From contig CALMPB010000155.1 in the NCBI GenBank assembly GCA_937871985.1, forward strand, positions 1 through 64,000: DNA of 64,000 nt, given 5' to 3'. Source of the stretch: an uncultured Burkholderiaceae bacterium (GTDB lineage: Bacteria > Pseudomonadota > Gammaproteobacteria > Burkholderiales > Burkholderiaceae). Of this stretch, positions 1 to 64,000 are shown piece by piece. The notes beneath the pieces were generated by a model. It was given only the letters and a program-made list of their open reading frames with translations. It did not search any database and was not told the origin of the DNA. The position numbers and the translations under genes are program-made. The first letter of the stretch is position 1. The number at the start of each line of letters is the position of its first letter.

Positions 1-6
1 TCGGCC

Positions 7-525
7 GTGCGCATGCCCGAGTACGCACGGCCGCGCCTGTCGGAGGTGCAGCGCGAACGCCAGCAAGTGCTGGAGACCTTCGAGGCGCCGCACAACCTCT
101 CAGTGGCGGACTACGCCAGGCTCGCGGGCAAGTCGCGCCGCTGGATCACCTACGAGATCCAGGCCGGCAACCTGCTGTCGATCCACATGGGGCATCGCGG
201 GCAGCGAGTGCCAGACTGGCAGCTCGATCCGCTCAAGCGCAGGCTGGTCCAGTCCGTGCTGAAGCAACTGCCACGGGGCATCGACACCTGGGACATCTAC
301 CACGCACTCCTGCGCTCGTACGAGGCGCTCGGGACACGGCCGGCCATCGAAGCCGTCAACCCAACGAACCTGCACCTTGCCGCGCGGCTGGTGGCCGCAC
401 AGTGCACGCAGGCGAGCGAGCCAGTCGTGACGACCGAGTTCCCTGAGCCGGTCCGGCAAAGCGTGCAGCGGCTGGTGCGCGAAGCCGTCGCTGCCGATGC
501 CGCCGAAGCGACAGCCGGAGATTGA
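7..525 (+). CDS. MbcA/ParS/Xre-type antitoxin-like protein, possibly cut at the 5' end
   Basis: The 172-residue protein has a helix-turn-helix-like segment near residues 30-60 (SVADYARLAGKSRRWITYEI) that resembles excisionase or MerR-type DNA readers. A C-terminal part (about 95-135, with GIDTWDIYHALL and ALGTRPAIEAV) recalls the toxin-binding half of MbcA/ParS/Xre antitoxins of RES-type toxins. The GTG at position 7 is the first start in view, but the frame stays open to the window edge, so the gene may begin further left. No RES toxin is visible; a partner would have to lie left of the window. The assignment is inferred from motif resemblance only. Confidence 0.5.
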   Translation: MRMPEYARPRLSEVQRERQQVLETFEAPHNLSVADYARLAGKSRRWITYEIQAGNLLSIHMGHRGQRVPDWQLDPLKRRLVQSVLKQLPRGIDTWDIYHALLRSYEALGTRPAIEAVNPTNLHLAARLVAAQCTQASEPVVTTEFPEPVRQSVQRLVREAVAADAAEATAGD

Positions 526-552
526 TCAAGCCAGGGTCGCGCCGAGGTTCGG

Positions 553-1176
553 TCAGGCGCTTGCCTGGAGCGCTTGGAAAAACGGCTCCAGGTGGGTGCT
601 GTCCGTACTACGACGGCTCAGGAAGTACGTGGTGAGCGTCAGCGCGCCCTCTTGCAAGGGACGCTGGACAACGCCAAGGGAACGATGACCCTCGATGCGG
701 GCGGCGGGTGCGAGGCAGACGCCGTAGCCGGCGGCCACCAAGGTCATCATCAACCCGAACGATGTGGCCGTCGTGACGGCCGAGGGAACGACGCCGGCCG
801 CCGTCAGCAGTGAGTCGATCTGCCCGCAGTAGCCCACACAGCCGCGCCCATCCAGGGCGATCCAAGGGTGGTCGGCCGCCTGCTCCAGGGACACTGACGC
901 AAAGGCCAGCAAGGGGTGATGGGCCGACACGGCCAATGCCAGCGCGTCGCGCCAGACGGGGCGGACATCGATGCCTTCAGGTGCTGCGGGCGACTGGCAG
1001 AGGCCTGCCTCGAAGGCCCCCGTGAGCAGTCCTCGATGCAGATCCTCCAGGCGTTCTTCATGAAGGCGAATGGGGTGGTTCGGATGGCGCCGGCGATGTT
1101 CCGCCATCGGCACCGACAACCGGGGATAGGCCAGGCAGTCCGACAGGGCAATGTTCAAGGGATCGGGAGCGATCAT
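553..1176 (-). CDS. HTH-less LysR-type effector-binding domain protein
   Basis: This 207-residue protein is only the ligand-binding half of a LysR-type regulator. It starts directly at the first strand of that domain (LNIALSDCLAYPRL) and runs to the end of the second subdomain (TLVAAGYGVCLAPAARI, then LTLTTYFLSRR). The usual 60-residue N-terminal winged helix is absent, and no matching frame lies upstream in the 104 bp before the divergent XRE gene. Its C-terminal half resembles that of the full-length LysR at 32013-32915 (both carry LVAAGYG and an LTTY motif). It may be a stand-alone ligand sensor or a truncated relic; the clean ATG and intact frame favour expression. Confidence 0.65.
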   Translation of the reverse strand: MIAPDPLNIALSDCLAYPRLSVPMAEHRRRHPNHPIRLHEERLEDLHRGLLTGAFEAGLCQSPAAPEGIDVRPVWRDALALAVSAHHPLLAFASVSLEQAADHPWIALDGRGCVGYCGQIDSLLTAAGVVPSAVTTATSFGLMMTLVAAGYGVCLAPAARIEGHRSLGVVQRPLQEGALTLTTYFLSRRSTDSTHLEPFFQALQASA

Positions 1177-1280
1177 CGTGTCACCTGCACAACGCCGACA
1201 CTGGAAAAAACCGGGCGCGACCGGTCGATGAGATAAGTTTAACGTGGTTTAGATTCGCTTTGCGCGTGACGCTTCTGTTG

Positions 1281-1580
1281 ATGCAGAAGCGATCGGTGCA
1301 ACGCGGGAGACCCGCAGGGACAAGAACCTATGAAAGCGAGCCAGCGCGTGCTTTCGGCGTTGCCGTGCGCGAGGCACGGACTGCGCAGGGGCTTGCCCAG
1401 GAGGTGCTCGCGGAACAGGCGGGCATCGCCCGGTCGCACATGGGCAAGATCGAGCGCGGCGAGCACATGCCCACGCTGGTGTTGATCCTGCGGATCGCGA
1501 AGGGGCTGGGGTGCTCGGCCGCGACGCTGATGGCCGCGACCGAGGCGCAACTGTCCGAGGAAGAGAGCGGCACCGAATAG
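1281..1580 (+). CDS. XRE-family HTH transcriptional regulator
   Basis: A small DNA-binding protein (99 residues from the ATG at 1281; a TTG at 1260 would add seven). It has a classic XRE/Cro helix-turn-helix around residues 25-75 (AVREARTAQGLAQEVLAEQ, AGIARSHMGKIERGEHMPTL, ILRIAKGLGC). The gene is divergent from the HTH-less LysR-domain gene across about 100 bp, so the two probably share a control region. Such XRE proteins in ICEs usually control maintenance or accessory genes; its target here is not shown. Confidence 0.8.
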   Translation: MQKRSVQRGRPAGTRTYESEPARAFGVAVREARTAQGLAQEVLAEQAGIARSHMGKIERGEHMPTLVLILRIAKGLGCSAATLMAATEAQLSEEESGTE

Positions 1581-1664
1581 CCATGCCGTCGTGGCGGTGA
1601 GGTGTCAACAACGTTCTTGTACGTCAAGGCTGTGACTTGCCAGGTGTTCATTGCCACCTCGCAT

Positions 1665-1693
1665 TTGACACGCGGCCTTTTTCGTAACATCAT
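1665..1693 (+). promoter_or_regulatory. Putative promoter of the Rrf2 operon
   Basis: A perfect TTGACA at 1665-1670 is followed 17 bp later by CATCAT at 1688-1693, a weak -10; TAACAT at 1685-1690 is a better hexamer but too close. It lies just upstream of the Rrf2 start at 1701, which leaves almost no leader, so the call is tentative. Confidence 0.3.
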
Positions 1694-1700
1694 TTGTTTC

Positions 1701-2150
1701 ATGAAAAGAGACAGCCGCCTCTCGTCTGTCCTGCATGCGCTGCTGCACATGGCCGAGCAGGATGGACCCGTTACCTCGGAAACCTTGGCGCTGTGCCTGG
1801 GAACCAACCCGGTCGTCGTTCGACGCACGATGGGATACCTGCGGCAAGCGGGAATCGTCACCTCCGAACGAGGCCACGCAGGAGGATGGCGTATCCACGC
1901 CGACCTTGGCAGCGTCACCCTGCGTCAGTTGCACGAAGCCCTGGGAGAGCCGGCGACGTTTGCCATCGGCAACCGCAACGAGACACCGGAGTGTCTGGTC
2001 GAGCAGACGGTCAATGCGGCACTCGAAGGCACGTTTGCCGAAGCCGAGGCGCTGCTGCTCACGCGGTTTTCGGAAATCACCCTTGCCGATCTGGCCTCTG
2101 ACTTCGCACGCCGGCATGCGGCCTTACGACACTCAAGGAATAAATCATGA
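1701..2150 (+). CDS. Rrf2-family transcriptional regulator
   Basis: A 149-residue Rrf2-type winged-helix regulator. MKRDSRLSSVLHALLHMAEQ and the recognition helix (ETLALCLGTNPVVVRRTMGYL) are followed by the wing (GIVTSERGHAGGW), the Rrf2 signature. The longer open frame from 1602 is probably not used; ATG 1701 matches family length and the conserved N-terminus. The three-cysteine cluster of IscR/NsrR iron-sulfur sensors is missing, so this is probably a redox- or ligand-responsive member without a cluster. Its stop overlaps the start of the flavoprotein gene (2147), so regulator, flavoprotein and methyltransferase form one operon. Confidence 0.85.
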   Translation: MKRDSRLSSVLHALLHMAEQDGPVTSETLALCLGTNPVVVRRTMGYLRQAGIVTSERGHAGGWRIHADLGSVTLRQLHEALGEPATFAIGNRNETPECLVEQTVNAALEGTFAEAEALLLTRFSEITLADLASDFARRHAALRHSRNKS

Positions 2151-3070
2151 ATCACGACGTGATCGTCGTCGGCGGAAGCTACTCAGGCATGGCCGCGACC
2201 CTGCAACTGGTGCGCGCACGCAGGTCAGTGCTGGTGATCGATGCGGGCCAGCGGCGCAACCGCTTCGCCAGCCATTCACACGGATTTCTCGGCCAGGATG
2301 GTGTGCCGCCAGGTGAAATTGCTGCAAACGCACGCCGCCAGCTCGAGGCCTATCCAACGCTGACCTGGCTTGAAGGTCGGGTGGAAGCGGTCGCCGGGCA
2401 GGCGGACGAATTCACCGTCACGACGGCCGATGGCGAGTCGCACCTGGGGCGACGCATTCTATTGGCGACGGGGGTGACCGACCAGCTTCCAGCCATCGAC
2501 GGACTCGCGCAACGCTGGGGGAAGACGGTTTTTCACTGCCCGTACTGCCATGGCTATGAACTTGGACAGGGACGCATCGGCATCGTCGGTGCCAGCCCGA
2601 TGTCCATCCATCAGGCTGAGCTGCTGACGGATTGGGGGGATGTCACCTTGCTCGTCAACGGTGCATTGGAACTCAACGAGGAAATCAGGTCCACTTTGGA
2701 ACGCCGAGGCGTGGTCATCGACGAGGCCCGCATCGACAGGATCGAGGGACATGCCGACGTGACGATGGTGGATGGGAGGCGACTGAGCTTTGCGGGCCTG
2801 TTTGTTGTAACGCGAACCGCCCCCTCCAGCCCTTTGGCCGAGACAATCGGTTGTGCACTGGAAGAAACGCCCATGGGCATCCAGATCCGCACGAATGCCG
2901 AGAGCAAGACCTCGGTGCCTGGGGTCTTTGCCTGCGGCGACGCGGCACGGTTTCCTCATTCGGTGTCGCTGGCCGTGGGCAACGGGGCCATGACGGGATT
3001 TCACATTCACCGATCACTGCTTTGGCCCGAGACGATCGAGCCAGCGCAAGCGGAAAGCCGCGCTCTATGA
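2147..3070 (+). CDS. Thioredoxin-reductase-like NAD(P)/FAD-dependent oxidoreductase
   Basis: A 307-residue flavoprotein of the thioredoxin reductase fold. The FAD-binding GGSYSGMAA lies at residues 9-17, a redox-type CPYCHGYE pair at Cys131/Cys134, a second nucleotide-binding segment (GRIGIVGASPMS) follows, and the FAD-closing motif GVFACGDAA is near 260. The CPYC-HGYE arrangement is that of the TrxR-like oxidoreductases outside the true TrxB group, so the disulfide substrate is unknown. The gene overlaps the Rrf2 gene by 4 bp and shares an ATGA with the methyltransferase downstream. A role in oxidising or reducing small-molecule thiols is inferred. Confidence 0.85.
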   Translation: MNHDVIVVGGSYSGMAATLQLVRARRSVLVIDAGQRRNRFASHSHGFLGQDGVPPGEIAANARRQLEAYPTLTWLEGRVEAVAGQADEFTVTTADGESHLGRRILLATGVTDQLPAIDGLAQRWGKTVFHCPYCHGYELGQGRIGIVGASPMSIHQAELLTDWGDVTLLVNGALELNEEIRSTLERRGVVIDEARIDRIEGHADVTMVDGRRLSFAGLFVVTRTAPSSPLAETIGCALEETPMGIQIRTNAESKTSVPGVFACGDAARFPHSVSLAVGNGAMTGFHIHRSLLWPETIEPAQAESRAL

Positions 3071-3741
3071 CGTCGTTCTCCGACCCGGCGGCTGTATCGG
3101 GCTATGCGGAAAGAACCGCGAGGATCGTGCCGGGCCTGTGCGACCTGCACCGGATGGCGGGCGTGCTGCTGGCCGAACGCGCACCGGCCGACGCGCGCAT
3201 CCTGGTGCTCGGCGCCGGCGGCGGGCTGGAACTGAAGGCCCTCGCTGAAATGCAGCCCGGCTGGCAGTTCGACGGCGTCGATCCTTCCGCAGAGATGCTC
3301 GAACTCGCCCGCACGATCCTGGGCCCGATGGCGCCTCACGTGCGCTTGCACGAGGGCTATATCGACAGCGCCCCCAAGGGGCCCTTCGATGGCGTGACCT
3401 GCCTGCTGACATTGCATTTCCTGCCGCCAGCCGAGCGCCTGAAGACGCTGCAGCAGATGCACCTGCGACTCAAGCCCGGTGCGCCCCTTGTCGTCGCGCA
3501 TCACAGCTTTCCCGGCGAAGATCCCGGTCGGGACAGATGGCTCTCGCGCAATGCGGTGTTCGCGGCTATTTCCGGCGTACCCGTGCGTCAAGCCGAAGGC
3601 AGCATCGCGGCGATCAAGGAACGGCTGCCCGTGCTTTCGCCCGTGCAGGATGTCGATCTGCTCCGCGAGGCTGGATTCACGGACATCGACCTTTTCTATT
3701 GCGCGTTCACCTTCAAGGGTTGGGTCGCCCATCGAGCATGA
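3067..3741 (+). CDS. Class I SAM-dependent methyltransferase
   Basis: A 224-residue class I methyltransferase with SAM motif I ILVLGAGGGLELKAL near residues 41-55, the acidic loop FDGVDPSAEML and motif IV FDGVTCLLTLHFL. The long frame opening at 2632 is mostly a shadow of the flavoprotein gene; ATG 3067, inside the ATGA shared with that gene's stop, gives normal family length. Together with the Rrf2 and flavoprotein genes it forms a three-gene cassette, which suggests methylation of a thiol or xenobiotic linked to redox stress. The substrate cannot be read from the sequence. Confidence 0.85.
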   Translation: MTSFSDPAAVSGYAERTARIVPGLCDLHRMAGVLLAERAPADARILVLGAGGGLELKALAEMQPGWQFDGVDPSAEMLELARTILGPMAPHVRLHEGYIDSAPKGPFDGVTCLLTLHFLPPAERLKTLQQMHLRLKPGAPLVVAHHSFPGEDPGRDRWLSRNAVFAAISGVPVRQAEGSIAAIKERLPVLSPVQDVDLLREAGFTDIDLFYCAFTFKGWVAHRA

Positions 3742-3806
3742 GGGGGTATCGACGATGCAAGACATAGGGTCGGCAGGTGCGCTGCCCGTGTGTGGCGAGG
3801 AGACTC

Positions 3807-5603
3807 CTAGCCGCGCGCCAGGGACAGGTAGGGGTTGTCCGGCGGGACTTCCGCGAACAATGCCGAAGGCACCGCCAACAGATAGCCGTGCAACCGCCGC
3901 GACTTGCGCGGTCCTGTGACATCGCAGGTCCAGATGTTCAGGCCGCTGTCCTGTTTGCGGTGCAGCCCCAGCTTCTCGAAGCGCTTCTGCACCCATTGCC
4001 AGTCGTGCAGATCGTCCTGTCGGGCCAGCGCCTGGATCTCCGGATGTTCCTGCACGTATCGCTGGAAGACGCCGGGGCTGACCAGGTACGCCGTGCCATC
4101 GACGGTATGCACCAGTGCCTTCGCATCGTTGATGATGAGCTTGCGCGACTCGATGCCTTGCCTGAGCCAGGCGATGAAGGCTTCCCCGGACGGCGTGGCC
4201 TTCGCGGGAGCCGGCATCGTGGCAGGACCGGTCAGCGCCGAATGGGTCACTGTCACAGTTGCTCCGGCGGATGGTGACGGCGGTTCCGCGCCGGCGGACG
4301 ATGCACCGGCGGTGGCTGCGCCGGATGCATCGAGCATCGACAGCAGATCGGAGACCGGGTCCGCGAGCCTGGCCGGGGAATCCGCCACCCCAGGGGGCGG
4401 TGAGGTGGCCGGGATGCCGTCGGAGCCCGGCGCTGCCTCATCGCCAGGGAGGGGCTCTTCCGTCGTGACCGTGCCGGCGAACGGTGCGGGACGCTCGCCC
4501 GACTCCCAGATCAAGGCCGGCGACAGGCGCAGGAAGGTAAAGCTGTGCGACCAGCCGGTGCCGCTCGTGACGGTCGCCCGCCAGATCGCCTTCCCATCCG
4601 GGGCGGGCTGCACGATGCCATGGTCCTGGAGCACCGAGAAGACGGCGGTGTTGTTCGATGGGATGCCTCCGATGCCCTGCGACAGGAGATGCGCGCGCAG
4701 TTTGTCGCTGACCGTCTTGCTGACGAGCCAGAGTGCGTCCTGGGTCAGCCATCCATCCGACGGGCCGCCGGGCTGGTTCAGCTTGAACTCCTCGCGCAGC
4801 AGGTAGCGCAGGCCATCCAGCAGCTTGCGCTGCAGCGCATGCTTCGGCGCCGCCATGGCCCTGGCCGGATCACCGCCGAGCGCCAGGGCCACCGATGCCT
4901 GGTCGGCCTTGACGACCAGCTCGCCCAGCGTGCCGGCATGCTCGTACTGGCCCGCCAGGACGTAGAGCAGCGCCGACCATAGATCGTGGTAGTCGCTCAG
5001 CCAGTCGAGGATGCCGGCATCGAGCACACGGGTGTAGAGCAGCCCAGTGGCGGCGCCATGCAGCCGGTACTCGCGATCCGTCCGGTAACGAAAGCGGTAC
5101 GGTTGCCGCAGCGGCCCGTGCCAGGGGTGCCAGACCAGGCCATCGGCCTGCTCGACGTGCAGGTCGACCGCGATCTTGCCAATGTCGTGCAGCAGCGCGG
5201 CGTAGGCGGTGCCGGCGGTCCAGGCCTCGGCTTGCGCGGCTTGGGCCTCGGGCGAGGCGCCGGCCGGAAGCAAGTGGGACTGCCTCAGCTTGAGCGCGTA
5301 GGCCACGATCTCCAGGCCGTGGTCCAGCATGCCGCCCGGCCAGGCATGGTGATGCGCCTCCGAGGCCGGGAACTGCTGGACCAGCTCGGCGTAGCGCTCC
5401 AGTGGCGCCAGGTACAGCGAGCGGAACTGCCGACGCGACAGCGAGGTGCGCTGCCAGATGTGTTCCAGCAATCGCTGCCGGCGCGGCTCCGCCAGCAGCG
5501 ATGTGGCCGACTGCGGCCGGGTCAACCCTTTGGCAGGCTCGACGGGAGGCGGCGCCGCGGCGTTGGCCAGCGGCACCCATTTGCGCTGGAACAGCGAAAG
5601 CAT
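3807..5603 (-). CDS. traI: TraI-type MobH conjugative relaxase
   Basis: A relaxase of the MobH class that nicks oriT and pilots the transferred strand. The N-terminal TraI_2 domain carries the triple-histidine segment SEAHHHAWPGGMLDHG (His84-86) and an HD pair in ALLHDIGK (His139-Asp140), the metal-binding signature of this class. A proline/alanine-rich linker (about 410-480) leads to the C-terminal DUF1528 helicase-like domain. The start MLSLFQRKW at 5603 gives the family's usual N-terminus; the frame continues to 5798 but that part is low-complexity (KGLGKG-type). It is the leftmost transfer gene in view and is transcribed like all the others. Confidence 0.92.
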   Translation of the reverse strand: MLSLFQRKWVPLANAAAPPPVEPAKGLTRPQSATSLLAEPRRQRLLEHIWQRTSLSRRQFRSLYLAPLERYAELVQQFPASEAHHHAWPGGMLDHGLEIVAYALKLRQSHLLPAGASPEAQAAQAEAWTAGTAYAALLHDIGKIAVDLHVEQADGLVWHPWHGPLRQPYRFRYRTDREYRLHGAATGLLYTRVLDAGILDWLSDYHDLWSALLYVLAGQYEHAGTLGELVVKADQASVALALGGDPARAMAAPKHALQRKLLDGLRYLLREEFKLNQPGGPSDGWLTQDALWLVSKTVSDKLRAHLLSQGIGGIPSNNTAVFSVLQDHGIVQPAPDGKAIWRATVTSGTGWSHSFTFLRLSPALIWESGERPAPFAGTVTTEEPLPGDEAAPGSDGIPATSPPPGVADSPARLADPVSDLLSMLDASGAATAGASSAGAEPPSPSAGATVTVTHSALTGPATMPAPAKATPSGEAFIAWLRQGIESRKLIINDAKALVHTVDGTAYLVSPGVFQRYVQEHPEIQALARQDDLHDWQWVQKRFEKLGLHRKQDSGLNIWTCDVTGPRKSRRLHGYLLAVPSALFAEVPPDNPYLSLARG

Positions 5604-5894
5604 GGCGACATCCTGGTGATGGGCTGGCCGGAGGAGCCTTTTGGCCTTTTCGGGTAGGGCCTTTCCCGTTGAGGCCATTCCCTTGCCCCTTCCCCAGCCC
5701 TTTGGCCTTCGACAAGCCCTTTGGTATAGGGGCAGTTGGCTTCGTGTGCCGCAATCAATGCGGAGCCCGTGCGCTCCAGGATCGGACGGAACAAGCACTG
5801 TGTTTTCACCGGATCAGGCAGTTTCAACCGGCGCTGAAAGCACGGCAGGTCCTGAAATCCATGCGCCCGGAGGCATGCTTGTCGGGAATGAAGT
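5604..5894. other. Intergenic region upstream of traI with CCTTT-rich repeats; possible oriT area
   Basis: No gene is seen. Positions 5635-5724 contain many CCTTT/CCCTT runs, including a direct repeat AGCCCTTTGG at 5696-5705 and 5715-5724 and related GGCCTTTT and GGCCTTTC units. The strand bias (pyrimidine-rich on plus, G-rich on minus) and the location directly before the relaxase gene would suit an oriT or a traI control region. This is an inference from position. Confidence 0.35.
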
Positions 5895-5923
5895 AAGGAA
5901 GTAAGATTTCCTTTGAAACTTAC
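5895..5923 (+). promoter_or_regulatory. Putative MazE-type autoregulatory operator
   Basis: An inverted repeat AAGGAA (5895-5900) / TTCCTT (5908-5913), nested inside GTAAG (5893-5897) and CTTAC (5919-5923), lies immediately before the ribosome-binding GGAGG of the antitoxin gene. Toxin-antitoxin operons of this type are usually autoregulated through such palindromes. Confidence 0.4.
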
Positions 5924-5934
5924 GGAGGCTTCCC

Positions 5935-6153
5935 ATGCTTGCCAAGCTCACTTCGAAAAACCAGATCACGCTGCCCAAGGCGGCCGTGTCCGGCGTGGAT
6001 GCGGCGGAGTACTTCGACGTGACCGTCGAGGGCGGCCGGATCATCCTGACGCCGGTGCGGGTTCAGAAGGCCCAGGCCGTGCGCGAGAAGCTGGAGCAAC
6101 TCGGGATCACCGAGCAGGACGTCGAGGATGCCGTGGCCTGGGCGCGGCGCTGA
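5935..6153 (+). CDS. AbrB/MazE-family antitoxin
   Basis: A 72-residue protein with the SpoVT/AbrB swapped-hairpin DNA-binding fold (MLAKLTSKNQITLPKAAV, then YFDVTVEGGRIILTPV) and a short helical C-terminal toxin-binding tail. A strong ribosome-binding site (GGAGG) sits 6 bp upstream of the ATG. Its TGA overlaps the ATG of the PIN toxin gene, so the pair is translationally coupled. It should neutralise the toxin and repress the operon. Its place between traI and traG suggests that it stabilises the element. Confidence 0.88.
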   Translation: MLAKLTSKNQITLPKAAVSGVDAAEYFDVTVEGGRIILTPVRVQKAQAVREKLEQLGITEQDVEDAVAWARR

Positions 6154-6566
6154 TGCGCAGGGTCGTGCTCGACACCAACATCGTGCTGTCGGCGCTGGTC
6201 TTCAATGCAGGACGCCTGGCCTGGATACGCCATGCCTGGCAGCAACAGCAGTTGCAGCCGCTGGTCTGCCGGGAGACGGCCAGTGAACTCCTGCGCGTCC
6301 TGGCCTATCCCAAGTTCAAGCTGTCGACCTTGGAACAGCAGGAGTTGCTGGCGGACTTCCTGCCCTACGCCGATGTGGTGGAACTGCCGATGCCATGGCC
6401 CGACCTGCCGGCCTGCCGCGACGAGAAGGACCAGGTGTTCCTGGTGCTCGCGCATGTCGGCAAGGCGGATGCGTTGATCACAGGCGATGCGGACATTCTC
6501 GCCATGCGAGAGGACTTTCCCGGCTTGATCATGACCGCCGAAGCATTCGCGGCGCGGCAGGCATGA
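6153..6566 (+). CDS. PIN-domain toxin (ribonuclease) of a type II toxin-antitoxin pair
   Basis: A 137-residue PIN-domain protein of the 'putative toxin component, PIN family' group. The acidic metal-binding residues are present: VVLDTNIVLSAL (first Asp), ETASELL (Glu), RDEKDQVFL (Asp) and ALITGDADIL (Asp). The start overlaps the antitoxin's stop. The longer open frame beginning at 5913 is an artefact of the upstream region. Expected activity is Mg-dependent RNA cleavage when free of the antitoxin. The gene is the only toxin in view and is likely an addiction module for the ICE. Confidence 0.88.
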   Translation: MRRVVLDTNIVLSALVFNAGRLAWIRHAWQQQQLQPLVCRETASELLRVLAYPKFKLSTLEQQELLADFLPYADVVELPMPWPDLPACRDEKDQVFLVLAHVGKADALITGDADILAMREDFPGLIMTAEAFAARQA

Positions 6567-6622
6567 AGGAGACCGGCACGGCCTTGCCCAGCGATCGTGG
6601 AACGACCATGAGGTAACCGACC

Positions 6623-7000
6623 ATGAAGCACACCGCAGGCATGACCACCGCAGCGCGGCTGGGCCGCTGGCTGGGCGGCGTATGGCGCGGTTGGCTGCGC
6701 GCCGAGCGTCGGATGCATCGATGGCTGATGGCGCAGGCGCTGCCGGCGGGCGGTGCAGCGGTGCTGATCTGGGTGATCAAGCTGGCGGTCCTCGGGGTGT
6801 TGCTGTACGTCGCATTCTGGGTGGCGCTGATACTGGTCGCTCTCGTTGTGGCAGCCAGGATGGCGGAGCAGACGCCGGGGGGCGACGACGATTTTGACCT
6901 GCAATTTCCTGCGAGTCTGGATGAACTACGTCAAACGCCTGGCTATGATCCAAACCTTTACAACGACACCTCTCACGTGATGTACAGCGAAGAAGATTGA
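6623..7000 (+). CDS. DUF3742 family ICE protein
   Basis: A 125-residue protein typical of this ICE family, usually found between traI and traG. A basic, tryptophan-rich N-terminal part (RLGRWLGGVWRGWLRAERR) precedes a hydrophobic stretch of about 35 residues that forms one or two membrane segments (VLIWVIKLAVLGVLLYVAF). An acidic cytosolic tail ends in DTSHVMYSEED. It is on the plus strand, convergent with traG (18 bp between the stops). Its function is unknown. Confidence 0.8.
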   Translation: MKHTAGMTTAARLGRWLGGVWRGWLRAERRMHRWLMAQALPAGGAAVLIWVIKLAVLGVLLYVAFWVALILVALVVAARMAEQTPGGDDDFDLQFPASLDELRQTPGYDPNLYNDTSHVMYSEED

Positions 7001-7017
7001 AGCCGTTCATCGCTGAG

Positions 7018-8535
7018 TCATTTCAGCTTCCTCGACATGACGCCTGGCCCCTTGCCGCCCGCGTTGCCCGCGTCTTTGGTGCCTGCCGAGAAAGCATTTG
7101 CGACAGTTCCGGCCCTAATCCCAGCCCAAGTCAATGCGCCAATCCAGAATGCCGGGAGCACTAGGAACATCGTCGCCATCACGAAGTTCAACAGCATGTC
7201 TCCGAAGGTGTTGTTGAGGCCCACCAGCGGATCGAAGTTCGTGTGCGGCCGGTTCCAGCCCCACCCCCAGCCGTAGAGCGCATCCAGGATCGTCGAGTCG
7301 ATCCAGCGGGCGAGCTGAAACCAGAATTCGGTGAAGAACAGCGCGAACTGCACCACGCTCACCGTGACCATGGTCTTGAGGTCATAGGTGCCGATTAGCA
7401 GCACCAGCGGGATGCAGATGACCAGCGCCATCTTGAGCAGGGACAGCACCATCGGCAGCGCCTGCCGCACCACGTCCATCGCCGGGAAATAGCCCAGTGA
7501 TCCGACGGTCAGCCCCACGTCGCTGGCGGCACGAGTGACGATGTTGGGCAGCGTCATGTCGATCTGGCCACCGTAGTCCGTGTAGACCGCCCCCTGGTTG
7601 AGCTTCTGCTGGCGAGGGCTTGCGATAGCGCGGATCACCGAGTCGTTGACCTCGGCCTGGCTCAGGAAGCCTGCCCAGCCCGCCAATCGCGTCAGCAGGT
7701 TGGGATCGACCTGGGCCAGCAGTCTTGCCCGCAGGCCATGGCCGCCGTCGGACCACCACTGCCGGCAGGTCGGGTAGCCGCCCCCGCCGGGCACCTGGGC
7801 CAGCCCAGCGTCGCGCGTGGCGTCGAACGGCCAAGCATCGCGCGGTGTCCTGGAGCGGTAGCTGTCGTAGAAGCCGGCGGTGCCGACGAAGTAGCTGGAG
7901 CCGATCCAGGTGACGTCGTGCATCTGCTCCTCGCTCAGGCTGGGCCGGGTCATGAACAGCTTGGCGCGGGCGGGGCCATAGCAGTCGCGGGTAAAGTCGC
8001 TGACCTCCTGGGCCAGCACCGGATCGTCGATGCGGGTCGCGTCGATGTCCATGCGGATCTGCCGCAGGTCGGTGCCGCAGGGAATGGCCGCGACCGAGGC
8101 GCCGGTGATAGCGCGCGAGATCGCGTGCATGGCGAACCACCACACCGGCACCTTCGCCGACTGGTTGTTGATCGTGCTGAACGATTGCGACCAGCCGGTA
8201 TCGGTCGGCTCCGGGACGCTTACCTGACATTGGGTCGAACGCGACCGGTCGTAGCGGATGGTGTTGAGATCGACGTCGATGAAGGGGATGCCCGCGAACA
8301 TGATCACCACGATGGCGACGAAGACGCGGTTCTCGATGCGAGCCGAGGACAGCACGCCCTTGTTGCCTTCGTCCGCGCCTTCCGCGCGGGCCTTCAACCA
8401 TTCCTGGATGACGATCGCCAGGAACGGGACGGCGAACATGCCGCTGGCGACCAGCACCGACCAGATGCCGTTGTGGACTACCCAGGACACCAGTGTCAGG
8501 TAGTACTCCAGGTAGTCGGTGGTGAACAGCGTCAT
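7018..8535 (-). CDS. traG: TraG N-terminal domain mating-pair stabilisation protein
   Basis: A 505-residue inner-membrane protein matching the TraG_N family of F-like and ICE transfer systems. It begins with MTLFTTDYLEYYLTLVSWVV, has membrane segments near residues 20-45 and 75-95, a long periplasmic part, and more membrane segments at about 370-480. It lacks the long C-terminal entry-exclusion part of F TraG, as is normal for this ICE group. It belongs to the distal end of the transfer operon, 13 bp after the small membrane-protein gene. Confidence 0.88.
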   Translation of the reverse strand: MTLFTTDYLEYYLTLVSWVVHNGIWSVLVASGMFAVPFLAIVIQEWLKARAEGADEGNKGVLSSARIENRVFVAIVVIMFAGIPFIDVDLNTIRYDRSRSTQCQVSVPEPTDTGWSQSFSTINNQSAKVPVWWFAMHAISRAITGASVAAIPCGTDLRQIRMDIDATRIDDPVLAQEVSDFTRDCYGPARAKLFMTRPSLSEEQMHDVTWIGSSYFVGTAGFYDSYRSRTPRDAWPFDATRDAGLAQVPGGGGYPTCRQWWSDGGHGLRARLLAQVDPNLLTRLAGWAGFLSQAEVNDSVIRAIASPRQQKLNQGAVYTDYGGQIDMTLPNIVTRAASDVGLTVGSLGYFPAMDVVRQALPMVLSLLKMALVICIPLVLLIGTYDLKTMVTVSVVQFALFFTEFWFQLARWIDSTILDALYGWGWGWNRPHTNFDPLVGLNNTFGDMLLNFVMATMFLVLPAFWIGALTWAGIRAGTVANAFSAGTKDAGNAGGKGPGVMSRKLK

Positions 8536-8548
8536 GGCGAACCTCGCG

Positions 8549-8899
8549 CTACCGTGCCTGCATCAGCAGGCTGGCTTCCAGCGCGATCACGGCGACGATG
8601 GACGCAACCTCCGCGCGCAGCAGTCGCTGCCCGGCAGCGCGCTCCGGTTCCCGCGTGCGCAGGCGACGGCGCATCCAGAGCCAACCCCAGGCAGTGATGG
8701 CGTAGAGCAACAACCGCCAGACCAGGAAGGCCCCGGATTGCGCCGCCATCCAGCGCTGCCAGCCCTCGATGCTGCCCGCGATGCGGATGCCGACCACATT
8801 GACGGCGATCGCGGCGATCAGTAGCGACACCGCCCACACCAGCACCAGGATGGCACGCCGGCTGGACAGCCAGCGCAGGCACCGCCCCACGGTATTCAT
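8549..8899 (-). CDS. Small ICE membrane protein of unknown function
   Basis: A 116-residue protein with three hydrophobic segments (about 17-40, 57-75 and 95-112) and basic loops, so probably a polytopic inner-membrane protein. Its ATG overlaps the stop of the PFL_4711 gene (ATGA), which ties it to the transfer operon. A gene of this size is common at this position in the family. I do not recognise a domain. Confidence 0.7.
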   Translation of the reverse strand: MNTVGRCLRWLSSRRAILVLVWAVSLLIAAIAVNVVGIRIAGSIEGWQRWMAAQSGAFLVWRLLLYAITAWGWLWMRRRLRTREPERAAGQRLLRAEVASIVAVIALEASLLMQAR

Positions 8900-10293
8900 G
8901 GATGGCTTCCGCCGGACGGCGGCCGCTGCAGTTCATCGACCCGATTGCGTACCGGGTCACCCTCGTAGATGCCACGCGCACCGGCGGCGCGGGTGCTGTG
9001 GCGCTGGATGATCGCCATTGGCGAGTTGCTGGCCAGTTCGCGGCGCAGTTCCAGCTCTGCCTTCAGGTTGTGAATCTCGCGATCGAGGATGTCGCTTTCG
9101 TGGGTGACGGCCTTCTGGGCCAGTTCGTTGGCGGCCACGTTGGGCTCCTTGCGCCCGGTCAGCAGCGTGCGTTGCAGCAGCAGCGCCTTCTCCAGCACGC
9201 TGGCCAGCGCGACCTCCGAGGCCAGGCGCCGAGCCAGGATGTCCTGGTCCGTCTCGTCGCGAAGGGCCTCGATCACCCCACGGGTGATGGGCAGCGACGC
9301 GCTGCTCGCAGCCTGCAGGTTCTGCGCCGTGGTTGGACGGCTGCCGGCGACCAGTTCCTGCAGGGCCTGCAGCTTGTCCTCGTATTCCTCCTGGATCAGC
9401 GGGGTCAGGCCAACGCCCGGCGTGGTGACGGTCTTGGTGCATGCATCGCAGGTGCGCTGTTCCTGCTCGCCCAGCACGCGAACGGCCCAGGCCGCGGCGG
9501 CATCGGGCGAACTCCAGGTCTGGCATGCCAGGTTGCCGCCGCAACTGGCTTGCGGAATCGAACTGGCATCGCCGACGCCACGGCCGTTGAGCAGGTTGTA
9601 GCCGGCGCGGGTCACGTCGCCGACCACGCGCACCGGACGTTGGCCCGCGCCGCCGGCGTTGTCTCCGCCGACCCACGGTACGCCATTGTTGCCACGGTTC
9701 GCCTCGGCGTCGTCGATCGCCGAGACCGCATCGGTGCTCGCGACGGCCTGCTTCAGCGCCATGCCTTCGGCGAGTTGGTCCCAGCCGAGCTGCCCACCCG
9801 CCATGTCGGCCATGCGGTTGGCGATGGCACGGCAGGTCAGCTTGCTGCGATCGAAATCCAGCCTGGCTTGCAGCACCCCATTGGTCAGCAGGTTATACAG
9901 CCCTGGATCGGCGCGCTGGATGATCAGCGCGGGCAGCGACGCCACGGCAGCGGTGGCGTTCTGGATCACCGAGGACATGATGGCCTGGAAGCCGTTGGTG
10001 ATGCCGTTCAACTGGTTCTGCAGCGTGGTGGTGATGCTCATGTCGCCACAGATCAGGTTGCTGTTCCAGCCGACGCCAACACCGATGGAGTGCATGTTGG
10101 CCGCACCGCTCATGGATACCGCGCGGCCGCCCCCAATGCTGTAGAGCACGTCGTCGCCGATCACGCTGCCCTGATGCTGGACGCCGTACTCGTTGACGCT
10201 GGTCTGCGCCCCGGCGCCGGCGCAGCTCAGCGCTGCGACAACGGCCAATGCGGTGCACAGGAATCGACGGGCGCTCGGCGGTGGAGTCGTCAT
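8896..10293 (-). CDS. Integrating conjugative element protein, PFL_4711 family (TIGR03755)
   Basis: A secreted protein of about 465 residues, set in the gene order of TraU/TraN-type envelope proteins. It has a signal peptide (FLCTALAVVAALSCAGAGAQ), a glycine/asparagine-rich central region, cysteine pairs such as EQRTCDACTKTV, and an extended helical C-terminal region (about 350-440). It probably acts in the periplasm or outer membrane in pilus assembly or mating-pair formation. The GTG at 10308 overlaps the previous stop (GTGA) and is an alternative start; ATG 10293 gives a normal signal peptide. Confidence 0.88.
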   Translation of the reverse strand: MTTPPPSARRFLCTALAVVAALSCAGAGAQTSVNEYGVQHQGSVIGDDVLYSIGGGRAVSMSGAANMHSIGVGVGWNSNLICGDMSITTTLQNQLNGITNGFQAIMSSVIQNATAAVASLPALIIQRADPGLYNLLTNGVLQARLDFDRSKLTCRAIANRMADMAGGQLGWDQLAEGMALKQAVASTDAVSAIDDAEANRGNNGVPWVGGDNAGGAGQRPVRVVGDVTRAGYNLLNGRGVGDASSIPQASCGGNLACQTWSSPDAAAAWAVRVLGEQEQRTCDACTKTVTTPGVGLTPLIQEEYEDKLQALQELVAGSRPTTAQNLQAASSASLPITRGVIEALRDETDQDILARRLASEVALASVLEKALLLQRTLLTGRKEPNVAANELAQKAVTHESDILDREIHNLKAELELRRELASNSPMAIIQRHSTRAAGARGIYEGDPVRNRVDELQRPPSGGSHP

Positions 10294-10304
10294 GGCATCG
10301 GGCC

Positions 10305-11255
10305 TCACAGGAAATCGACGCTGCCGAGGAACACCTGGCCGCGGCGCTGGCAGCAGCTATAGGGACGCCACAATGCCCAGGCGTAGTCGCCTTGCCGGGC
10401 CTGCGCCTTGGCATTGCCGTGGGGGAATACCGCGCAACTGCTGGACAGTGTGGGGGTCAGCTCCTGCCACTTGCCCGTGGCGGCATCGGTTTCCATCAGG
10501 GCGGCGGCCGGCCAGTAGCCATCGCGCGAACTGGCGAGCAAGGGCTGGTACACGTGAATCTGGTTGCGGCGCGTCACGATGTCACCCGCGCGCTGGGCAA
10601 CCACGGCCGCGGCCTTGTGGTCATCCACCTGGTGCAGGAAGCCGCCGCGCGGATAGACGTTGCCCCAAAGATTCAGGCCCGTGCGCGTGCCGATCTCGCG
10701 CCGCCCGGGAATCAGTGCTTCCGGATACAGCGCCTCGGGGATGTTGTAGCGCCATGCCAGCGTGTCGAGCGTGCTCAGCAGATAGGGCATGAAGGCGGTG
10801 CCGGCGCCCTCGCAGGTGTAGCCGAAGGCGCTGGCGAACTGGCTGAACACATGGCCACCGGGATGGCCGATGACGTCGGCGTTCTTGAACTTCGCCAGGT
10901 TGTTCTCGTGATCCTCGTTGGTGGTGCCGTCGCCACCGGCCTTCGCGGTCGGGTTCGGCAGGCTCATCGCCCGCACCTCGACCCAAGGGTTCTCGCCGGT
11001 GTTCGAGTAGCTCGACACCACGGCATCCGGGATGTAGTGGCGCACCTTGACCGAGGTGCGTACGGTGCATCCCGTCCAGGTGCAATAGAGCCAATAGCAG
11101 ATGCCGGTGACGCGGTATTCCAGGCAATCCGGCGACAGGGTGGAGGCCACGATGGTGGCGGTGTTCAGTGCAAAGGACGATGCGGAACACCCCAGCAGCA
11201 GCGCTGCGATGGCCAACCGCTGGCGCCGGGATGGCGCGAACGGACGCCTCGTCAT
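10305..11255 (-). CDS. TraU-like protein, PFL_4710 family (TIGR03756)
   Basis: A 316-residue exported protein of the TraU family needed for conjugal DNA transfer. A signal sequence (LAIAALLLGCSASSFA) is followed by a cysteine-rich mature part (CLEYRVTGICYWLYCTWTGC, and CCQRRGQ near the end), as expected for disulfide-stabilised periplasmic proteins; the DsbA-like protein encoded at 33554 would serve them. Its start overlaps the stop of the PFL_4709 gene by ATGA. Confidence 0.9.
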   Translation of the reverse strand: MTRRPFAPSRRQRLAIAALLLGCSASSFALNTATIVASTLSPDCLEYRVTGICYWLYCTWTGCTVRTSVKVRHYIPDAVVSSYSNTGENPWVEVRAMSLPNPTAKAGGDGTTNEDHENNLAKFKNADVIGHPGGHVFSQFASAFGYTCEGAGTAFMPYLLSTLDTLAWRYNIPEALYPEALIPGRREIGTRTGLNLWGNVYPRGGFLHQVDDHKAAAVVAQRAGDIVTRRNQIHVYQPLLASSRDGYWPAAALMETDAATGKWQELTPTLSSSCAVFPHGNAKAQARQGDYAWALWRPYSCCQRRGQVFLGSVDFL

Positions 11256-11689
11256 GGCTGCGTCCTCCGGTATTGGTCGATGCGGGCTACCGCACGGGCC
11301 ACGTCCGTCTCGCCATAGACCACGTATCGGCGATCCACCACGATGGCGGGAATCTTGGTGACGCCAAGGCTCCAGGCATCGGCAATACCCTGGTAGGCGG
11401 CGCCGATCCTTCGCTGCAGTTCTGTACCGCCCTGCTTCAGGCGTTGCCGGACGATGGCGCTGGCGCGTTCTTGATCGGCGGGCAAGTTGGCGGCCAGTTC
11501 CGCTTCGAGCACCGCGCCCGCGTCCAGGATGAGGTGTCGGTCAGCCTGGCCAAGGACCGGATGATGCGAGTCGGTAACGACCCAGACTTCCGAAGCGGCG
11601 GCGCGAGTGGCCAACGCCAGAATGGCGATGGCCGTAGCAATCCATGCTGGGCGAGCGCGAGCGGCATGAGGAACAGCGCAAGAGTCCAT
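11252..11689 (-). CDS. Integrating conjugative element protein, PFL_4709 family (TIGR03757, TrbC-like)
   Basis: A 145-residue exported protein with an N-terminal hydrophobic segment (WIATAIAILALATRAAASEV) and a thioredoxin-like C-terminal part ending ITKIPAIVVDRRYVVYG-like (here VTKIPAIVVD). It corresponds to TrbC-like pilus assembly proteins in F-type systems. The ATG at 11689 is chosen; the frame stays open to 11758. This is the last conserved transfer gene before the first cargo region: its normal upstream neighbour, the DsbA-like gene, lies about 22 kb to the right. Confidence 0.85.
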   Translation of the reverse strand: MDSCAVPHAARARPAWIATAIAILALATRAAASEVWVVTDSHHPVLGQADRHLILDAGAVLEAELAANLPADQERASAIVRQRLKQGGTELQRRIGAAYQGIADAWSLGVTKIPAIVVDRRYVVYGETDVARAVARIDQYRRTQP

Positions 11690-12000
11690 GGGACAACACC
11701 GGAGGGAAGCCAATCCGGTGACAGTCGAACCGAAACCCGGCTTTGACACGACAAACAAACCGGAGACCGCGCTGCCCCGTTTTCACCTTCCTTGTCTGCC
11801 CCGACTCGCTGATCCGGACCTACGCGCGTGCCATGAGCTGACTGTGTGCAGTGGATGGGTATGGGCCGATCCAGCCCCGTGGCCCAAGCTGTTCACATCG
11901 GACGCCGATGTGGCTTGATTGCTGGCCGAGATTGATATCGGCGATGACAACGGCCACGTATCTGGTTGTTGCGACTTGAGCCTAGACGATGTCCCCAGTC
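11690..12000. other. Junction between transfer genes and first cargo region, no gene seen
   Basis: No coding frame with recognisable content was found on either strand. The stretch is less GC-rich around 11900-11960 than the transfer genes. It separates the PFL_4709 gene from the methionine aminopeptidase fragment, so the left cargo boundary should lie inside it. Confidence 0.5.
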
Positions 12001-12159
12001 CTACTGGATGTCCTCGGCGGAAGGAATGCCGCGGCAGACCACACGGTCGCGGGAGGCGTTGAGCGCATAGACGTACCCGTACTGCCCTTTGCTGGCCGGG
12101 AACGCTTTGAGCTCGTGGGCGATGAGGCCAACGATCAGATCGTTGACCTGCATTGTGGA
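12001..12159 (-). pseudogene. Internal fragment of a type I methionine aminopeptidase gene
   Basis: The minus strand encodes STMQVNDLIVGLIAHEL, then PASKGQYGYVYALNASRD and GIPSAEDIQ before a TAG. It matches residues of about 34-86 of the intact aminopeptidase at 22411-23178 but with many silent and some coding differences, so it is a diverged homologue and not a recent copy. The fragment stops exactly where the palindromic element at 12160 begins; the rest of the gene is gone. Confidence 0.85.
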
Positions 12160-12277
12160 CTAGTTGTGATCTCTCAGTAGGTTGTTCATCCGGGGCTCCT
12201 GGGGGCTGGTTTCGCTTCGTAACCCCCATCTTCCAGAGATGCCCTGGATGAACAACCTACTGAGAGATCACAGCTAG
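12160..12277. mobile_element. 118-bp palindromic MITE-like element
   Basis: Two arms of 37 bp (12160-12196 and 12241-12277) are inverted copies with two mismatches, separated by 44 bp that contain a nested GGGGG/CCCCC stem. Both ends carry CTAG, which could be a duplicated 4-bp target site of the YTAR type used by IS5-group elements. There is no coding capacity. The arms contain CTCTCAGTAGGTTGTTCATC. The size, the long terminal repeats and the lack of genes fit a non-autonomous element moved by a transposase elsewhere in the genome. Confidence 0.65.
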
Positions 12278-12289
12278 AGGCAGAGAAGA

Positions 12290-13093
12290 CTAAGCCACCA
12301 GCATCACCAGCAGAACGACGCACAGCAGCGTGATGTATGCCTTGGCGTGAATGGTATCGGGAATCCGGCTAATCCACCTCGATGTGGCCCGGATACCCAG
12401 CCATGAACCAACCGCCAAGACCGCGCAAGCGCGCAAGTCGATGTAACCCGCGTGCCATGCACCCAGCGGTGCATCGTTCCACGCCAGCAGCGCATAAGTC
12501 GCCGAGCCGACCACGGCCATTGGCAGCGACAGTGGGTTGGCCGCTGCTGTCGCAGCGGTCATGCTGGCGCCGCGGCGGCGCATCAGCGGCACGGTCATCA
12601 CGCTGCCGCCCACGCCCAGGAAGGCGGCGATCGCACCAATCGCCGTGCCTGCGGCAGCGGTCATCCACCGTCCCCATGGACGAATCCGCGCAGCCGTTTC
12701 CTGGGTGAAGCCCGGCCGCAGGATGCTGTCGAGGATCGTCAACCCCAGGTAGAAGATGAAGGCCCAGCGTACCCAGTCCCCGCTCAATGCCAATGCGGCA
12801 GCCGCGCCCGGTATTGCGCCCACGGCGATGTAGCCCAGTAGCGGGCGCACCTGATCCCACGGCACCGTGCCAGCTTTGTGATGGCGCATCGTCGCCAGCC
12901 CCGCACCGAAGATCATCACGCAGGTGGACGTGGCAACGGCCACGTGCATGGCGGCGTCGCCCACGGCGCTGCCGCCATGCGTAGCCAGGAGCACGGAATA
13001 CAGCACGGGCACGACGACGAAGCCACCGCCGAAGCCGAACAGCACGGTCGTTATCCCGGCGAGGAAACCAAAGAACAAAAGCAGGAAGTACAT
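12290..13093 (-). CDS. TauE/SafE-family anion exporter (DUF81)
   Basis: A 267-residue polytopic membrane protein of the TauE/SafE family, which exports sulfite, sulfonates or related organic anions. It has two repeated halves, each with a glycine-rich motif (GITTVLFGFGGGFVVVPVL at about 11-29; AIAAFLGVGGSVMTVPLM at about 150-170), and about eight hydrophobic segments. ATG 13093 opens directly on the first membrane helix (MYFLLLFFGFLAGI). It is divergent from the AraC-type regulator at 13200, a likely controller. Confidence 0.88.
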   Translation of the reverse strand: MYFLLLFFGFLAGITTVLFGFGGGFVVVPVLYSVLLATHGGSAVGDAAMHVAVATSTCVMIFGAGLATMRHHKAGTVPWDQVRPLLGYIAVGAIPGAAAALALSGDWVRWAFIFYLGLTILDSILRPGFTQETAARIRPWGRWMTAAAGTAIGAIAAFLGVGGSVMTVPLMRRRGASMTAATAAANPLSLPMAVVGSATYALLAWNDAPLGAWHAGYIDLRACAVLAVGSWLGIRATSRWISRIPDTIHAKAYITLLCVVLLVMLVA

Positions 13094-13199
13094 GGCGGAA
13101 ACCGCATCGTGAGAGGACGAAACTTCACGATAGGGTGCGCCGAATTGGCTGTCTCTCGCTGATTGGTCAATAATCCTTTTGTTTAGGCCATCCATTGCC

Positions 13200-13985
13200 A
13201 TGCGCAACATACCGCTGGACTCCGTGGATGCCGTGGCGCGCCCCGTGCTGGCCATCGGCACCGATTACCCGCCGGGCACCTTGCTCGACACCCATACGCA
13301 CCGGCGCGCCCAGGTGCTGTACGGCATGAGCGGGGTGATGGAAGTGGAAACGGACGATGGCGCATGGGCCATTCCACCGTACAGCGGCGTGTGGATTCCC
13401 GCCGGCAAACCCCACCGCGTGCGGATGCAGGGTGTGAGTACGCGCAGCCTCTACATCGAGCCGGCTGCCGCGCCGCGCCCGGCAGATCACTGCGAGGCGC
13501 TGGTCATCTCCCCTCTGCTGCACCAGTTGCTGCTGGCCTCGGCGGACATGCCCGCGCTGTACGACGAGGACGGGCGCGACGGTGCGCTGGCGCAGTTGCT
13601 GCTGCACGAAGTGCGCCAGACGCAGACGATGCCCCTGTTCGCGCCGATCCCCCAAGACCGCCAGCTTGCACGGCTGTGCAAGGCGTTCCTGAAGTCGCCC
13701 AGCATCCAGGCCACGCCGCAGATGTGGGCGCAACGGCTGCACAAGAGCCTGCGCACTTTCACCCGGTTCTTTCACCAGCAGACGGGCATGAGTTTCGGGG
13801 CATGGCGGCAGCAAGCCTGCCTGCTGGCGGCGCTGCCCCGGCTATCGGCTGGGCAGTCCGTCACGCAGGTGGCGCTGGATCTGGGCTACGACAGCCCCAG
13901 CGCGTTTTCCACCATGTTCAAACGGCGGCTCGGCAAGACGCCGATGAACTTCATCAGCGAATCCGACACGGCCGCATCTCGGTAG
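13200..13985 (+). CDS. AraC-family transcriptional regulator with cupin sensor
   Basis: A 261-residue regulator. The N-terminal cupin-like sensor (about 20-85: LLDTHTHRRAQVLYGMSGVM, then WIPAGKPHRVRM) is followed by the double HTH of AraC/XylS proteins (about 170-255, ending VTQVALDLGYDSPSAFSTMF, KRRLGKTPMNF). The ATG at 13200 was preferred over the TTG at 13179. The gene is divergent from the TauE exporter gene with about 107 bp between starts, so it probably senses a small molecule and switches on export. Confidence 0.88.
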   Translation: MRNIPLDSVDAVARPVLAIGTDYPPGTLLDTHTHRRAQVLYGMSGVMEVETDDGAWAIPPYSGVWIPAGKPHRVRMQGVSTRSLYIEPAAAPRPADHCEALVISPLLHQLLLASADMPALYDEDGRDGALAQLLLHEVRQTQTMPLFAPIPQDRQLARLCKAFLKSPSIQATPQMWAQRLHKSLRTFTRFFHQQTGMSFGAWRQQACLLAALPRLSAGQSVTQVALDLGYDSPSAFSTMFKRRLGKTPMNFISESDTAASR

Positions 13986-14087
13986 GGGGTTCCGTGTCCC
14001 TGTCGTGAAATACACATCGCCCAGCCGCCGCAAGCAGGCAGTGGCTGAACGTTAACCATCCGTTCCCCATGATCGCCATGTTCATCG

Positions 14088-14789
14088 CTACCTTTCCTTT
14101 TCGGAGGACAAGGCCTGTCCTTGGCTGCGTACGGAATTCAAGCCCGCACCGCGTTTTCTTGCCCGCGTCCTGGCGATATCGACACGGCACCAGGGACGTA
14201 CCTGCCAATGCTCAGCTTCGAACCGGTCGATGGCTGCTGCATCGCGCAAGGTCATGCCGATCATGTCCAAGCCATCGACCAGCATCCGCTTCTGCCTGGG
14301 TTGCAAATCGAAGGGATATTCATCGCCCTGCGGCGTGGAAACGATTTGCTTCTCCACGTCGATGGTCAGGCGCTTTTCCTGGCCATGCGCCACGCTGTCC
14401 ATCAACGCCTGGACCTGCTCCGGCGGCAAGGTGACAAGCAGCAGGCGATTGTTCATCGCATTGAAATAGAAGATCTCTCCGTAACTCGGCGCGACGACAG
14501 CATCGAACCCGGCCTGCTGCAATCCCCATACCGCGTGCTCCCGGCTCGATCCGCAGCCGAAGTTCGCCCCGCCCAACAGAATGCGCGCGCCGCGATATTC
14601 CGGACGGTTGAGCACGAAGTCCGGGCGAAGCCGCCCTTCGGTGTCGAAACGCAGGTCATGCAGCAGTCCGTCTGCCAATCCGCTCTTGTCGATCCCCAGC
14701 AGGAACTGCTTGGGCATGATCTGGTCGGTGTCCAGGTTGCCGATTGGCAATGGCGCCGCCACGCCTTTGATACGGTGCGTTTCGCTCAT
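14088..14789 (-). CDS. leuD: 3-isopropylmalate dehydratase small subunit (LeuD-like)
   Basis: The swivelling small subunit of an aconitase-family hydro-lyase. Residues PLPIGNLDTDQIMPKQFL, the conserved GGANFGCGSSREHAVWGL near 72-89 and PSYGEIFYFN are typical of LeuD. At 233 residues it is longer than the usual 200 or so because of an arginine-rich C-terminal extension. The start at 14789 lies in an ATGA overlap with the large-subunit gene. It is transcribed with the hydrolase gene at 16223, outside any leucine operon (no leuA or leuB nearby), so an accessory or substrate-shifted isomerase/dehydratase is possible. Confidence 0.85.
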   Translation of the reverse strand: MSETHRIKGVAAPLPIGNLDTDQIMPKQFLLGIDKSGLADGLLHDLRFDTEGRLRPDFVLNRPEYRGARILLGGANFGCGSSREHAVWGLQQAGFDAVVAPSYGEIFYFNAMNNRLLLVTLPPEQVQALMDSVAHGQEKRLTIDVEKQIVSTPQGDEYPFDLQPRQKRMLVDGLDMIGMTLRDAAAIDRFEAEHWQVRPWCRVDIARTRARKRGAGLNSVRSQGQALSSEKER

Positions 14790-16222
14790 GCACGGAACTC
14801 CTTGCGAATGTCGACGATGCGTCCGGCGATTGCGGCAGCGGCAGCCATGGCCGGACTCATCAGATGCGTGCGGCTGCCCCGGCCCTGACGGCCCTCGAAG
14901 TTGCGATTGGTCGTGGAGGCGCACCGCTCGCCCGGCGCGAGTACGTCGTCGTTCATCGCCAGGCACATCGAACAGCCCGGTTGTCGCCATTCGAATCCCG
15001 CCTCGACCAGCACCTGCGCGGTCCCTTCGCGTTCGGCCTGGTCACGGACCAGCCCGGAGCCAGGCACCACCATCGCCCGCACGCCCGGGGCAACCTTGCG
15101 CCCCCGCACCACCCGAGCTGCCTCGCGCAGGTCCTCGATGCGGGCGTTGGTACACGAACCGATGAACACGCGGTCGATCGGAATACCTTCGATCGGCGTG
15201 CCGGGCGCCAAGCCGATGTAATCCAGTGCCTTGTGCCAAGTCGCCCTCTCGATGTCACCCGCGGCATCGCTCAACGGCGGCACGGTGCCGTCCACCGGCA
15301 GCGCCTGGTCGGGACTGGTACCCCAGGTGACATAGGGAGCGACCTCGGAAGCATCGAATCGATGCTCGGCATCGAAACGCGCCGATGCGTCCGTGCGGAG
15401 TTGCTTCCATGCCGTGTGCGCGGCCGCCAGCGCAGCGTCGTCCATATCGCAGATCCGCTCGGACACGTAGTCGGATGTGATCGCGTCAGGCGCGATCAGC
15501 GCCGCGCGGGCACCGGCTTCCACGGTCATGTTGCACAAGGTCATGCGCGCCTCGGCGGACAGTGCGGCGATAGCTTCGCCGACATACTCGACCGCATAGC
15601 CACGCGCGCCTTGTGCTCCGATCTTGGCGATGATGTGCAAGATCAGGTCCTTGGACGTCGTCCCCAGAGGCAGTCGACCATCGACCTGGATTCGCATGTC
15701 CTTGGCCACGCGGTACACCAGAGTCTGCGTGGCAAGCACATGCTCCACTTCCGACGTGCCGATCCCGAACCCGAGTGCCCCGAGGGCACCGTAGGTCGTG
15801 GTATGGCTGTCGCCGCATAACACGACCATGCCGGGACGGATCAGGCCAAGTTCCGGCGCGACGACATGCTCGATTCCTTGCATCGGATCACGCACGTCGA
15901 ACAGCTCGATCCCCTGCTCAGCGCAGTTGGCGGCAAAGTTCGCCGCTTGCCGTGCGGCGGGGGCAATGTCGATCGTGCGCGCAGCAATCGGCACCGGGCG
16001 CGTGGGGATGACGTGATCGACCACGCCCATTTGCTGGTGTGGGCGCCGCACCCGCAATCCACGTTGCGCCAGTCCTGCAAAAGCCTGTGGGCTGGTGTAT
16101 TCGTTCATGATGTGCAGGTCGACATATAGCAGCACGTTGTCGACATCCAGGCGTTCGACGGTGTGCGAATCGACCAGTTTTCGGTAAAGCGTCGTCGCTG
16201 GCATGGGCAGGCTCGAGGACAT
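14786..16222 (-). CDS. leuC: 3-isopropylmalate dehydratase large subunit (LeuC-like)
   Basis: A 478-residue aconitase-superfamily subunit with the three cysteine ligands of a [4Fe-4S] cluster (FIGSCTNARIEDL and QPGCSMCLAMN) plus the conserved GDSHTTTYGALGALGFGIGT. C-terminal STTNRNFEGRQGRGSRTHLM is also canonical. The N-terminus reads TLYRKLVDSHTV, as in LeuC. With LeuD it would isomerise 2- to 3-isopropylmalate or hydrate a related alkylmaleate. The start overlaps the end of the hydrolase gene region with no gap, which shows a three-gene operon under the divergent LysR. Confidence 0.88.
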   Translation of the reverse strand: MSSSLPMPATTLYRKLVDSHTVERLDVDNVLLYVDLHIMNEYTSPQAFAGLAQRGLRVRRPHQQMGVVDHVIPTRPVPIAARTIDIAPAARQAANFAANCAEQGIELFDVRDPMQGIEHVVAPELGLIRPGMVVLCGDSHTTTYGALGALGFGIGTSEVEHVLATQTLVYRVAKDMRIQVDGRLPLGTTSKDLILHIIAKIGAQGARGYAVEYVGEAIAALSAEARMTLCNMTVEAGARAALIAPDAITSDYVSERICDMDDAALAAAHTAWKQLRTDASARFDAEHRFDASEVAPYVTWGTSPDQALPVDGTVPPLSDAAGDIERATWHKALDYIGLAPGTPIEGIPIDRVFIGSCTNARIEDLREAARVVRGRKVAPGVRAMVVPGSGLVRDQAEREGTAQVLVEAGFEWRQPGCSMCLAMNDDVLAPGERCASTTNRNFEGRQGRGSRTHLMSPAMAAAAAIAGRIVDIRKEFRA

Positions 16223-17101
16223 TCATGAAGGCAGGAAGGCGAGGACGTGATCGAGCAACACCTCGGGTGCTTCCTCCGGGATGTAGTGGCCGCAGGGCAG
16301 CGCCATACCCTTTACGCCGGGATTCCAGCGGCGCCACTCGGCCAGAGGGTCGAAGCAGCGTTCGATCACGCCATCGCGTCCCCACAATGCCAGGAAGGGA
16401 CATTGGATCTGCTTGCCCGCGGCAAGATCGGCCTGATCGTGTTCGAGGTCGATACCTACCGAGGCACGGTAGTCCTCGCAGATGCCATGTGCGGTTGCCG
16501 GATCGGACAGGCAACGCAGATAGGCAGCATAGGCCTCCGGCGCGAAAGGCTTCAGGCCGGCACTGCGGGCACCGATGGTCTGCTTCAGGTAGAGATCCGG
16601 ATCGGCCCGGATCAGCGTCTCCGGGAAGGGTGCCGGTCGCACGAGGAAGAACCAGTGCCAGTAGGCGCGCGCGAATTCGAATGAGGTCTGCTGGTACATC
16701 GCCAGCGTGGGTGCCACATCCAGCGTGACCAGGCGGGATACCACATCTGGATGATCCAGCGCCATCCGCGCCGCGACCCGACCACCCCGGTCATGACCGA
16801 TCACCGCGAACGTCGGCAGGCCCAGCGCCTGCATTAATCGCACTTGGTCCAAGGCCATCCGACGCTTGGCATAGTTGGCGTGGTCTGGCTCGCCTGGCGG
16901 CTTCCCGCTGTCGCCATAGCCGCGCAGGTCCGCAACGACAACCGTGAATTGCCGCGCCAGCGTCGGAGCCACCTTGTGCCAGATCGCGTGTGTCTGAGGG
17001 TGTCCATGCAGCAGAAGCAGCGCCGGCCCGGTGCCGGCCATCAACGCATGAATCTTGATGCCATCGACCGTGGCGGATACGTCGGAAAAGCCTTCGAACA
17101 T
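16223..17101 (-). CDS. Alpha/beta hydrolase, haloacetate (fluoroacetate) dehalogenase-like
   Basis: A 292-residue alpha/beta hydrolase that closely follows the haloacetate dehalogenase pattern: oxyanion-hole HGHPQTH, nucleophile elbow GHDRGGR with aspartate in place of serine, a cap His-Trp in AYWHWFFL, and a catalytic His in GHYIPEEAP. Asp, Arg and cap residues that bind the carboxylate and halide are present as expected. The ATG at 17101 follows GGAGG at good spacing, so the frame to 17128 is not needed. First gene of an operon with leuC and leuD. Hydrolysis of an alpha-substituted short acid is inferred; an epoxide is the alternative. Confidence 0.82.
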   Translation of the reverse strand: MFEGFSDVSATVDGIKIHALMAGTGPALLLLHGHPQTHAIWHKVAPTLARQFTVVVADLRGYGDSGKPPGEPDHANYAKRRMALDQVRLMQALGLPTFAVIGHDRGGRVAARMALDHPDVVSRLVTLDVAPTLAMYQQTSFEFARAYWHWFFLVRPAPFPETLIRADPDLYLKQTIGARSAGLKPFAPEAYAAYLRCLSDPATAHGICEDYRASVGIDLEHDQADLAAGKQIQCPFLALWGRDGVIERCFDPLAEWRRWNPGVKGMALPCGHYIPEEAPEVLLDHVLAFLPS

Positions 17102-17153
17102 CCCTTGCCTCCATGTTCCGACGGCCATTCTATTCCTGCATCAGAACGGCGTT

Positions 17154-17174
17154 ATTGAATTATATTTATTCAAT
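17154..17174. promoter_or_regulatory. LysR-type binding box in the hydrolase/leuCD divergent promoter
   Basis: A perfect interrupted palindrome ATTGAAT-N7-ATTCAAT with the T-N11-A core of LysR boxes lies between the two divergent starts (17101 and 17205). The region is very AT-rich compared with its surroundings and probably contains the promoters for both directions. Confidence 0.6.
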
Positions 17175-17204
17175 TCATAACTTATAAGAACGAATTGGAG
17201 CATC

Positions 17205-18098
17205 ATGTCCGAGTTCTCCGACATCCGCCTTTTCACCCTAGTGGCGCGCCATCGCAGCTTGGCTGCGGCCGCGCGCGAACTTGGCGTCACCCCGCCAGCG
17301 GTCAGCAAGCGCCTGGCGCATTTGGAAAAGCGGCTCGGCGTGCGCCTGACCCATCGCACGACACGACGCCTGACACTCACGCCGGAGGGCGAACGCTACC
17401 TGGCCGAGGGATCACGCCTGCTCGGGGAATTGCAGGAACTTGAGCAAGTGCTGATCCGCGGCCATGCCGAACCGGCCGGACTGCTCCGTGTCAATGCCTC
17501 ATACGGTTTCGGTCGTGCGCGGGTGGCACCGGCCATTTCGGCGTTCGTTGCCCGCTATCCCGCCATACGGGTGCAACTGCAATTGACCGACCAGCCCTTG
17601 AACCTGCGCGAACACGGTTATGACATCGGCATCCGCTTCGGCGATCCCCCCAGCACCCGGATCAATGCAAGGTTGTTGCTGCGCAATCACCGTCTTTTAT
17701 GCGCTTCGCCGGCCTATGTTGCCCAGAACGGTAAGCCGAACGTTCCGCACGACTTGGTGCGTCACGCCTGCTTGATCGTTCGGGAAAACGATGCGGCCTA
17801 CGGCGCTTGGCATTTCCGCCGCGGAAAGTCCACCGAGACGGTCAAAGTCGACAATGTGCTATCGAGCAACGATGGCAACGCCGTGCTGCGCTGGACGCTG
17901 GACGGCCATGGCATCGCCATCCGCTCAGCATGGGAAATCGCACCCTACCTGGCCCGGGGCGAACTGATTCCATTGCTGGGGGATTGGAAGCTACCCAACG
18001 CCGACATCTACGCGACCTACCTGGAACGCAGCGAGGTGTCGTCCGCCAAAGTGCGCGCGTTTCTTGACTTCACGGCAAAATACTTGGCGACGAGTTGA
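17205..18098 (+). CDS. LysR-family transcriptional regulator
   Basis: A full-length 297-residue LysR regulator. The N-terminal winged helix (FTLVARHRSLAAAARELGVT, PPAVSKRLAHLEKRLGVRL) is of the CrgA/DmlR-like type, followed by the two-part substrate-binding domain. It is divergent from the hydrolase-leuC-leuD operon across about 100 bp containing a palindromic LysR box, and is its likely activator. Its inducer could be the acid processed by the operon, much as DmlR-type regulators sense malate-like acids. Confidence 0.9.
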   Translation: MSEFSDIRLFTLVARHRSLAAAARELGVTPPAVSKRLAHLEKRLGVRLTHRTTRRLTLTPEGERYLAEGSRLLGELQELEQVLIRGHAEPAGLLRVNASYGFGRARVAPAISAFVARYPAIRVQLQLTDQPLNLREHGYDIGIRFGDPPSTRINARLLLRNHRLLCASPAYVAQNGKPNVPHDLVRHACLIVRENDAAYGAWHFRRGKSTETVKVDNVLSSNDGNAVLRWTLDGHGIAIRSAWEIAPYLARGELIPLLGDWKLPNADIYATYLERSEVSSAKVRAFLDFTAKYLATS

Positions 18099-18493
18099 AA
18101 CGCCATCAAAAGGCAGCAATAAGCATTTCCAGGGGAGGAGTCATCGTGACGCCAAAGGCGATCACGCACTCGAGAGGCCGATGCCAGGCGGATCACACAT
18201 CGGCACTGTTGCAATGCTCCATCGCCAACGCCGATTCCACCATTCCCGGCAGCAGACTGCGCTGGGCGAGATCGCGCTTGAGCCCTCGCCGAGGTTGCGC
18301 CGCCAGAGTCCAGCAACAGCCGCGGCAGCGGACTTCAGTGCTTCATTTGTGATGCGCACAATCTCGTTGACGAACCTCATCCCGGCGCGCTTGGTCACGC
18401 ATGAATGCAACCCAGCGGTCGGAGGCGAATGAGGTGTCGCTGGGGAGCGCAAACGATCACATGGCTTGACCGGCAGGTGCGACGGCGATGCAG
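18099..18493. other. Non-coding gap of about 400 bp
   Basis: Nothing was recognised with confidence. A minus-strand frame at 18162-18506 contains a segment reading RAGMRFVNEIVRITNEALK that may be the remains of a gene, but no family could be named and no good start is present. Confidence 0.4.
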
Positions 18494-18541
18494 TTGACAT
18501 CGCCATTGCTACGGAATAGCATTCTAACTAACGGTCGTTAG
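18494..18541 (+). promoter_or_regulatory. Sigma-70 promoter with TetR operator before the GST gene
   Basis: TTGACA (18494-18499) and TAGCAT (18517-18522) are spaced by 17 bp. A 14-bp palindrome CTAACG-GT-CGTTAG (18528-18541) lies just after the -10. This type of operator is bound by TetR-family repressors, and a TetR gene is the second gene of the unit, so negative autoregulation is likely. Confidence 0.65.
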
Positions 18542-18602
18542 GTATTCTCGGATCGTTATCGGTTGTTGACCGATACGAATTCACCACATGGAGAGTTCTC
18601 GA

Positions 18603-19292
18603 ATGAGTGCGGTTGCAGGACCAGTCGATGGTGAGGCGGGATTTCCGCTGAAGATCTACGACTTCCCTCGGGGCCCTTACCCGACGCGTGTCCGGATCGC
18701 CCTAGCAGAAAAAAACCTCCAGTCACGCGTGGAGTTCGTGATGGTTGATCTCCGCAAGGGGGAGCACAAGAATCCCAGGTTCATCTCGGATAAAAACTAC
18801 TCCGGAACGGTTCCGGTGCTTGAGCTTGCGGATGGAACGTGCATTGCCGAGTGCACCGCCATCACGGAGTATCTCGATGCGCTTGTCGGCGGTCCGGTTT
18901 TGACGGGCTCCACAGCGTTCGAGAGGGGAATGATTCACATGATGAGCAAGCGCGCCGAACTGGAGCTGCTTGACGCCATCAGTGTTTACTTCCACCATGG
19001 AACGCCGGGTTTGGGGCCACTGGTGGAGCAATACCAGAACAGGGAATGGGGACTCAGGCAGCGCGACAAGGCCTTGCGAGGCATGCATTATTTCGACGAT
19101 GTGCTTCGCAAGCGAGCTTATGTTGCCGGCGACGCGTTCTCCATGGCCGACATTACGGTCATCGCCGGACTGATATTCGCTGATATCGTCGACTTGGCGG
19201 TACCCGCCGAATGCACGGCGCTCTTGGCATGGTACGAAAGGATGAAAATGCGCCCCAGCGTAAAGAGCCAACCCGCATTTGCTCGCAGGTAG
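18603..19292 (+). CDS. Glutathione S-transferase family protein
   Basis: A 229-residue GST-fold protein. The N-terminal thioredoxin-like domain (about 16-95) includes the glutathione-binding segment SGTVPVLELADGTCIAECTA. The all-helical C-terminal domain has the N-capping-box motif YVAGDAFSMADITVIAG. ATG 18603 is preceded by GGAGAG at good spacing; an upstream ATG at 18588 overlaps that ribosome-binding site. With the downstream TetR gene and an operator in its promoter it forms an inducible detoxification unit for electrophiles. Confidence 0.88.
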   Translation: MSAVAGPVDGEAGFPLKIYDFPRGPYPTRVRIALAEKNLQSRVEFVMVDLRKGEHKNPRFISDKNYSGTVPVLELADGTCIAECTAITEYLDALVGGPVLTGSTAFERGMIHMMSKRAELELLDAISVYFHHGTPGLGPLVEQYQNREWGLRQRDKALRGMHYFDDVLRKRAYVAGDAFSMADITVIAGLIFADIVDLAVPAECTALLAWYERMKMRPSVKSQPAFARR

Positions 19293-19375
19293 GCCGTTCG
19301 ACGTACTCGTAACCAGACGGTCGCAAGACAAGATACCGCAGTGGAGCGTCATTACACAAGTCGAGGGCGACAGCC

Positions 19376-19951
19376 GTGGAGAGTCAGAGAAACACGAACT
19401 CCAGTGACAAGATCTTGTCCATTGCAACACGAATCGCCCAGGCGCACGGTTACGGTGGCTTGAGCGTTCGCCGCTTGGCCGAAGAAGTCGGTGTCAAACC
19501 TGCAAGTCTTTACCATCATTTCCCGAGCAAGGCGGCTCTCGCTGCTGCAGTTGCCAGGCGATACTGGGAAAATTCGTCGACGCAATTGGAAGAACTGTTG
19601 AATCGGCTTCCGGACCCCACAGATTGCTTGCGCAGATATCCCAATATGTTCAGGAAGGCGCTGGAGAACGACAACCGCATCTGCCTGTGCAGTTTCATGA
19701 CGGCTGAATACGATGACCTTCCCGAGAATGTGAGGCAAGAAGTTCGAACATTCTCTGATGTGCATATCACATGGCTGGCTAAGGTTTTGGCGAGCGCCGG
19801 GATTGTCAATCCGAACATCGCGAAAGAACGCGCGCAGGCCATCTATGCTGCAATCACAGGAGCGCAGCTGATGGCACGTGGGCGTTCCGACTTAAGTCTT
19901 TTCGATACGTTGATCACGAGCTACAGGGCAACCGGGCTTCTGCCGGCCTAG
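19376..19951 (+). CDS. TetR-family transcriptional repressor
   Basis: A 191-residue TetR/AcrR regulator. HTH at about 11-57 (ILSIATRIAQAHGYGGLSVR, RLAEEVGVKPASLYHHFPSK), followed by a helical ligand-binding domain. The start is a GTG at 19376 with GAGGG upstream. It probably represses the GST gene and itself through the palindrome at 18528-18541 and is released by an electrophile or aromatic compound. Confidence 0.9.
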   Translation: MESQRNTNSSDKILSIATRIAQAHGYGGLSVRRLAEEVGVKPASLYHHFPSKAALAAAVARRYWENSSTQLEELLNRLPDPTDCLRRYPNMFRKALENDNRICLCSFMTAEYDDLPENVRQEVRTFSDVHITWLAKVLASAGIVNPNIAKERAQAIYAAITGAQLMARGRSDLSLFDTLITSYRATGLLPA

Positions 19952-20092
19952 AGGCGAGGCCAGCGGACGCACCACGAAGACAAGCGCTCGACTGCTGTTT
20001 GAGCAAGGCAACCGCCACGCTACGTTTGGGGCGCGTCCAACGCCCGGCATTCTCAGGGCTGGGGCTATGCATTCCAGGGCTCAGGGGCAACC

Positions 20093-21019
20093 TCAAGCCG
20101 TAGTGCTCCTATGCATGAGATCCCATGGCTGCGTGTCGCCGAAGCTCATGCTCAGATGCTCGATGAAGCGGCGAACTTTCAACGACACATGCCGCTTGCT
20201 CGGATAGATGGCATGAATCGCCAAATCAGTTGTTTTGTGGTCGGCCAGCAGGACACGAAGCGCACCGCTGGCGATGGACTGCTCGAACACGAAGCTGGGG
20301 CCGTAGACCACCCCCGCCCCTGTCAGCGCTGCCGCTAGCAGCATCTGCATGTTGTTTGCAGCGAGCCGGATCGCACCATCAATGTGATGGGTCTGGCCGT
20401 TAGCATCCGTGACGCTCCAGTCTCCGGCTGAAACCGCCTGGGAGAAAGCAAGCCGAGGTGCCTGGCGGAGCTGTTCGACGGTTTTCGGCTCGCCATGTCG
20501 TGCCAAAAAGGATGGCGCTGCGCAGAACATCATGCGACACGAGGCGAGCCGCCGAGCAACGAGATCGGAGTCTTGCAGACGGCCGATGCGGATAGCAATG
20601 TCGATGCCATCTGCCAGTAGATCGACATAGCGATCGCTCAGCGTGGTCTCGATCGAGACATCGGGGTATTCAGCCAGATAATTCGATACAACGCGACCAA
20701 GATGCAGTGCCCCAAAGGTTGTCGGCGCAGCCACGCGCAACATTCCACGCACACTCTGTTGCGCGTCCTGGGCTTCGCGATTCGCGTCCTCGTACTCTTC
20801 CAGTAAGCGCTTGCATCGCGTGTAGTAGGACCGCCCTACATCTGTTAGCGTCAACTTGCGCGTACTGCGTTGAAGCAACCGAACTTTCAACTGTCCCTCG
20901 ATCGCGGAAACGTGCTTGCCCGCCATCGAGGGTGACAGGCCAAACCGTCGAGCGGCGCTTACCAAGCTGCCTTCTTCGACTGCGGAGACGAACACCGCCA
21001 TGCTGAGCAATCTATCCAT
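20093..21019 (-). CDS. LysR-family transcriptional regulator
   Basis: A 308-residue LysR regulator of the CrgA/DmlR-like group. It has the N-terminal HTH (MAVFVSAVEEGSLVSAARRF, then GLSPSMAGKHVSAIEGQLKV) and a complete substrate-binding domain. It is divergent from the alpha/beta hydrolase gene at 21149 with about 130 bp in between and is its likely regulator. Confidence 0.9.
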   Translation of the reverse strand: MDRLLSMAVFVSAVEEGSLVSAARRFGLSPSMAGKHVSAIEGQLKVRLLQRSTRKLTLTDVGRSYYTRCKRLLEEYEDANREAQDAQQSVRGMLRVAAPTTFGALHLGRVVSNYLAEYPDVSIETTLSDRYVDLLADGIDIAIRIGRLQDSDLVARRLASCRMMFCAAPSFLARHGEPKTVEQLRQAPRLAFSQAVSAGDWSVTDANGQTHHIDGAIRLAANNMQMLLAAALTGAGVVYGPSFVFEQSIASGALRVLLADHKTTDLAIHAIYPSKRHVSLKVRRFIEHLSMSFGDTQPWDLMHRSTTA

Positions 21020-21036
21020 ACCACCTCATTCGATAT

Positions 21037-21049
21037 CCTGATTATCAGG
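21037..21049. promoter_or_regulatory. Putative LysR operator between LysR and hydrolase genes
   Basis: A perfect palindrome CCTGAT-T-ATCAGG lies 18 bp upstream of the LysR start, flanked by CCACC and GGTGG that extend the symmetry. The position suits autoregulation and control of the divergent hydrolase gene. Confidence 0.45.
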
Positions 21050-21148
21050 TGGTAATAAATCTAGGCCAATTATCGGCCGAACGGAATGGGTCTAGCCTAG
21101 CACTGTAGCCAGCCGATCCCCGGTGGGCTTTAGCAAAAGGATGTTCCA

Positions 21149-21937
21149 ATGAAGGTCGAATCGAACGGCATAGAGATCCATGTCGAGGAACAAGGGCAAG
21201 GCGATCCGTCACTCGTTTTTCTGCATTACTGGGGCGGCTCGTCTCGCACTTGGAAGCATGTCTGCTCCAGGCTGGCGCCGAACTTCCATACGCTTGCTCT
21301 CGATCATCGCGGCTGGGGTCAATCCGACGCGCCTTCGATGGGCTACGGGCTGGCAGACCTTGCAGCCGATGCGGAGGGCGTGATCGCAGCGCTGCACCCG
21401 AAGCGCTACGTTCTGATCGGTCACTCTATGGGAGGCAAGGTTGCTCAGCTTATGGCGTCGCGGCGGCCTGTCGGACTGGTCGGGCTGGTTCTCGTCGCTC
21501 CTTCACCGCCATCGCCAATGATCTTGCCGAAAGAGGCACGCGAAATGATGGCAGGAGCCTACGCAAATCGCGAAACAGTGGAGGCGACTATCGACAACGT
21601 GCTGACGGCCCTCCCACTGTCAGCGGAGGATCGCGAACAAGTGATCGCGGACAGCTTGCGTGGCGCGCCAGCGGCCAAGCTAGCTTGGCCCAGAGCGACC
21701 AGCTTGGAAGACATCACTGGACAGGTAGGTGCCATCGACGTACCTACGCTTGTTATTGCAGGCGAGCGGGATCGCGTGGATTCGCCCGAGGTACTGAGGA
21801 AAGAATTACTTCCCCGCGTATCGCAAGCCGTCATGACCGTAGTACCAGATGCAGGGCATTTGCCTATGTTAGAAACACCGGATGCATTGACTCCATTGAT
21901 TGAGAATTTCTGCCGTTCACTGCGAGGGAAGGGGTGA
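21149..21937 (+). CDS. Alpha/beta hydrolase with serine nucleophile
   Basis: A 262-residue alpha/beta hydrolase. The oxyanion-hole segment FLHYWGGSSRTW, nucleophile elbow GHSMGGKVAQ (serine), acid loop VIAGERDRVD and catalytic histidine in DAGHLPMLETP are all in order. It has no signal peptide, so it acts in the cytosol. This group includes esterases, C-C bond hydrolases and non-heme peroxidase-like enzymes, so the substrate is open. It is regulated by the divergent LysR. An IS3 remnant begins shortly after its stop. Confidence 0.85.
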   Translation: MKVESNGIEIHVEEQGQGDPSLVFLHYWGGSSRTWKHVCSRLAPNFHTLALDHRGWGQSDAPSMGYGLADLAADAEGVIAALHPKRYVLIGHSMGGKVAQLMASRRPVGLVGLVLVAPSPPSPMILPKEAREMMAGAYANRETVEATIDNVLTALPLSAEDREQVIADSLRGAPAAKLAWPRATSLEDITGQVGAIDVPTLVIAGERDRVDSPEVLRKELLPRVSQAVMTVVPDAGHLPMLETPDALTPLIENFCRSLRGKG

Positions 21938-22015
21938 AGCGGACATCGCGGCGGTGCGCAATCGAAGCGCCTCGCAGCTAATACGCGGCGAAAAGCTCGC
22001 CCCCCGAAGGGCGTT

Positions 22016-22282
22016 GCACGGACGTGGGCGGCGCAGTTCGTGCACTGGTACAACCACGAGCACCTGCACAGCGGGCTGCGCTTCGTGGCCCCGGCCGTTC
22101 GCCATGCCGGTCAGGATGAGGTCCAGTTGCAGGCACGCAGATGGGTATACGAGCTTGCCCGCCAGCGTCATCCGCAGCGCAGGACCGGACCGACCCGCAA
22201 CTGGAGCCGCGTTGGCGCCGTCACCCTTAATCCCGACCGCGATGCGGGCGCGCCGAGGCAAAGCCGACAGCATGACAAGTAA
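22016..22282 (+). pseudogene. IS3-family (IS2-like) transposase C-terminal fragment
   Basis: The plus strand encodes the end of an OrfB integrase: TWAAQFVHWYNHEHLHSGLR followed by FVAPAVRHAGQD, then the basic tail TRNWSRVGAVTLNPDRD. The catalytic DDE core and orfA are missing and no start or intact terminal repeats were found. It is the remains of a deleted insertion sequence between the hydrolase and aminopeptidase genes. Confidence 0.85.
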
Positions 22283-22410
22283 CCGATTAGCTGCATGAGA
22301 TCAGGCGACAACTACCTTGACACGCACCGAGAGCACGCCGGCAACGGCGTGTTCTTACCCGAAGGCAAAGTCAGGTCCTGAGCGAAAGTCCGTATCGCTA
22401 CCACACTGGA

Positions 22411-23178
22411 TCAGTGCAACGCTTTTTCGCCCGGGCGCAGTGTCAAGACACGCACGCCGCTCTCGGTGACGGCAACGGTATGCTCGAACTGAGCCGACAG
22501 TTGCCCGTCGCGCGTGACGACCGTCCAGCCGTCGTCCTCAGTTCGAATGGCACGTCGTCCTTGGTTCACCATCGGCTCTATGGTGAAAACCATGCCTTCG
22601 CGCAGTACTAGCCCCGTTCGCGGCTTGCCCCAATGCAACACCTGCGGCGGCTCGTGCATCTCCCGGCCGATGCCGTGCCCGCAGTATTCCCTAACGATTG
22701 AATAGCCATTCCTGCGGGCATGCCGCTCGATGGCGTGGCCCACGTCACCGAGCGTAGCGCCCGGGTGGACGGCCTGGATGCCTTTCCACATCGCCTCATA
22801 AGCTACTTGCACGAGCCGCCGCGCCGGCTGCGACACCTCGCCCACCAGATAGGTCTTGCTGGAATCGGCGATGTAGCCGTTCTTTTCCAGCGTGATGTCG
22901 AAATTGACGATGTCTCCGTTTTGCAGGACGTCCTCGGCGGAAGGAACGCCGTGGCAGACCACATGGTTGCGGGAGGCGTTTAGCGCGTAGGCGTAACCGT
23001 ATTGCCCTTTGCTGGCCGGACGTGCGTTGAGTTCATGGACGATGAGGTCATCGACCAGATCGTTGACCTGCATCGTGGACATGCCGATCAGGTTCAGCCG
23101 ATCAAGATGGCTGAACACCTGCGCCAAAAGCTGGCCTGACTCTGCCATCAGCGCAATTTCTTCTGGCCGCTTGGTCAT
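22411..23178 (-). CDS. map: Type I methionine aminopeptidase
   Basis: A 255-residue enzyme that removes the initiator methionine from new proteins. The metal ligands of the pita-bread fold are visible: Asp in NFDITLEKNGYIADSSKTY (two), His in GHGIGREMHE, Glu in FTIEPMV and Glu in QFEHTVAV. The substrate-binding His in VVCHGVPS is also present. The gene starts inside an ATGA overlap with a ParD-like gene. It is accessory to the housekeeping copy, and a fragment of another homologue lies at 12001. Confidence 0.9.
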   Translation of the reverse strand: MTKRPEEIALMAESGQLLAQVFSHLDRLNLIGMSTMQVNDLVDDLIVHELNARPASKGQYGYAYALNASRNHVVCHGVPSAEDVLQNGDIVNFDITLEKNGYIADSSKTYLVGEVSQPARRLVQVAYEAMWKGIQAVHPGATLGDVGHAIERHARRNGYSIVREYCGHGIGREMHEPPQVLHWGKPRTGLVLREGMVFTIEPMVNQGRRAIRTEDDGWTVVTRDGQLSAQFEHTVAVTESGVRVLTLRPGEKALH

Positions 23179-23387
23179 GCCGCCCCCATCTTGATGGGTT
23201 GTGCCACAACGCCCGCGGCCCGCAGTTCACGGGCAACGATATCGTTGAAGCTTTGCGTTGGATTCATTTCGCACAGCATGCCGATCCTGATCCAGAAGGC
23301 TGCCTGTGCGTTGATCGACCGGCACGATACTGCGCTGGCCTTGCGCAGTTGGTCATGCAGATCGTCGTCGATGTTCACGATACCCAT
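23175..23387 (-). CDS. ParD-like family protein
   Basis: A 70-residue protein like the ParD-like antitoxin family: a short N-terminal strand (MGIVNIDDDLHDQLRKAS) leading into helices (SINAQAAFWIRIGML), which resembles a ribbon-helix-helix DNA binder. Its stop overlaps the start of map (ATGA), so the two are translationally coupled. No ParE toxin follows; the aminopeptidase occupies the toxin position. It probably autoregulates the operon through the palindrome at 23400-23423. Confidence 0.75.
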   Translation of the reverse strand: MGIVNIDDDLHDQLRKASAVSCRSINAQAAFWIRIGMLCEMNPTQSFNDIVARELRAAGVVAQPIKMGAA

Positions 23388-23399
23388 GTGTCTAGTTGT

Positions 23400-23423
23400 A
23401 TATGAAACATATATGAATCATAT
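23400..23423. promoter_or_regulatory. AT-rich palindrome upstream of the parD-like/map operon
   Basis: A 24-bp near-palindrome (outer ATATGA / TCATAT, central CATATATG; 10 of 12 half-site positions match) lies 12 bp before the ParD-like start. It is the only strongly AT-rich spot in the area and could be both promoter and operator. Confidence 0.5.
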
Positions 23424-23629
23424 GGTCATCTTGGCCGTAGCGCAAGTGAACTGCGCTGACGTGACCAAGTCGACGCCATGATGGTTTCCTAGGAGCCGGT
23501 AGCGCAGGCCTGACTCGGCGCGATAGCAATGGCGGGCCGAGTTCGCCGATCGGGCCATGACGGCATGGGCATCGGGAAGCTCGGCCAAGCTCCACTCTCG
23601 ACCGAGGGCGTCGCCTTGACCTCGAACCT

Positions 23630-24022
23630 TCAGTCCCTGGCAAAAAAGGCATTCATGCCCGGCAGGTCGGACAGGTAGGTCTCGATAGCAGCGATCTTGC
23701 CATCGCGCAAGGTGCAGACCGTAGCCAGATGCTCGTCCAGTACGAGGTCATTCCGGCGTGCAGTGTTATGCAGCGAGAGCGCGACATTATCCCGGCTTAC
23801 CAGAATGTGCTTGAGCTCGAAATTCAGGCCGAAGCTGGCAATTAGCTCAGCTCTGGCAACGACTGCTTCCGCACCGACCGCTGGACCAGAGATCTGATTG
23901 TCTCCGGGCAGAACCCAGGTGGCATCGTCGGTAAGAAGCTTACGGATCGCCTGCCAGTCGCGGCGGCTCAGTGCGGCATGGAACTGCTTGGCCAAAGCAA
24001 GTTTTGTTTCGTAGGTATGCAT
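23630..24022 (-). CDS. SnoaL-like/NTF2-fold protein
   Basis: A 130-residue protein of the SnoaL/DUF4440-like NTF2 superfamily: an N-terminal helix pair (KQFHAALSRRDWQAIRKLLT), then DDATWVLPGDNQISG and the curved sheet (LATVCTLRDGKIAAIETYLS). The ATG at 24022 follows AGGAGA, so the longer frame to 24118 is not used. It is divergent from the LysR gene at 24122. Members are small hydrolases, isomerases or ligand binders; the role is unknown. Confidence 0.82.
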   Translation of the reverse strand: MHTYETKLALAKQFHAALSRRDWQAIRKLLTDDATWVLPGDNQISGPAVGAEAVVARAELIASFGLNFELKHILVSRDNVALSLHNTARRNDLVLDEHLATVCTLRDGKIAAIETYLSDLPGMNAFFARD

Positions 24023-24084
24023 GACTATTCTCCTGTAGCGGGGTGTACAGCGAGATTGGACAGCGCCAGGGATGGATCTGTAAA

Positions 24085-24097
24085 ATCGATATTCGAT
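24085..24097. promoter_or_regulatory. Putative LysR operator between SnoaL-like and LysR genes
   Basis: Palindrome ATCGA-TAT-TCGAT in the 99-bp divergent intergenic region, 24 bp before the LysR start. Confidence 0.45.
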
Positions 24098-24121
24098 AGT
24101 AGCCAGCAATAGATTCAAGTT

Positions 24122-25021
24122 ATGAAGAAGCGCGACATGGGTCTACTGGTGTCGTTGGATGTTCTGCTTGAAGAGGCCAACGTCACTCGTGCAGCACGAC
24201 GCTTAGCCATCAGCCAGCCTGCACTCTCAGCCCAACTGGCTCGCTTGCGGCAGGTGCTTGATGATCCTTTGCTGGTGCCGGCCGAGCGCGGCCGAGGTAT
24301 GCGGTTGACGCCACGCGCAGCGCAGCTGAAATCACCCCTGCATGAGTTGCTGACACGGCTTGAGGATCTTGTCGACGCGCCCTACGCTTTCGATCCCGGC
24401 ACGGCCAAGCGCGATTTCACGATCGCCATCAATGACAATGCCGCGATGACGATTGGACTGGATCTCATCGAGCGCATTCGGAAGCAGTCGTATGTGGGCC
24501 TTCGATTGGCCATGCTCCAGATACCCCGGGATGAGGTCCTGGATCTCACAGCTCGCGGACGCATCGATCTGGTGATCGGCACCCGAGCCTTCATGCCCCC
24601 TGGTTTGCGCACCCATGATCTGGTCGACGACAGGTTTCAGGTGGCCCAACGCAAGGGGCATCCTCGCGGCACGGCTGCAATGACGCTGGAGCAATACTGC
24701 GCTTATGAGCATGTGCTGGTGTCTACTAATGGCAGTTATCACAGTGGGATCGATGATTTTCTTGCAGAGCTGGGGCATTATCGACACACCACGGTATCCG
24801 TGCAGTACTACACAGCGGTGCCACCGATACTTGAGCGCACGAACTGCCTGGCGACACTGCCTGAGCGCTTCCTACACCGCTTTGATCACATGATCGACCG
24901 CTTCGACCTCCCATTCGCATTTGATCCGTTCCAGCTGCAGGTCGGTTGGCATCCGCGCTTTGACGAAGATTTAGGGCATCAGTGGCTGCGTGAACAGCTG
25001 ATTGCGGCGAGGCCCTTCTGA
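24122..25021 (+). CDS. LysR-family transcriptional regulator (NodD/LinR-like)
   Basis: A 299-residue LysR regulator with HTH SLDVLLEEANVTRAARRLAI / SQPALSAQLARLRQ and the linker LLVPAERGRGMRLTPRA typical of the NodD/NahR/LinR group, which often responds to aromatic compounds. The substrate domain is complete (to 299). It is divergent from the SnoaL-like gene and probably controls it. Confidence 0.9.
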   Translation: MKKRDMGLLVSLDVLLEEANVTRAARRLAISQPALSAQLARLRQVLDDPLLVPAERGRGMRLTPRAAQLKSPLHELLTRLEDLVDAPYAFDPGTAKRDFTIAINDNAAMTIGLDLIERIRKQSYVGLRLAMLQIPRDEVLDLTARGRIDLVIGTRAFMPPGLRTHDLVDDRFQVAQRKGHPRGTAAMTLEQYCAYEHVLVSTNGSYHSGIDDFLAELGHYRHTTVSVQYYTAVPPILERTNCLATLPERFLHRFDHMIDRFDLPFAFDPFQLQVGWHPRFDEDLGHQWLREQLIAARPF

Positions 25022-25065
25022 CGCATGAAATGACGGGTACTCAAGGGGCTCTCGAAGCCCACGGG

Positions 25066-25260
25066 TAGTTGAGTTTCGCATCGGCCGAGTTTGCAGGCAG
25101 GAAACGCGTGACCCGATGGGAAGCGTTTCTGGGGCGTGTGCAGGAAATTGTGCCGGGGAAGCTGCTGGTGAGTGTGATCGAGCCGTTCCAACGGAGGGCT
25201 GTTGAGTGCCATGCAGGGCGTCGTCCCATTGGCTGGAGCGGATGCTGCTCATGGGCGCAA
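25066..25260 (+). pseudogene. IS5-family transposase N-terminal fragment
   Basis: The frame encodes LSFASAEFAGRKRVTRWEAF followed by VQEIVPGKLLVSVIEP, the N-terminus of IS5-family transposases (the 'GKRKxTRxExFLxxMdxVVPW' region). A one-base deletion near 25232 shifts the frame between GRRPIG and LERMLLM. The catalytic DDE domain is missing. It precedes the inverted-repeat element at 25336, which may be the end of the same insertion sequence. Confidence 0.75.
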
Positions 25261-25335
25261 CTACGTCCACCGCAGTCAATTCTTGCCGGAATAACAGCCG
25301 GAGGCAGTCGCGTGCAAGTTAGTCGAATTCTTAGC

Positions 25336-25483
25336 AGGCCGTTGAATAAGTCGAGACAGGGTCAAGAAATGGTAATTTTGAGGGTGCCTTACCCCTTGCC
25401 CACTCAAGAAAAATCGCTTGTAGGCCATTCTGAGAGGCCGAGTTTTGGCAAGGGTTCATCACTCAGGACTTTTTCAACGGCCT
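25336..25483. mobile_element. 148-bp inverted-repeat relic of an insertion sequence
   Basis: AGGCCGTTGAATAAGTC (25336-25352) and its inverted copy ending at 25483 match at 16 of 17 positions. The interior has no coding frame. The 'GGCCGTTGAAAAAGTC' style of end is like those of IS5-type elements, and a broken IS5 transposase start lies just to the left, so it could be an internally deleted copy or a MITE. Its right end touches the stop codon of the hydrolase gene at 25485. Confidence 0.6.
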
Positions 25484-25484
25484 T

Positions 25485-26423
25485 TTAGGCTGACGAGTCT
25501 GCGATCGGTATGCCGCAAGCCCCTGTGCCCATAAGAAACGGAAGCAGCGCTGCCAATACATCTTCTGGCGACTCCTCCGGTTGAAGGTGGCCGCCCCGGA
25601 TGGGTACGCCTTGGACGTTGTTGGCCCATCGGCACCAGATGTCGATGGGGGACGGGCCTTCCCACCCTTGTGGCCAAAGCACAAGCACGGGGCAGGACAG
25701 CTTCCTGCCTACGGCACGGTCGGCCGCATCGCAGGCGCGGTCCTCCTGCGCTGCTGCCCGATAGTCCTCGCAGATGGCGTGCCGAACATCGGGATCTTGG
25801 AACGCACGCCGATAGGCATCGAGAGCGAACGGCTCGACATTGCCCAGCCCGCCCGCCATACGGGCCAGCGCAGCATCGATGAATGCCTGCGGGTCGGCGG
25901 ACAGTAGCTTTTCCGGGAGCCCGAATGGCTGGGCCAGAAAGAACCAATGGAAATTGGCGCGTCCAAATCGTTCGTCTACCAGATCCCATGCATCCAGGGT
26001 CGGAATCACGGCCAGCGAGGCGAAGTGCGTCACCTGGCCTGGATAATCGAGCGCGAGGCGGTATCCGGCGCGTGCCCCCCGGTCGTGTCCCACAACGGCA
26101 AACCGGCGGTATCCGAGCTTGGCCATCAAGGCAATCAGGGCGTCGGCCACGCGACGCTTGGTCCAGCGCGGCCGATCCGAGTCGGGCCGACTGCTACCGT
26201 AGCCGGGCAGGTCTGGTGCCACGACCGTAAACGACTGTGTCAGCCGTGGCGCGACATGACGCCATGCAAGATGGGTTTGTGGGTAGCCGTGTAGCAGCAG
26301 CACGGGCGGTCCTCCGGAGCCGCCAGTGACGCCGCAAAACGCCACGCCGCCCGCCTCGATGTGCAACTCTGAGAATCCAGCAACTGAGTTCCACGATGCA
26401 ATGCCGTCGATACCCGACATCAT
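25485..26423 (-). CDS. Alpha/beta hydrolase, second haloacetate dehalogenase-like enzyme
   Basis: A 312-residue paralogue of the enzyme at 16223: HGYPQTHLAW (oxyanion hole), VGHDRGARAGY (aspartate nucleophile, arginines), cap FHWFFLAQPFGLPEKL, and a histidine in GGHLQPEESPED. The Trp-His order of the cap is replaced by His-Trp context (NFHWFF), so substrate range may differ. Two adjacent ATGs at 26423 and 26420 follow GGAG. It is 22 bp after the periplasmic hydrolase gene and in the same operon. The last residues and the TAA come from sequence adjoining the IS relic. Confidence 0.82.
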   Translation of the reverse strand: MMSGIDGIASWNSVAGFSELHIEAGGVAFCGVTGGSGGPPVLLLHGYPQTHLAWRHVAPRLTQSFTVVAPDLPGYGSSRPDSDRPRWTKRRVADALIALMAKLGYRRFAVVGHDRGARAGYRLALDYPGQVTHFASLAVIPTLDAWDLVDERFGRANFHWFFLAQPFGLPEKLLSADPQAFIDAALARMAGGLGNVEPFALDAYRRAFQDPDVRHAICEDYRAAAQEDRACDAADRAVGRKLSCPVLVLWPQGWEGPSPIDIWCRWANNVQGVPIRGGHLQPEESPEDVLAALLPFLMGTGACGIPIADSSA

Positions 26424-26445
26424 CAACTCCGTACGGTATGGATCG

Positions 26446-27360
26446 CTAGCGTGAAAGAGCCATGCGAACGAAATCCGACAGGTCCCGGTTGAAGCGCTCC
26501 GGTTCTTCGAGGAACGGCGCGTGCCCTGAATCGGCATACAGCTCGCTGCGGATCTGTGGGTTGAGGCTCGTAGCCCTGGCGATGCTGGGCTTGGCCTTCA
26601 CGAGCGCATCCTGAGCGCCGTAGATCAGCAGGAGCGGAACCTCGGCCTTGCTCAATCCTTTGCCTGCCTCGACCGTCATCGACTGCACGGCACGTTGCAT
26701 GTCCCACGATGCCAGCGCTGCGTTGGCCAGCAGCAAGGAGAACGTGGCCGCGTCGGGCTGGCGGTGGAAGCACAGCCGCAGGAAAGCGCGCTCGCCGTCC
26801 AGATGGGTTTGCAAGTCCGAAGCGATCATGTCGCGATAGACTTCAGGGTGCGCCACGATCTGGTCGGGCTTCAGCTCGATCACTCCGCCGACATAGACGG
26901 CACCGGCGATGGCTTTGTCGCCATAGGCTGCCAGGTAGTTCGATATCACGGCACCGCCCAGCGACCATCCCACGAGCACCGGCTTGCGCGCGTGTGTCGA
27001 TTCGATGATCGCGGCTAGGTCATCGGCCCAGCGGCGCCCGTCGGTGTAGGAGCTGGCCTCGGCCGGTTTGCCCGACATGCCGTGCCCACGCAGGTCGTAA
27101 GTGATCAATCGATAATGCTGGAGTCGAGGGTCCTGTAATTGCTTACTCCAGTTCAGCCGGCTGCCCAGCAGGCCATGGATGAAAATGATGGGAGAACCCT
27201 CGGGATCACCAGCTTCCTGGACGGCCAGCACCACTCCATCGGAGGCAGTGACGGTGTAATTCCGGGTTGCGGCGAACGTAGCCGGCGCGGCGGCCAGTAG
27301 CGCGAATGTTGCTATCAGTGCGCCGAATGCACCACGAAGTTTCGACAAAGACATAGACAC
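26446..27360 (-). CDS. Exported alpha/beta hydrolase
   Basis: A 304-residue alpha/beta hydrolase with an N-terminal signal peptide (GALIATFALLAAAPATFAAT), so it acts in the periplasm. Catalytic features: FIHGLLGSRLNW (oxyanion hole), VGWSLGGAVISNYL (serine nucleophile), LIYGAQDALVK (acid) and DSGHAPFLEEPERF (histidine). It is divergent from the MerR gene at 27444, and the intergenic region holds a MerR-type operator oriented towards this gene, so it should be inducible. It is the first gene of a two-hydrolase operon. Confidence 0.87.
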   Translation of the reverse strand: MSMSLSKLRGAFGALIATFALLAAAPATFAATRNYTVTASDGVVLAVQEAGDPEGSPIIFIHGLLGSRLNWSKQLQDPRLQHYRLITYDLRGHGMSGKPAEASSYTDGRRWADDLAAIIESTHARKPVLVGWSLGGAVISNYLAAYGDKAIAGAVYVGGVIELKPDQIVAHPEVYRDMIASDLQTHLDGERAFLRLCFHRQPDAATFSLLLANAALASWDMQRAVQSMTVEAGKGLSKAEVPLLLIYGAQDALVKAKPSIARATSLNPQIRSELYADSGHAPFLEEPERFNRDLSDFVRMALSR

Positions 27361-27385
27361 GTACTCCTAGGTTCCTAGAACACAC

Positions 27386-27420
27386 CTAGTCTCAAGCCTC
27401 ACATTGATGTGAGTGTCAAG
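27386..27420 (-). promoter_or_regulatory. MerR-type promoter/operator of the hydrolase operon
   Basis: On the minus strand TTGACA is followed by the perfect palindrome CTCACAT-CA-ATGTGAG (plus-strand 27398-27413) and then TTGAGACTA. This is the usual MerR-family layout, with the palindrome between -35 and a distant -10. Nearly the same 35 bp recurs at 28331-28364. Confidence 0.65.
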
Positions 27421-27443
27421 CGGGGAAATGGTATAGTGGGTCC

Positions 27444-27809
27444 ATGTCCAAGCCTCAAAGCCCCATGACCATTGGCGAGCTCGCCCACAAGACAGGGGCA
27501 AGCCGGCGCTCGATTCGGCACTACGACGACAACGGACTGCTAGCTTCCGTACGCGCGGAAAACGGCTATCGGATGTTTCTCCCAGTCGCCGTCACTCAGG
27601 TCCGTCAGATCCAGAGGTTGATCGCCACAGGCTTCAGCTTGGCGGAAATCCGCGGTTTTCCCGATTGCATGCGCATGATCGAAGGCGCTGCAGCGTGTCC
27701 TGAAACGAGTGAAGTGCAACGCCGACGGCTCGCTTCCATAGAGCGGCAGATCGCGGACCTTGAACAGCGACGCGCACGGCTGCGCCAGATGCTGGTAGAA
27801 GAGGCCTAA
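27444..27809 (+). CDS. MerR-family transcriptional regulator
   Basis: A 121-residue MerR regulator. Winged HTH at about 8-75 (MTIGELAHKTGASRRSIRHY, DDNGLLASVRAENGYRMF) with the long dimerisation helix (EVQRRRLASIERQIADLEQR). There is no C-terminal effector domain and only two cysteines (PDCMRM, AACPET), so it is probably not a metal sensor of the MerR/CueR type. It is divergent from the exported hydrolase and the likely activator of the palindromic promoter between them. Confidence 0.88.
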   Translation: MSKPQSPMTIGELAHKTGASRRSIRHYDDNGLLASVRAENGYRMFLPVAVTQVRQIQRLIATGFSLAEIRGFPDCMRMIEGAAACPETSEVQRRRLASIERQIADLEQRRARLRQMLVEEA

Positions 27810-27857
27810 CAGGCTGTTGAAGTACACCCCATCCTCGATAGTCGATCGACATCAGTG

Positions 27858-28092
27858 TGAACCGCCCCGGGAATCCCGGAGACTCGTTGGTGTAAGTCAC
27901 GCCGCTATAGCGAGCTCACGGGTCTGTTAATAGTAGTTCGCTTCGGCCCTCGGCCGGTGGGATGTCGCCGATCGCCCCAGCAACCGCTTGTGGTTGAACC
28001 AGTCCACCCACTCCAGTGGTGGCCAACTCGACGTCCTGCAGGTTCCGCCAGGACCACCGGTGGATGACCTCGGCCTTGTACAGGCCGTTCAT
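27858..28092 (-). pseudogene. IS3-family OrfB C-terminal fragment with right end
   Basis: The minus strand reads TAMNGLYKAEVIHRW, then VELATLEWVDWFNHKRLL and GDIPPAE in successive frames, the end of an IS3/IS51-group integrase. At least three single-base indels break the frame. The IS end (GAACCGCCCCGGGAATCCCG, from about 27858) follows the stop. The catalytic core is missing. Confidence 0.85.
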
Positions 28093-28144
28093 CGCAGTCT
28101 TGCCGAATCATGTGTAGGCACAGATCCATTCCGGCGCACGCGCC
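28093..28144 (-). pseudogene. 52-bp fragment of a GlxA-type AraC regulator gene
   Basis: This block matches 30390-30441, inside the intact GlxA-like gene, at 51 of 52 positions and encodes CAGMDLCLHMIRQDC on the same strand. It joins IS3 sequence on one side and a MerR fragment on the other without spacer, so it is a recombination patch and not a gene. Confidence 0.85.
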
Positions 28145-28311
28145 CGCGACACCGTGGCCCCGAGGAACATGCGATAACCGTTGCCGGCACGCGCGGAGCT
28201 CAACAGGCCGTGCTCGTCGTAGTGGCGGATCAAGCGCACGCTGGCGTCGCCGCAGCACGCCAGTTCGCCGATGGAGAGGAGCGCGTGGGGCTCGCTCGGT
28301 TCATGGGGCAT
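28145..28311 (-). pseudogene. Truncated MerR-family regulator gene
   Basis: Only the first 55 or so residues of a MerR protein remain: MPHEPSEPHALLSIGELACC, VRLIRHYDEHGLLSSARAGN, GYRMFLGATVSRA. The dimerisation helix has been replaced by the GlxA-type fragment, so the product cannot dimerise normally. The gene is divergent from the MFS exporter, and the MerR-type promoter between them is intact; this was probably the exporter's regulator. Confidence 0.85.
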
Positions 28312-28330
28312 GGATACGCCGTTTCACCCG

Positions 28331-28364
28331 CTTGACTCTCACATTGGTGTGAGGGTCGAGACTA
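28331..28364 (+). promoter_or_regulatory. MerR-type promoter/operator of the MFS exporter gene
   Basis: TTGACT is followed by CTCACAT-TG-GTGTGAG (28338-28353, one mismatch from a perfect palindrome) and then GTCGAGACTA, in the direction of the MFS gene. It matches the hydrolase-operon promoter at 27386-27420 in layout and almost all bases. Confidence 0.65.
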
Positions 28365-28521
28365 TCGGCATGCAGCCAGGGGAGTCGCTCCACGGTCCGG
28401 CCACCTGCGCCGGGACTGTGGCGGCCCGTTGGCCCGACCAGACTCGTTGCGAAGCAGCATCCCCTCATTCTGGAACGTTCCGTCGCCGCGGCGCGGACCT
28501 CCCATTGCAGAGAACGACGAC

Positions 28522-29748
28522 ATGATCGAGTCCAGCCATCCCGCGCAGCCAGGCCACGCAACGCCTGCGTCCCCGCAGGAGGCGGCCTGGGGCGCCGTGT
28601 TCGCCCTGGCCCTGGGCGTGTTCGGCTTGGTCACGGCGGAGTTCCTGCCGGCCAGCCTGATGACTCCAATGGCCGCCAGTCTCGGCGTGACCGAGGGCAT
28701 GGCCGGTCAGGCCGTCACCACCACCGCGGCGCTAGCCCTGGCCGCCAGCCTGGTGATCGCGGCGGCGACCCGCGGCATCGACCGGCGCTGGGTACTGCTG
28801 GTCTTCTCGGTGATGTTGATCGGCTCGAACCTGCTGGTCGCCTTCGCGCCCGGCCTCAGCGCCGTCCTGCTGGGACGGGGGCTGCTGGGCATCGCCCTGG
28901 GCGGCTTCTGGACCATGGCCGCGGCCACGGCGATGCGCCTGGTGCCGGAGCGGGACGTGCCGCGGGCGCTGTCGATCGTCTTCAGCGGCGTCTCCTTGGC
29001 CACCATCGCGGCGGCGCCGCTGGGAAGCTACCTGGGCGGCGCCGTGGGATGGCGCAACGTGTTCCTGATGACCGCGGCGATCGGCGTGCTGGCCCTGGCC
29101 TGGCAGTGGCGCGCCCTGCCCAGGATGGCGCCCAGCGGCTCGGCCAGCCTAGGCACGCTGCTGGAAGTGATGCGGCGGCCGCAAATGGCGCGCGGCATGG
29201 TGGCGGTGCTGCTGGTGTTCGTCGGCCATTTCGCCTTCTTCACCTACCTGCGGCCGTTCCTCGAGTACGTGGCCGGCGTGGGCGTGAACGGGCTGTCGGT
29301 CATCCTACTCGGCTTCGGCGTGGCCAACTTCGCGGGCACCTCGCTGGCCGGCGCACTGTTGCAGCGGAACCTACGGTTGACCCTGCTGTTGATGCCACTG
29401 GCGATGGGGCTGATGGGGCTGGCCTTCGTCGCCCTGGGCCGGGCGCCGCTGGCGGACGGACTGCTGGTGGCGCTGTGGGGCATGGCCTTCGGCGCGGTGC
29501 CGGTGGCCTGGTCCACCTGGATCACACTCACCGTGCCGGACGAGGCCGAGAGCGGCGGCGGCCTGCTGGTAGCGACAATTCAGCTGTCGATCGCGGTGGG
29601 TGCGGCAGCGGGCGGCGCAGTGTTCGACGCGAGCGGGGCGCGTGGCGTGTTTCTAGCCGCGGCGATGGTACTGCTGGTGGCCGCGCTGACCATTTTCACC
29701 GGACTGCGTACCCATCGAAGCGATAGAGGACACAGCAAGGCGGCTTGA
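28522..29748 (+). CDS. MFS efflux transporter, NepI-like
   Basis: A 408-residue major facilitator of the DHA1 drug/metabolite group with 12 predicted membrane helices. Residues GLVTAEFLPASLMTPMA, the motif-A-like loop ATRGIDRRWVLL, GRGLLGIALGGFWTMAAATA and VPVAWSTWITLTVPDEAE closely follow E. coli NepI, a purine ribonucleoside exporter, so a purine or related substrate is the best guess. ATG 28522 matches the family's start; the frame opening at 28429 is upstream noise. The promoter carries a MerR-type box, but the adjacent MerR gene is truncated. Confidence 0.85.
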   Translation: MIESSHPAQPGHATPASPQEAAWGAVFALALGVFGLVTAEFLPASLMTPMAASLGVTEGMAGQAVTTTAALALAASLVIAAATRGIDRRWVLLVFSVMLIGSNLLVAFAPGLSAVLLGRGLLGIALGGFWTMAAATAMRLVPERDVPRALSIVFSGVSLATIAAAPLGSYLGGAVGWRNVFLMTAAIGVLALAWQWRALPRMAPSGSASLGTLLEVMRRPQMARGMVAVLLVFVGHFAFFTYLRPFLEYVAGVGVNGLSVILLGFGVANFAGTSLAGALLQRNLRLTLLLMPLAMGLMGLAFVALGRAPLADGLLVALWGMAFGAVPVAWSTWITLTVPDEAESGGGLLVATIQLSIAVGAAAGGAVFDASGARGVFLAAAMVLLVAALTIFTGLRTHRSDRGHSKAA

Positions 29749-29845
29749 TGAGCTGGCGATAGCGCGACCGCCCAAGTTCCTGCGGTTGGCTGCCGCTTTC
29801 CGAGTGATCGGCCAACTGCTCGACGTGTCCGAAGACGCGTCCGAT

Positions 29846-29964
29846 CGGGTTCACCCCCGATATCACGGACACTTACAAGGAGGCCGATGAAGGCCCTGAG
29901 GAGTGTTCATGTCGAAGCGAAGGAAGTTCAGTGCGGAGTTCAAGTGAGAACTCGTCCAGGCAGT
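29846..29964 (+). pseudogene. IS3-family left end with orfA start, interrupted
   Basis: The IS-like end sequence (TCACCCCCGATATCACGGAC) is followed at 29909 by MSKRRKFSAEFK and then an in-frame TGA at 29945, after which ELVQAV would have continued the OrfA HTH. The remnant ends where the GlxA-like gene's stop codon begins. It is opposite in strand to the IS3 piece at 27858. Confidence 0.8.
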
Positions 29965-30993
29965 TCAGCGCACAGGATTAAAGGATTTTCGATAGGCCGT
30001 TGGGCTGACTCCCACGATCCGGCCGAAATGTTCCCGCAGGGAGGTGGGGCTTCCAAAGCCCACTGCACTAGCGATGTGCTCAACGGGTAGGTTTGTCGTT
30101 TCTAGCAAAGTCTGCGCACGCCTGACACGCGCCCTTAGAAGCCACTGGAGAGGGCTAGTGTTCAGTTGTTCCTGAAACCGTCGATTCAAGGTGCGGCTAC
30201 TCATCGCAGCCCGCCCAGCCATGTCCTTCAGGGTTAAATCTTGATCTAGCCGCTCTTCGATCCATTGCAGCAATGGGCTGAGATTGGAAGGTGCGCCAGG
30301 GGGATCGTAGGCGATGAACTGCGCCTGCCCGCCATCTCGTGCAAGAGGCATGACGGCACATCGTGCTGTGTCTGCTGCAACGGCATTGCCGCAGTCTTGT
30401 CGAATCATGTGTAGGCACAGATCCATTCCGGCGCACGCGCCTGCCGAGGTGAGTATCCGACCGTTGTCCACGAAAAGAACATTGGGGTCGACTGTGACCT
30501 GTGGGAAGAGATCTGCCAGAAGTTGTACACCACGCCAGTGGGTGGTGGCACGCATGCCATCTAGCAGCCCCGTGCGTGCCAGGATGAAGGCGCCACTGCA
30601 CAACGATGCGATCCTCGCACCATTCTTTTCCGCTGCTCGGATGGCTTCCAGCAGGGTGTTGGGGATAGGGGAAAGGACATCGTCGAGCCCCGGAATGATG
30701 ACAGTCTGGGCATTCACGGCATGGCTCAAGCCCCAGCGGATACGCATGTCGAACAACTTTGTTCGAATACGATTCGACTGGGCGCATACGAGAACCTCGT
30801 ATGGGATCTTCCCCGGCGGGAGGGGCACGCGCCCGAACATCTCGCAGGCCATCGTCAGGTCAAACGGCACAACGCCATCAAACGCCAGGATGGCTACCCT
30901 GTGTGCTGTAATTTGCTTCACAGAACTCGCTCCCTTGATTGGCAAGAATCCTTCGATAGATGGCATTCTAGCCAATTGGCGAACTTCCGACAT
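29965..30993 (-). CDS. GlxA-family AraC-type transcriptional regulator
   Basis: A 342-residue regulator with an N-terminal DJ-1/PfpI-like domain (HRVAILAFDGVVPFDLTMAC, ... ARIASLCSGAFILARTGLLD with the nucleophile-elbow-like cysteine) and a C-terminal AraC double HTH (AGRAAMSSRTLNRRFQEQL, ... IASAVGFGSPTSLREHFGRI). ATGs at 30993 and 30966 are both possible; the frame opens at 31071. It is divergent from the two small membrane-protein genes at 31124 and may regulate them. A 52-bp piece of this gene type is found at 28093. Confidence 0.88.
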   Translation of the reverse strand: MSEVRQLARMPSIEGFLPIKGASSVKQITAHRVAILAFDGVVPFDLTMACEMFGRVPLPPGKIPYEVLVCAQSNRIRTKLFDMRIRWGLSHAVNAQTVIIPGLDDVLSPIPNTLLEAIRAAEKNGARIASLCSGAFILARTGLLDGMRATTHWRGVQLLADLFPQVTVDPNVLFVDNGRILTSAGACAGMDLCLHMIRQDCGNAVAADTARCAVMPLARDGGQAQFIAYDPPGAPSNLSPLLQWIEERLDQDLTLKDMAGRAAMSSRTLNRRFQEQLNTSPLQWLLRARVRRAQTLLETTNLPVEHIASAVGFGSPTSLREHFGRIVGVSPTAYRKSFNPVR

Positions 30994-31123
30994 GTCGACA
31001 TACTTGTGCTTCCGGCGAGAGGAAAGTCGCTGAAGACATAACCATTGAGCAAGGTCGAGGCATGCCTGCATCCATCAGGCGCCTGGATTGCCCTGACATA
31101 TTGAGCCACCCAGCGGATGAGTC

Positions 31124-31492
31124 ATGACCACAAGCGCACAGGCAGAAAAGAACTCACTCGATCAAATCAGAAGTATTGAATCCAAACAACTGAGGCGCCT
31201 GGAGAAGGCGTCGATCGTCGAGGCGACAACTCTGATCCTGCTAGTGTTCGTTGCGGCACCTCTCCGGCATTTCGGGGATTGGCCGTATGGCTCGAAGCTA
31301 CTTGGACCAATACATGGGATCGCATTCTTAGCGTACCTATGGACTGCCTTACAAACTGTAGCCGGCGGCGGCTGGCATAAACGTGAAATGCTTCGATTGT
31401 TCGCAGTTGCGTTCCTGCCATTCGGCGGCTATCTCAATATCCGGTGGCTACGTGAACGGGCGAGAATATTCAACGATATCGGACAGGCCTGA
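31124..31492 (+). CDS. DUF3817-like membrane protein
   Basis: A 122-residue protein with three hydrophobic helices (ATTLILLVFVAAPLRHF; GIAFLAYLWTALQTVAGG; LRLFAVAFLPFGGYLNIRWL) in the pattern of DUF3817 integral membrane proteins. A polar, probably cytosolic N-terminal 28 residues precede them. It is translationally coupled to the next gene (TGATG). Function unknown. Confidence 0.75.
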   Translation: MTTSAQAEKNSLDQIRSIESKQLRRLEKASIVEATTLILLVFVAAPLRHFGDWPYGSKLLGPIHGIAFLAYLWTALQTVAGGGWHKREMLRLFAVAFLPFGGYLNIRWLRERARIFNDIGQA

Positions 31493-31917
31493 TGATGATT
31501 GCGGCGCTCTATCCCTATTTGGTGGCGACGCACGTGACAGCGGTGGTGTTTCTGGTAGGCGGCTTGCTTGCGCAAGAAAGGATAGTAAATGCCATTTCGC
31601 AGTCCCCACCGGAAGAACAAGCAGGGATGCTGGCTGCATTGCAGCGCTTTGATCTCCTTGTCACCACGCCTGCATTGTTGTTGACCTGGATCTTCGGGTT
31701 ATCACTGGCGCTCAGCGCAGGATGGCTGTCATCACGATGGTTGCTGGTCAAGCTGGTTTTCGTCGTCGCGCTCTCGGCTTTGCATGGGTTCCGTTCCGGG
31801 CGAATACGTCATTGCATCCGAACTGGAGCAGCTATAAGAAGAATTCCCGGTGCTGACCTCGGCATCGTGATTGCGATGCTAACCATAGCTGTGTTGGCAT
31901 TTGTGAAGCCGGTCTAG
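31492..31917 (+). CDS. Small CopD/HemJ-like membrane protein
   Basis: A 141-residue protein with four hydrophobic helices. The N-terminal helix YPYLVATHVTAVVFLVGGLL has a histidine and resembles CopD/HemJ-like (UPF0093) proteins, as do TTPALLLTWIFGLSLAL and the helix with LHGFRSGRIRH. It shares a TGATG with the DUF3817-like gene. Haem or metal involvement is inferred from resemblance only. Confidence 0.6.
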   Translation: MMIAALYPYLVATHVTAVVFLVGGLLAQERIVNAISQSPPEEQAGMLAALQRFDLLVTTPALLLTWIFGLSLALSAGWLSSRWLLVKLVFVVALSALHGFRSGRIRHCIRTGAAIRRIPGADLGIVIAMLTIAVLAFVKPV

Positions 31918-32012
31918 CACGATAGCGGAGAGTCCTTCATGTCCCCGGACGTGGCGAACCTGTCTGCCGGCACGGGCCAGCAGGACGCGGGGCGAGATTC
32001 CGGAGCGCAACG

Positions 32013-32915
32013 ATGCTGATGCGCCATATCCGGTATTTCATCGCCGTGGCGGAGGAACTCAACTTTACCCGTGCTGCGGAGCGACTTCACATCGAACAGT
32101 CGCCTCTGTCGCGATCCATCCGCCAATTGGAGGATGATCTGGGCGTCCGGCTCTTCGAGCGTAACAGCCATGGCACCCGGCTCACCTGGGCTGGACAAGT
32201 CTTCCTCGAGGAGGCACGGCGCGTGCTGGCAGCGGTCGAGCAGGCCCGTGCCGGCGCAAGGGCCGCCGCGACCGGATACCGCGGGCTCCTGAGAATCGCG
32301 CTGTCCGACGGCATCTCGCCATCGCACTTGAGCAACCTGCTGGCTCGCTGCCGCGAAGAGTCGCCCGAGGTCGAGATTAGCCTCTTCGAAGTGACACTCG
32401 CACAGCAGTTGAAAGGCCTGAGAGAGGGCGACTACGACGCGGGGTTCGCGAAGGCGGAGCATCCGGGGGAAGGATTGCTGGCCACGCCGGCGTGGAGCGA
32501 GCCTCTGGTCGTCGCGGTGCCGGCGCGGCATCCCGCCTTGATCCATCCCGAGCTTTCCCTGATGGAGCTGCTTTCCCATCCACTGGTGCTGTGTGACCCG
32601 AACGCGTGCGCAGGATGCAGCCGGCAACTCGACAGGCTGTTGCGTGCCGCGGAATGCGAGGTCAGGATTGCCGAAAGGGTGGCGTCCCATGACCTGCTGA
32701 TGGCGCTGGTGGCGGCGGGCTACGGCCTCGGGATCACCACCCGCACGCATCTGTCCCTGTGGCGGCACCCGGATGTCGTCTCGCGTCCGTTGGCCGGTGA
32801 AGTCCCCCCGTTGACGACCTACCTGTTGCGCCGGGATGCCGAAGACTCGGTGCAGTTGCGGAGCTTCGTCGAACGATTGCGAGAAACCACGATGCCTGAT
32901 TCCGAAAAGGCGTAG
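32013..32915 (+). CDS. LysR-family transcriptional regulator
   Basis: A full-length 300-residue LysR of the CbnR/BenM-like type (MRHIRYFIAVAEELNFTRAA, ERLHIEQSPLSRSIRQLEDD). The ligand domain contains a CDPNACAGCSRQLD stretch with cysteines. Its C-terminal half resembles the HTH-less protein at 553-1176, and both families recur in this type of ICE. No obvious target gene is adjacent; the convergent neighbour is a LysE pseudogene. Confidence 0.88.
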   Translation: MLMRHIRYFIAVAEELNFTRAAERLHIEQSPLSRSIRQLEDDLGVRLFERNSHGTRLTWAGQVFLEEARRVLAAVEQARAGARAAATGYRGLLRIALSDGISPSHLSNLLARCREESPEVEISLFEVTLAQQLKGLREGDYDAGFAKAEHPGEGLLATPAWSEPLVVAVPARHPALIHPELSLMELLSHPLVLCDPNACAGCSRQLDRLLRAAECEVRIAERVASHDLLMALVAAGYGLGITTRTHLSLWRHPDVVSRPLAGEVPPLTTYLLRRDAEDSVQLRSFVERLRETTMPDSEKA

Positions 32916-33044
32916 GTAGGTGCGAGGGAGTAGGACGAGGGCCCGGACAAGACGGCAAGCTTGTTCGTTTGTCTTCATGTTGTGGCAAGCCCAATGCGGA
33001 GCATGGATAGAGACCATGATGGGTGCGCTGACCAAGCCTGTGAA

Positions 33045-33330
33045 TGTACCGCCCGCAGCGGATACAGGGACATCACGAGCAGCACGGCCATTGCGATGTT
33101 GAAGATGCGCAGGTGGCGTCGGTCCGTGAGCCAGCGGCGCGGCGTCGTGCCGAAGGCGGCCCAGACGGCGACGCTGGGAGCATTGACAACGGCGTAGAGG
33201 ACCGCGCTGGTGATCACCGCCAGCGTGCCGCCGTCGGCGGGTGCTTAGGTGGCGATGGCCCCGATGGCCATGATGGCACGTCTTGGGATCGCCTTACTGG
33301 AAGGCGGCAGCCTTCCAGAAGCCGGATGGC
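33045..33330 (-). pseudogene. Decayed LysE/RhtB-family exporter gene
   Basis: The minus strand encodes GFWKAAAFQ, then, after a frameshift, IMAIGAIAT, a TAA where an aromatic codon is expected, APADGGTLAVITSAVLYAVV, and the C-terminal signature TTPRRWLTDRRHLRIFNIAM. This is the second half of a LysE-type amino-acid exporter. The first half is missing. A SoxR-like box is upstream at 33397. Confidence 0.8.
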
Positions 33331-33396
33331 CGATCTGGGGGGCGGCCGTCTCCCGCAACGGTTGTGAGGTCTCGATCTGCCAGCGTCAGGGTTAAA

Positions 33397-33414
33397 CCTC
33401 AGATTAACTTGAGG
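33397..33414 (-). promoter_or_regulatory. SoxR-type operator
   Basis: CCTCAGATTAACTTGAGG matches the SoxR box of soxS-type promoters (CCTCAAGTTAACTTGAGG) at 16 of 18 positions. On the minus strand a TTGACC overlaps its edge, as in SoxR-controlled promoters, pointing to the decayed LysE gene. No soxR gene remains in view. Confidence 0.6.
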
Positions 33415-33553
33415 TCAAGTGAGGTGCCAGCAGCGCGAATCGGCTGTTGGCGATCGGCCACACCCTCGCCAAGTGACCTCCTCGCGTGGACCCATCGCAA
33501 GGACTGGAGAGACTGCAAACTCGGGTGCGGGTGACGACATCACCGGATGGTCG

Positions 33554-34330
33554 TCATTGCGGAGTGCGGGTGTCTCCGCTGAGTGCCGCGTCGGCGGCAT
33601 GGGTGGGCCCTGGAGCACCCGACGCATCGCTGGCGACCAGATCGAGCGCCGACAGCAGCGCATCGCCCTCGACCAGGCCGTGCAGCAGCAGCGTTCTCCC
33701 GGTCAGGCCGTCGTCAAGCCGCACGGTGGGCGTGGCGGTGATGCCGCTGCGCAGGGCCTCGTCGGCCTGCGCGCGAACGATGGCTGCGGGGCGCTCGCTG
33801 TCCAGGCATGCCTGGATGGCGGTGGTCATGCCTGGCCAGGTCAGGTCTGCCGGCAGCCCCTGGCCATCGCCCCGGGTGTTTTGGTAGAGCCATGCGATGG
33901 CATCGAAGAAAGCCTCGTGGCCTTGCGCTTCGCCTGCGCACTCGGCCACGCGGGCCAGCCGACTCGCCTCGGGATCGTGCATTGCCAGCGGCAGGTGATG
34001 CCATCGCAGGCTGGCCTCGGGATGGGCATCGATCCAGGCCATCAGCGTCGGGTAGTAGGCCTTGCAGAACGGACACTCCAGGTCGGCGTACAGCGTCAAG
34101 GTGAAGCGCGCATCCGCTGGCCCGTGGCGCCAGGGTGGGCCGGCGGGATGTGCCTGCGCGACCTCGGGACCCGTGCGCGGCGCCGGCGCACCGGGCGTGC
34201 GGTACAGGAGCCATCCCAGCAGGCCCGCAGCCAGGATGCCAGCCACCATCCAGTGCAGCCGTGGCAGGCGCCCGGCGCGTTTGCGAATGGCCTGGGCCCG
34301 GCCCGGCAAGGTGGTTCGCTTCGAGGACAT
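33554..34330 (-). CDS. DsbA-like thiol:disulfide oxidoreductase of the transfer operon
   Basis: A 258-residue membrane-anchored thioredoxin-fold protein. A basic N-terminus and one membrane helix (MVAGILAAGLLGWLLYR) are followed by a periplasmic DsbA-type domain with active site ECPFC (about residue 88-92), and the cis-proline loop ITATPTVRL. It should form or shuffle disulfides in cysteine-rich transfer proteins such as the TraU-like one. It follows the ATPase gene by 12 bp. It is the last transfer gene before the first cargo region. Confidence 0.88.
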   Translation of the reverse strand: MSSKRTTLPGRAQAIRKRAGRLPRLHWMVAGILAAGLLGWLLYRTPGAPAPRTGPEVAQAHPAGPPWRHGPADARFTLTLYADLECPFCKAYYPTLMAWIDAHPEASLRWHHLPLAMHDPEASRLARVAECAGEAQGHEAFFDAIAWLYQNTRGDGQGLPADLTWPGMTTAIQACLDSERPAAIVRAQADEALRSGITATPTVRLDDGLTGRTLLLHGLVEGDALLSALDLVASDASGAPGPTHAADAALSGDTRTPQ

Positions 34331-34342
34331 GACGCGCTCCGG

Positions 34343-37222
34343 TCATTTCGGCAGGGACAGCGGCGGCGATGCGATGCCACGCGCCTGGTCGATCTTCTCG
34401 GCCACCTTGAAGGCGGCATCCAGTTCGCCGATGCCGTACTGGCGCATGAGTTGGTAGCGCTCGGCCTTCTCTTCCGGTTCGGTCTGCGCAAGGGCCAGAT
34501 AGAGGCTGGGCGGCACGGCGCGGAACAGCACTTCCATCGACTTGGACAGGATGACGCCTTCGCTGAACTTGCCCGCCTCCTTGCGAGCGGACAGCATCAG
34601 CGCCTTCTGCGCGGCCGACAGTTCGCGAAACCGGGCGATCTTCTCCACCTCGTCGGGCGGCATCGACAGGCAGATCCACCACTCGATCATGTTGAGCATG
34701 GGCTCGGCAGCCTTGGGCAGGTCGTCGATGTTCTGCGTCGCCAGCCAGTACCACGCACCGAGCTTGCGCCACATCTTGGTGATCTTGACCACGTAGGGTG
34801 CAAGCAGCGGGTTCCTGGTGATGATGTGGCCTTCGTCGGTGACGTTGATGATCGGCCGGCCCAGGAACTGGTCGCGCTCGGCGATGTTGTTCACCGTGTT
34901 GATCAGCGAGATGTAGGCGATGGAGAGCTGCGCGTTGTAGCCCTCGCGCGCGAAGGTGGCCAGATCCACGATGGTGATGTCCGCCTCGGGCCAGGGCGTG
35001 CCCGGACGGTCGAACATCTCGCCGTCTGCGCCCTGGCAGAGCATGTCCATCGCATCGGCCATCTCCAGCAGCCGCGCGCGCCGGGCATCCGGCAGGTTGG
35101 CGTCGCGGGCGCGTTCGCGCAGCGCGTCGCGCACGTCGCGGGTCAGCACCGTGCGCGCCTGTGCCACGCAGCGCTGAGCGGCGTCCAGGATGCACTGGCG
35201 AATCAGGCTGCGGTCGGCGCGCGTCATGCGCGCTTCCTCCTTGTCCTCGCCGCCGGTGATCATCAGCCGGGCGGTGATTTCGAGTTCGCCGAGCACGTCG
35301 CGCTGGTCATCCCCGTCGTCGGCTGGATGGGTGTCGCCGTCCTCATCCAGGGCGTCGGCGTCCAGCGTCTGCACCTGGCCCGGTGTATCCACCAGGCGCC
35401 AGGCATCGGCGAATGGCGCCAGGCTCACGCCCGCGCCGGGCGCCAGCTTCACGCGATGCACGCTCAGGCCCAGCCGAGCGGCGAAGTCACCGAACAGGCC
35501 AAAGCTGTTGCCGGCCTCGACGATGAACAACCTGGGCCGGTAGATGGCCGTGACCTGGTTGAGGATGTTGTTCAGCGTGGCGCTCTTGCCGGAGCCGGTC
35601 GGGCCGAAGAGGAACAGGTGGGCGTTCATCTGCCGGTCGAGCCGGTTCAGTGGATCGAAGGTGATCGTGCCGCCGCCCCGGTTGAAGAAGGTGATGCCCG
35701 GATGGCCGGTGCCCTGGCTGCGCCCCCACACCGGCGCCAGGTTGGCCACGTGCTGCGCGAACATCAGTTGCGTGTACCACTGCCGCTTGTCCGCCGCCGG
35801 GTCGAACAGGCAGGGCAGCCAGCGCAGGTAAGTGTTGAGCGGGGCCACCTCGTCCTCTTCGCGCACCGGCTGCAGGCCCGCATTGAGCATGACATTGACC
35901 AGTTGCAGGCCGCGGGCGTCGAGCTGCGCCATGTCGCGGCCGCGCAGGTAGAACGCCAGCGTGCCCCGGTACAGCTTGTGCGCGCTGCCGATGAGGCCGC
36001 GGGCCTGCTGCACGTCCTGGCGCGCCTGTTCGCTGGCGAGCGTCTCGCCAACCGCCTTGCGGGCCAGGTGGTTGAGGTACGCCTCCAGCACGTCCTGCGG
36101 CGTGGCGACCAGGGTCAGGCACATCACCGTGTCCTCGGGCATCTGGTCGAACAGCGCGTTCATCGCATCGCCGCCCTTGCGCGTCTCGCCGGTCACGTGT
36201 CCGGTCGCGGGCGGAGAGCGCAGGCGGTCCATGACGATGGCCCGGTGCGGCATGCCGTCGAAGAACCACAGGCCGTTGGCGACATCCGAGCGCGGCTGGC
36301 CGAAGAACAGGCGTTGCGCGAAGTCGCCGCTGGCCAGTTCGATCTCGCCCTCTTCCCGTTCCTCCGGGTAGCGGGCCAGCGCGTAGAAGCGTTCCCGGTC
36401 TTCGGCCGTGCTGCCCAGCGCGCCGGGATTCGGGTTGAACCAGCGCAGCAGCCAGTCGTGGATGTCCGCCGCGCCAAGGCGCCGGGCCTTGACGCCAGCA
36501 TTCGCCAGGCCGCCGACCAGGCGGTCGCAAATCGTCGCCAGGGCCTGCTCGGGCGATTGCCCCCGCCGGGCCAATGCGGCGTCCGGGGTGCGCCGATAAA
36601 CCACCATGCGCACGCGCCGGGTCTGGCCGCGCCACGGCAGGCGTGTGACCGTGGTGTCCTCGAACAGGCCGCCCGGCTTGGCGATCGCGCGCAGGTGGTG
36701 ACCGAAGAAGCGCAGATAGAACTCACTGAACGCGCTGCCCTGCGCGCGTGGATGCAGGTACGCCCCCAGCGTGCGCAGGTAGTGGTCCCAATAGGCTTCG
36801 TCCTGCGCATAGAGCTGCACCACCCACGGGTTCTCGTCCAGTTCGTCAAAGGAGTCCTGCAGCGCGTTCTCCAGGGCATCGCGGGCCTGCCACAGCCAGG
36901 CGGTCTCGCGCCCTTCGGTACCGATCGGCTGCAACTCGAAGAACGCCGCCACCGATTGGCCATCTTCGAGCAGCATGCACCTCGTGGCCGGCAGGTACTC
37001 GACCCAGGGCAGCAGGTCGGCGAAGGACGGCGCCACGTCGTAGAGCGCCGCGTGGTCGGCCCGCGTCGCGGGTCGCCGATGGTGCCGCCCAGGGGCGGCG
37101 CCAGGTGCCGCGATGCCGTGCGCGGCAAGGCGGGCGACATGCTGCGTCCAGGCGTCCGGCTCGATGTCGGCCTGGACTGGCCTGGGGGCCGGACGACGCG
37201 GCCACGGCAGTCTCCAGCCCAT
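34343..37222 (-). CDS. Conjugative transfer ATPase, PFL_4706 family (TraC/VirB4-like, TIGR03744)
   Basis: A 959-residue ATPase that energises pilus assembly and substrate transfer. An N-terminal VirB4/TraC-type domain is followed by a RecA-like motor: Walker A FLFGPTGSGKSATLNN near residue 540, Walker B-like INVTDEGHIITRN near 790. Length is normal for the family. Its ATG overlaps the stop of the lipoprotein gene (ATGA). It is the largest transfer protein in the window. Confidence 0.92.
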   Translation of the reverse strand: MGWRLPWPRRPAPRPVQADIEPDAWTQHVARLAAHGIAAPGAAPGRHHRRPATRADHAALYDVAPSFADLLPWVEYLPATRCMLLEDGQSVAAFFELQPIGTEGRETAWLWQARDALENALQDSFDELDENPWVVQLYAQDEAYWDHYLRTLGAYLHPRAQGSAFSEFYLRFFGHHLRAIAKPGGLFEDTTVTRLPWRGQTRRVRMVVYRRTPDAALARRGQSPEQALATICDRLVGGLANAGVKARRLGAADIHDWLLRWFNPNPGALGSTAEDRERFYALARYPEEREEGEIELASGDFAQRLFFGQPRSDVANGLWFFDGMPHRAIVMDRLRSPPATGHVTGETRKGGDAMNALFDQMPEDTVMCLTLVATPQDVLEAYLNHLARKAVGETLASEQARQDVQQARGLIGSAHKLYRGTLAFYLRGRDMAQLDARGLQLVNVMLNAGLQPVREEDEVAPLNTYLRWLPCLFDPAADKRQWYTQLMFAQHVANLAPVWGRSQGTGHPGITFFNRGGGTITFDPLNRLDRQMNAHLFLFGPTGSGKSATLNNILNQVTAIYRPRLFIVEAGNSFGLFGDFAARLGLSVHRVKLAPGAGVSLAPFADAWRLVDTPGQVQTLDADALDEDGDTHPADDGDDQRDVLGELEITARLMITGGEDKEEARMTRADRSLIRQCILDAAQRCVAQARTVLTRDVRDALRERARDANLPDARRARLLEMADAMDMLCQGADGEMFDRPGTPWPEADITIVDLATFAREGYNAQLSIAYISLINTVNNIAERDQFLGRPIINVTDEGHIITRNPLLAPYVVKITKMWRKLGAWYWLATQNIDDLPKAAEPMLNMIEWWICLSMPPDEVEKIARFRELSAAQKALMLSARKEAGKFSEGVILSKSMEVLFRAVPPSLYLALAQTEPEEKAERYQLMRQYGIGELDAAFKVAEKIDQARGIASPPLSLPK

Positions 37223-37653
37223 CAGTAGTCCTCCAGCCGCTCGCCGGGCATCGCGTACTGCACGCGCTGGTAGAGCGGGAAGACGGTGCTGTAGCCGGGC
37301 ACCGGTACCGGGTCGGTGCCGGCCAGGTGCGGAAAGACGTACATCACCAGATCGGGGTTCGGCAGTCGATGGAACTGTCGCTGGATCTCGTTCGCTGCCG
37401 TGCGGGTGTAGGCCGCGTTCCGGGCGGGCGCCGCGAGGGTGTCGGCGTCGGTCAGCGGGCGGCGCAGGTCCTGCCGTACGTCGAGCAGCAGGCGGCCGGC
37501 CTGGCCTCCGCTATGGCCGCCAGTCTCGTGCTGCCAGATGTCCAGCATGGTGTGCTCGCCCCGGGGCAGCAGCTTTTCCGAGCTGGTGGCACAACCCGCG
37601 AGAACGGCGGCGGCGAGCAGGACAAGGGGGCGGTCAATCCAGGTCCGACGCAT
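37222..37653 (-). CDS. Conjugative transfer region lipoprotein (TIGR03751)
   Basis: A 143-residue lipoprotein with signal peptide and lipobox LLAAAVLAGC (cleavage before Cys20). It corresponds to TraV-like small lipoproteins of the pilus core complex. Its start lies inside the end of the TraB-like gene (20-bp overlap) and its stop overlaps the ATPase start. Confidence 0.88.
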   Translation of the reverse strand: MRRTWIDRPLVLLAAAVLAGCATSSEKLLPRGEHTMLDIWQHETGGHSGGQAGRLLLDVRQDLRRPLTDADTLAAPARNAAYTRTAANEIQRQFHRLPNPDLVMYVFPHLAGTDPVPVPGYSTVFPLYQRVQYAMPGERLEDY

Positions 37654-39052
37654 GCACTTCTCCCATGAGGTGATTCACCCGGCGCCCCTTGGCGTCGTGG
37701 TCGATGGCGATCGGCTGCTCCAGGTGCACGGCCACCCTGGCGCCGGGCTGCACGTAGACCGCAGCGAAGGCCTGGCCGTAGAGCTTGTTGACCCAGTCGG
37801 CCATGTCGCGCACGCCACCGGCCAGGATGCGGCCCATGGCCTCGTTGCCCGAAATGCCGACCGTGCCCAGCGAACCGTTGTTGTTGGCGACCACGGCCAC
37901 GCTGCCGTTGTCGGACTTGATGAGCGAGGCGGCGCCCGCGCCGGCCGCGGTGATCAACGCCTGCGATCCCAGGTACTGCTGGGCATTGCTGCGGCGCTCG
38001 CCCGAGACGCACGGGATGCCGTAGGGATCGCTGATCCAGCCCAGGCCATCCAGCAGACTGGTGCTGTTCTGGCTTCGACTGCGCTTGCCGTCGTCCTCCG
38101 GCACCGTGCGGATGGTGCCGTCGCTGAACACGAAGGTGATGGAACGGACCTGCCCACGCACGCACGAGAGCGTCCAGTCGCCCGAGGCCGTACCGCTCAC
38201 CACCGCACCGGCCACGTCGGGAATCTCGATCCCGTTGGCCGCCAGGTTGTCGGCCCCGATCAGCACCTTGAAGGGGAACGGGTCGTTGACGGTGCCGTCG
38301 ATGGGAATGCGCCCGATCAGCGCGGTCATGGCGACCGAGCCCATCAGCGTGGCATTGGCGGGCACCGTATAGACCGCCTGGGCGGTGCCGCCAACGGCTT
38401 GCGCCGTCCTGTCGCTGACGGCCTCCGCCGCAGCCGACAGCTCCGGCGAGGCCGGGCCGAAGCTGGAGGGAAAGGCGGGCAAGCGCAGGCTGCTCGAACC
38501 GCCCTTCGGATCGGGCCGGGCGTCAGCCGGTTCGATCCAGCGCATGCCGCCATCCGTGAGCGGTCCGCCGTCATGCCCGTCCAGTCCAAGGCCGATCGGC
38601 AGGTCGGCGGCATCGCCCTTGCCGGCCAGCCCGTCCAGGCGGCGCTGCAATTCCTGCATCAGTCCTTGCGTCTGCTGCCGGTCGCTGGCGGCCTGGGTTC
38701 GTTCCTGCTCCATGCGGCGGCGTTCGCTGTCGAGGGCGTTCTGGATGCGCTGGTCGATCGCACCCTCGCGGGTACGCAGGCGCTCGTTCTCCGCCTTGTG
38801 CTGGCGGTTGTCGCTCAGCGCGGCCTGCAACTCGGTGCGGAGCTGCTTGACCTGCGCGACCAGGGTAGCGACGGTATCGCGCGGGGTGTCGCCCGCGATG
38901 CCGAGCGCCTTCATTTCTTCGGGAGTGAGCTGCCCCGGGACATCCTGCTTGCCAGGTGCAGCGTCACTGCCTGAGAACAGCCTGGCACCGACGAACACCA
39001 GCAACAATGCCATCGGAATCAGCAGCCACTTCAACAGGGGATTACTCCTCAT
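37634..39052 (-). CDS. TraB-like core protein, PFL_4705 family (TIGR03752)
   Basis: A 472-residue protein with an N-terminal membrane anchor (LLKWLLIPMALLLVFVGARL), a long coiled-coil stretch (about 70-150, VAQVKQLRTELQAAL onward) and a C-terminal periplasmic beta-domain like TraB/VirB10 (TLMGSVAMTALIGRIPIDG, FVFSDGTIRT). It spans the envelope in the transfer channel. The start MRSNPLLK was taken, because the frame upstream to 39100 overlaps the TraK-like gene. Confidence 0.88.
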   Translation of the reverse strand: MRSNPLLKWLLIPMALLLVFVGARLFSGSDAAPGKQDVPGQLTPEEMKALGIAGDTPRDTVATLVAQVKQLRTELQAALSDNRQHKAENERLRTREGAIDQRIQNALDSERRRMEQERTQAASDRQQTQGLMQELQRRLDGLAGKGDAADLPIGLGLDGHDGGPLTDGGMRWIEPADARPDPKGGSSSLRLPAFPSSFGPASPELSAAAEAVSDRTAQAVGGTAQAVYTVPANATLMGSVAMTALIGRIPIDGTVNDPFPFKVLIGADNLAANGIEIPDVAGAVVSGTASGDWTLSCVRGQVRSITFVFSDGTIRTVPEDDGKRSRSQNSTSLLDGLGWISDPYGIPCVSGERRSNAQQYLGSQALITAAGAGAASLIKSDNGSVAVVANNNGSLGTVGISGNEAMGRILAGGVRDMADWVNKLYGQAFAAVYVQPGARVAVHLEQPIAIDHDAKGRRVNHLMGEVHASDLD

Positions 39053-39929
39053 CGGACGTCCTCCCCGCAGCGGCGGCCGGCGGCAGGTTCGTGCCGGCAT
39101 CGATGGGACTGAGCACCGGCATCAGCGACTCGGCCAGGCCACGGCCGCGCGTGACCAGGTAGACCACCGTGGTGTCGGTCGAAGCGCCCGCCGGCCCCAG
39201 GTCGGGATGCTGGAAGGTCGCGGCCACGAAGTCGCCTTGCAGCACCCTTGGATCGAGATCGATACGGTGAGGCGAGGTGTTGGTCAGGCGCACCGCGGTG
39301 ACCCACTGGTCTTCGAGTCGCCAGGCCGCCAGCGCCCGCGCCTTGAGCGGCAGCGTCGGCAGCAGTGTGTCCAGCGCGAGCGGGCGCCGCAGCGGCACGC
39401 GCCCGATGCCGGCCACGGGCTCGACGGTGCGCAGCGGTGCGTAAAGGTTCTGCGCCGCGTAGCGCGTCAGGACAACGGTTATCGGCGTCTGCCGACGCCT
39501 GGCGGGTTGCGCTGCCTGGGCTGGTCCGGCGGCGGTGTCACCGCTGGCATCCTCGGCGGCGTCCTGCAGGACGATGCGTACAGGCTCCAGCGGCTGCTCG
39601 CCTTCCCGGGCGTCTGTCGCTGCGATGTCCACCAGCACGATGGCGCCGGATTCCACGTCCTGCAGTTGCAGCCGCGTCGGCGCGATGGCCTCGCTGGCGC
39701 GCAGGTAGATGGCTCCACCCGCGCTCTGCACGCGCAGCCGCTCGCCCAGGATCGGGGGCAGGCCGACACGCACGTTGCGGTCGATGAAGACCACGCGCTC
39801 CTGGCCGACGACCAGCGGGACGGCCAGCGGCAGCCGCTGCCAGCGCAGGATCTCGATGGCATGGCTGTCCGGCACCAGGCCGAAGCCAAGGGCCAGGCTC
39901 GCCACGATGGTGAAGACGTGGTGTTTCAT
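39042..39929 (-). CDS. TraK-like protein, PFL_4704 family (TIGR03749)
   Basis: A 295-residue secreted protein: signal peptide (FTIVASLALGFGLVPDSHA) and a mature part with beta-rich segments (LAVPLVVGQERVVFIDRNVR) typical of TraK/VirB9-like secretin-related proteins. It is part of the outer-membrane core complex. The start is in an ATGA overlap with the TraE-like gene. Confidence 0.88.
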   Translation of the reverse strand: MKHHVFTIVASLALGFGLVPDSHAIEILRWQRLPLAVPLVVGQERVVFIDRNVRVGLPPILGERLRVQSAGGAIYLRASEAIAPTRLQLQDVESGAIVLVDIAATDAREGEQPLEPVRIVLQDAAEDASGDTAAGPAQAAQPARRRQTPITVVLTRYAAQNLYAPLRTVEPVAGIGRVPLRRPLALDTLLPTLPLKARALAAWRLEDQWVTAVRLTNTSPHRIDLDPRVLQGDFVAATFQHPDLGPAGASTDTTVVYLVTRGRGLAESLMPVLSPIDAGTNLPPAAAAGRTSDEE

Positions 39930-40615
39930 GGGTTGCCTCCCTGCGAAAGGCCGCCGCCGGGCGTGCCGGACGGAGGCACTGCCGGCGACGGTGCCTCGAT
40001 CCGCTGCGGCGCGCCGTCATAGCAGTCCAGCGCAAGGCCGAAGGGGTTGTGCTGGGGATCGACGTCCAGCCGCACCACTTTCAGCGGATAGCGCACCAGG
40101 GCCCGCTTGACCTGCTCGGCGCCGTAGTACTCGTCCGCGCTGACATCGAGCGTGACGATCCAGTCGCGGCTGGAAACCGTCTTTACCCGCATCGTGGGGT
40201 TGTCGCCAAAGCCGCGCCCCGGAATCTCGTAGATGCCGCGCACCCGCTGGCGCAATTCGCCACTGCTGCGCCGGTGCTCGTAGTCCTGGCGCAGGAAGGC
40301 CTGGCAGGCCGGTGTGAAATAGGCCGACAGCGCATGGAGGTTGCGCGGGTAGTCCTGCTCACCATCCGTCGGCCAGCGCTGGACCTGCTGCCAGACGTAG
40401 AAGGCGAACGCATAGACATTCTCGGGCGGCACATCCCACCAGGCGCGGGTGCTCCCCGAGCGCAGATCGGGGGGTACGTGGATCGTCAGTTGCCTAGGTG
40501 CACTCCACCAGCCGAAACCGAGCAGCAGCGCCACCACGAACAACGCACCTGCGCCCAGGCGCAGCGTGCGCACATGGGCCTGCAGGTGATGGACTTCGTT
40601 CCTGAAACGGCTCAT
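39926..40615 (-). CDS. TraE-like protein, PFL_4703 family (TIGR03746)
   Basis: A 229-residue bitopic protein with one N-terminal membrane helix (LGAGALFVVALLLGFGWWSA) and a VirB8-like periplasmic domain (DYPRNLHALSAYFTPACQAF, ... SSRDWIVTLDVSADEYYGAE). Acts in pilus assembly. ATG 40615 overlaps the upstream gene's stop (ATGA); the frame to 40726 is not used. Confidence 0.9.
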   Translation of the reverse strand: MSRFRNEVHHLQAHVRTLRLGAGALFVVALLLGFGWWSAPRQLTIHVPPDLRSGSTRAWWDVPPENVYAFAFYVWQQVQRWPTDGEQDYPRNLHALSAYFTPACQAFLRQDYEHRRSSGELRQRVRGIYEIPGRGFGDNPTMRVKTVSSRDWIVTLDVSADEYYGAEQVKRALVRYPLKVVRLDVDPQHNPFGLALDCYDGAPQRIEAPSPAVPPSGTPGGGLSQGGNP

Positions 40616-41022
40616 GAGGCGGCTGCTCCGCGTGAGCGCCGGGTGGTCCAGTACCCCGAACGCGTGATGAGACGGTGCCCACCGAGCCAGGGCGCTGCCA
40701 GCGGATGGCGCAGCGCCAGGCGCCACTGCAGTTGCCGGTACAGCCAGGTGTCCGGGCGGCCGCGCTTCTGCCGGCGCAGGAAGCCGCCACCACCGAACAC
40801 GCCAGCCGCCACGCCGGCCACGATCAGGGTCGGCACCATGGCGACGCTGTGCGTGGCCCAGGCCAGCGGCACGCCGGCGATGAACCCCGCCGCCGCGGAC
40901 AGACCGGCGCAGATCCAGAGCTCGTCGGCGGTCAGGCCCCCCACCACCACGGGCTGGCGGTTCAGCCTGTGCGGCAGGAAGGTCACCAACCCGTCACGCG
41001 CGATATCGTTCAAGGCCGTCAT
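40612..41022 (-). CDS. TraL-like membrane protein (TIGR03750, DUF3487)
   Basis: A 136-residue inner-membrane protein with two helices (DELWICAGLSAAAGFIAGVP and VPTLIVAGVAAGVFGGGGF) and a basic C-terminus (RRQKRGRPDTWLYRQLQWRL). It occupies the TraL position of F-type systems and is typical of this ICE family. Confidence 0.88.
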   Translation of the reverse strand: MTALNDIARDGLVTFLPHRLNRQPVVVGGLTADELWICAGLSAAAGFIAGVPLAWATHSVAMVPTLIVAGVAAGVFGGGGFLRRQKRGRPDTWLYRQLQWRLALRHPLAAPWLGGHRLITRSGYWTTRRSRGAAAS

Positions 41023-41028
41023 CGCCGC

Positions 41029-41388
41029 TCAGAGCACGCCGGTGGCCTTGGTCAGCAGCCAGATGCCGACCACCAGCAGGATCGCACCCACGGCCACGGT
41101 GAGTCCGAACTGGCCCCAGGTGGCGCGACCGGTATGGATTTCCGAGTAGCGCGTATAGGCGTGGTAGCACACGCCGACGAACATCGAGGCGACCACCAGC
41201 AGCGCAATCAGCAGCACGATGTCGTAGCCGTAGTTCTGCAGCGTCTGCATGATGCCGCTGCCCTGGCCGCGCGAGGGGTCCTCGATGGTCGGCAGGCCCT
41301 GCGCCCGTGCCGCCAATGGCAAGCCCATCAGCGCCAGCGACGCGAGGATGGTGGTGGCAGCGCGATGGGGAATCGAATGGGTCTTCAT
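41029..41388 (-). CDS. Conjugative transfer region protein TIGR03745 (pilin-like)
   Basis: A 119-residue exported membrane protein. Signal peptide (ILASLALMGLPLAARAQ) followed by two membrane helices (IVLLIALLVVASMFVGVCYH; GLTVAVGAILLVVGIWLL), the layout of TraA/VirB2-type pilins. It is the best pilin candidate in the operon. The start at 41388 was chosen by the signal peptide; the frame to 41691 is a shadow of the next genes. Confidence 0.87.
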   Translation of the reverse strand: MKTHSIPHRAATTILASLALMGLPLAARAQGLPTIEDPSRGQGSGIMQTLQNYGYDIVLLIALLVVASMFVGVCYHAYTRYSEIHTGRATWGQFGLTVAVGAILLVVGIWLLTKATGVL

Positions 41389-41411
41389 GGCGGTAGGGCC
41401 TTTCGTGGTGG

Positions 41412-41645
41412 TCAGGACAGGAGGAAATAGGTCAGCACCAGGTACATCGCGACGAAGCGCACGACGACACCCAGGAACTGGCGCTGGGACAGGCGCTGCT
41501 CGGCCCACCCGGTGTAGGCGGTACGCATCGCCCACACGCCCCACAGGAGCAGGACGGCGAACACCAGGCCGAGCACCACCGTGGCCACGGCGGCGGGGGC
41601 GAAGCCGCCATTGGCCTGGAAGGCACTGACCTGGGCGGCGTTCAT
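41412..41645 (-). CDS. Integrating conjugative element protein TIGR03758
   Basis: A 77-residue membrane protein with two helices (AAVATVVLGLVFAVLLLWGV; LGVVVRFVAMYLVLTYFLL). It is a standard small gene between RAQPRD and the pilin-like gene in this family. Its ATG overlaps the RAQPRD stop. Confidence 0.87.
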   Translation of the reverse strand: MNAAQVSAFQANGGFAPAAVATVVLGLVFAVLLLWGVWAMRTAYTGWAEQRLSQRQFLGVVVRFVAMYLVLTYFLLS

Positions 41646-42001
41646 TGGGGTGCCTCCTGGTCGGAGGGCGGGCTGGACTGGCGATAGTCACCGGACAGCT
41701 CGACCGGATCGCGCGGCTGGGCGCGCGGCGGCGTCAGGTAGTCCTGGATGCCCGCCCGGACGCGCTGAAGATCCTCGCGCAGGCGGGCATGGTCGAAGTG
41801 GTAGCGGGCGCGTTCCTGCGGAGCGGTATTGGCGGCGTGCTCGGCGAGGCGGTCGATCAGCTCGAGCTGGCGCGCAATTACAGCGAGTTGCTCACGCTCA
41901 GGGGTGTCGTCGGCACTGGCGGGTTGCGGGGCCGAAAGCGACACGACCAGCAGCATGGCCAGCGAAGACCATGCGGATACGCGGCGGTTGCTCGGTCCCA
42001 T
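41642..42001 (-). CDS. RAQPRD-family ICE protein (TIGR01690)
   Basis: A 119-residue exported protein with a signal peptide (SLAMLLVVSLSAPQPASA), a helical core (LAVIARQLELIDRLAEHAAN) and the family-defining RAQPRD motif near the C-terminus (TPPRAQPRDPVELSGDYRQ). It is the first transfer gene left of the defence island; in uninterrupted relatives it would be close to the TIGR03747/traD genes, now 19 kb to the right. Confidence 0.9.
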   Translation of the reverse strand: MGPSNRRVSAWSSLAMLLVVSLSAPQPASADDTPEREQLAVIARQLELIDRLAEHAANTAPQERARYHFDHARLREDLQRVRAGIQDYLTPPRAQPRDPVELSGDYRQSSPPSDQEAPQ

Positions 42002-42206
42002 CGTGCCATTCCTTCCTGCTAAGGCAATGGCGTGATGGTGTGGAAGAGCGGATGTTCATGCTGCAAAGAATCAGAATCAGGGCTGTACCGGATTCCCGGT
42101 CTCCCCCCTATGTCAGCCCTGAAGCTTCACGTCATGACTGGCAACGTCCACATGCTGCGCCCAGGTGAGAGATAATGCCGTCAAGTCCGATGAAATCCGC
42201 TCAAAC

Positions 42207-42258
42207 CAGGTTCAATCAGGTTAATTCGGCTTTTCAAGTGGGCTGATTGATGTAATAT
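42207..42258 (+). promoter_or_regulatory. Putative promoter/operator of the defence operon
   Basis: An extended -10 TGTAATAT (42251-42258) is preceded at 16 bp by TTTTCA (42231-42236). Just upstream are two direct CAGGTT repeats one helical turn apart (42207-42212, 42217-42222), a possible binding site for the HTH regulator encoded directly downstream. Confidence 0.4.
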
Positions 42259-42306
42259 CTCAATCTTGCCCGTACTCCGCCCCACTCTGTGATGGAAGCT
42301 CATGTC

Positions 42307-42504
42307 ATGTCGGATCGCTGGTTGTCGGTCGAGGAGATCGCAGAGTATCTCGGCGTCAGTAAGGACACCGTCTACGCATGGATCAGCAAGCGGAACATGC
42401 CGGCCCACCGTATCGGCCGGCTGTGGAAATTCAAGACCGAAGAAGTGGATGAATGGGTTTGTTCTGGAGGGGCCGCGGATGCCGAGAGTAAGGGCAAGGG
42501 ATGA
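42307..42504 (+). CDS. Excisionase-type HTH DNA-binding protein
   Basis: A 65-residue protein consisting of an HTH_17/excisionase-type winged helix (WLSVEEIAEYLGVSKDTVYA, ISKRNMPAHRIGRLWKFKTE). ATG 42307 follows GGAAG at 8 bp; GTG 42289 and ATG 42292 are alternatives. Such proteins often precede restriction-modification and related defence operons. Here it is the first gene of the island and is likely its regulator, not an excisionase, since no integrase is nearby. Confidence 0.75.
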   Translation: MSDRWLSVEEIAEYLGVSKDTVYAWISKRNMPAHRIGRLWKFKTEEVDEWVCSGGAADAESKGKG

Positions 42505-42570
42505 GGTACTGGTTTGCCATAGGTTTCGCCTACTTCGTTCAAGTTTCGAAGTGGAAGCAGGAGATGTGAT

Positions 42571-43614
42571 GTGACAACGATTTCTTGCGTGGATTTGTTC
42601 TGCGGCGCGGGTGGGCTGACGCACGGTTTCGTCTTGGAGGGGCTGCCCGTGGTCGCCGGTATTGATCTGGACCCTGCATGCCGTTTCCCTTACGAGGCAA
42701 ACAATCAAGCCCGATTTGTAGAGCGGGATATCAGCACAGTCACAACGACTGAACTGAAAGAGTTATTCGGCGACGCCGACCTGACGATTCTCGCGGGCTG
42801 TGCCCCGTGCCAACCCTTCTCGACATACGCGCAGCGGTACGAACTGGACGGGAAGGATGGCAAGTGGGGCCTGCTGTATGAGTTCGCGCGTCTCGCCAAA
42901 GGTGCCAAGCCTGATGTCATCACGATGGAAAACGTGCCCTCGGTCGCAAAGCACGAGGTGTTTCATGACTTCGTCGATACGCTGGAACGGCTCGGCTACA
43001 ACGTCTGGTTCGATGTCGTCGACAGCTCCCACTATGGCGTGCCACAGATGCGGCGGCGCATGGTGCTACTGGCATCGAAGCATGGCGACATCAAGATGAT
43101 CGAACCGACCCACGAGAAACCAAAGACGGTTCGGCAAGCCATCGGCCGGTTGCGCCCATTGAGCGCGGGCGAGGCGGCCCCGAGGGACAAATTGCACGTC
43201 ACCTCGACGCTTTCCGAAAAAAATCTCCAGCGGATCAAAGTCTCGAAGCCCGGTGGAACTTGGCGCGATTGGCCGGATGATCTCGTTGCCGACTGTCACC
43301 GCGCCGAGAGTGGACGCACCTACCCCGGCGTGTATGGACGCATGGAGTGGGACAAACCCGCCCCGACCATGACCACGCAATGCTACGGCTTCGGCAATGG
43401 CCGTTTCGGGCACCCGGAACAGGATCGAGCCATTTCATTGCGGGAAGCAGCGATCCTCCAGAGCTTTCCACGCGACTATGCGTTCGTGCCGGATGACGGC
43501 GAAGTGAGCTTCAAGGTCTTGGGGCGACTCATCGGAAATGCGGTTCCTGTCGATCTCGGTCGTGCCATCGCGCGCAGCATCAACACGCATATCGCATCGG
43601 TCACGGCCCGATGA
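42571..43614 (+). CDS. DNA (cytosine-5) methyltransferase
   Basis: A 347-residue 5-methylcytosine methyltransferase with all core motifs in order: I (SCVDLFCGAGGLTHGF, residues 5-20), IV (GCAPCQPFS, catalytic Cys80), VI (TMENVPS), VIII (GVPQMRRRMVLL), the target-recognition region (about 190-285) and IX/X (AAILQSFPRDY, IGNAVPVDLG). The GTG start follows AGGAG. With the Vsr gene it forms a Dcm/Vsr-type pair. It is not the adenine methylase of class 1 DISARM and may protect host DNA against another nuclease or mark a second motif. Confidence 0.9.
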   Translation: MTTISCVDLFCGAGGLTHGFVLEGLPVVAGIDLDPACRFPYEANNQARFVERDISTVTTTELKELFGDADLTILAGCAPCQPFSTYAQRYELDGKDGKWGLLYEFARLAKGAKPDVITMENVPSVAKHEVFHDFVDTLERLGYNVWFDVVDSSHYGVPQMRRRMVLLASKHGDIKMIEPTHEKPKTVRQAIGRLRPLSAGEAAPRDKLHVTSTLSEKNLQRIKVSKPGGTWRDWPDDLVADCHRAESGRTYPGVYGRMEWDKPAPTMTTQCYGFGNGRFGHPEQDRAISLREAAILQSFPRDYAFVPDDGEVSFKVLGRLIGNAVPVDLGRAIARSINTHIASVTAR

Positions 43615-43634
43615 CGAGCTGACGAGGGCCTCCG

Positions 43635-44093
43635 ATGTCGCGCATTCAGCCCACGCCCCCCGAGACCAGTCGCCGCATGGCGAAGGTACGGCAGAAGGAA
43701 ACGGATGCCGAGATCGCGCTGCGAAGAGAGCTTTACAGAAGGGGAATGCGCTACCGGGTCGACTACGAGGTTTTGAAAAAGCCTCGGCGTGTGGCTGACG
43801 TGGCATTCCCAGGGTTGAAGATCGCCGTCTTCGTCGATGGCTGTTTTTGGCATGGCTGCCCTGAGCATGCCACCTGGCCAAAGCAGAACGCCGAGTTCTG
43901 GCGGCAAAAGATCGAGATGAATCGACTCAGGGATGCCGACACGAATTCGAGACTGCTCGAAGTCGGTTGGGCGGTACTGCGATTCTGGGAGCACGAGTCA
44001 CCGGTCGAAGCCACGGATACCGTCGTACAGGCGGTCGCCATCGCAAAAGCAAAGCGCTGCACATCGTCTGCTGGCGCACACAAGAAAAAGTGA
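43635..44093 (+). CDS. Very-short-patch (Vsr) mismatch endonuclease
   Basis: A 152-residue Vsr-family nickase. Conserved elements: RMAKVRQKETDAEIALRREL, the catalytic Asp in ADVAFPGLKIAVFVDGCFWH, zinc ligands in GCPEH and the ending VLRFWEHE. Vsr cuts next to T:G mismatches created by deamination of 5-methylcytosine, and its genes accompany 5mC methyltransferases, as here (20 bp after). Its stop is 8 bp before drmD. Confidence 0.9.
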   Translation: MSRIQPTPPETSRRMAKVRQKETDAEIALRRELYRRGMRYRVDYEVLKKPRRVADVAFPGLKIAVFVDGCFWHGCPEHATWPKQNAEFWRQKIEMNRLRDADTNSRLLEVGWAVLRFWEHESPVEATDTVVQAVAIAKAKRCTSSAGAHKKK

Positions 44094-44101
44094 ACAGGAA
44101 G

Positions 44102-47100
44102 ATGGCCGACCAAATGGAAAACTCGAACGATCAGATGCACCAGACCTACCGTGCTCGTCCCGAGCCCGGCCAGTTGGTAGAGGTTCGTCGGCGCCAGTGG
44201 GTCGTGGCGGATGTCACCTCGTCGAAACTGGAGTCGGCTTCAACCTCGCAGAACTGCGTGACGCTGTCTTCTATCGACGAGGGCGGTCTCGGCGAGGAGC
44301 TGGAAGTCATCTGGGAGATCGAACCCGGTGCACAAGTCATAGAGCGGGCGGGCCTGCCTTCCATTACCGGGCAAGATGATTCCGACACGCTCGAAGCCTT
44401 CCTGGATGCAGTGCGATGGGGCGCCGCCACCAATGCAGACCGAGGGTTTCTACAGGCACCGTTCCGCAGTGGCGTCAGCATCGAGGACTTTCAGCTCGAC
44501 CCTCTGGTACGCGCCATCGATATGGCCCGCGTCAACCTGCTCATCGCTGACGACGTCGGCTTGGGCAAGACCATCGAGGCGGGGCTGGTCATTCAGGAGA
44601 TGCTGCTCCGGCACCGTGCCCGCACCGTCTTGATCATCTGTCCTGCATCCCTTCAGGAGAAATGGCGCATCGAGATGCTGGAGAAGTTCGGCCTCGACTT
44701 CCGCGTGGTCGACACTGCCTACATCAAGCAGTTGCGGCGCGAACGCGGCATCCACGCCAACCCTTGGACATCTCATCCGCGCCTCATCGCCTCGATGGAC
44801 TGGGTCAAGAGTGGCGAGGGGCTGCGCGCCATGCGCGATGTCCTGCCTCCCCATGCCGGCCATCCACGCAAGTTCGATCTACTGGTCGTCGACGAAGCGC
44901 ACAACATCGCCCCCGCCGCCGGGGCTCACTACGCCCTTGAGAGTCAGCGGACCCGCTTCATCCGTGCGATCAGCCCGCATTTCCAGCATCGCCTGTTCCT
45001 GACCGCGACGCCGCACAACGGCTACACCGAGTCGTTCACCTCACTGCTGGAGTTGCTGGACGATCAACGCTTCGCCCGCAACATCCTCCCCGACGAGAAG
45101 CAGCTGAGCCAGGTGATGATCCGTCGCCTGAAGAGCGATCTCGTCGATGCTGACGGCAAGCCCCTGTATGCCCAGCGCAAGCTCCAGGCGCTGGCGGTCC
45201 CATACACGGATGAGGAACGGGAGATCCACCAGAAGCTGAACGATTACTGTGCCAGCCGCGAAAAGGACGCGGAGAAGACCGGCGGCACCTTCGGTACCTC
45301 ATTCGTCAACCAACTGCTCAAGAAGCGCCTGTTCTCGTCGCCCGCCGCGTTCGCGTCCACGCTCGAAAAGCACATCGCTTCACTATCGAATGGCACCAAG
45401 CCCAAGGCTCGAGATGCCATGGCCGAGCGCATCCTGCGCAAAGCCATCCTGAAAGCAGACGAGGATTACGCCGACGACCAGGAAGTCGAGAATGCTCAAT
45501 CGGAAGCCGTCGAGGAGGCATCACGCCGATCCCAGCCGCTGACTCACGAACAGCAACATATGCTGACGGATCTGAGGCAATGGGCGCAGCGCGCCAAGAA
45601 CCAGACCGACTCCAAGGCCAGAGCTATCCTCGATTGGCTCTCAGCCAATCTGAAACCGGGAGGCCAGTGGAACGATCGCAGGGTGATCCTGTTTACCGAA
45701 TACCGCACCACCCACCAGTGGATGCACGAGATCCTCGCCAGCCATGGTTTCGGTGGCGAACGACTCGGTCTGCTCCACGGAGGACTCACCCAGGATGAGC
45801 GTGAGCCCATCAAGGCAGCCTTCCAGGCATCTCCCAAGGATTCCCCCGTCCGCATCCTGCTCGCCACCGATGCGGCCTCCGAAGGTATCGACCTGCAGAA
45901 CCACTGTAACTGCCTCATTCACCTGGAGATCCCGTACAACCCCAATGTGATGGAGCAGCGTAACGGTCGTATCGACCGTCACGGACAACGCGAAAAAGAG
46001 GTGCTGATCTGGCACCCTGTTGACGGCGGTGACGAAAGCCACGCCTCGGTCGGTGGCCATGGTGACGACATCCTGCGTGCGCTGCGCAAACTGGAGTCGA
46101 TGCGCGCCGACATGGGCAGCGTCAATCCGGTCATCGCGCCCCAGATGTCCGGACTCATCGACGGCTCGCTGAAGGATCTGGACACCCGCCTCGCGGAGGC
46201 CAAGATTGCCAAGGCCAGGCGCTTCGTGCGCGCCGAACGCGAGCTGAAAGAGCGTGTCGCTAAGCTCCATGAACGGCTCCTCGCCACCCAGCAGGATTTT
46301 CACCTCACGCCCGATCACATCCAGATGGCGGTGAAGACTAGTCTCGCGCTGGCGGGTCGCCCCCCGTTGGAACCCGTCGCCCTCGCAGATGCGCCCCAAG
46401 GCAGCGCATTCAGGATGCCACCCCTCTCGGGATCATGGGCGCGCTGTCTGGAGGGCCTGCGTCACCCGCATACCCAGCAGATACGCCCCATCACCTTCGA
46501 CCACGCCGTGGCCAAGGGGCGAGACGATGTCGTCTTGGTCCACCTGAATCATCGATTGGTGCAGATGTGCCTGCGGCTGTTGCGCGCCGAGGTCTGGGCG
46601 CAGGATGACGTGAAGAAACTCCATCGCGTCACCGTGCGCACATTGCCGGATGGCAGCATCGAGGGTCCGGCTGTGGTCGTCATCTCGCGGCTGGTCATCA
46701 CCGGCGGCAACCACCATCGCCTTCACGAGGAACTGACCGTCTCGGGCGGCTATCTGCGCGATCAGTCGTTCCGGCGCGAAGAGGGCGTCACGCGTGTCCA
46801 GCAGTGGCTGGATGAGGCGCAGCCCATCACAGCGAACGATTCGCTGTTCGATGTCCTTCGGGTGCGCTTCGATCGCACTCGACCCGCCATCCTGCAGGCG
46901 GTCGATGCCCGCTCGAAGGATCGACTCAAGTTTCTGGCCAACACACTGCAGACCCGCAAGCAACGAGAGTTGGACGACATCAGTGCCGTGCTGGACGAAC
47001 TCGAGAAGGCGATCCAGAGTGAACTGAAAAAGGACCAGCAGCCCGAGCAGATGTCGCTGTTCACCGAGGACGAGCGCACCCAGCTCAGGCGCGATACCGC

Positions 47101-47254
47101 AGCGCTGGAGGCGCGCCTCGCGCGCATTCCGGCCGAGCGCATTCAGGAGGTCCAGGCCATCGAGACCCGCTATGCCAAGCTTGATGATCGCACCTTCCCT
47201 GTTGCCGTCGTCTTCCTGGTTCCCGAGTCAGCCATGGATGGGGGTGCGGCATGA
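44102..47254 (+). CDS. drmD: DISARM SNF2-like helicase DrmD
   Basis: A 1050-residue SNF2-family helicase/translocase, the marker protein of class 1 DISARM. Walker A DVGLGKTIEAG at 151-161, DEAH box (LLVVDEAHNI, 264-267), motif III LTATPHNG, and the second RecA lobe with ILLATDAASEGIDLQNHCNC and QRNGRIDRHGQ (motifs V and VI). ATG 44102 gives a normal N-terminus; the frame opening at 43967 overlaps vsr and is a shadow. Its stop overlaps the start of drmMI (ATGA). Confidence 0.9.
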   Translation: MADQMENSNDQMHQTYRARPEPGQLVEVRRRQWVVADVTSSKLESASTSQNCVTLSSIDEGGLGEELEVIWEIEPGAQVIERAGLPSITGQDDSDTLEAFLDAVRWGAATNADRGFLQAPFRSGVSIEDFQLDPLVRAIDMARVNLLIADDVGLGKTIEAGLVIQEMLLRHRARTVLIICPASLQEKWRIEMLEKFGLDFRVVDTAYIKQLRRERGIHANPWTSHPRLIASMDWVKSGEGLRAMRDVLPPHAGHPRKFDLLVVDEAHNIAPAAGAHYALESQRTRFIRAISPHFQHRLFLTATPHNGYTESFTSLLELLDDQRFARNILPDEKQLSQVMIRRLKSDLVDADGKPLYAQRKLQALAVPYTDEEREIHQKLNDYCASREKDAEKTGGTFGTSFVNQLLKKRLFSSPAAFASTLEKHIASLSNGTKPKARDAMAERILRKAILKADEDYADDQEVENAQSEAVEEASRRSQPLTHEQQHMLTDLRQWAQRAKNQTDSKARAILDWLSANLKPGGQWNDRRVILFTEYRTTHQWMHEILASHGFGGERLGLLHGGLTQDEREPIKAAFQASPKDSPVRILLATDAASEGIDLQNHCNCLIHLEIPYNPNVMEQRNGRIDRHGQREKEVLIWHPVDGGDESHASVGGHGDDILRALRKLESMRADMGSVNPVIAPQMSGLIDGSLKDLDTRLAEAKIAKARRFVRAERELKERVAKLHERLLATQQDFHLTPDHIQMAVKTSLALAGRPPLEPVALADAPQGSAFRMPPLSGSWARCLEGLRHPHTQQIRPITFDHAVAKGRDDVVLVHLNHRLVQMCLRLLRAEVWAQDDVKKLHRVTVRTLPDGSIEGPAVVVISRLVITGGNHHRLHEELTVSGGYLRDQSFRREEGVTRVQQWLDEAQPITANDSLFDVLRVRFDRTRPAILQAVDARSKDRLKFLANTLQTRKQRELDDISAVLDELEKAIQSELKKDQQPEQMSLFTEDERTQLRRDTAALEARLARIPAERIQEVQAIETRYAKLDDRTFPVAVVFLVPESAMDGGAA

Positions 47255-50200
47255 GCAATCACGACCTGCACCACGACTGGCTGGCGCTGATCGAGATCTC
47301 CGGCCCGTTCCTCGCCGTTCCCGTTCTCAAGGAGGCATTTCCCCAAGGCCTGGAAGAGCTCGACGGAATCAAGCGCAAACGGCTGCGACAGGCCTACGAG
47401 GAATGGCGTGAGGCGCTCGAGACGGATGATCCACAATTTCCCGAGCTGCACGCCGCCTGGATCGATGAGGTACTGGCGCGTGGTCTGGAACTCGATGAGG
47501 ATGGCAAAGGCGACGTCCTAAAGCGCGCCGACTGGTGCGCGGCCAACCTGAGTGTCAGCCTGCCCGAGCATGGCGTGACGCTGTTCCCGGGTCTCGCCGT
47601 CATCGACGAGCAACGGGCCAACAAGCCGCTGATGCTCATCCACACCTACGGTCAGGACGTCGACCTCGATGCCACCTTGAAGTTGGATGGATGGGCCGCC
47701 ACCCCGGCCGATCGCATGGTTCAGTTGTGCCGCGCCACCGGCTGCCGCCTCGGGCTGGTGACCAATGGCGAGCGCTGGATGCTGGTCGACGCCCCAGTAG
47801 GCGCCGTCACCACCTTCGCCAATTGGTACGCCCGCATCTGGAGCCAGGAGCCCATCACCCTGCAGGCCTTCGTGCACCTGCTGGGCATTCGTCGCTTTTT
47901 CGTCGATGAAGCCGAGCAACTGCCGGCACTGTTCGATCGCTCGCTGAAGTATCAGGACGAAGTCACCGACGTCCTCGGTGAGCAGGTGCGGCGCGCCGTG
48001 GAAGTGCTGATCCAGGCGCTCGACAAGGCCGACCAGGACCGCGACCGCGAGTTGCTGCGCGACGTGAAGGAGCCCGTGCTCTACGAGGCCGCGCTGACGG
48101 TGATGATGCGGCTGGTGTTCCTGCTCTCCGCCGAGGAGCGTGGCTTGCTGTTGCTCGGCGATGAACGCTACGAGGCCAACTACGCGCTCTCGACCTTGCG
48201 TATGCAATTGCGCAAGGAATCCGAGGAGATCCTCGAACGCCGCTGGGATGCCTGGTCGCGCCTGCTGGCCATCTTCCGCGCCGTGTTCGGCGGTATCGAA
48301 CACGAGAACCTGCGCCTGCCCGTACTGGGTGGCTCGCTGTTCGACCCGGATCGCTTTCCTTTCCTCGAGGGCCGCGCCAAGGGCTCCGATTGGCGCATCG
48401 ACACGGCCAAACCGCTGCCGATCGACAACCGCACCGTGCTGCTGTTGCTCGAGGCCATTCAGCAGTTCCAGGGTCGAACGCTGTCCTACCGAGCACTGGA
48501 CGTGGAGCAGATCGGCTACGTCTACGAGGGCCTGCTGGAACGCACCGTCAAGCGCACCGCCGAGGTCACGCTGGAACTGGATGGCACCAAGAACGCCAAG
48601 GCGCCCTGGGTCAAGTTAGCCGAGTTGGAATCCGCCCGCCTCGACGGCGCCGAACGCCTGGCCGATTTGCTTCAGGAGCGCTCCGGCAGTTCCGCCAGCC
48701 GTGTGCGCAACGATCTGGCCAAGCCGGTCGACGACACACTTGCCGACCGTCTGCTGGCCGCCTGCCATGGGGATACCAGCCTTCGTAACCGCATCAAGCC
48801 CTTTGCCCATCTAGTGCGCACCGATCCATGGGGCTACCCGCTGGTCTACCCCGCTGGGGCCTTCATCGTCACCACCGGTTCCGACCGGCGCGAGACTGGC
48901 ACCCACTACACGCCGAAATCGCTGACCGAGGCCATCGTTACCGAGACGTTGACGCCGATCGCCTATGTGGGACCAGCAGACGGCAAGCCGCGTGAGCAGT
49001 GGGTGTTGAAGTCGCCTGCCGAACTGCTGGACCTGAAGATCTGCGACCCAGCCATGGGCTCGGGCGCGTTCCTGGTGCAAGCCTGCCGCTGGCTGGCTGA
49101 TCGCCTGGTCGAGGCCTGGTCACAGGCCGAAGGCAGCGGAGAGACGGTGAGCGTGGATGGCGAAGTGCTGGATGTGCCGGACACCAAGGAGCCGCTGCCC
49201 CGCGACACCGAGGCCCGCACTGTGATCGCCCGCCGCCTCATCGCCGAGCGCTGCCTCTACGGTGTGGACCTGAATCCCCTTGCGGTCGAACTCGCCAAGC
49301 TCTCCATCTGGCTGGTGACGCTTGCCAAGGGACGTCCCTTTGGCTTTCTCGACCACAACTTGCGTTGCGGTGACAGTCTTCTCGGCATTCACCGGCTGGA
49401 TCAGATCACCGAACTCTCCATGACGCCGACTGGCAAGGGCCAGCAACGCTTGTTCGGGCAGAACATCGAGCGGGCGGTACATGAGGCGATCGAGTTGCGG
49501 CAGCGACTGCGCCAGATGCCGATTCGTGACATCCGCGACGTCGAGGCCATGGCGCGACTAGATGCCGATGCACGCCAGAAGCTCGAAGTGCCGGAGTGCA
49601 TCGCCGATGCGTTCATCGGGGAGGTGTTCGCAGCGGGCGGCAGTGGGTCGGGGCTGGAGAACGCCTTGGCATCGCTGGTCGTCCAGGCCGGACAGGCAAT
49701 CGACGGGGACCACGACGCGCTCGCCTTGATGCGTCGGAAGTCAGCTGCCGCACTCTCGACCGATCTGCCCGCCGACAAGACCGCGAGGCGGCCTTTCCAC
49801 TGGCCGCTGGAGTTCCCGGAAGTCTTCGCGCGCGAACGCGCCGGCTTCGATGCTCTGGTGGGGAACCCCCCATTCATTACCGGTAAGAGAATTTCAACGG
49901 TACTGGGCGGAACATATCAAAACTATCTCAAGGCTACTGTCCAAGACAGCAAGGGGGCAGCCGATCTCGTAGTCTTTTTCTTCAGACGCGCATTTTCTGT
50001 AAGTAGAAACGGGGGTCTGATCGGGTTGATCGGCACAAAATCGATATCAGAAGGGGACTCTCGTATCGTTGGGTTGGCTTGGCTTCTAACGAACGGAGCG
50101 CACCTCGTTTGGGCGAAACATGAGATTAGATGGCCCGGTTCAGCCAGTGTAATTGTCAGCCTCATCGTCCTTCATCGGGGAAGGTGGACGGGACAAGTCT

Positions 50201-51576
50201 CCTTAAATGGAAGAGACGTCCCTGGCATTGGCAGCAATCTGATGGTGGAGTCAAAGACTGGCGTGCCTTCCGAGCCTTATGCACTGAAAAGCAATGATAG
50301 CCGGCGATCCGATGGCATCAAGATTCAAGGTGACGGCTTCATCCTCACTGAGGAGGAGCGGCGCATTTTATTGATGCAGGGACAAGAGAATGAAGCCGTA
50401 ATCTCCCGATACTTGACTGGTAAGGATCTCGCGCAAAACCCGCTCTCTGAGCCATCAGATTGGATTATTAACTTTGGTCAGATGCCACGGAGTACGGCAG
50501 AGCGGTATCGGGCTGCATTCAATCACGTAGAAACCCATGTCAAACCTTACAGGGATAAGTTGACGGGTCAGATTCATGAGTCCGACTTTTGGAAGTTCTG
50601 GGACAAGCGTGAAAGCTTCTTCGCAGCAATGAGAGGACAGGGAAGAATTCTTGCTTGTCCCTCTACTGCAAAATACTTGTTAATGGTCTTTGTCGATGAG
50701 AGCCTCGTTCCTTCGCATAGCGTCAAGCTTTTCGCGTACTCGGATGATGAGAGCTTTACGACAATGCAATCTATCGTGCATGAGGTTTGGGCGCGACAGC
50801 ATAGTGGGAAGCTTGGTCAAACCCTTGCGTACAACCTTTCAAGAGCGTTTGCCACTTTCCCGTGGCCTCACGAGAAACCCGCAGCCGGGTGTGGCTCGTC
50901 GCTCTTGAGATTGCGTCATGCACTCTGTGCTGAAAGGCGCATTGGCCTGACCGATCTCTACAACTTGATGCATTCTCCGTTGGAGGTGGATGCCGACGTT
51001 GAACGGCTTCGTAGTGCTCACGTCAAGATTGACCAGGAAACCATAGCGGCCTACGGCTGGGACGACCTGGACCTCGAACACGACTTCCACGAAGTGCCGT
51101 ATTTGCCCGAGAACGACCGGGTGCGCTTTACCATCTCGGAGATCGCGCGTGTCGAAGTGCTGCGGCGGCTGTCGGAGTTGAACCGGCAGCGATACGAGGA
51201 AGAAGTCGCCCTAGGCTTGCACGGAAAAGCCACAAGCTCCGGGCTCAACAAACCTCGCACTGCGCGTGCTCAGAACGCGCCCGTTCAACAGCCATCATTC
51301 GACTTTGATGTCACCCCGGCCAATGAGGGCGCCTACCTCAAGGTCACCGAGCCAGGCTCCCACGACCACGCCAGCCCCTCACAGGCCATCGCTGAATACT
51401 TGAGGGCACATTCCGGCTGGCACGCCAAGTCCGACATCGTCGCCGCCATCGGCATCACCGACGGCCAGTGGAATGCTTCGATCGCCGACCTCGTAGCTCG
51501 TGGACTCGTCGAACGGCATGGAGAACGGCGCGGGGCACGCTATCGGTGGTCAGAAGAACGAACCAGACAGGATTGA
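47251..51576 (+). CDS. drmMI: DISARM class 1 N6-adenine DNA methyltransferase DrmMI
   Basis: A 1441-residue Eco57I-like protein. Motif I ICDPAMGSGAFLVQACRW is near 597, motif IV NPPF (LVGNPPFITGKR) near 872, and a C-terminal target-recognition and winged-helix part (PSQAIAEYLRAHSGWHAKSD) follows. It methylates host DNA so that DISARM spares it. Up to about 49870 the gene is GC-rich like its neighbours; from there to about 50930 GC falls to about 43-50 percent, then recovers. The low-GC part follows NPPF and corresponds to the recognition region, so a swapped specificity domain is likely. Confidence 0.88.
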   Translation: MSNHDLHHDWLALIEISGPFLAVPVLKEAFPQGLEELDGIKRKRLRQAYEEWREALETDDPQFPELHAAWIDEVLARGLELDEDGKGDVLKRADWCAANLSVSLPEHGVTLFPGLAVIDEQRANKPLMLIHTYGQDVDLDATLKLDGWAATPADRMVQLCRATGCRLGLVTNGERWMLVDAPVGAVTTFANWYARIWSQEPITLQAFVHLLGIRRFFVDEAEQLPALFDRSLKYQDEVTDVLGEQVRRAVEVLIQALDKADQDRDRELLRDVKEPVLYEAALTVMMRLVFLLSAEERGLLLLGDERYEANYALSTLRMQLRKESEEILERRWDAWSRLLAIFRAVFGGIEHENLRLPVLGGSLFDPDRFPFLEGRAKGSDWRIDTAKPLPIDNRTVLLLLEAIQQFQGRTLSYRALDVEQIGYVYEGLLERTVKRTAEVTLELDGTKNAKAPWVKLAELESARLDGAERLADLLQERSGSSASRVRNDLAKPVDDTLADRLLAACHGDTSLRNRIKPFAHLVRTDPWGYPLVYPAGAFIVTTGSDRRETGTHYTPKSLTEAIVTETLTPIAYVGPADGKPREQWVLKSPAELLDLKICDPAMGSGAFLVQACRWLADRLVEAWSQAEGSGETVSVDGEVLDVPDTKEPLPRDTEARTVIARRLIAERCLYGVDLNPLAVELAKLSIWLVTLAKGRPFGFLDHNLRCGDSLLGIHRLDQITELSMTPTGKGQQRLFGQNIERAVHEAIELRQRLRQMPIRDIRDVEAMARLDADARQKLEVPECIADAFIGEVFAAGGSGSGLENALASLVVQAGQAIDGDHDALALMRRKSAAALSTDLPADKTARRPFHWPLEFPEVFARERAGFDALVGNPPFITGKRISTVLGGTYQNYLKATVQDSKGAADLVVFFFRRAFSVSRNGGLIGLIGTKSISEGDSRIVGLAWLLTNGAHLVWAKHEIRWPGSASVIVSLIVLHRGRWTGQVSLNGRDVPGIGSNLMVESKTGVPSEPYALKSNDSRRSDGIKIQGDGFILTEEERRILLMQGQENEAVISRYLTGKDLAQNPLSEPSDWIINFGQMPRSTAERYRAAFNHVETHVKPYRDKLTGQIHESDFWKFWDKRESFFAAMRGQGRILACPSTAKYLLMVFVDESLVPSHSVKLFAYSDDESFTTMQSIVHEVWARQHSGKLGQTLAYNLSRAFATFPWPHEKPAAGCGSSLLRLRHALCAERRIGLTDLYNLMHSPLEVDADVERLRSAHVKIDQETIAAYGWDDLDLEHDFHEVPYLPENDRVRFTISEIARVEVLRRLSELNRQRYEEEVALGLHGKATSSGLNKPRTARAQNAPVQQPSFDFDVTPANEGAYLKVTEPGSHDHASPSQAIAEYLRAHSGWHAKSDIVAAIGITDGQWNASIADLVARGLVERHGERRGARYRWSEERTRQD

Positions 51577-51582
51577 CTTGCA

Positions 51583-53331
51583 ATGAAACTACGCGGACTG
51601 CGCATTCACAACTTCCGCTCGATCATCGACGCCGATATCGAGGTGCACGACTACACGATGATCGTCGGCGCGAATAACGCCGGTAAAAGCAATCTCCTCG
51701 CCGCCCTACGTGCTTTCTACGAGGACATCAAGTGGTCCAATGAGGATTTCCCGAAAACCGCCAGTGCTGACGAGGAGGCATGGGTCGAGCTGACCTACGA
51801 GCTGACCGATATCGAATGGGGCGGGTTGGCCGAGAAGTACAAGAATGGAGCCGAAGGCCAGTTTCTGACCGTACGGCGATACTTCGCCTCGAAGGATCGG
51901 GTGAAATCCAACCAGAGCAACATCTACGGCGTCTTGGCCGGAGAGCCCGAGAAAGACCTGTTTTACGGGGCGAAGAACGTCGGCACGGCGAAGGTTGGGC
52001 GATTGATTTACATCCCCGCACTGACCACGGCAGCGGATCAGATGAAGACGACCGGTCCGTCACCACTGCGGGACATGCTGAATTTCATGCTCAAACGGGT
52101 CGTCTCCGATAGCGCAGCCTACAAAGAGGTCGAGTCGGCGTTCGGCAAGCTGAACGAGGAGGCGCGCGGCGCGGATGGCTTCTTGTCGAAGATCGCCGAC
52201 CCGATCAATGCGGCGATTCGGCAATGGGGCATTCGCTTCGATATGTCCGTCAACTCGATCGCGCCCGATGAGATCACCAAGAATCTGGTCAAGCACGGAT
52301 TTGCCGACGCGATGTTGGGCGACACCGTCCTTGCACTGGACAGGTATGGTCACGGTTTTCAGCGATCGTTTTTGTACGAGCTAATCAAGCTCGCGCCGAC
52401 GTTTGCCGAGGTCAAGAAGAGCGAGAAGAAGGAGTTCGATCCGGACTTCACACTCATTCTGTTTGAAGAGCCCGAAGCATTCCTTCATCCCGCACAGCAG
52501 GAAAACATGGCATATCACCTGCGCCGTCTCGGGGCCGGGGAAGGCCAGCAGGTTATCGTCACTAGCCACTCTCCAATCTTCGTCGGCAAAGTGGCTGATG
52601 ACCTCTGCCAGATCGTCCGCATCCGGCGTGAGAACGGCGTTTCGACGCTCGGACAAATCGAGCGCAGCAAGGTTGCTAACGTTATCGGTGCCGGGCTGGA
52701 TTTCAAGAAATGCATTGAAGCCTATGTCAACGATCAGGCAATACCAGATGACCAGAAGGGTGAGGCAAAGAAGCTCCTTGCCGATGCACAACCCGACGAA
52801 GAACTCGCCCATCAGGAAGAGCGCTTCCGTTATCAACTCTGGCTCGACTCGGATCGCTCCTCAATGTTCTTTGCCGATCGCGTATTGCTCGTCGAGGGAG
52901 CGACTGAGAAAGCGCTGTTCCAGTGGTTGCTGGCGCGTGACTGGCATGAGTTGACCGGTCACCGAATTGCCGTTGTCGATGTCTTGGGGAAATACAACTT
53001 TCACCGTTACATTGCCTTGCTCGAAGGATTTGGCATCCCTTACGGCCTGATGCTCGACGACGATCAAGACAAGCAGCACCACAAAGCCGTCAATGAAATG
53101 CTCAAGAACAAGACGGGGCCGCATCGCCTCGCGGAGCCGGTGTTTCTTGAGCACTGTATGGAGATTTTCCTCGGCAAGGCGCTTCCTGGGTGCAACGACC
53201 AGAAGCCGATCCAGATTCTGAAAGCGCTTGAGCAAGGCGGGATTGCCACGGAAAAGCTTGATGAACTGAACGCGCTGTTCTTGAAAGCTTTGGCGCTTTC
53301 CGCCTTCCGGCCGGAGGAGGTGCAAGCATGA
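51583..53331 (+). CDS. OLD-family ATPase/TOPRIM nuclease
   Basis: A 582-residue overcoming-lysogenization-defect type protein: N-terminal ABC-type ATPase with Walker A GANNAGKS (29-36), Walker B FEEPEAFLHP (about 293-302) and switch TSHSPIF, then a C-terminal TOPRIM nuclease with VLLVEGATEKALF (about 435-447) and LMLDDDQDK (about 488-496). These metal-binding acidic residues are intact. It starts 6 bp after drmMI and its stop overlaps the drmA start (ATGA). Class 1 DISARM is known with five genes; this sixth gene sits inside the operon. A partner UvrD/GajB helicase is absent. Confidence 0.88.
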   Translation: MKLRGLRIHNFRSIIDADIEVHDYTMIVGANNAGKSNLLAALRAFYEDIKWSNEDFPKTASADEEAWVELTYELTDIEWGGLAEKYKNGAEGQFLTVRRYFASKDRVKSNQSNIYGVLAGEPEKDLFYGAKNVGTAKVGRLIYIPALTTAADQMKTTGPSPLRDMLNFMLKRVVSDSAAYKEVESAFGKLNEEARGADGFLSKIADPINAAIRQWGIRFDMSVNSIAPDEITKNLVKHGFADAMLGDTVLALDRYGHGFQRSFLYELIKLAPTFAEVKKSEKKEFDPDFTLILFEEPEAFLHPAQQENMAYHLRRLGAGEGQQVIVTSHSPIFVGKVADDLCQIVRIRRENGVSTLGQIERSKVANVIGAGLDFKKCIEAYVNDQAIPDDQKGEAKKLLADAQPDEELAHQEERFRYQLWLDSDRSSMFFADRVLLVEGATEKALFQWLLARDWHELTGHRIAVVDVLGKYNFHRYIALLEGFGIPYGLMLDDDQDKQHHKAVNEMLKNKTGPHRLAEPVFLEHCMEIFLGKALPGCNDQKPIQILKALEQGGIATEKLDELNALFLKALALSAFRPEEVQA

Positions 53332-56300
53332 AACCCAATAGCAACGCATGGATCGCCATCGATCATGGCCTCGGCACCGACCAAAGGCTTGCGCCCTACG
53401 CCCTGGTCCTGAGGGGCGAACGCTCCCTTTATCAGGCCATCGAGGAGGACGACTGGGTTCTGGTCCTGAACCGCGTTGGTAGCATCACCCGTGTCGGGCG
53501 TGTGCTGCGGGTTCGTTCCGATCTCGAAACCACCACGCTTTATTTCGACCGACTGCTATCGGTCACCGATCCCGTCTCGGTCGGTCTGACTGCACTCACG
53601 CCACCGTCTTCGGGCAGTATCGGTCGCATCCAGTGGACGGATTTCGTCGAAGCTCTGCCCAAGGCATTGCAAAGGACAATCGCCGATGTGCCGACGGTCG
53701 GGTCTGACGCCCGTTCACCCCAGCATCAGCAGGAACTCGCCTACATCCGCGAATTACTACAACTGGCCGTGATGGACGATCTGCTCGGCCCGGCGGGTGG
53801 CCCTCATGAGCGTATCGTCGACATGGGTGTGCGGGATCGCTATCTGGTGGGAAAGCTCGCTCCGCGTGAGGCGGCACAGGGCGGCATCGAAGGGCTCGAA
53901 GGGCCACTGGCGAACGACGAAGTCGAGGAGCCCACCGACCCGAAGGCGCCCGGCCAGCACGAACCCGGCGCGGAGTTCGGCACGGCGACGGGCCGTGTCG
54001 AGCCCGAATCCGATGCGGCAGACGAGATCGACGCGGCCAGCAATCAGTCGCTGGCGCCGAGCAGCCTCGGCATGACCTTTTGCGTGGATGGTGACGCCGA
54101 ACGCATCGAGATCGAGGTGCGCTGGGGTCGCTATGAGCGCAGTGACGAGCACGAGATCTTTCGCACCCGCAAGAACAAGGAGACCGGTGCCGAGGAGCAA
54201 ACCAAAGCGAAGGTCTGGCAGCGCATCCCCTGCGGCGGCAAGCTGGTGCTGCCGCTCAGCGAAGGCGTGATCCCCCATCAGGCGCCGGACAAGAGCTATC
54301 CCGAAGTGCGGGTGCAAGGCTCCGTGCGTGCCAAGAACGCGAATGGTGACCGCCTGGTGACCCTGTTCCTGGTCAATGCACAGGAGGAACCCGAGACCAA
54401 CCGCGATTCCGCCTGGGTGTTCCAGCCGGAGCTGATCGTTCGATCGGAAGCAGAAGCCCCCAAGCGCGCCATCTTCCGCCGCCGGCCCGTACTGGATGCG
54501 GACGGCATGGACCCGGAGCGTGAATCGCTGGAGATGATCTACCGCAACCGGGTGGAGTTCGCGGTGGGTCATGGCGTCGCCGTCCATGCCGAAGCGGCGG
54601 ATGACGTGACGCTGGCCACCGAGGTGCGCACCATCGTCATGCCTCAATACGAGGTGCAGGTCACCGAGACACCGGGTCTCAATCCCGCCGACCGACCGGC
54701 GATGAAGGAAATGGTGAGCAGTGGTCTGCTCGACATGCAGCGCCTCGCCACCTTGGACATCGATCCTCTGTTGGACGCCCTGAACCTGCTGACCAAGGAT
54801 TACGCCGCGTGGATCGACGAGCAGCGTGCTCGAGTTGGTGTCGAAGTGTTCGGCTACGACGCGCAGGCCCGACAGGCGATGGACCGATGCCAGGAGATCC
54901 ACACGCGTCTGCAGCAGGGCATCAATACGCTCAAGGCCGACGAGAGAGCGCTGGCAGCCTTCCGTTTCGCCAACCGGGCGATGGCCACGCAGCGCGTGCG
55001 TAGCCAGTACGCCCTCGAAATCCGGCGCGGTAAGGACGTCACCGTCGAGCAGTTCGACGTGCTGAAGAACCGCAGCTGGCGCCCGTTCCAGTTGGCCTTC
55101 CTGCTGCTGTCGATCCCTTCGCTGGCCGACCCGACGCACCCGGATCGCGTGCAGCCCGTCGAAGCCTATGCCGACCTGCTGTGGTTCCCCACCGGCGGCG
55201 GCAAGACCGAGGCGTACCTGGGTGTGGCCGCCTTCACCATGGCCATTCGGCGCATGCAGGGCAATCTTGGTGGTTACGACGGCTCGCGCGGTCTGGCAGT
55301 GATCATGCGTTACACCCTGCGGCTGCTGACGCTGCAGCAGTTCCAGCGTGCCACGGCACTGATCTGTGCGATGGAGGTACTGCGTCGCGAGGCGCTGGCC
55401 AAGGGTGACGAATCGCTTGGCACCGAACCCTTCACCATCGGACTGTGGGTGGGCAACAAGGTGACGCCCGGAACGACCGAGGACAGCCATCGGGCCATCG
55501 AGGACATCCGCAACCCCGGCAAGTACAACGCCGGGGCGGCGTCTCCCGCGCAACTGACCAGTTGCCCCTGGTGTGGCTCGGAAGTCGCCCCTGGGCGCGA
55601 CGTAGAGGTCGACAAGGGCCGTGGACGCACCTTCGTCTACTGCGGCGACAAGAAGGGCCGCTGCGACTTCTCGAAGGGCAAATCCAGCAAGCTCCCTCAC
55701 CCGGGCATCCCGGTGCTCGTCGTGGACGAGGAGATCTACCACCGTCCCCCGACGATGATGATCGCCACCGTGGACAAGTTCGCCATGATGGCGTGGCGGG
55801 GTCAGGTACGCACGCTATTCGGTCGGGTGGGCCAGGAATGCGAGCGGCACGGCCTGCTGTGGCAGGGGGCAGACTGCAATGGCAACCACCAGGCCGGTAA
55901 GGGACTTGGTGCGACCAAGGTCAAGACCATCAGCCCGATCCGTCCGCCGGACCTGATCATCCAGGACGAGTTTCATCTGATCAGCGGGCCGCTCGGCACC
56001 ATGGTTGGCCTGTACGAGACGGCCGTGGACGAGCTGTGCGGCTGGAAACTCGGCGAACATATGGTCAAGCCGAAGATCATCGCGTCGACCGCGACGGTGC
56101 GTAAGGCTCGCGAGCAGGTGAACAACGTCTTCATGCGGCGAGTATCGGTGTTCCCGCCGCACGGGCTGGACGTGGAGGACAACTACTTCTCTGTCCAACG
56201 ACCCATCGAGGACAAGCCGGGACGGCGCTATCTGGGCGTCTGCTCTCCTGGAAGTTCACGACCTGCGATGCTGATCCGCGTCTACACGGCATTCCTGACC

Positions 56301-57347
56301 GCTGCTCAGGCATTGTTCGACCGCTTCGGCGAGCCCGCAGACCCCTACATGACCATGGTCGGCTATTTCAACTCGCTGCGAGAGCTGGGGGGCATGAAGC
56401 GCTTGGCCGAGGACGATGTGCAGACGCGTTCCTACCGGGTGCAGATGAGCATGGTCGAGCGCCCCGCGCTGGCGCAACGCAGCGTCAGCAACATTCGCGA
56501 GCTGACCTCGCGGGTTTCCAGCCAGGACATTCCGAAGTACCTCGACAACCTTGAGGTGAAGTTCAAGTCCGAGTTCGATGCTGCAGCCGGCAAATACGTG
56601 ACCAAGTGGCAAGAGGGCGACACCCGGGCAATCGACGTGGTGCTGGCCACCAACATGCTGTCGGTGGGGGTGGACGTCAATCGGCTGGGGCTGATGGCGG
56701 TCAATGGCCAGCCCAAGGGCACGGCGGAGTACATCCAGGCCACCAGCCGGGTGGGACGTTCTTTCCCCGGCTTGGTCTGCACCGTGCTCACCTGGGCACG
56801 GCCACGCGACCTCTCGCACTACGAGACCTTCGAGCACTACCACGCCACCTTCTACAAGCACGTCGAAGCGCAGTCGGTGACACCCTTCTCGCCGCGCGCG
56901 ATGGACCGTGGCCTGACCGGCTCGCTACTGAGCCTGATGCGCCTGGAGAACGATGCGTTCAGCCCCAACGAGGGGGCAGGCAAGTTGGACAAGTCAGATC
57001 AGAGCGAGATCACCGAGGCCATCAATGTGCTCGTCAAACGGGCATGGAATGTCAGCGAGCTGTCCAGCACCAAGAGCCTGGCCGAACAGGAACTGAAGGA
57101 GCGCGCAGACGAGTGGGCCAAGGAGGTGGGCAAAGGCGGCCGCATTCTGGCCTACGAGAAGCGCGGACCCGAGAAGGACAAGACCGTTGCATTGATCAGG
57201 TCACCAGGCATCCAGGCCTGGGACAACTGGACCGTGCCCATGTCGATGCGTGAGGTGGAGCCCGGTGTGCGCTTGATCATGAATACCAGCCACATCTCGG
57301 ACGACCACGATTGGAAGCCTCGTCCCGCGACGAAGGATGAGGATTGA
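53328..57347 (+). CDS. drmA: DISARM helicase DrmA
   Basis: A 1339-residue superfamily 2 helicase, core component of all DISARM systems. Walker A FPTGGGKT at 620-627, a zinc-finger-like pair CPWC (746-749) with a further YCGDKKGRC, DEFH box (IIQDEFHLISG, 880-883), and the C-terminal lobe with LATNMLSVGVDVNRLGLMAV and QATSRVGRSFPG. DrmA and DrmB are known to form the DNA-engaging complex that restricts unmodified phage DNA. Starts inside an ATGA overlap with the OLD-type gene, which ties that gene to the system. Confidence 0.92.
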   Translation: MKPNSNAWIAIDHGLGTDQRLAPYALVLRGERSLYQAIEEDDWVLVLNRVGSITRVGRVLRVRSDLETTTLYFDRLLSVTDPVSVGLTALTPPSSGSIGRIQWTDFVEALPKALQRTIADVPTVGSDARSPQHQQELAYIRELLQLAVMDDLLGPAGGPHERIVDMGVRDRYLVGKLAPREAAQGGIEGLEGPLANDEVEEPTDPKAPGQHEPGAEFGTATGRVEPESDAADEIDAASNQSLAPSSLGMTFCVDGDAERIEIEVRWGRYERSDEHEIFRTRKNKETGAEEQTKAKVWQRIPCGGKLVLPLSEGVIPHQAPDKSYPEVRVQGSVRAKNANGDRLVTLFLVNAQEEPETNRDSAWVFQPELIVRSEAEAPKRAIFRRRPVLDADGMDPERESLEMIYRNRVEFAVGHGVAVHAEAADDVTLATEVRTIVMPQYEVQVTETPGLNPADRPAMKEMVSSGLLDMQRLATLDIDPLLDALNLLTKDYAAWIDEQRARVGVEVFGYDAQARQAMDRCQEIHTRLQQGINTLKADERALAAFRFANRAMATQRVRSQYALEIRRGKDVTVEQFDVLKNRSWRPFQLAFLLLSIPSLADPTHPDRVQPVEAYADLLWFPTGGGKTEAYLGVAAFTMAIRRMQGNLGGYDGSRGLAVIMRYTLRLLTLQQFQRATALICAMEVLRREALAKGDESLGTEPFTIGLWVGNKVTPGTTEDSHRAIEDIRNPGKYNAGAASPAQLTSCPWCGSEVAPGRDVEVDKGRGRTFVYCGDKKGRCDFSKGKSSKLPHPGIPVLVVDEEIYHRPPTMMIATVDKFAMMAWRGQVRTLFGRVGQECERHGLLWQGADCNGNHQAGKGLGATKVKTISPIRPPDLIIQDEFHLISGPLGTMVGLYETAVDELCGWKLGEHMVKPKIIASTATVRKAREQVNNVFMRRVSVFPPHGLDVEDNYFSVQRPIEDKPGRRYLGVCSPGSSRPAMLIRVYTAFLTAAQALFDRFGEPADPYMTMVGYFNSLRELGGMKRLAEDDVQTRSYRVQMSMVERPALAQRSVSNIRELTSRVSSQDIPKYLDNLEVKFKSEFDAAAGKYVTKWQEGDTRAIDVVLATNMLSVGVDVNRLGLMAVNGQPKGTAEYIQATSRVGRSFPGLVCTVLTWARPRDLSHYETFEHYHATFYKHVEAQSVTPFSPRAMDRGLTGSLLSLMRLENDAFSPNEGAGKLDKSDQSEITEAINVLVKRAWNVSELSSTKSLAEQELKERADEWAKEVGKGGRILAYEKRGPEKDKTVALIRSPGIQAWDNWTVPMSMREVEPGVRLIMNTSHISDDHDWKPRPATKDED

Positions 57348-57349
57348 AC

Positions 57350-59209
57350 ATGACGACGACCAATAAGACTCCAGTCGGAGAAGTCAGACCCAGCCAGTTG
57401 CTCTGGACCTACGGGCCAGGGGCATTGATCGACCTGCCGAGCCTGTCCGTCGTGACGCTCGGCATCGACCGATGGGAGAAGGACCGCTGCCAACCAATCC
57501 AGGAAGCCAGACTGCTGGCCGCCGTTCGGAAGGTGCTTGGAGCACAGGTCGAGAACCTGCGGATGCCGCCGTTCCAGAAAAGCGAGCTCGTCGATGTCTG
57601 GTCGGCCGAGGCCAACATCGGTGTTCCCGTTCGGCCGTTCCCGCGTTGGATGCGCTGCGTGAAATGCGGCCTGCTGTCCCCCTTCGATGCCGGACTGTTC
57701 GAGATCAAGGAGAACCGCTTCAGGCCCGAGCGAACCCGGTTCGTCCATAAAGGATGTCGGGGTTCGAAGGGCGATCAACCCGCCAAGGACGCCGATGCCG
57801 TACCGGCACGCTTCCTGTTGGCCTGCCGCGACGGCCACCTGGACGACTTCCCTTGGCACTACTTCGTCCACGGCGGCAACAGTTCCTGTAAGGGCACGCT
57901 GCGCTTCTTCGAGAGCGGCGCCTCGTTGCAGACCGAGAACCTGTGGGCGAAGTGCGATGCCTGTGGTGCTTCGAGGAGCATGGCACACGCCTTCGGCAAG
58001 GCCGGGAAGGAGAATTTGCCGGGGTGTCGCGGACGACATCCCCACCTCGATCACTTCGACAACGAATGCGACGAGGAGGCCCGGGCGGTTCTGTTGGGCG
58101 CCACGAACAGTTGGTTCCCGATCACACTTTCGGCGCTCGCCATCCCCCAGACCAAGGACCCACTCAGTCAGCTGATCCAGGATGGCTGGGAGTTCTTCGA
58201 GGAACTGGAATCCGAAGCCGAAGTGTCGGTGACGGTGAAGACCTTGAAGAAGACCGGGGCACTGCCAGGGATCGACAAATATCCGGCGGCGGCGATCTGG
58301 TCGGCCATCGAAGCGCACCGTACCGGTGGCGGTCAGGAGGTCGTGGGTGAGGCAGACATCAAGGGGCCCGAGTGGGACGTGCTGACAGAGGCGAACCCAC
58401 CCACGGACTACCCGCACTTCATGAGCAAGAAGGTCGGTACGCCACCGGCCTTTGCAAAGCACATCAGCAGAGTGCTGCTTCTGGAGCGACTGCGTGAGGT
58501 CAATGCCTTGCTCGGTTTCACTCGCGTGGAGGCGCCCGAAGAAACCGGCGACCCGAACGAACGGCCCCAGATGGCCAACCTCTCACGAAGCAAACCGGAT
58601 TGGGTTCCCGCAAACCAGGTGCATGGTGAGGGTATCTTCATCCAGTTCGACGAGCAGGCACTCATCGCATGGGAAGCACTACCTGCCGTCGCGCAGGTCG
58701 ACAAGATGCTCCGGGGAGGCCACAGGGGATGGCGCAATTCACGTCATCTCGATCCTGACGAGGGCTACCCCGGCATTCGCTACGCCATGCTCCACACGCT
58801 CTCGCACCTGCTGATTCGTGAGCTGGCGTTGGAGTGCGGCTACAACGCAGCGAGTATCCGCGAGCGAATCTATGCCGATACCTCGGGCGAAAGTCCGCAG
58901 GCCGGTATCCTCATCTACACGGCAGCGGCGGACTCCGATGGAACTTTGGGCGGTCTCGTCGATCTCGGCAAGCCGGAGAATCTTGGTCGCCTATTGGAGC
59001 AAGCCTTGAATCGATCGAAGATCTGCTCCTCTGACCCGCTTTGCTCCGAGCACGATCCCGAGAAAGATCGCTCACTTCATGCAGCGGCGTGCCACGCTTG
59101 TAGCCTGGTGGCCGAGACCTCCTGCGAGCGCGGCAATCGCTATCTGGATCGGTCATTGCTAGTTCCGACCCTGGAACGTATCGACGCGGCTTTCTTCAAG
59201 GGCTTGTGA
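57350..59209 (+). CDS. drmB: DISARM protein DrmB (DUF1998)
   Basis: A 619-residue protein with the DUF1998 domain at its C-terminus (about 480-610), including a cysteine-rich part (SKICSSDPLCSEHD, AACHACSLVAETSC) that probably binds zinc, and an earlier CxxC pair (RCVKCGLLSP; AKCDACGASR). Works with DrmA as a complex. ATG 57350 is 2 bp after the drmA stop; an upstream in-frame TTG at 57344 overlaps it. Confidence 0.92.
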   Translation: MTTTNKTPVGEVRPSQLLWTYGPGALIDLPSLSVVTLGIDRWEKDRCQPIQEARLLAAVRKVLGAQVENLRMPPFQKSELVDVWSAEANIGVPVRPFPRWMRCVKCGLLSPFDAGLFEIKENRFRPERTRFVHKGCRGSKGDQPAKDADAVPARFLLACRDGHLDDFPWHYFVHGGNSSCKGTLRFFESGASLQTENLWAKCDACGASRSMAHAFGKAGKENLPGCRGRHPHLDHFDNECDEEARAVLLGATNSWFPITLSALAIPQTKDPLSQLIQDGWEFFEELESEAEVSVTVKTLKKTGALPGIDKYPAAAIWSAIEAHRTGGGQEVVGEADIKGPEWDVLTEANPPTDYPHFMSKKVGTPPAFAKHISRVLLLERLREVNALLGFTRVEAPEETGDPNERPQMANLSRSKPDWVPANQVHGEGIFIQFDEQALIAWEALPAVAQVDKMLRGGHRGWRNSRHLDPDEGYPGIRYAMLHTLSHLLIRELALECGYNAASIRERIYADTSGESPQAGILIYTAAADSDGTLGGLVDLGKPENLGRLLEQALNRSKICSSDPLCSEHDPEKDRSLHAAACHACSLVAETSCERGNRYLDRSLLVPTLERIDAAFFKGL

Positions 59210-59210
59210 C

Positions 59211-59972
59211 ATGGAGAGGCTCTTGGACGCCGTCGCAGCTGTGGTCTGTCTGGTCTCTCCTGAGAAGGTACAGGCCATAGCTAGCCGGATTCGTCGGACC
59301 GATGCCAGCAAAGCAGCCGGTGCGCTGTCGGGCGTGGTCAACACCCCCGTTGCTGCTAAGGTTGTGGATCAGCTCATCGATGCTTGGCGAGCCAGTGAGG
59401 TCAGCGCCGATGAGCTTGCATCGATGCTGCTCGCCGCCGGCCATGTTTTCACCAAGGCTACGAATCAACAATCCACCGAACTCGTGTGGACGGGACCGAC
59501 GACACCCTTCGTCTCGGCTCGACGAACCGAGCAGACGCTACTGCAGGTCATCAACGCCGCTGAGCAGACCCTGTTCATCACCAGCTTCGTGGCCTACAAC
59601 GTCTCGACCATCGTCAAGGCGCTGAATGCGGCAAGTGATCGCGGAGTGGTCATCTCCATGCTGCTCGAATTGTCTCAGGACCACGGCGGCAGCATCTCGT
59701 TTGACGCGATTGGCAAGATGAGCACGCTGGTCTCCGCTGCGAGGCTTTATTCCTGGCGAGACAAAGCCGCCCCGTTCTCTGACGGGCGCGTTCACGCCAA
59801 AGTCGCCGTTGCCGATGGCAAGATGTGTTTCATCACCAGCGCCAACCTGACCGGCCACGCGATGGAGCAGAACATGGAGGCCGGTGTGCTTCTCACCGGC
59901 GGGCAGATTCCCAAGCTGCTACTAGACCATTTGCAGGCGCTGGTAGACACGAAGACGGTTTCACCCGTCTGA
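59211..59972 (+). CDS. drmC: DISARM phospholipase-D-fold protein DrmC
   Basis: A 253-residue PLD-superfamily protein with one HKD motif (VHAKVAVADGKMCFITSANL; His195, Lys197, Asp202), likely a dimeric nuclease. It is the last DISARM component, starting one base after the drmB stop. Earlier work on DISARM found this gene to be less essential than drmA and drmB. The gene is convergent with the HNH-type gene 51 bp away. Confidence 0.9.
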   Translation: MERLLDAVAAVVCLVSPEKVQAIASRIRRTDASKAAGALSGVVNTPVAAKVVDQLIDAWRASEVSADELASMLLAAGHVFTKATNQQSTELVWTGPTTPFVSARRTEQTLLQVINAAEQTLFITSFVAYNVSTIVKALNAASDRGVVISMLLELSQDHGGSISFDAIGKMSTLVSAARLYSWRDKAAPFSDGRVHAKVAVADGKMCFITSANLTGHAMEQNMEAGVLLTGGQIPKLLLDHLQALVDTKTVSPV

Positions 59973-60023
59973 ATCGCTACTTCGAAATCCATCTGCCTGC
60001 CGAAACGAATGCGTCCTGCCGGA

Positions 60024-60716
60024 TCAGTCCCAGACGACTTCGCAGCCGAGATATTCCCGAAGGACGATTTTCACGGTCAGCCCATTGGCTTGGCTGGTAT
60101 GGAAGCGATAGTTTCCTTCTTGCACGGCCAACCATCCCTCGGTGAAAGTGTCGGTGCCCGCCACAAGCAGCCTCTGCATCGCACGGCTCCCGACTTCCGG
60201 CCAGACATCGAACGCGTCGTCATCGCTTTCGAATGCGGTGCGCTCTTTTTCCGTCATGAGCGACAGCGGCTTGAATCCGAGGCGTGATGGTTCGTGGAGT
60301 TGTGGCTCGTTGAGTTCGAATGCGGCATGACATCGAGCCAATTTGAGGATGACGCGACTCACGCGGTCGTTTTCGGCTGCCCAGACAGGGCCTTCTGCAC
60401 CATCTGTGCGTGCCCGCTGCAATCGGGTCAACAGCGAGGAGTTCGCACGCAAGATACGGCCAATCTTGGCCCTGTGCAGTTTTTCGGGTGCGATGTCCCC
60501 GGCGATGACACATTCGAGCAAACAGGCCAGATATTCTTCGTCGAGTGAAAGGCCGTTGTTGCATTCACGGCACGCCGGAGCCGCCATGAGATTCTCTGGA
60601 TACGGCTCATCCAAGAGAACTTTCGACGGGACGTGATCGATGGTTTCGCTTGGCCCGCCGCAATGCACGCAGAACCCATTGTTTCTGTCGTCGCCGTAGC
60701 ATCGCAGCTGCTGCAT
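60024..60716 (-). CDS. HNH endonuclease-like zinc protein
   Basis: A 230-residue protein with an N-terminal treble-clef/HNH-like module: zinc-binding CVHCGG and CRECNN pairs around the motif ETIDHVPSKVLLDEPYPENL. The remaining 150 residues are helical with no recognised domain. ATG 60716 (MQQLRCYGDDRNNGFC) was chosen; the frame to 60809 has no family features. It is on the opposite strand to DISARM and converges with drmC. It may be a defence accessory or an independent gene that entered with the island. Confidence 0.65.
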   Translation of the reverse strand: MQQLRCYGDDRNNGFCVHCGGPSETIDHVPSKVLLDEPYPENLMAAPACRECNNGLSLDEEYLACLLECVIAGDIAPEKLHRAKIGRILRANSSLLTRLQRARTDGAEGPVWAAENDRVSRVILKLARCHAAFELNEPQLHEPSRLGFKPLSLMTEKERTAFESDDDAFDVWPEVGSRAMQRLLVAGTDTFTEGWLAVQEGNYRFHTSQANGLTVKIVLREYLGCEVVWD

Positions 60717-60814
60717 CTGGCCTGCCTCCGAAGCTGTAGGTGCGAGTCGCGCCGCGTGCCTTGGGCAACCCCTGCTGATTTCAGATGGTACAGCACTCGA
60801 CGAAAGCACAAGGA

Positions 60815-60886
60815 GAAACTAGCGGAACCGGTGAAATTAGTGCTGTGACAAGCACTTGCGGCTGATTTTGTCCGGCGAAATTAGCG
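60815..60886. repeat. Three iterons GAAAYTAGYG at the right edge of the defence island
   Basis: GAAACTAGCG (60815), GAAATTAGTG (60833) and GAAATTAGCG (60877) repeat in the same direction within the 282-bp non-coding stretch; the last two are embedded in CCGG(T/C)GAAATTAG. Arrays of short direct repeats are found at the ends of some transposons (IS21-like, Tn7-like). No matching set was recognised at the left edge. Confidence 0.45.
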
Positions 60887-60998
60887 ACAGAATCCCCCGG
60901 TCAGTTCGCAGCCCAGCCGGTACACGCGCAACAGTGCGCCCGGCGCACCGCTGCGCGTTCGCCCCACTGAACCGGCGTGAGTGACGCTCCTGGGTGTT

Positions 60999-61748
60999 TC
61001 ACAAGTACTTCTTGAACGTCGCCGCCGCGATGCACACCGCCACGCCGAGCAGTGCGGCGCTGGGCAACAGGATCAGCAGCGGGTTCACGCTGACCGGCAG
61101 TGCCAGGTAAGTCACCCACGGCAGCACGGCCAGCGGGATCAGGCTGGCCCTGGCGCGGTGGTAGATGAAACCAGATTCCCGCCCGGCGCCGAACTTGCGG
61201 ATGTCGCGGCGAACCAGTCCATCGACCAGGCCGACGAAGGCCGCGAGCAGGAACAGCGGCAGCGTGAGCACCAAGACCAGCAGGCGGACGATGAACGTCA
61301 GAACGGTGAAGCCGGCGGCAATCAGATAGCGCTCGGTCCAGACATAGACCTGGGCGAGGTAATAACGGAAGTCTCGGTGCGCGCCTCGGCTGGGTGCAAT
61401 AGCTTGCGCCGAGGCGTCGCGCGTCCAGTCCAGCAAGCCCGTCTTCACGAAAACCCACTCGTAGGTGCCCTCCACCAGCCAGCGCGCGGTGCGTCCCGGC
61501 TCCTGCACGACGGCGCTCCGGGTGAAATGGGTGGAGAGCTGGCTCAGTTCGTAGTCGAGCATGCCCTGCGCGTGGCGCCAGCCCTGGTCGGGCCAGAACA
61601 GGTGCATGCCGACGCATTCGATGACGATGGACAGCAGCAACGAGGCGACCAGCACGCCGAACAGTCGCCATGGCAGCGTGACCACGCTGGCGACCAGGCC
61701 GCGTTGGCGTGCCTGCTGTCGCTCGGTGGTCGCGGCGGGCTCTTTCAC
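60999..61748 (-). CDS. ICE membrane protein TIGR03747 (DUF4400)
   Basis: A 249-residue inner-membrane protein with membrane helices near 24-47, 140-165 (LIAAGFTVLTFIVRLLVLVL), 166-185 and 205-240. It is the standard gene directly after traD in this family; its start overlaps the traD stop (ATGA). Its exact role in transfer is unknown. The defence island begins right after it in the direction of transcription. Confidence 0.9.
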   Translation of the reverse strand: MKEPAATTERQQARQRGLVASVVTLPWRLFGVLVASLLLSIVIECVGMHLFWPDQGWRHAQGMLDYELSQLSTHFTRSAVVQEPGRTARWLVEGTYEWVFVKTGLLDWTRDASAQAIAPSRGAHRDFRYYLAQVYVWTERYLIAAGFTVLTFIVRLLVLVLTLPLFLLAAFVGLVDGLVRRDIRKFGAGRESGFIYHRARASLIPLAVLPWVTYLALPVSVNPLLILLPSAALLGVAVCIAAATFKKYL

Positions 61749-63904
61749 GATGGGGCCTCTTCATCCGGCGTGCCTTCTTGCACTTCCGTGGCCAGATCCG
61801 CTGGCAACGCATCGCCGTCGTGCAGCCGGGGCAGACCGTTGCCCTCCCACCATTCGCCCGCCTCGGCGTAGTGCTGGCGCATGTAGCCGGCCAGTTGCTG
61901 CAGGTCCCGGGGCATGGCTTCGTCCGGATCGGGCGCCGGCAACGGCATGCGGACCTTCCACAGGTTACCGCCTTCGATGAGGGCGAAGCACTGCCCCTTG
62001 GGCAGGCCGACCACGTGCGCGGGCTCGATGAGCGGCACGCTCGACGTGCTGATGCGGTCCTGCGCGTTGCTGGTGAAGTCGGTCGGGCCGTGGATGTCGG
62101 AACTGTCGGTGGCGCCGCTGACCAGGGTGGTGGTGTAGACCTCCACCTTCGGCAGTTGTCGTGTCAGCAGTTCTGCGGTGGCGGTCTCCCGCACCCGCAG
62201 CATGAACAGGTTGTTGAAGTTGCCGATGACCTGGCCGGCCTTGGCGCGATTGCCGATGCGCGCCTCGATGTCCGAGAGCGTCTGCGTATAGGCCGTGACC
62301 TGCATGCCTGCACCGCCACCCTTGTTGATGAGCGGGATGAACTCATCGCCCATCAGTTCGTTGAACTCGTCCGCATGGACATTGATGGCGACCTTGGCAT
62401 TGCCCGATGCCCCCGGCAGTCCATCGTCGATGCCGTGCTTGTAGATGTGTCCCGCCACCGACACCAGGTCGCTGAACATGCTGTTGCCGACGGCCGCCGC
62501 CACTTCGGCGTCGGACAGCGCATCCAGTCCCACATAGACCACGGCCCGCTTCCTGATGATCTGCATCCAGTCGAAGATCGGGCGGGGGTCGGACAGGTCG
62601 GAATAGTTCGGCGCGAGCAGTTGCGCGATCTTGCCGGTGGTGAGCTTCTCCAGCAGCGGCAGCAGCGAAGCGACGATCTTGTCGAAGTAAGTGCGGTCGT
62701 AGCGCACCGCGGAGCGCAGGCCGTCGAGCACCGCGTCATAGGTTCGCGTCTGCGACAGGTACTGCTCCAGTGCGACCACCCGCTTCTCTCGCCCGACCAT
62801 GTGGCGCGGGATGGTCTTGTCGTTGAGGCGTCCTTCGAACTGGACGATCACCTCCCAGGCCTTGGGCTCGGTTCGGGCGAAGAAGTGCTGGGCGTACTCG
62901 ATGAACAGCGCGTCGATGTTGACGACGTGGCGCTGGATCAGCAGGTAGTCTGGCCGCTGCCCGAGTTCCACCAGGGCGCGCGCGATGATGTTGACGAAGC
63001 GCCAGGCGAACTCTCGGAACGCGGCGCTGTTGCCCTCGCCGGAAAGCTGCCCCGCAACGCGCGTGGCGACTTCCGAGATGCGCCCGAACCGGCCCACGGC
63101 GTTGTAGCGTGCCGAGATGTCGGGCCAGCCAAGGTGGAACACGTACATTTCGCCCTCGCGTCCGGCGCGCCTGGCCTCGACATACATGCGCTTGAGCAGG
63201 TCGGCATCGCCCTTGGGGTCGAAGACGATCACCACCTCGTGCTCGCCATGGACCTTGCGGCGGATGTCCTGCGTGATGAACAGTTCGGCCAGGCGCGTCT
63301 TGCCCACGCGCGTGGTGCCGAGCACCAGGGTGTGGCCCACACGCTCGCCCAGCGGCAGGGTGACGTCGGTTTCGTGCGGCTCGATGCCATGCAGGCGAGG
63401 CATGCCACCCACGGGCGGCAACGGCCGGACCGGGTTGAGGGGGCTGTCCCAGGCCAATGCCCGCGCCAGCCTGGGCAGCGGCGGCGGCGCGAACTCCAGC
63501 CGCTCCTCCAGACGGCGCGCCATACGGTAAAACGTCGTCGGTTCGGCGTAGCGCCGGAACTCGGGCTTGTAGGTCTGCGTCAGCCGATGGGTGTGTCGTT
63601 GCTCCCAGCGGAAGCCACGCCCAACGAACAGGCGGTACTGGCTCACTGGCACGTCACGGCTCGTCATCACGTAGCGTGGCAGACGACGGATGTGGCGGCG
63701 GTAGCGCAGGATGGCCCAGGCGTCGCGCAGGCGAATCGCGCCGAAGGCCAGGAAGGCCAGCGCGCTGCCGAGGCCGAGTACCGGATTCAGCGCGAGCGAC
63801 CACGGTGCCACCACGCACACCACCGCGGCGCCTGCGCATACGGCAACGGTGTATAGCTCCACCGCTGGCCGCAGCAGGACTTCGATGGCATGCGGCTGGG
63901 CCAT
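61745..63904 (-). CDS. traD: Conjugative coupling protein TraD (TIGR03743)
   Basis: A 719-residue type IV coupling protein that brings the relaxase-DNA complex to the secretion channel. Two N-terminal membrane helices (about 15-60, VCAGAAVVCVVAPWSLALNP, LGLGSALAFLAFGAIRL), Walker A LGTTRVGKTRLAEL near 190, Walker B VVIVFDPKGD near 225, and a C-terminal all-alpha part. Length and order match the SXT/TOL-type subfamily. It is the first complete gene of the transfer block in view. Confidence 0.93.
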   Translation of the reverse strand: MAQPHAIEVLLRPAVELYTVAVCAGAAVVCVVAPWSLALNPVLGLGSALAFLAFGAIRLRDAWAILRYRRHIRRLPRYVMTSRDVPVSQYRLFVGRGFRWEQRHTHRLTQTYKPEFRRYAEPTTFYRMARRLEERLEFAPPPLPRLARALAWDSPLNPVRPLPPVGGMPRLHGIEPHETDVTLPLGERVGHTLVLGTTRVGKTRLAELFITQDIRRKVHGEHEVVIVFDPKGDADLLKRMYVEARRAGREGEMYVFHLGWPDISARYNAVGRFGRISEVATRVAGQLSGEGNSAAFREFAWRFVNIIARALVELGQRPDYLLIQRHVVNIDALFIEYAQHFFARTEPKAWEVIVQFEGRLNDKTIPRHMVGREKRVVALEQYLSQTRTYDAVLDGLRSAVRYDRTYFDKIVASLLPLLEKLTTGKIAQLLAPNYSDLSDPRPIFDWMQIIRKRAVVYVGLDALSDAEVAAAVGNSMFSDLVSVAGHIYKHGIDDGLPGASGNAKVAINVHADEFNELMGDEFIPLINKGGGAGMQVTAYTQTLSDIEARIGNRAKAGQVIGNFNNLFMLRVRETATAELLTRQLPKVEVYTTTLVSGATDSSDIHGPTDFTSNAQDRISTSSVPLIEPAHVVGLPKGQCFALIEGGNLWKVRMPLPAPDPDEAMPRDLQQLAGYMRQHYAEAGEWWEGNGLPRLHDGDALPADLATEVQEGTPDEEAPS

Positions 63905-63914
63905 CGGGCAGTTC

Positions 63915-64000
63915 TCACTGTTCGATGCCGGTGGCGGTTACCAGCACCGGGTAGTGGCGCAGCCCCAGGCGCCCGGCCAGTTCGTCCCCGGACACCGGCG
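63915..64000 (-). CDS. C-terminus of a PFL_4695-family ICE protein (TIGR03765), cut by the window
   Basis: The last 28 residues of a gene that enters from the right edge: PVSGDELAGRLGLRHYPVLV followed by TATGIEQ and TGA. This ending is characteristic of the PFL_4695 family that precedes traD in these elements. It is 10 bp upstream of the traD start. Confidence 0.85.
   Translation of the reverse strand, partial: PVSGDELAGRLGLRHYPVLVTATGIEQ

Follow-up and report, generated by a model that had tools for sequence, protein, structure and literature searches.

What is a gene for an OLD-family nuclease doing in the middle of a class 1 DISARM operon—does its product belong to the system around it, or does it act in its own right? 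The gene lies in a window of 64,000 nucleotides (the whole stretch of DNA analysed here) from an uncultured Burkholderiaceae bacterium. Class 1 DISARM is defined by drmD, drmMI, drmA, drmB and drmC, and the window carries these genes in that order on the forward strand: drmD, encoding a SNF2-like helicase (43967-47254; NF038317, 1435 bits against a cut-off of 610); drmMI, for an MmeI/Eco57I-type adenine methylase (47251-51576; PDLC02643, 1879 bits; Pfam Eco57I and MmeI_TRD); the helicase gene drmA (53328-57347; NF038325, 1504 bits, cut-off 950); drmB (DUF1998/MZB, 57344-59209; NF038324, 775 bits, cut-off 240); and drmC, for a PLD nuclease (59211-59972; NF038319, 254 bits, cut-off 133; PLDc_2). 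DrmD, DrmA, DrmB and DrmC all exceed curated NCBIfam cut-offs and the class 1 gene set is complete, as a sequence-only reading of this DNA had stated, with drmMI recognised by PADLOC and Pfam domains. A type IIG enzyme model in PADLOC outscores PDLC02643 on drmMI (2200 versus 1879 bits) and none of the NCBIfam models scored above cut-off on DrmMI, so the drmMI label leans on context too. The annotated start of drmD is likewise uncertain, as the NF038317 match opens only at residue 65; the true start probably lies 3' of the TTG at 43967. The window departs from the class 1 layout by the OLD gene at the drmMI-drmA junction and by a dcm-vsr pair upstream, both on the forward strand: a gene for a C5-cytosine DNA methylase (DrmMII/dcm-like) before drmD (42571-43614; PF00145, 195.6 bits; PADLOC DrmMII, 300 bits) and one for a Vsr-like mismatch endonuclease (43635-44093; PF03852, 58.6 bits). 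Homologues of the methylase also occur 5' of drmD in L027, L080, L092-L095, L111-L113, L118 and L119.

The OLD gene itself (51583-53331, forward strand) starts with ATG, encodes 582 amino acids and is fitted tightly between its neighbours. It begins 6 bp after the end of drmMI at 51576, its stop codon (53329-53331) overlaps the drmA ATG (53328-53330) by 4 bp, and the stretch GGAGGAGGTG stands ahead of the drmA start; the placement between drmMI and drmA reported in the sequence-only reading is thereby confirmed. Judging from the gene layout, the OLD gene is probably co-transcribed with the DISARM genes, and a promoter scan of 42000-60500 returned 2 sites where 4.0 were expected. The claim that the ATPase and TOPRIM motifs are complete was also borne out. 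Pfam matches to AAA_15 (98 bits, cut-off 32.1) and OLD-like_TOPRIM (PF20469; 65.3 bits, cut-off 23.2) exceeded their cut-offs, PADLOC Old was the best model (189.6 bits), and the invariant residues in an alignment of 42 sequences included G29, N31, N32, G34, K35 and S36 (Walker A), E295, E296 and H329, and E438, G439, D492 and D494 on the TOPRIM side—residues that presumably play the catalytic roles familiar from OLD and TOPRIM proteins. An ABC ATPase of OLD type with Walker A/B motifs at the N-terminus, followed by a C-terminal OLD-like TOPRIM domain with its acidic residues, places the protein in the OLD nuclease family.

By sequence, profile and Foldseek E-value, the closest solved structure is 6p74, the OLD nuclease of Thermus scotoductus, with GajA and the retron Eco8 OLD nuclease coming next. 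The AlphaFold2 model is middling (pLDDT 69.5, pTM 0.48) and its TM-scores against 6p74 are low (0.27/0.30), so the predicted fold supports membership of the OLD family rather than structural details. Like P2 Old and the T. scotoductus enzyme, the window's protein combines a fused ABC ATPase and TOPRIM domain and has no helicase partner; it differs from them in being remote (16% identity) and in sitting in an operon. With Gabija GajA it shares the ATPase-TOPRIM architecture and TOPRIM similarity, but its gene is flanked by drmMI and drmA, with no gene for the UvrD-like helicase GajB next to it, and Gabija membership was rejected. PARIS membership was dismissed too, as the TOPRIM domain is fused into one chain, a separate AriB (DUF4435) gene is absent and the neighbours are DISARM genes; so was a role as retron Eco8 effector, given 70.6 bits with NF038234 against a cut-off of 250 and no reverse transcriptase among the seven operon proteins scanned. 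Full-length homologues (P0002-P0006) are 97-100% identical to the window's OLD protein, some of them possibly from its own strain. P0004, at 99% identity, is named from Pseudomonas aeruginosa.

Whether the gene's position is peculiar to this window can be judged from other class 1 operons. We assembled 31 non-redundant loci, the window included, with drmD, drmMI, drmA and drmB on one strand (drmC was not detectable in all). They were drawn from plasmids, where 19 of the 36 records with a DrmD match were fetched, and from genomes, where 4 of 369 scored over the family cut-off (a further 18 below it were left out) and other searches yielded 3/398, 4/399, 3/385 and 12/311, some genomes being found twice; regions were fetched for all genome matches except G1737 (contig ends). 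The count omits L065 and L081 (rearranged), L118 and L119 (broken cores), L113 (identical to L112), L120 (decayed, with slot size and ORF lengths as in L114) and L069, L078, L079, L097 and L111 (incomplete). When a junction was scored as occupied at a gap above 250 bp between core ORFs, a threshold chosen in this analysis, drmMI-drmA was occupied in 20/31 loci, drmD-drmMI in 5/31, drmA-drmB in 0/31 and drmB-drmC in 0/19. Fisher tests of drmMI-drmA against the other three junctions, in that order, gave 2e-4, 2e-8 and 2e-6, values that are indicative only because the 31 loci are not phylogenetically independent. Restoring six dropped rows where scorable gave 22/34, 7/37, 0/36 and 1/24, respectively; the single drmB-drmC case is L065, whose junction contains a BrnTA pair, and the slot of L118 is empty under the 250-bp rule. 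The drmMI-drmA junction was empty in the remaining 11 of the 31 loci (L028, L030, L031, L067, L071, L072, L074, L077, L080, L095 and L096), and in 15 of the 20 occupied slots, but not in the other five, all cargo ran in the operon direction. The drmMI-drmA junction is therefore the preferred insertion point among the junctions of the operon. In L094, a gene for a Schlafen group 3 helicase-domain protein (13188-15209; PADLOC PDC-S41, 737 bits) lies between drmD and drmMI, which may be a second, less used slot.

The search for OLD-type genes in this slot, which the sequence-only reading had put forward as a check, gave a split outcome: tblastn detected a close relative of the window's OLD in none of the 30 other scored loci, and one decayed copy turned up in a fragment outside the set (L001, see below). 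The idea that OLD is a conserved sixth DISARM gene was rejected on these grounds. Conversely, the suggestion that a single occurrence would point to a chance insertion does not hold as simply stated either, as the junction is a hotspot (20/31) and OLD occurs there with two core lineages.

What occupies the slot elsewhere is varied, and part of it is recognisably defensive. The four cores nearest to that of the window (DrmA identity 95% in L092, 88% in L093, 79% in L094 and 73% in L076) all lack OLD at this position. L092 instead holds a GHKL ATPase and a Methyltransf_35 protein (PF20553; 7895-10306), and the same pair fills the slot of the Microvirga plasmid L027 (9549-11963). PADLOC found no match for the L027 pair at 1e-8 (only Pfam was applied to the L092 pair), and a filler shared by two distant cores is a candidate for an unlabelled defence module. 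L093 carries Helicase+DUF2290 (PADLOC 972 and 268 bits), L094 a pair 83 and 74% identical to it—Helicase+DUF2290 alone is reported to inhibit phage T7 (PMC9122126)—and L076 a UG5-nitrilase defence reverse transcriptase (948 bits). Further slots contain a GHKL ATPase with a Schlafen AlbA_2 protein (L112), a PifA-like KAP NTPase with a PIN protein (L115), a PARIS-like pair of an ABC ATPase and a DUF4435-like protein (L066; 23.8 bits for the latter, below the Pfam cut-off of 27), PIN domain proteins (L064, L117), XisH/XisI (L029), an XRE-type regulator with small genes (L033, L070), an insertion sequence with toxin-antitoxin-like genes (L073), three genes on the opposite strand (L032) and genes without a label (L068, L075, L114, L116). 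With part of the cargo scanned, a PADLOC-labelled protein or a close homologue of one was found in 7 of the 20 occupied slots (window, L066, L076, L093, L094, L112 and L115). In L076, drmMI is split by an IS66 transposase gene (11174-12754).

The edges of the slot are sharp at the DNA level. Using blastn against L092, L093 and L094, similarity to the window ended at 51545-51547 and restarted at 53342-53343, delimiting a cassette slot (51547-53343, no strand assigned); the individual joints were 51547/53343, 51545/53343 and 51546/53342, respectively, and in the other three of the six relatives compared (L076, L027 and L080) divergence was too great for DNA similarity to extend close to the joints. 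The window and L092 share 84.8% identity over 42304-49850 and 87.0% over 53343-60356, and between these blocks two short pieces of drmMI match (89 and 77%). Across the window, L027, L076, L092, L093 and L094, joints measured -13 to 61 bp. Target-site repeats were not found at the two slot joints: the longest shared word had 8 bp, a length reached in 61 of 300 shuffles. L092 and L093 are 86% identical in DrmD, 88% in DrmA and 95% in DrmB, yet differ in cargo. Between L092 and L027, identity is 84 and 77% in the GHKL pair, against 67% (DrmD), 59% (DrmMI), 62% (DrmA) and 73% (DrmB) in the core. Similar operons thus hold different modules at drmMI-drmA. A separate stretch of variability lies within drmMI, where DNA similarity to L092 is lost over part of the recognition domain (about 49850-51049) although the flanking blocks are 85 and 89% identical; together with a low GC content there (51%), this divergence points to swapping of target specificity.

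An OLD of the same clade sits at the drmMI-drmA junction of another core lineage. L001, a fragment from a metagenome bin of Elioraea, comprises the 3' end of drmMI, an OLD gene and the 5' end of drmA, and aligns with the window as a single block (51545-53668, 87.9%). Its OLD gene shows 91.5% DNA identity to that of the window, and its drmA head (405 bp) is 90.4% identical to L094 and 66.2% to the window. Since the window and L094 share only 77.5-80% DNA identity in their core genes, the presence of OLD in the two lineages appears to postdate the divergence of the cores, although OLD may simply evolve slowly, which would also account for the high identity, or may have been captured twice, separately, by the two cores. 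Over the first 45 drmA columns, L001 is nearer the window than L094 (41 versus 36 matches, or 91 versus 80%), which hints, on a thin basis, at a crossover just inside drmA. The fragment is decayed: OLD has a stop near codon 550, and drmA is both interrupted by a stop and truncated after some 135 codons. One OLD clade therefore occupies the drmMI-drmA junction of two DISARM core lineages, in one case within a decayed locus.

Beyond DISARM, the clade keeps other company. When each species was represented by a single genome, a scan returned 16 loci that carry close OLD relatives (52-87% identical). Three adjoin type I restriction-modification genes (L002, L005, L011) and three type III (L003, L009, L014); one follows a Hachiman HamB gene (L008), one lies between PDC-S05 and a weakly LmuB-like gene (L013), and seven have no assigned neighbours (L004, L006, L007, L010, L012, L015, L016; partly scanned or at contig ends). 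Some contigs being short, a DISARM gene was detectable beside OLD in 1 of the 16 loci, namely the L001 remnant. A DrmA search of 14 OLD-bearing genomes or plasmid records (from a total of 19 loci) gave two matches, one beside OLD in L001 and one on another contig of the L010 genome. Among plasmids, 68 records matched OLD (best, 57% identical), and the three inspected (L034-L036, 48-57% identical) had no annotated defence partner beside it. Moreover, two IMG/VR contig pieces carry OLD with no detectable DISARM gene, 12 of 61 genomes of relatives matched OLD, remotely only (best E-value 6.8e-12), and E. coli genomes searched with 47251-53331 gave no match. One group in the phylogenetic tree, comprising five rows and fully supported, mixes OLDs of type I and type III operons, and the clade thus changes host operons. 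In L008, from Bordetella hinzii (6341-11749), HamB (1652 bits) is followed by 156 bp and the OLD gene. Directly 3' of OLD we observed a 277-aa protein in L003 (4829-5662), L011 and L014 (11791-12624 in each) and, as a cut copy, in L006 (7701-7898). It occurs in both type I and type III restriction-modification settings, its full copies being 87-91% identical; the L003 copy had no Pfam or PADLOC match, and tblastn found none in the window. The protein is possibly an OLD partner.

These observations are probably best explained by OLD being an exchangeable, autonomously acting defence cassette docked at the drmMI-drmA junction of a class 1 DISARM operon. Modules would be exchanged by homologous recombination in the tail of drmMI and the head of drmA, and coupled translation would keep OLD at the expression level of DISARM. 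From what is known of the family, the protein would cleave nucleic acid by itself through an ATP-gated TOPRIM domain, adding a further layer of defence next to DISARM that perhaps deals with phages able to evade or inhibit the latter. IbfA, a plasmid-borne OLD-like protein, is reported to abort phage infection (PMC12111858), which by analogy makes such self-sufficiency plausible. Of the three modes considered, an autonomous layer is tentatively favoured over a guard of DISARM and a nuclease licensed by it.

A wider reading concerns the operon as a whole. It is conceivable, if doubtful, that drmMI-drmA is a dedicated cassette slot and DISARM a chassis that swaps entire effector or guard modules through recombination at fixed joints, the docked module being expressed with DISARM and perhaps licensed by it. 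The modules counted here are OLD, the defence reverse transcriptase, Helicase+DUF2290, GHKL with methyltransferase, GHKL with Schlafen, and the PifA-like and PARIS-like cargo.

The sequence-only reading had gone further and suggested that OLD is an added effector of DISARM. The tight coupling of OLD to the operon and the non-random slot stand; its status as a DISARM component is not supported, tblastn having found no close relative in the other 30 loci. We consider it unlikely that DrmAB, active on unmodified phage DNA, passes DNA ends to OLD for degradation with DrmC dispensable: translation is coupled flush to the operon and OLD occurs with two DISARM cores, as such a role would have it, but related cores carry different cargo or have an empty slot (L080, L095), OLDs of this clade also adjoin unrelated systems and drmC is still present. 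The proposal that OLD stands in for the PLD nuclease is not supported either: drmC is present, its model is matched over almost its whole length, and replacement of DrmC was rejected.

A guard role is, by our estimate, just as unlikely. By analogy with PARIS and phage Ocr, OLD would watch over DISARM and kill the cell once a phage protein inhibits it. The nucleases linked to OLD-ABC ATPases in BREX loci are proposed to be backup effectors, and AriA senses Ocr (PMC12839542); the slot of L066 holds a PARIS-like pair and OLD kin lie inside restriction operons, yet the single-chain ATPase-TOPRIM protein is unlike AriA and AriB. Finally, it is quite improbable that OLD is a neutral passenger that landed by chance and is kept because its loss would be polar on drmA, for although only one intact case occurs among the 31 loci and the L001 copy is decaying, the motif residues are intact, full-length homologues exist at 97-100% identity (with the above proviso on strain), the slot position is non-random and part of its cargo in other loci is labelled as defence.

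The autonomous cassette that we prefer has its closest parallels in BREX. At least 1242 taxa are reported to have nucleases linked to OLD-ABC ATPases, prominently those of the TOPRIM type, in BREX or BREX-related loci (PMC12839542), and GmrSD/BrxU within a BREX locus is described as blocking T2 without BREX (PMC12373910). The likeness lies in stand-alone defence genes inside a methylation-based operon; here, the host is DISARM, the junction a preferred one, and one cargo is found in two core lineages. ShdA, a defence gene of nuclease type within DISARM-like operons, resembles the window's OLD in that respect but has an RmuC domain, and its approximately 70 homologues in such operons are described only from Pseudomonas (PMC10270631). 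A preprint on YprA helicases describes class 1 DrmA as having an EVE-like domain at its N-terminus, and its main text contains neither OLD nor TOPRIM (PMC12458937). In the openly licensed literature, as far as it was covered (in part), we found no description of OLD in DISARM or of a drmMI-drmA slot; the fixed junction, the range of cargo and an OLD shared by two cores are unreported there, whereas nested defence is known from BREX.

A fixed slot with changing modules would supply candidate destroyers of phage DNA within the DISARM operon itself. DrmC is reported to be dispensable, and recruitment of other nucleases (host PLD nucleases being suggested) in a 'mix-and-match' manner has been proposed (PMC9142583); if the chassis reading is true, it would help to explain why DISARM can do without its own nuclease. 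The slot may also serve as a discovery tool, with its unlabelled genes (e.g., the GHKL ATPase and Methyltransf_35 pair) as predicted defence modules. At the same time, the locus carries a warning: position inside such an operon is not enough to show that a gene encodes one of the system's subunits.

Two further observations concern the operon and its surroundings. The PADLOC model PDLC02572, named DrmA, matches DrmD almost end to end, and PDLC02626, named DrmD, matches the C-terminus of DrmMI; both labels look misplaced. Near the operon, on the reverse strand, lies a gene for a TraG/TraD-like coupling protein (61745-63904), which suggests a conjugative element.
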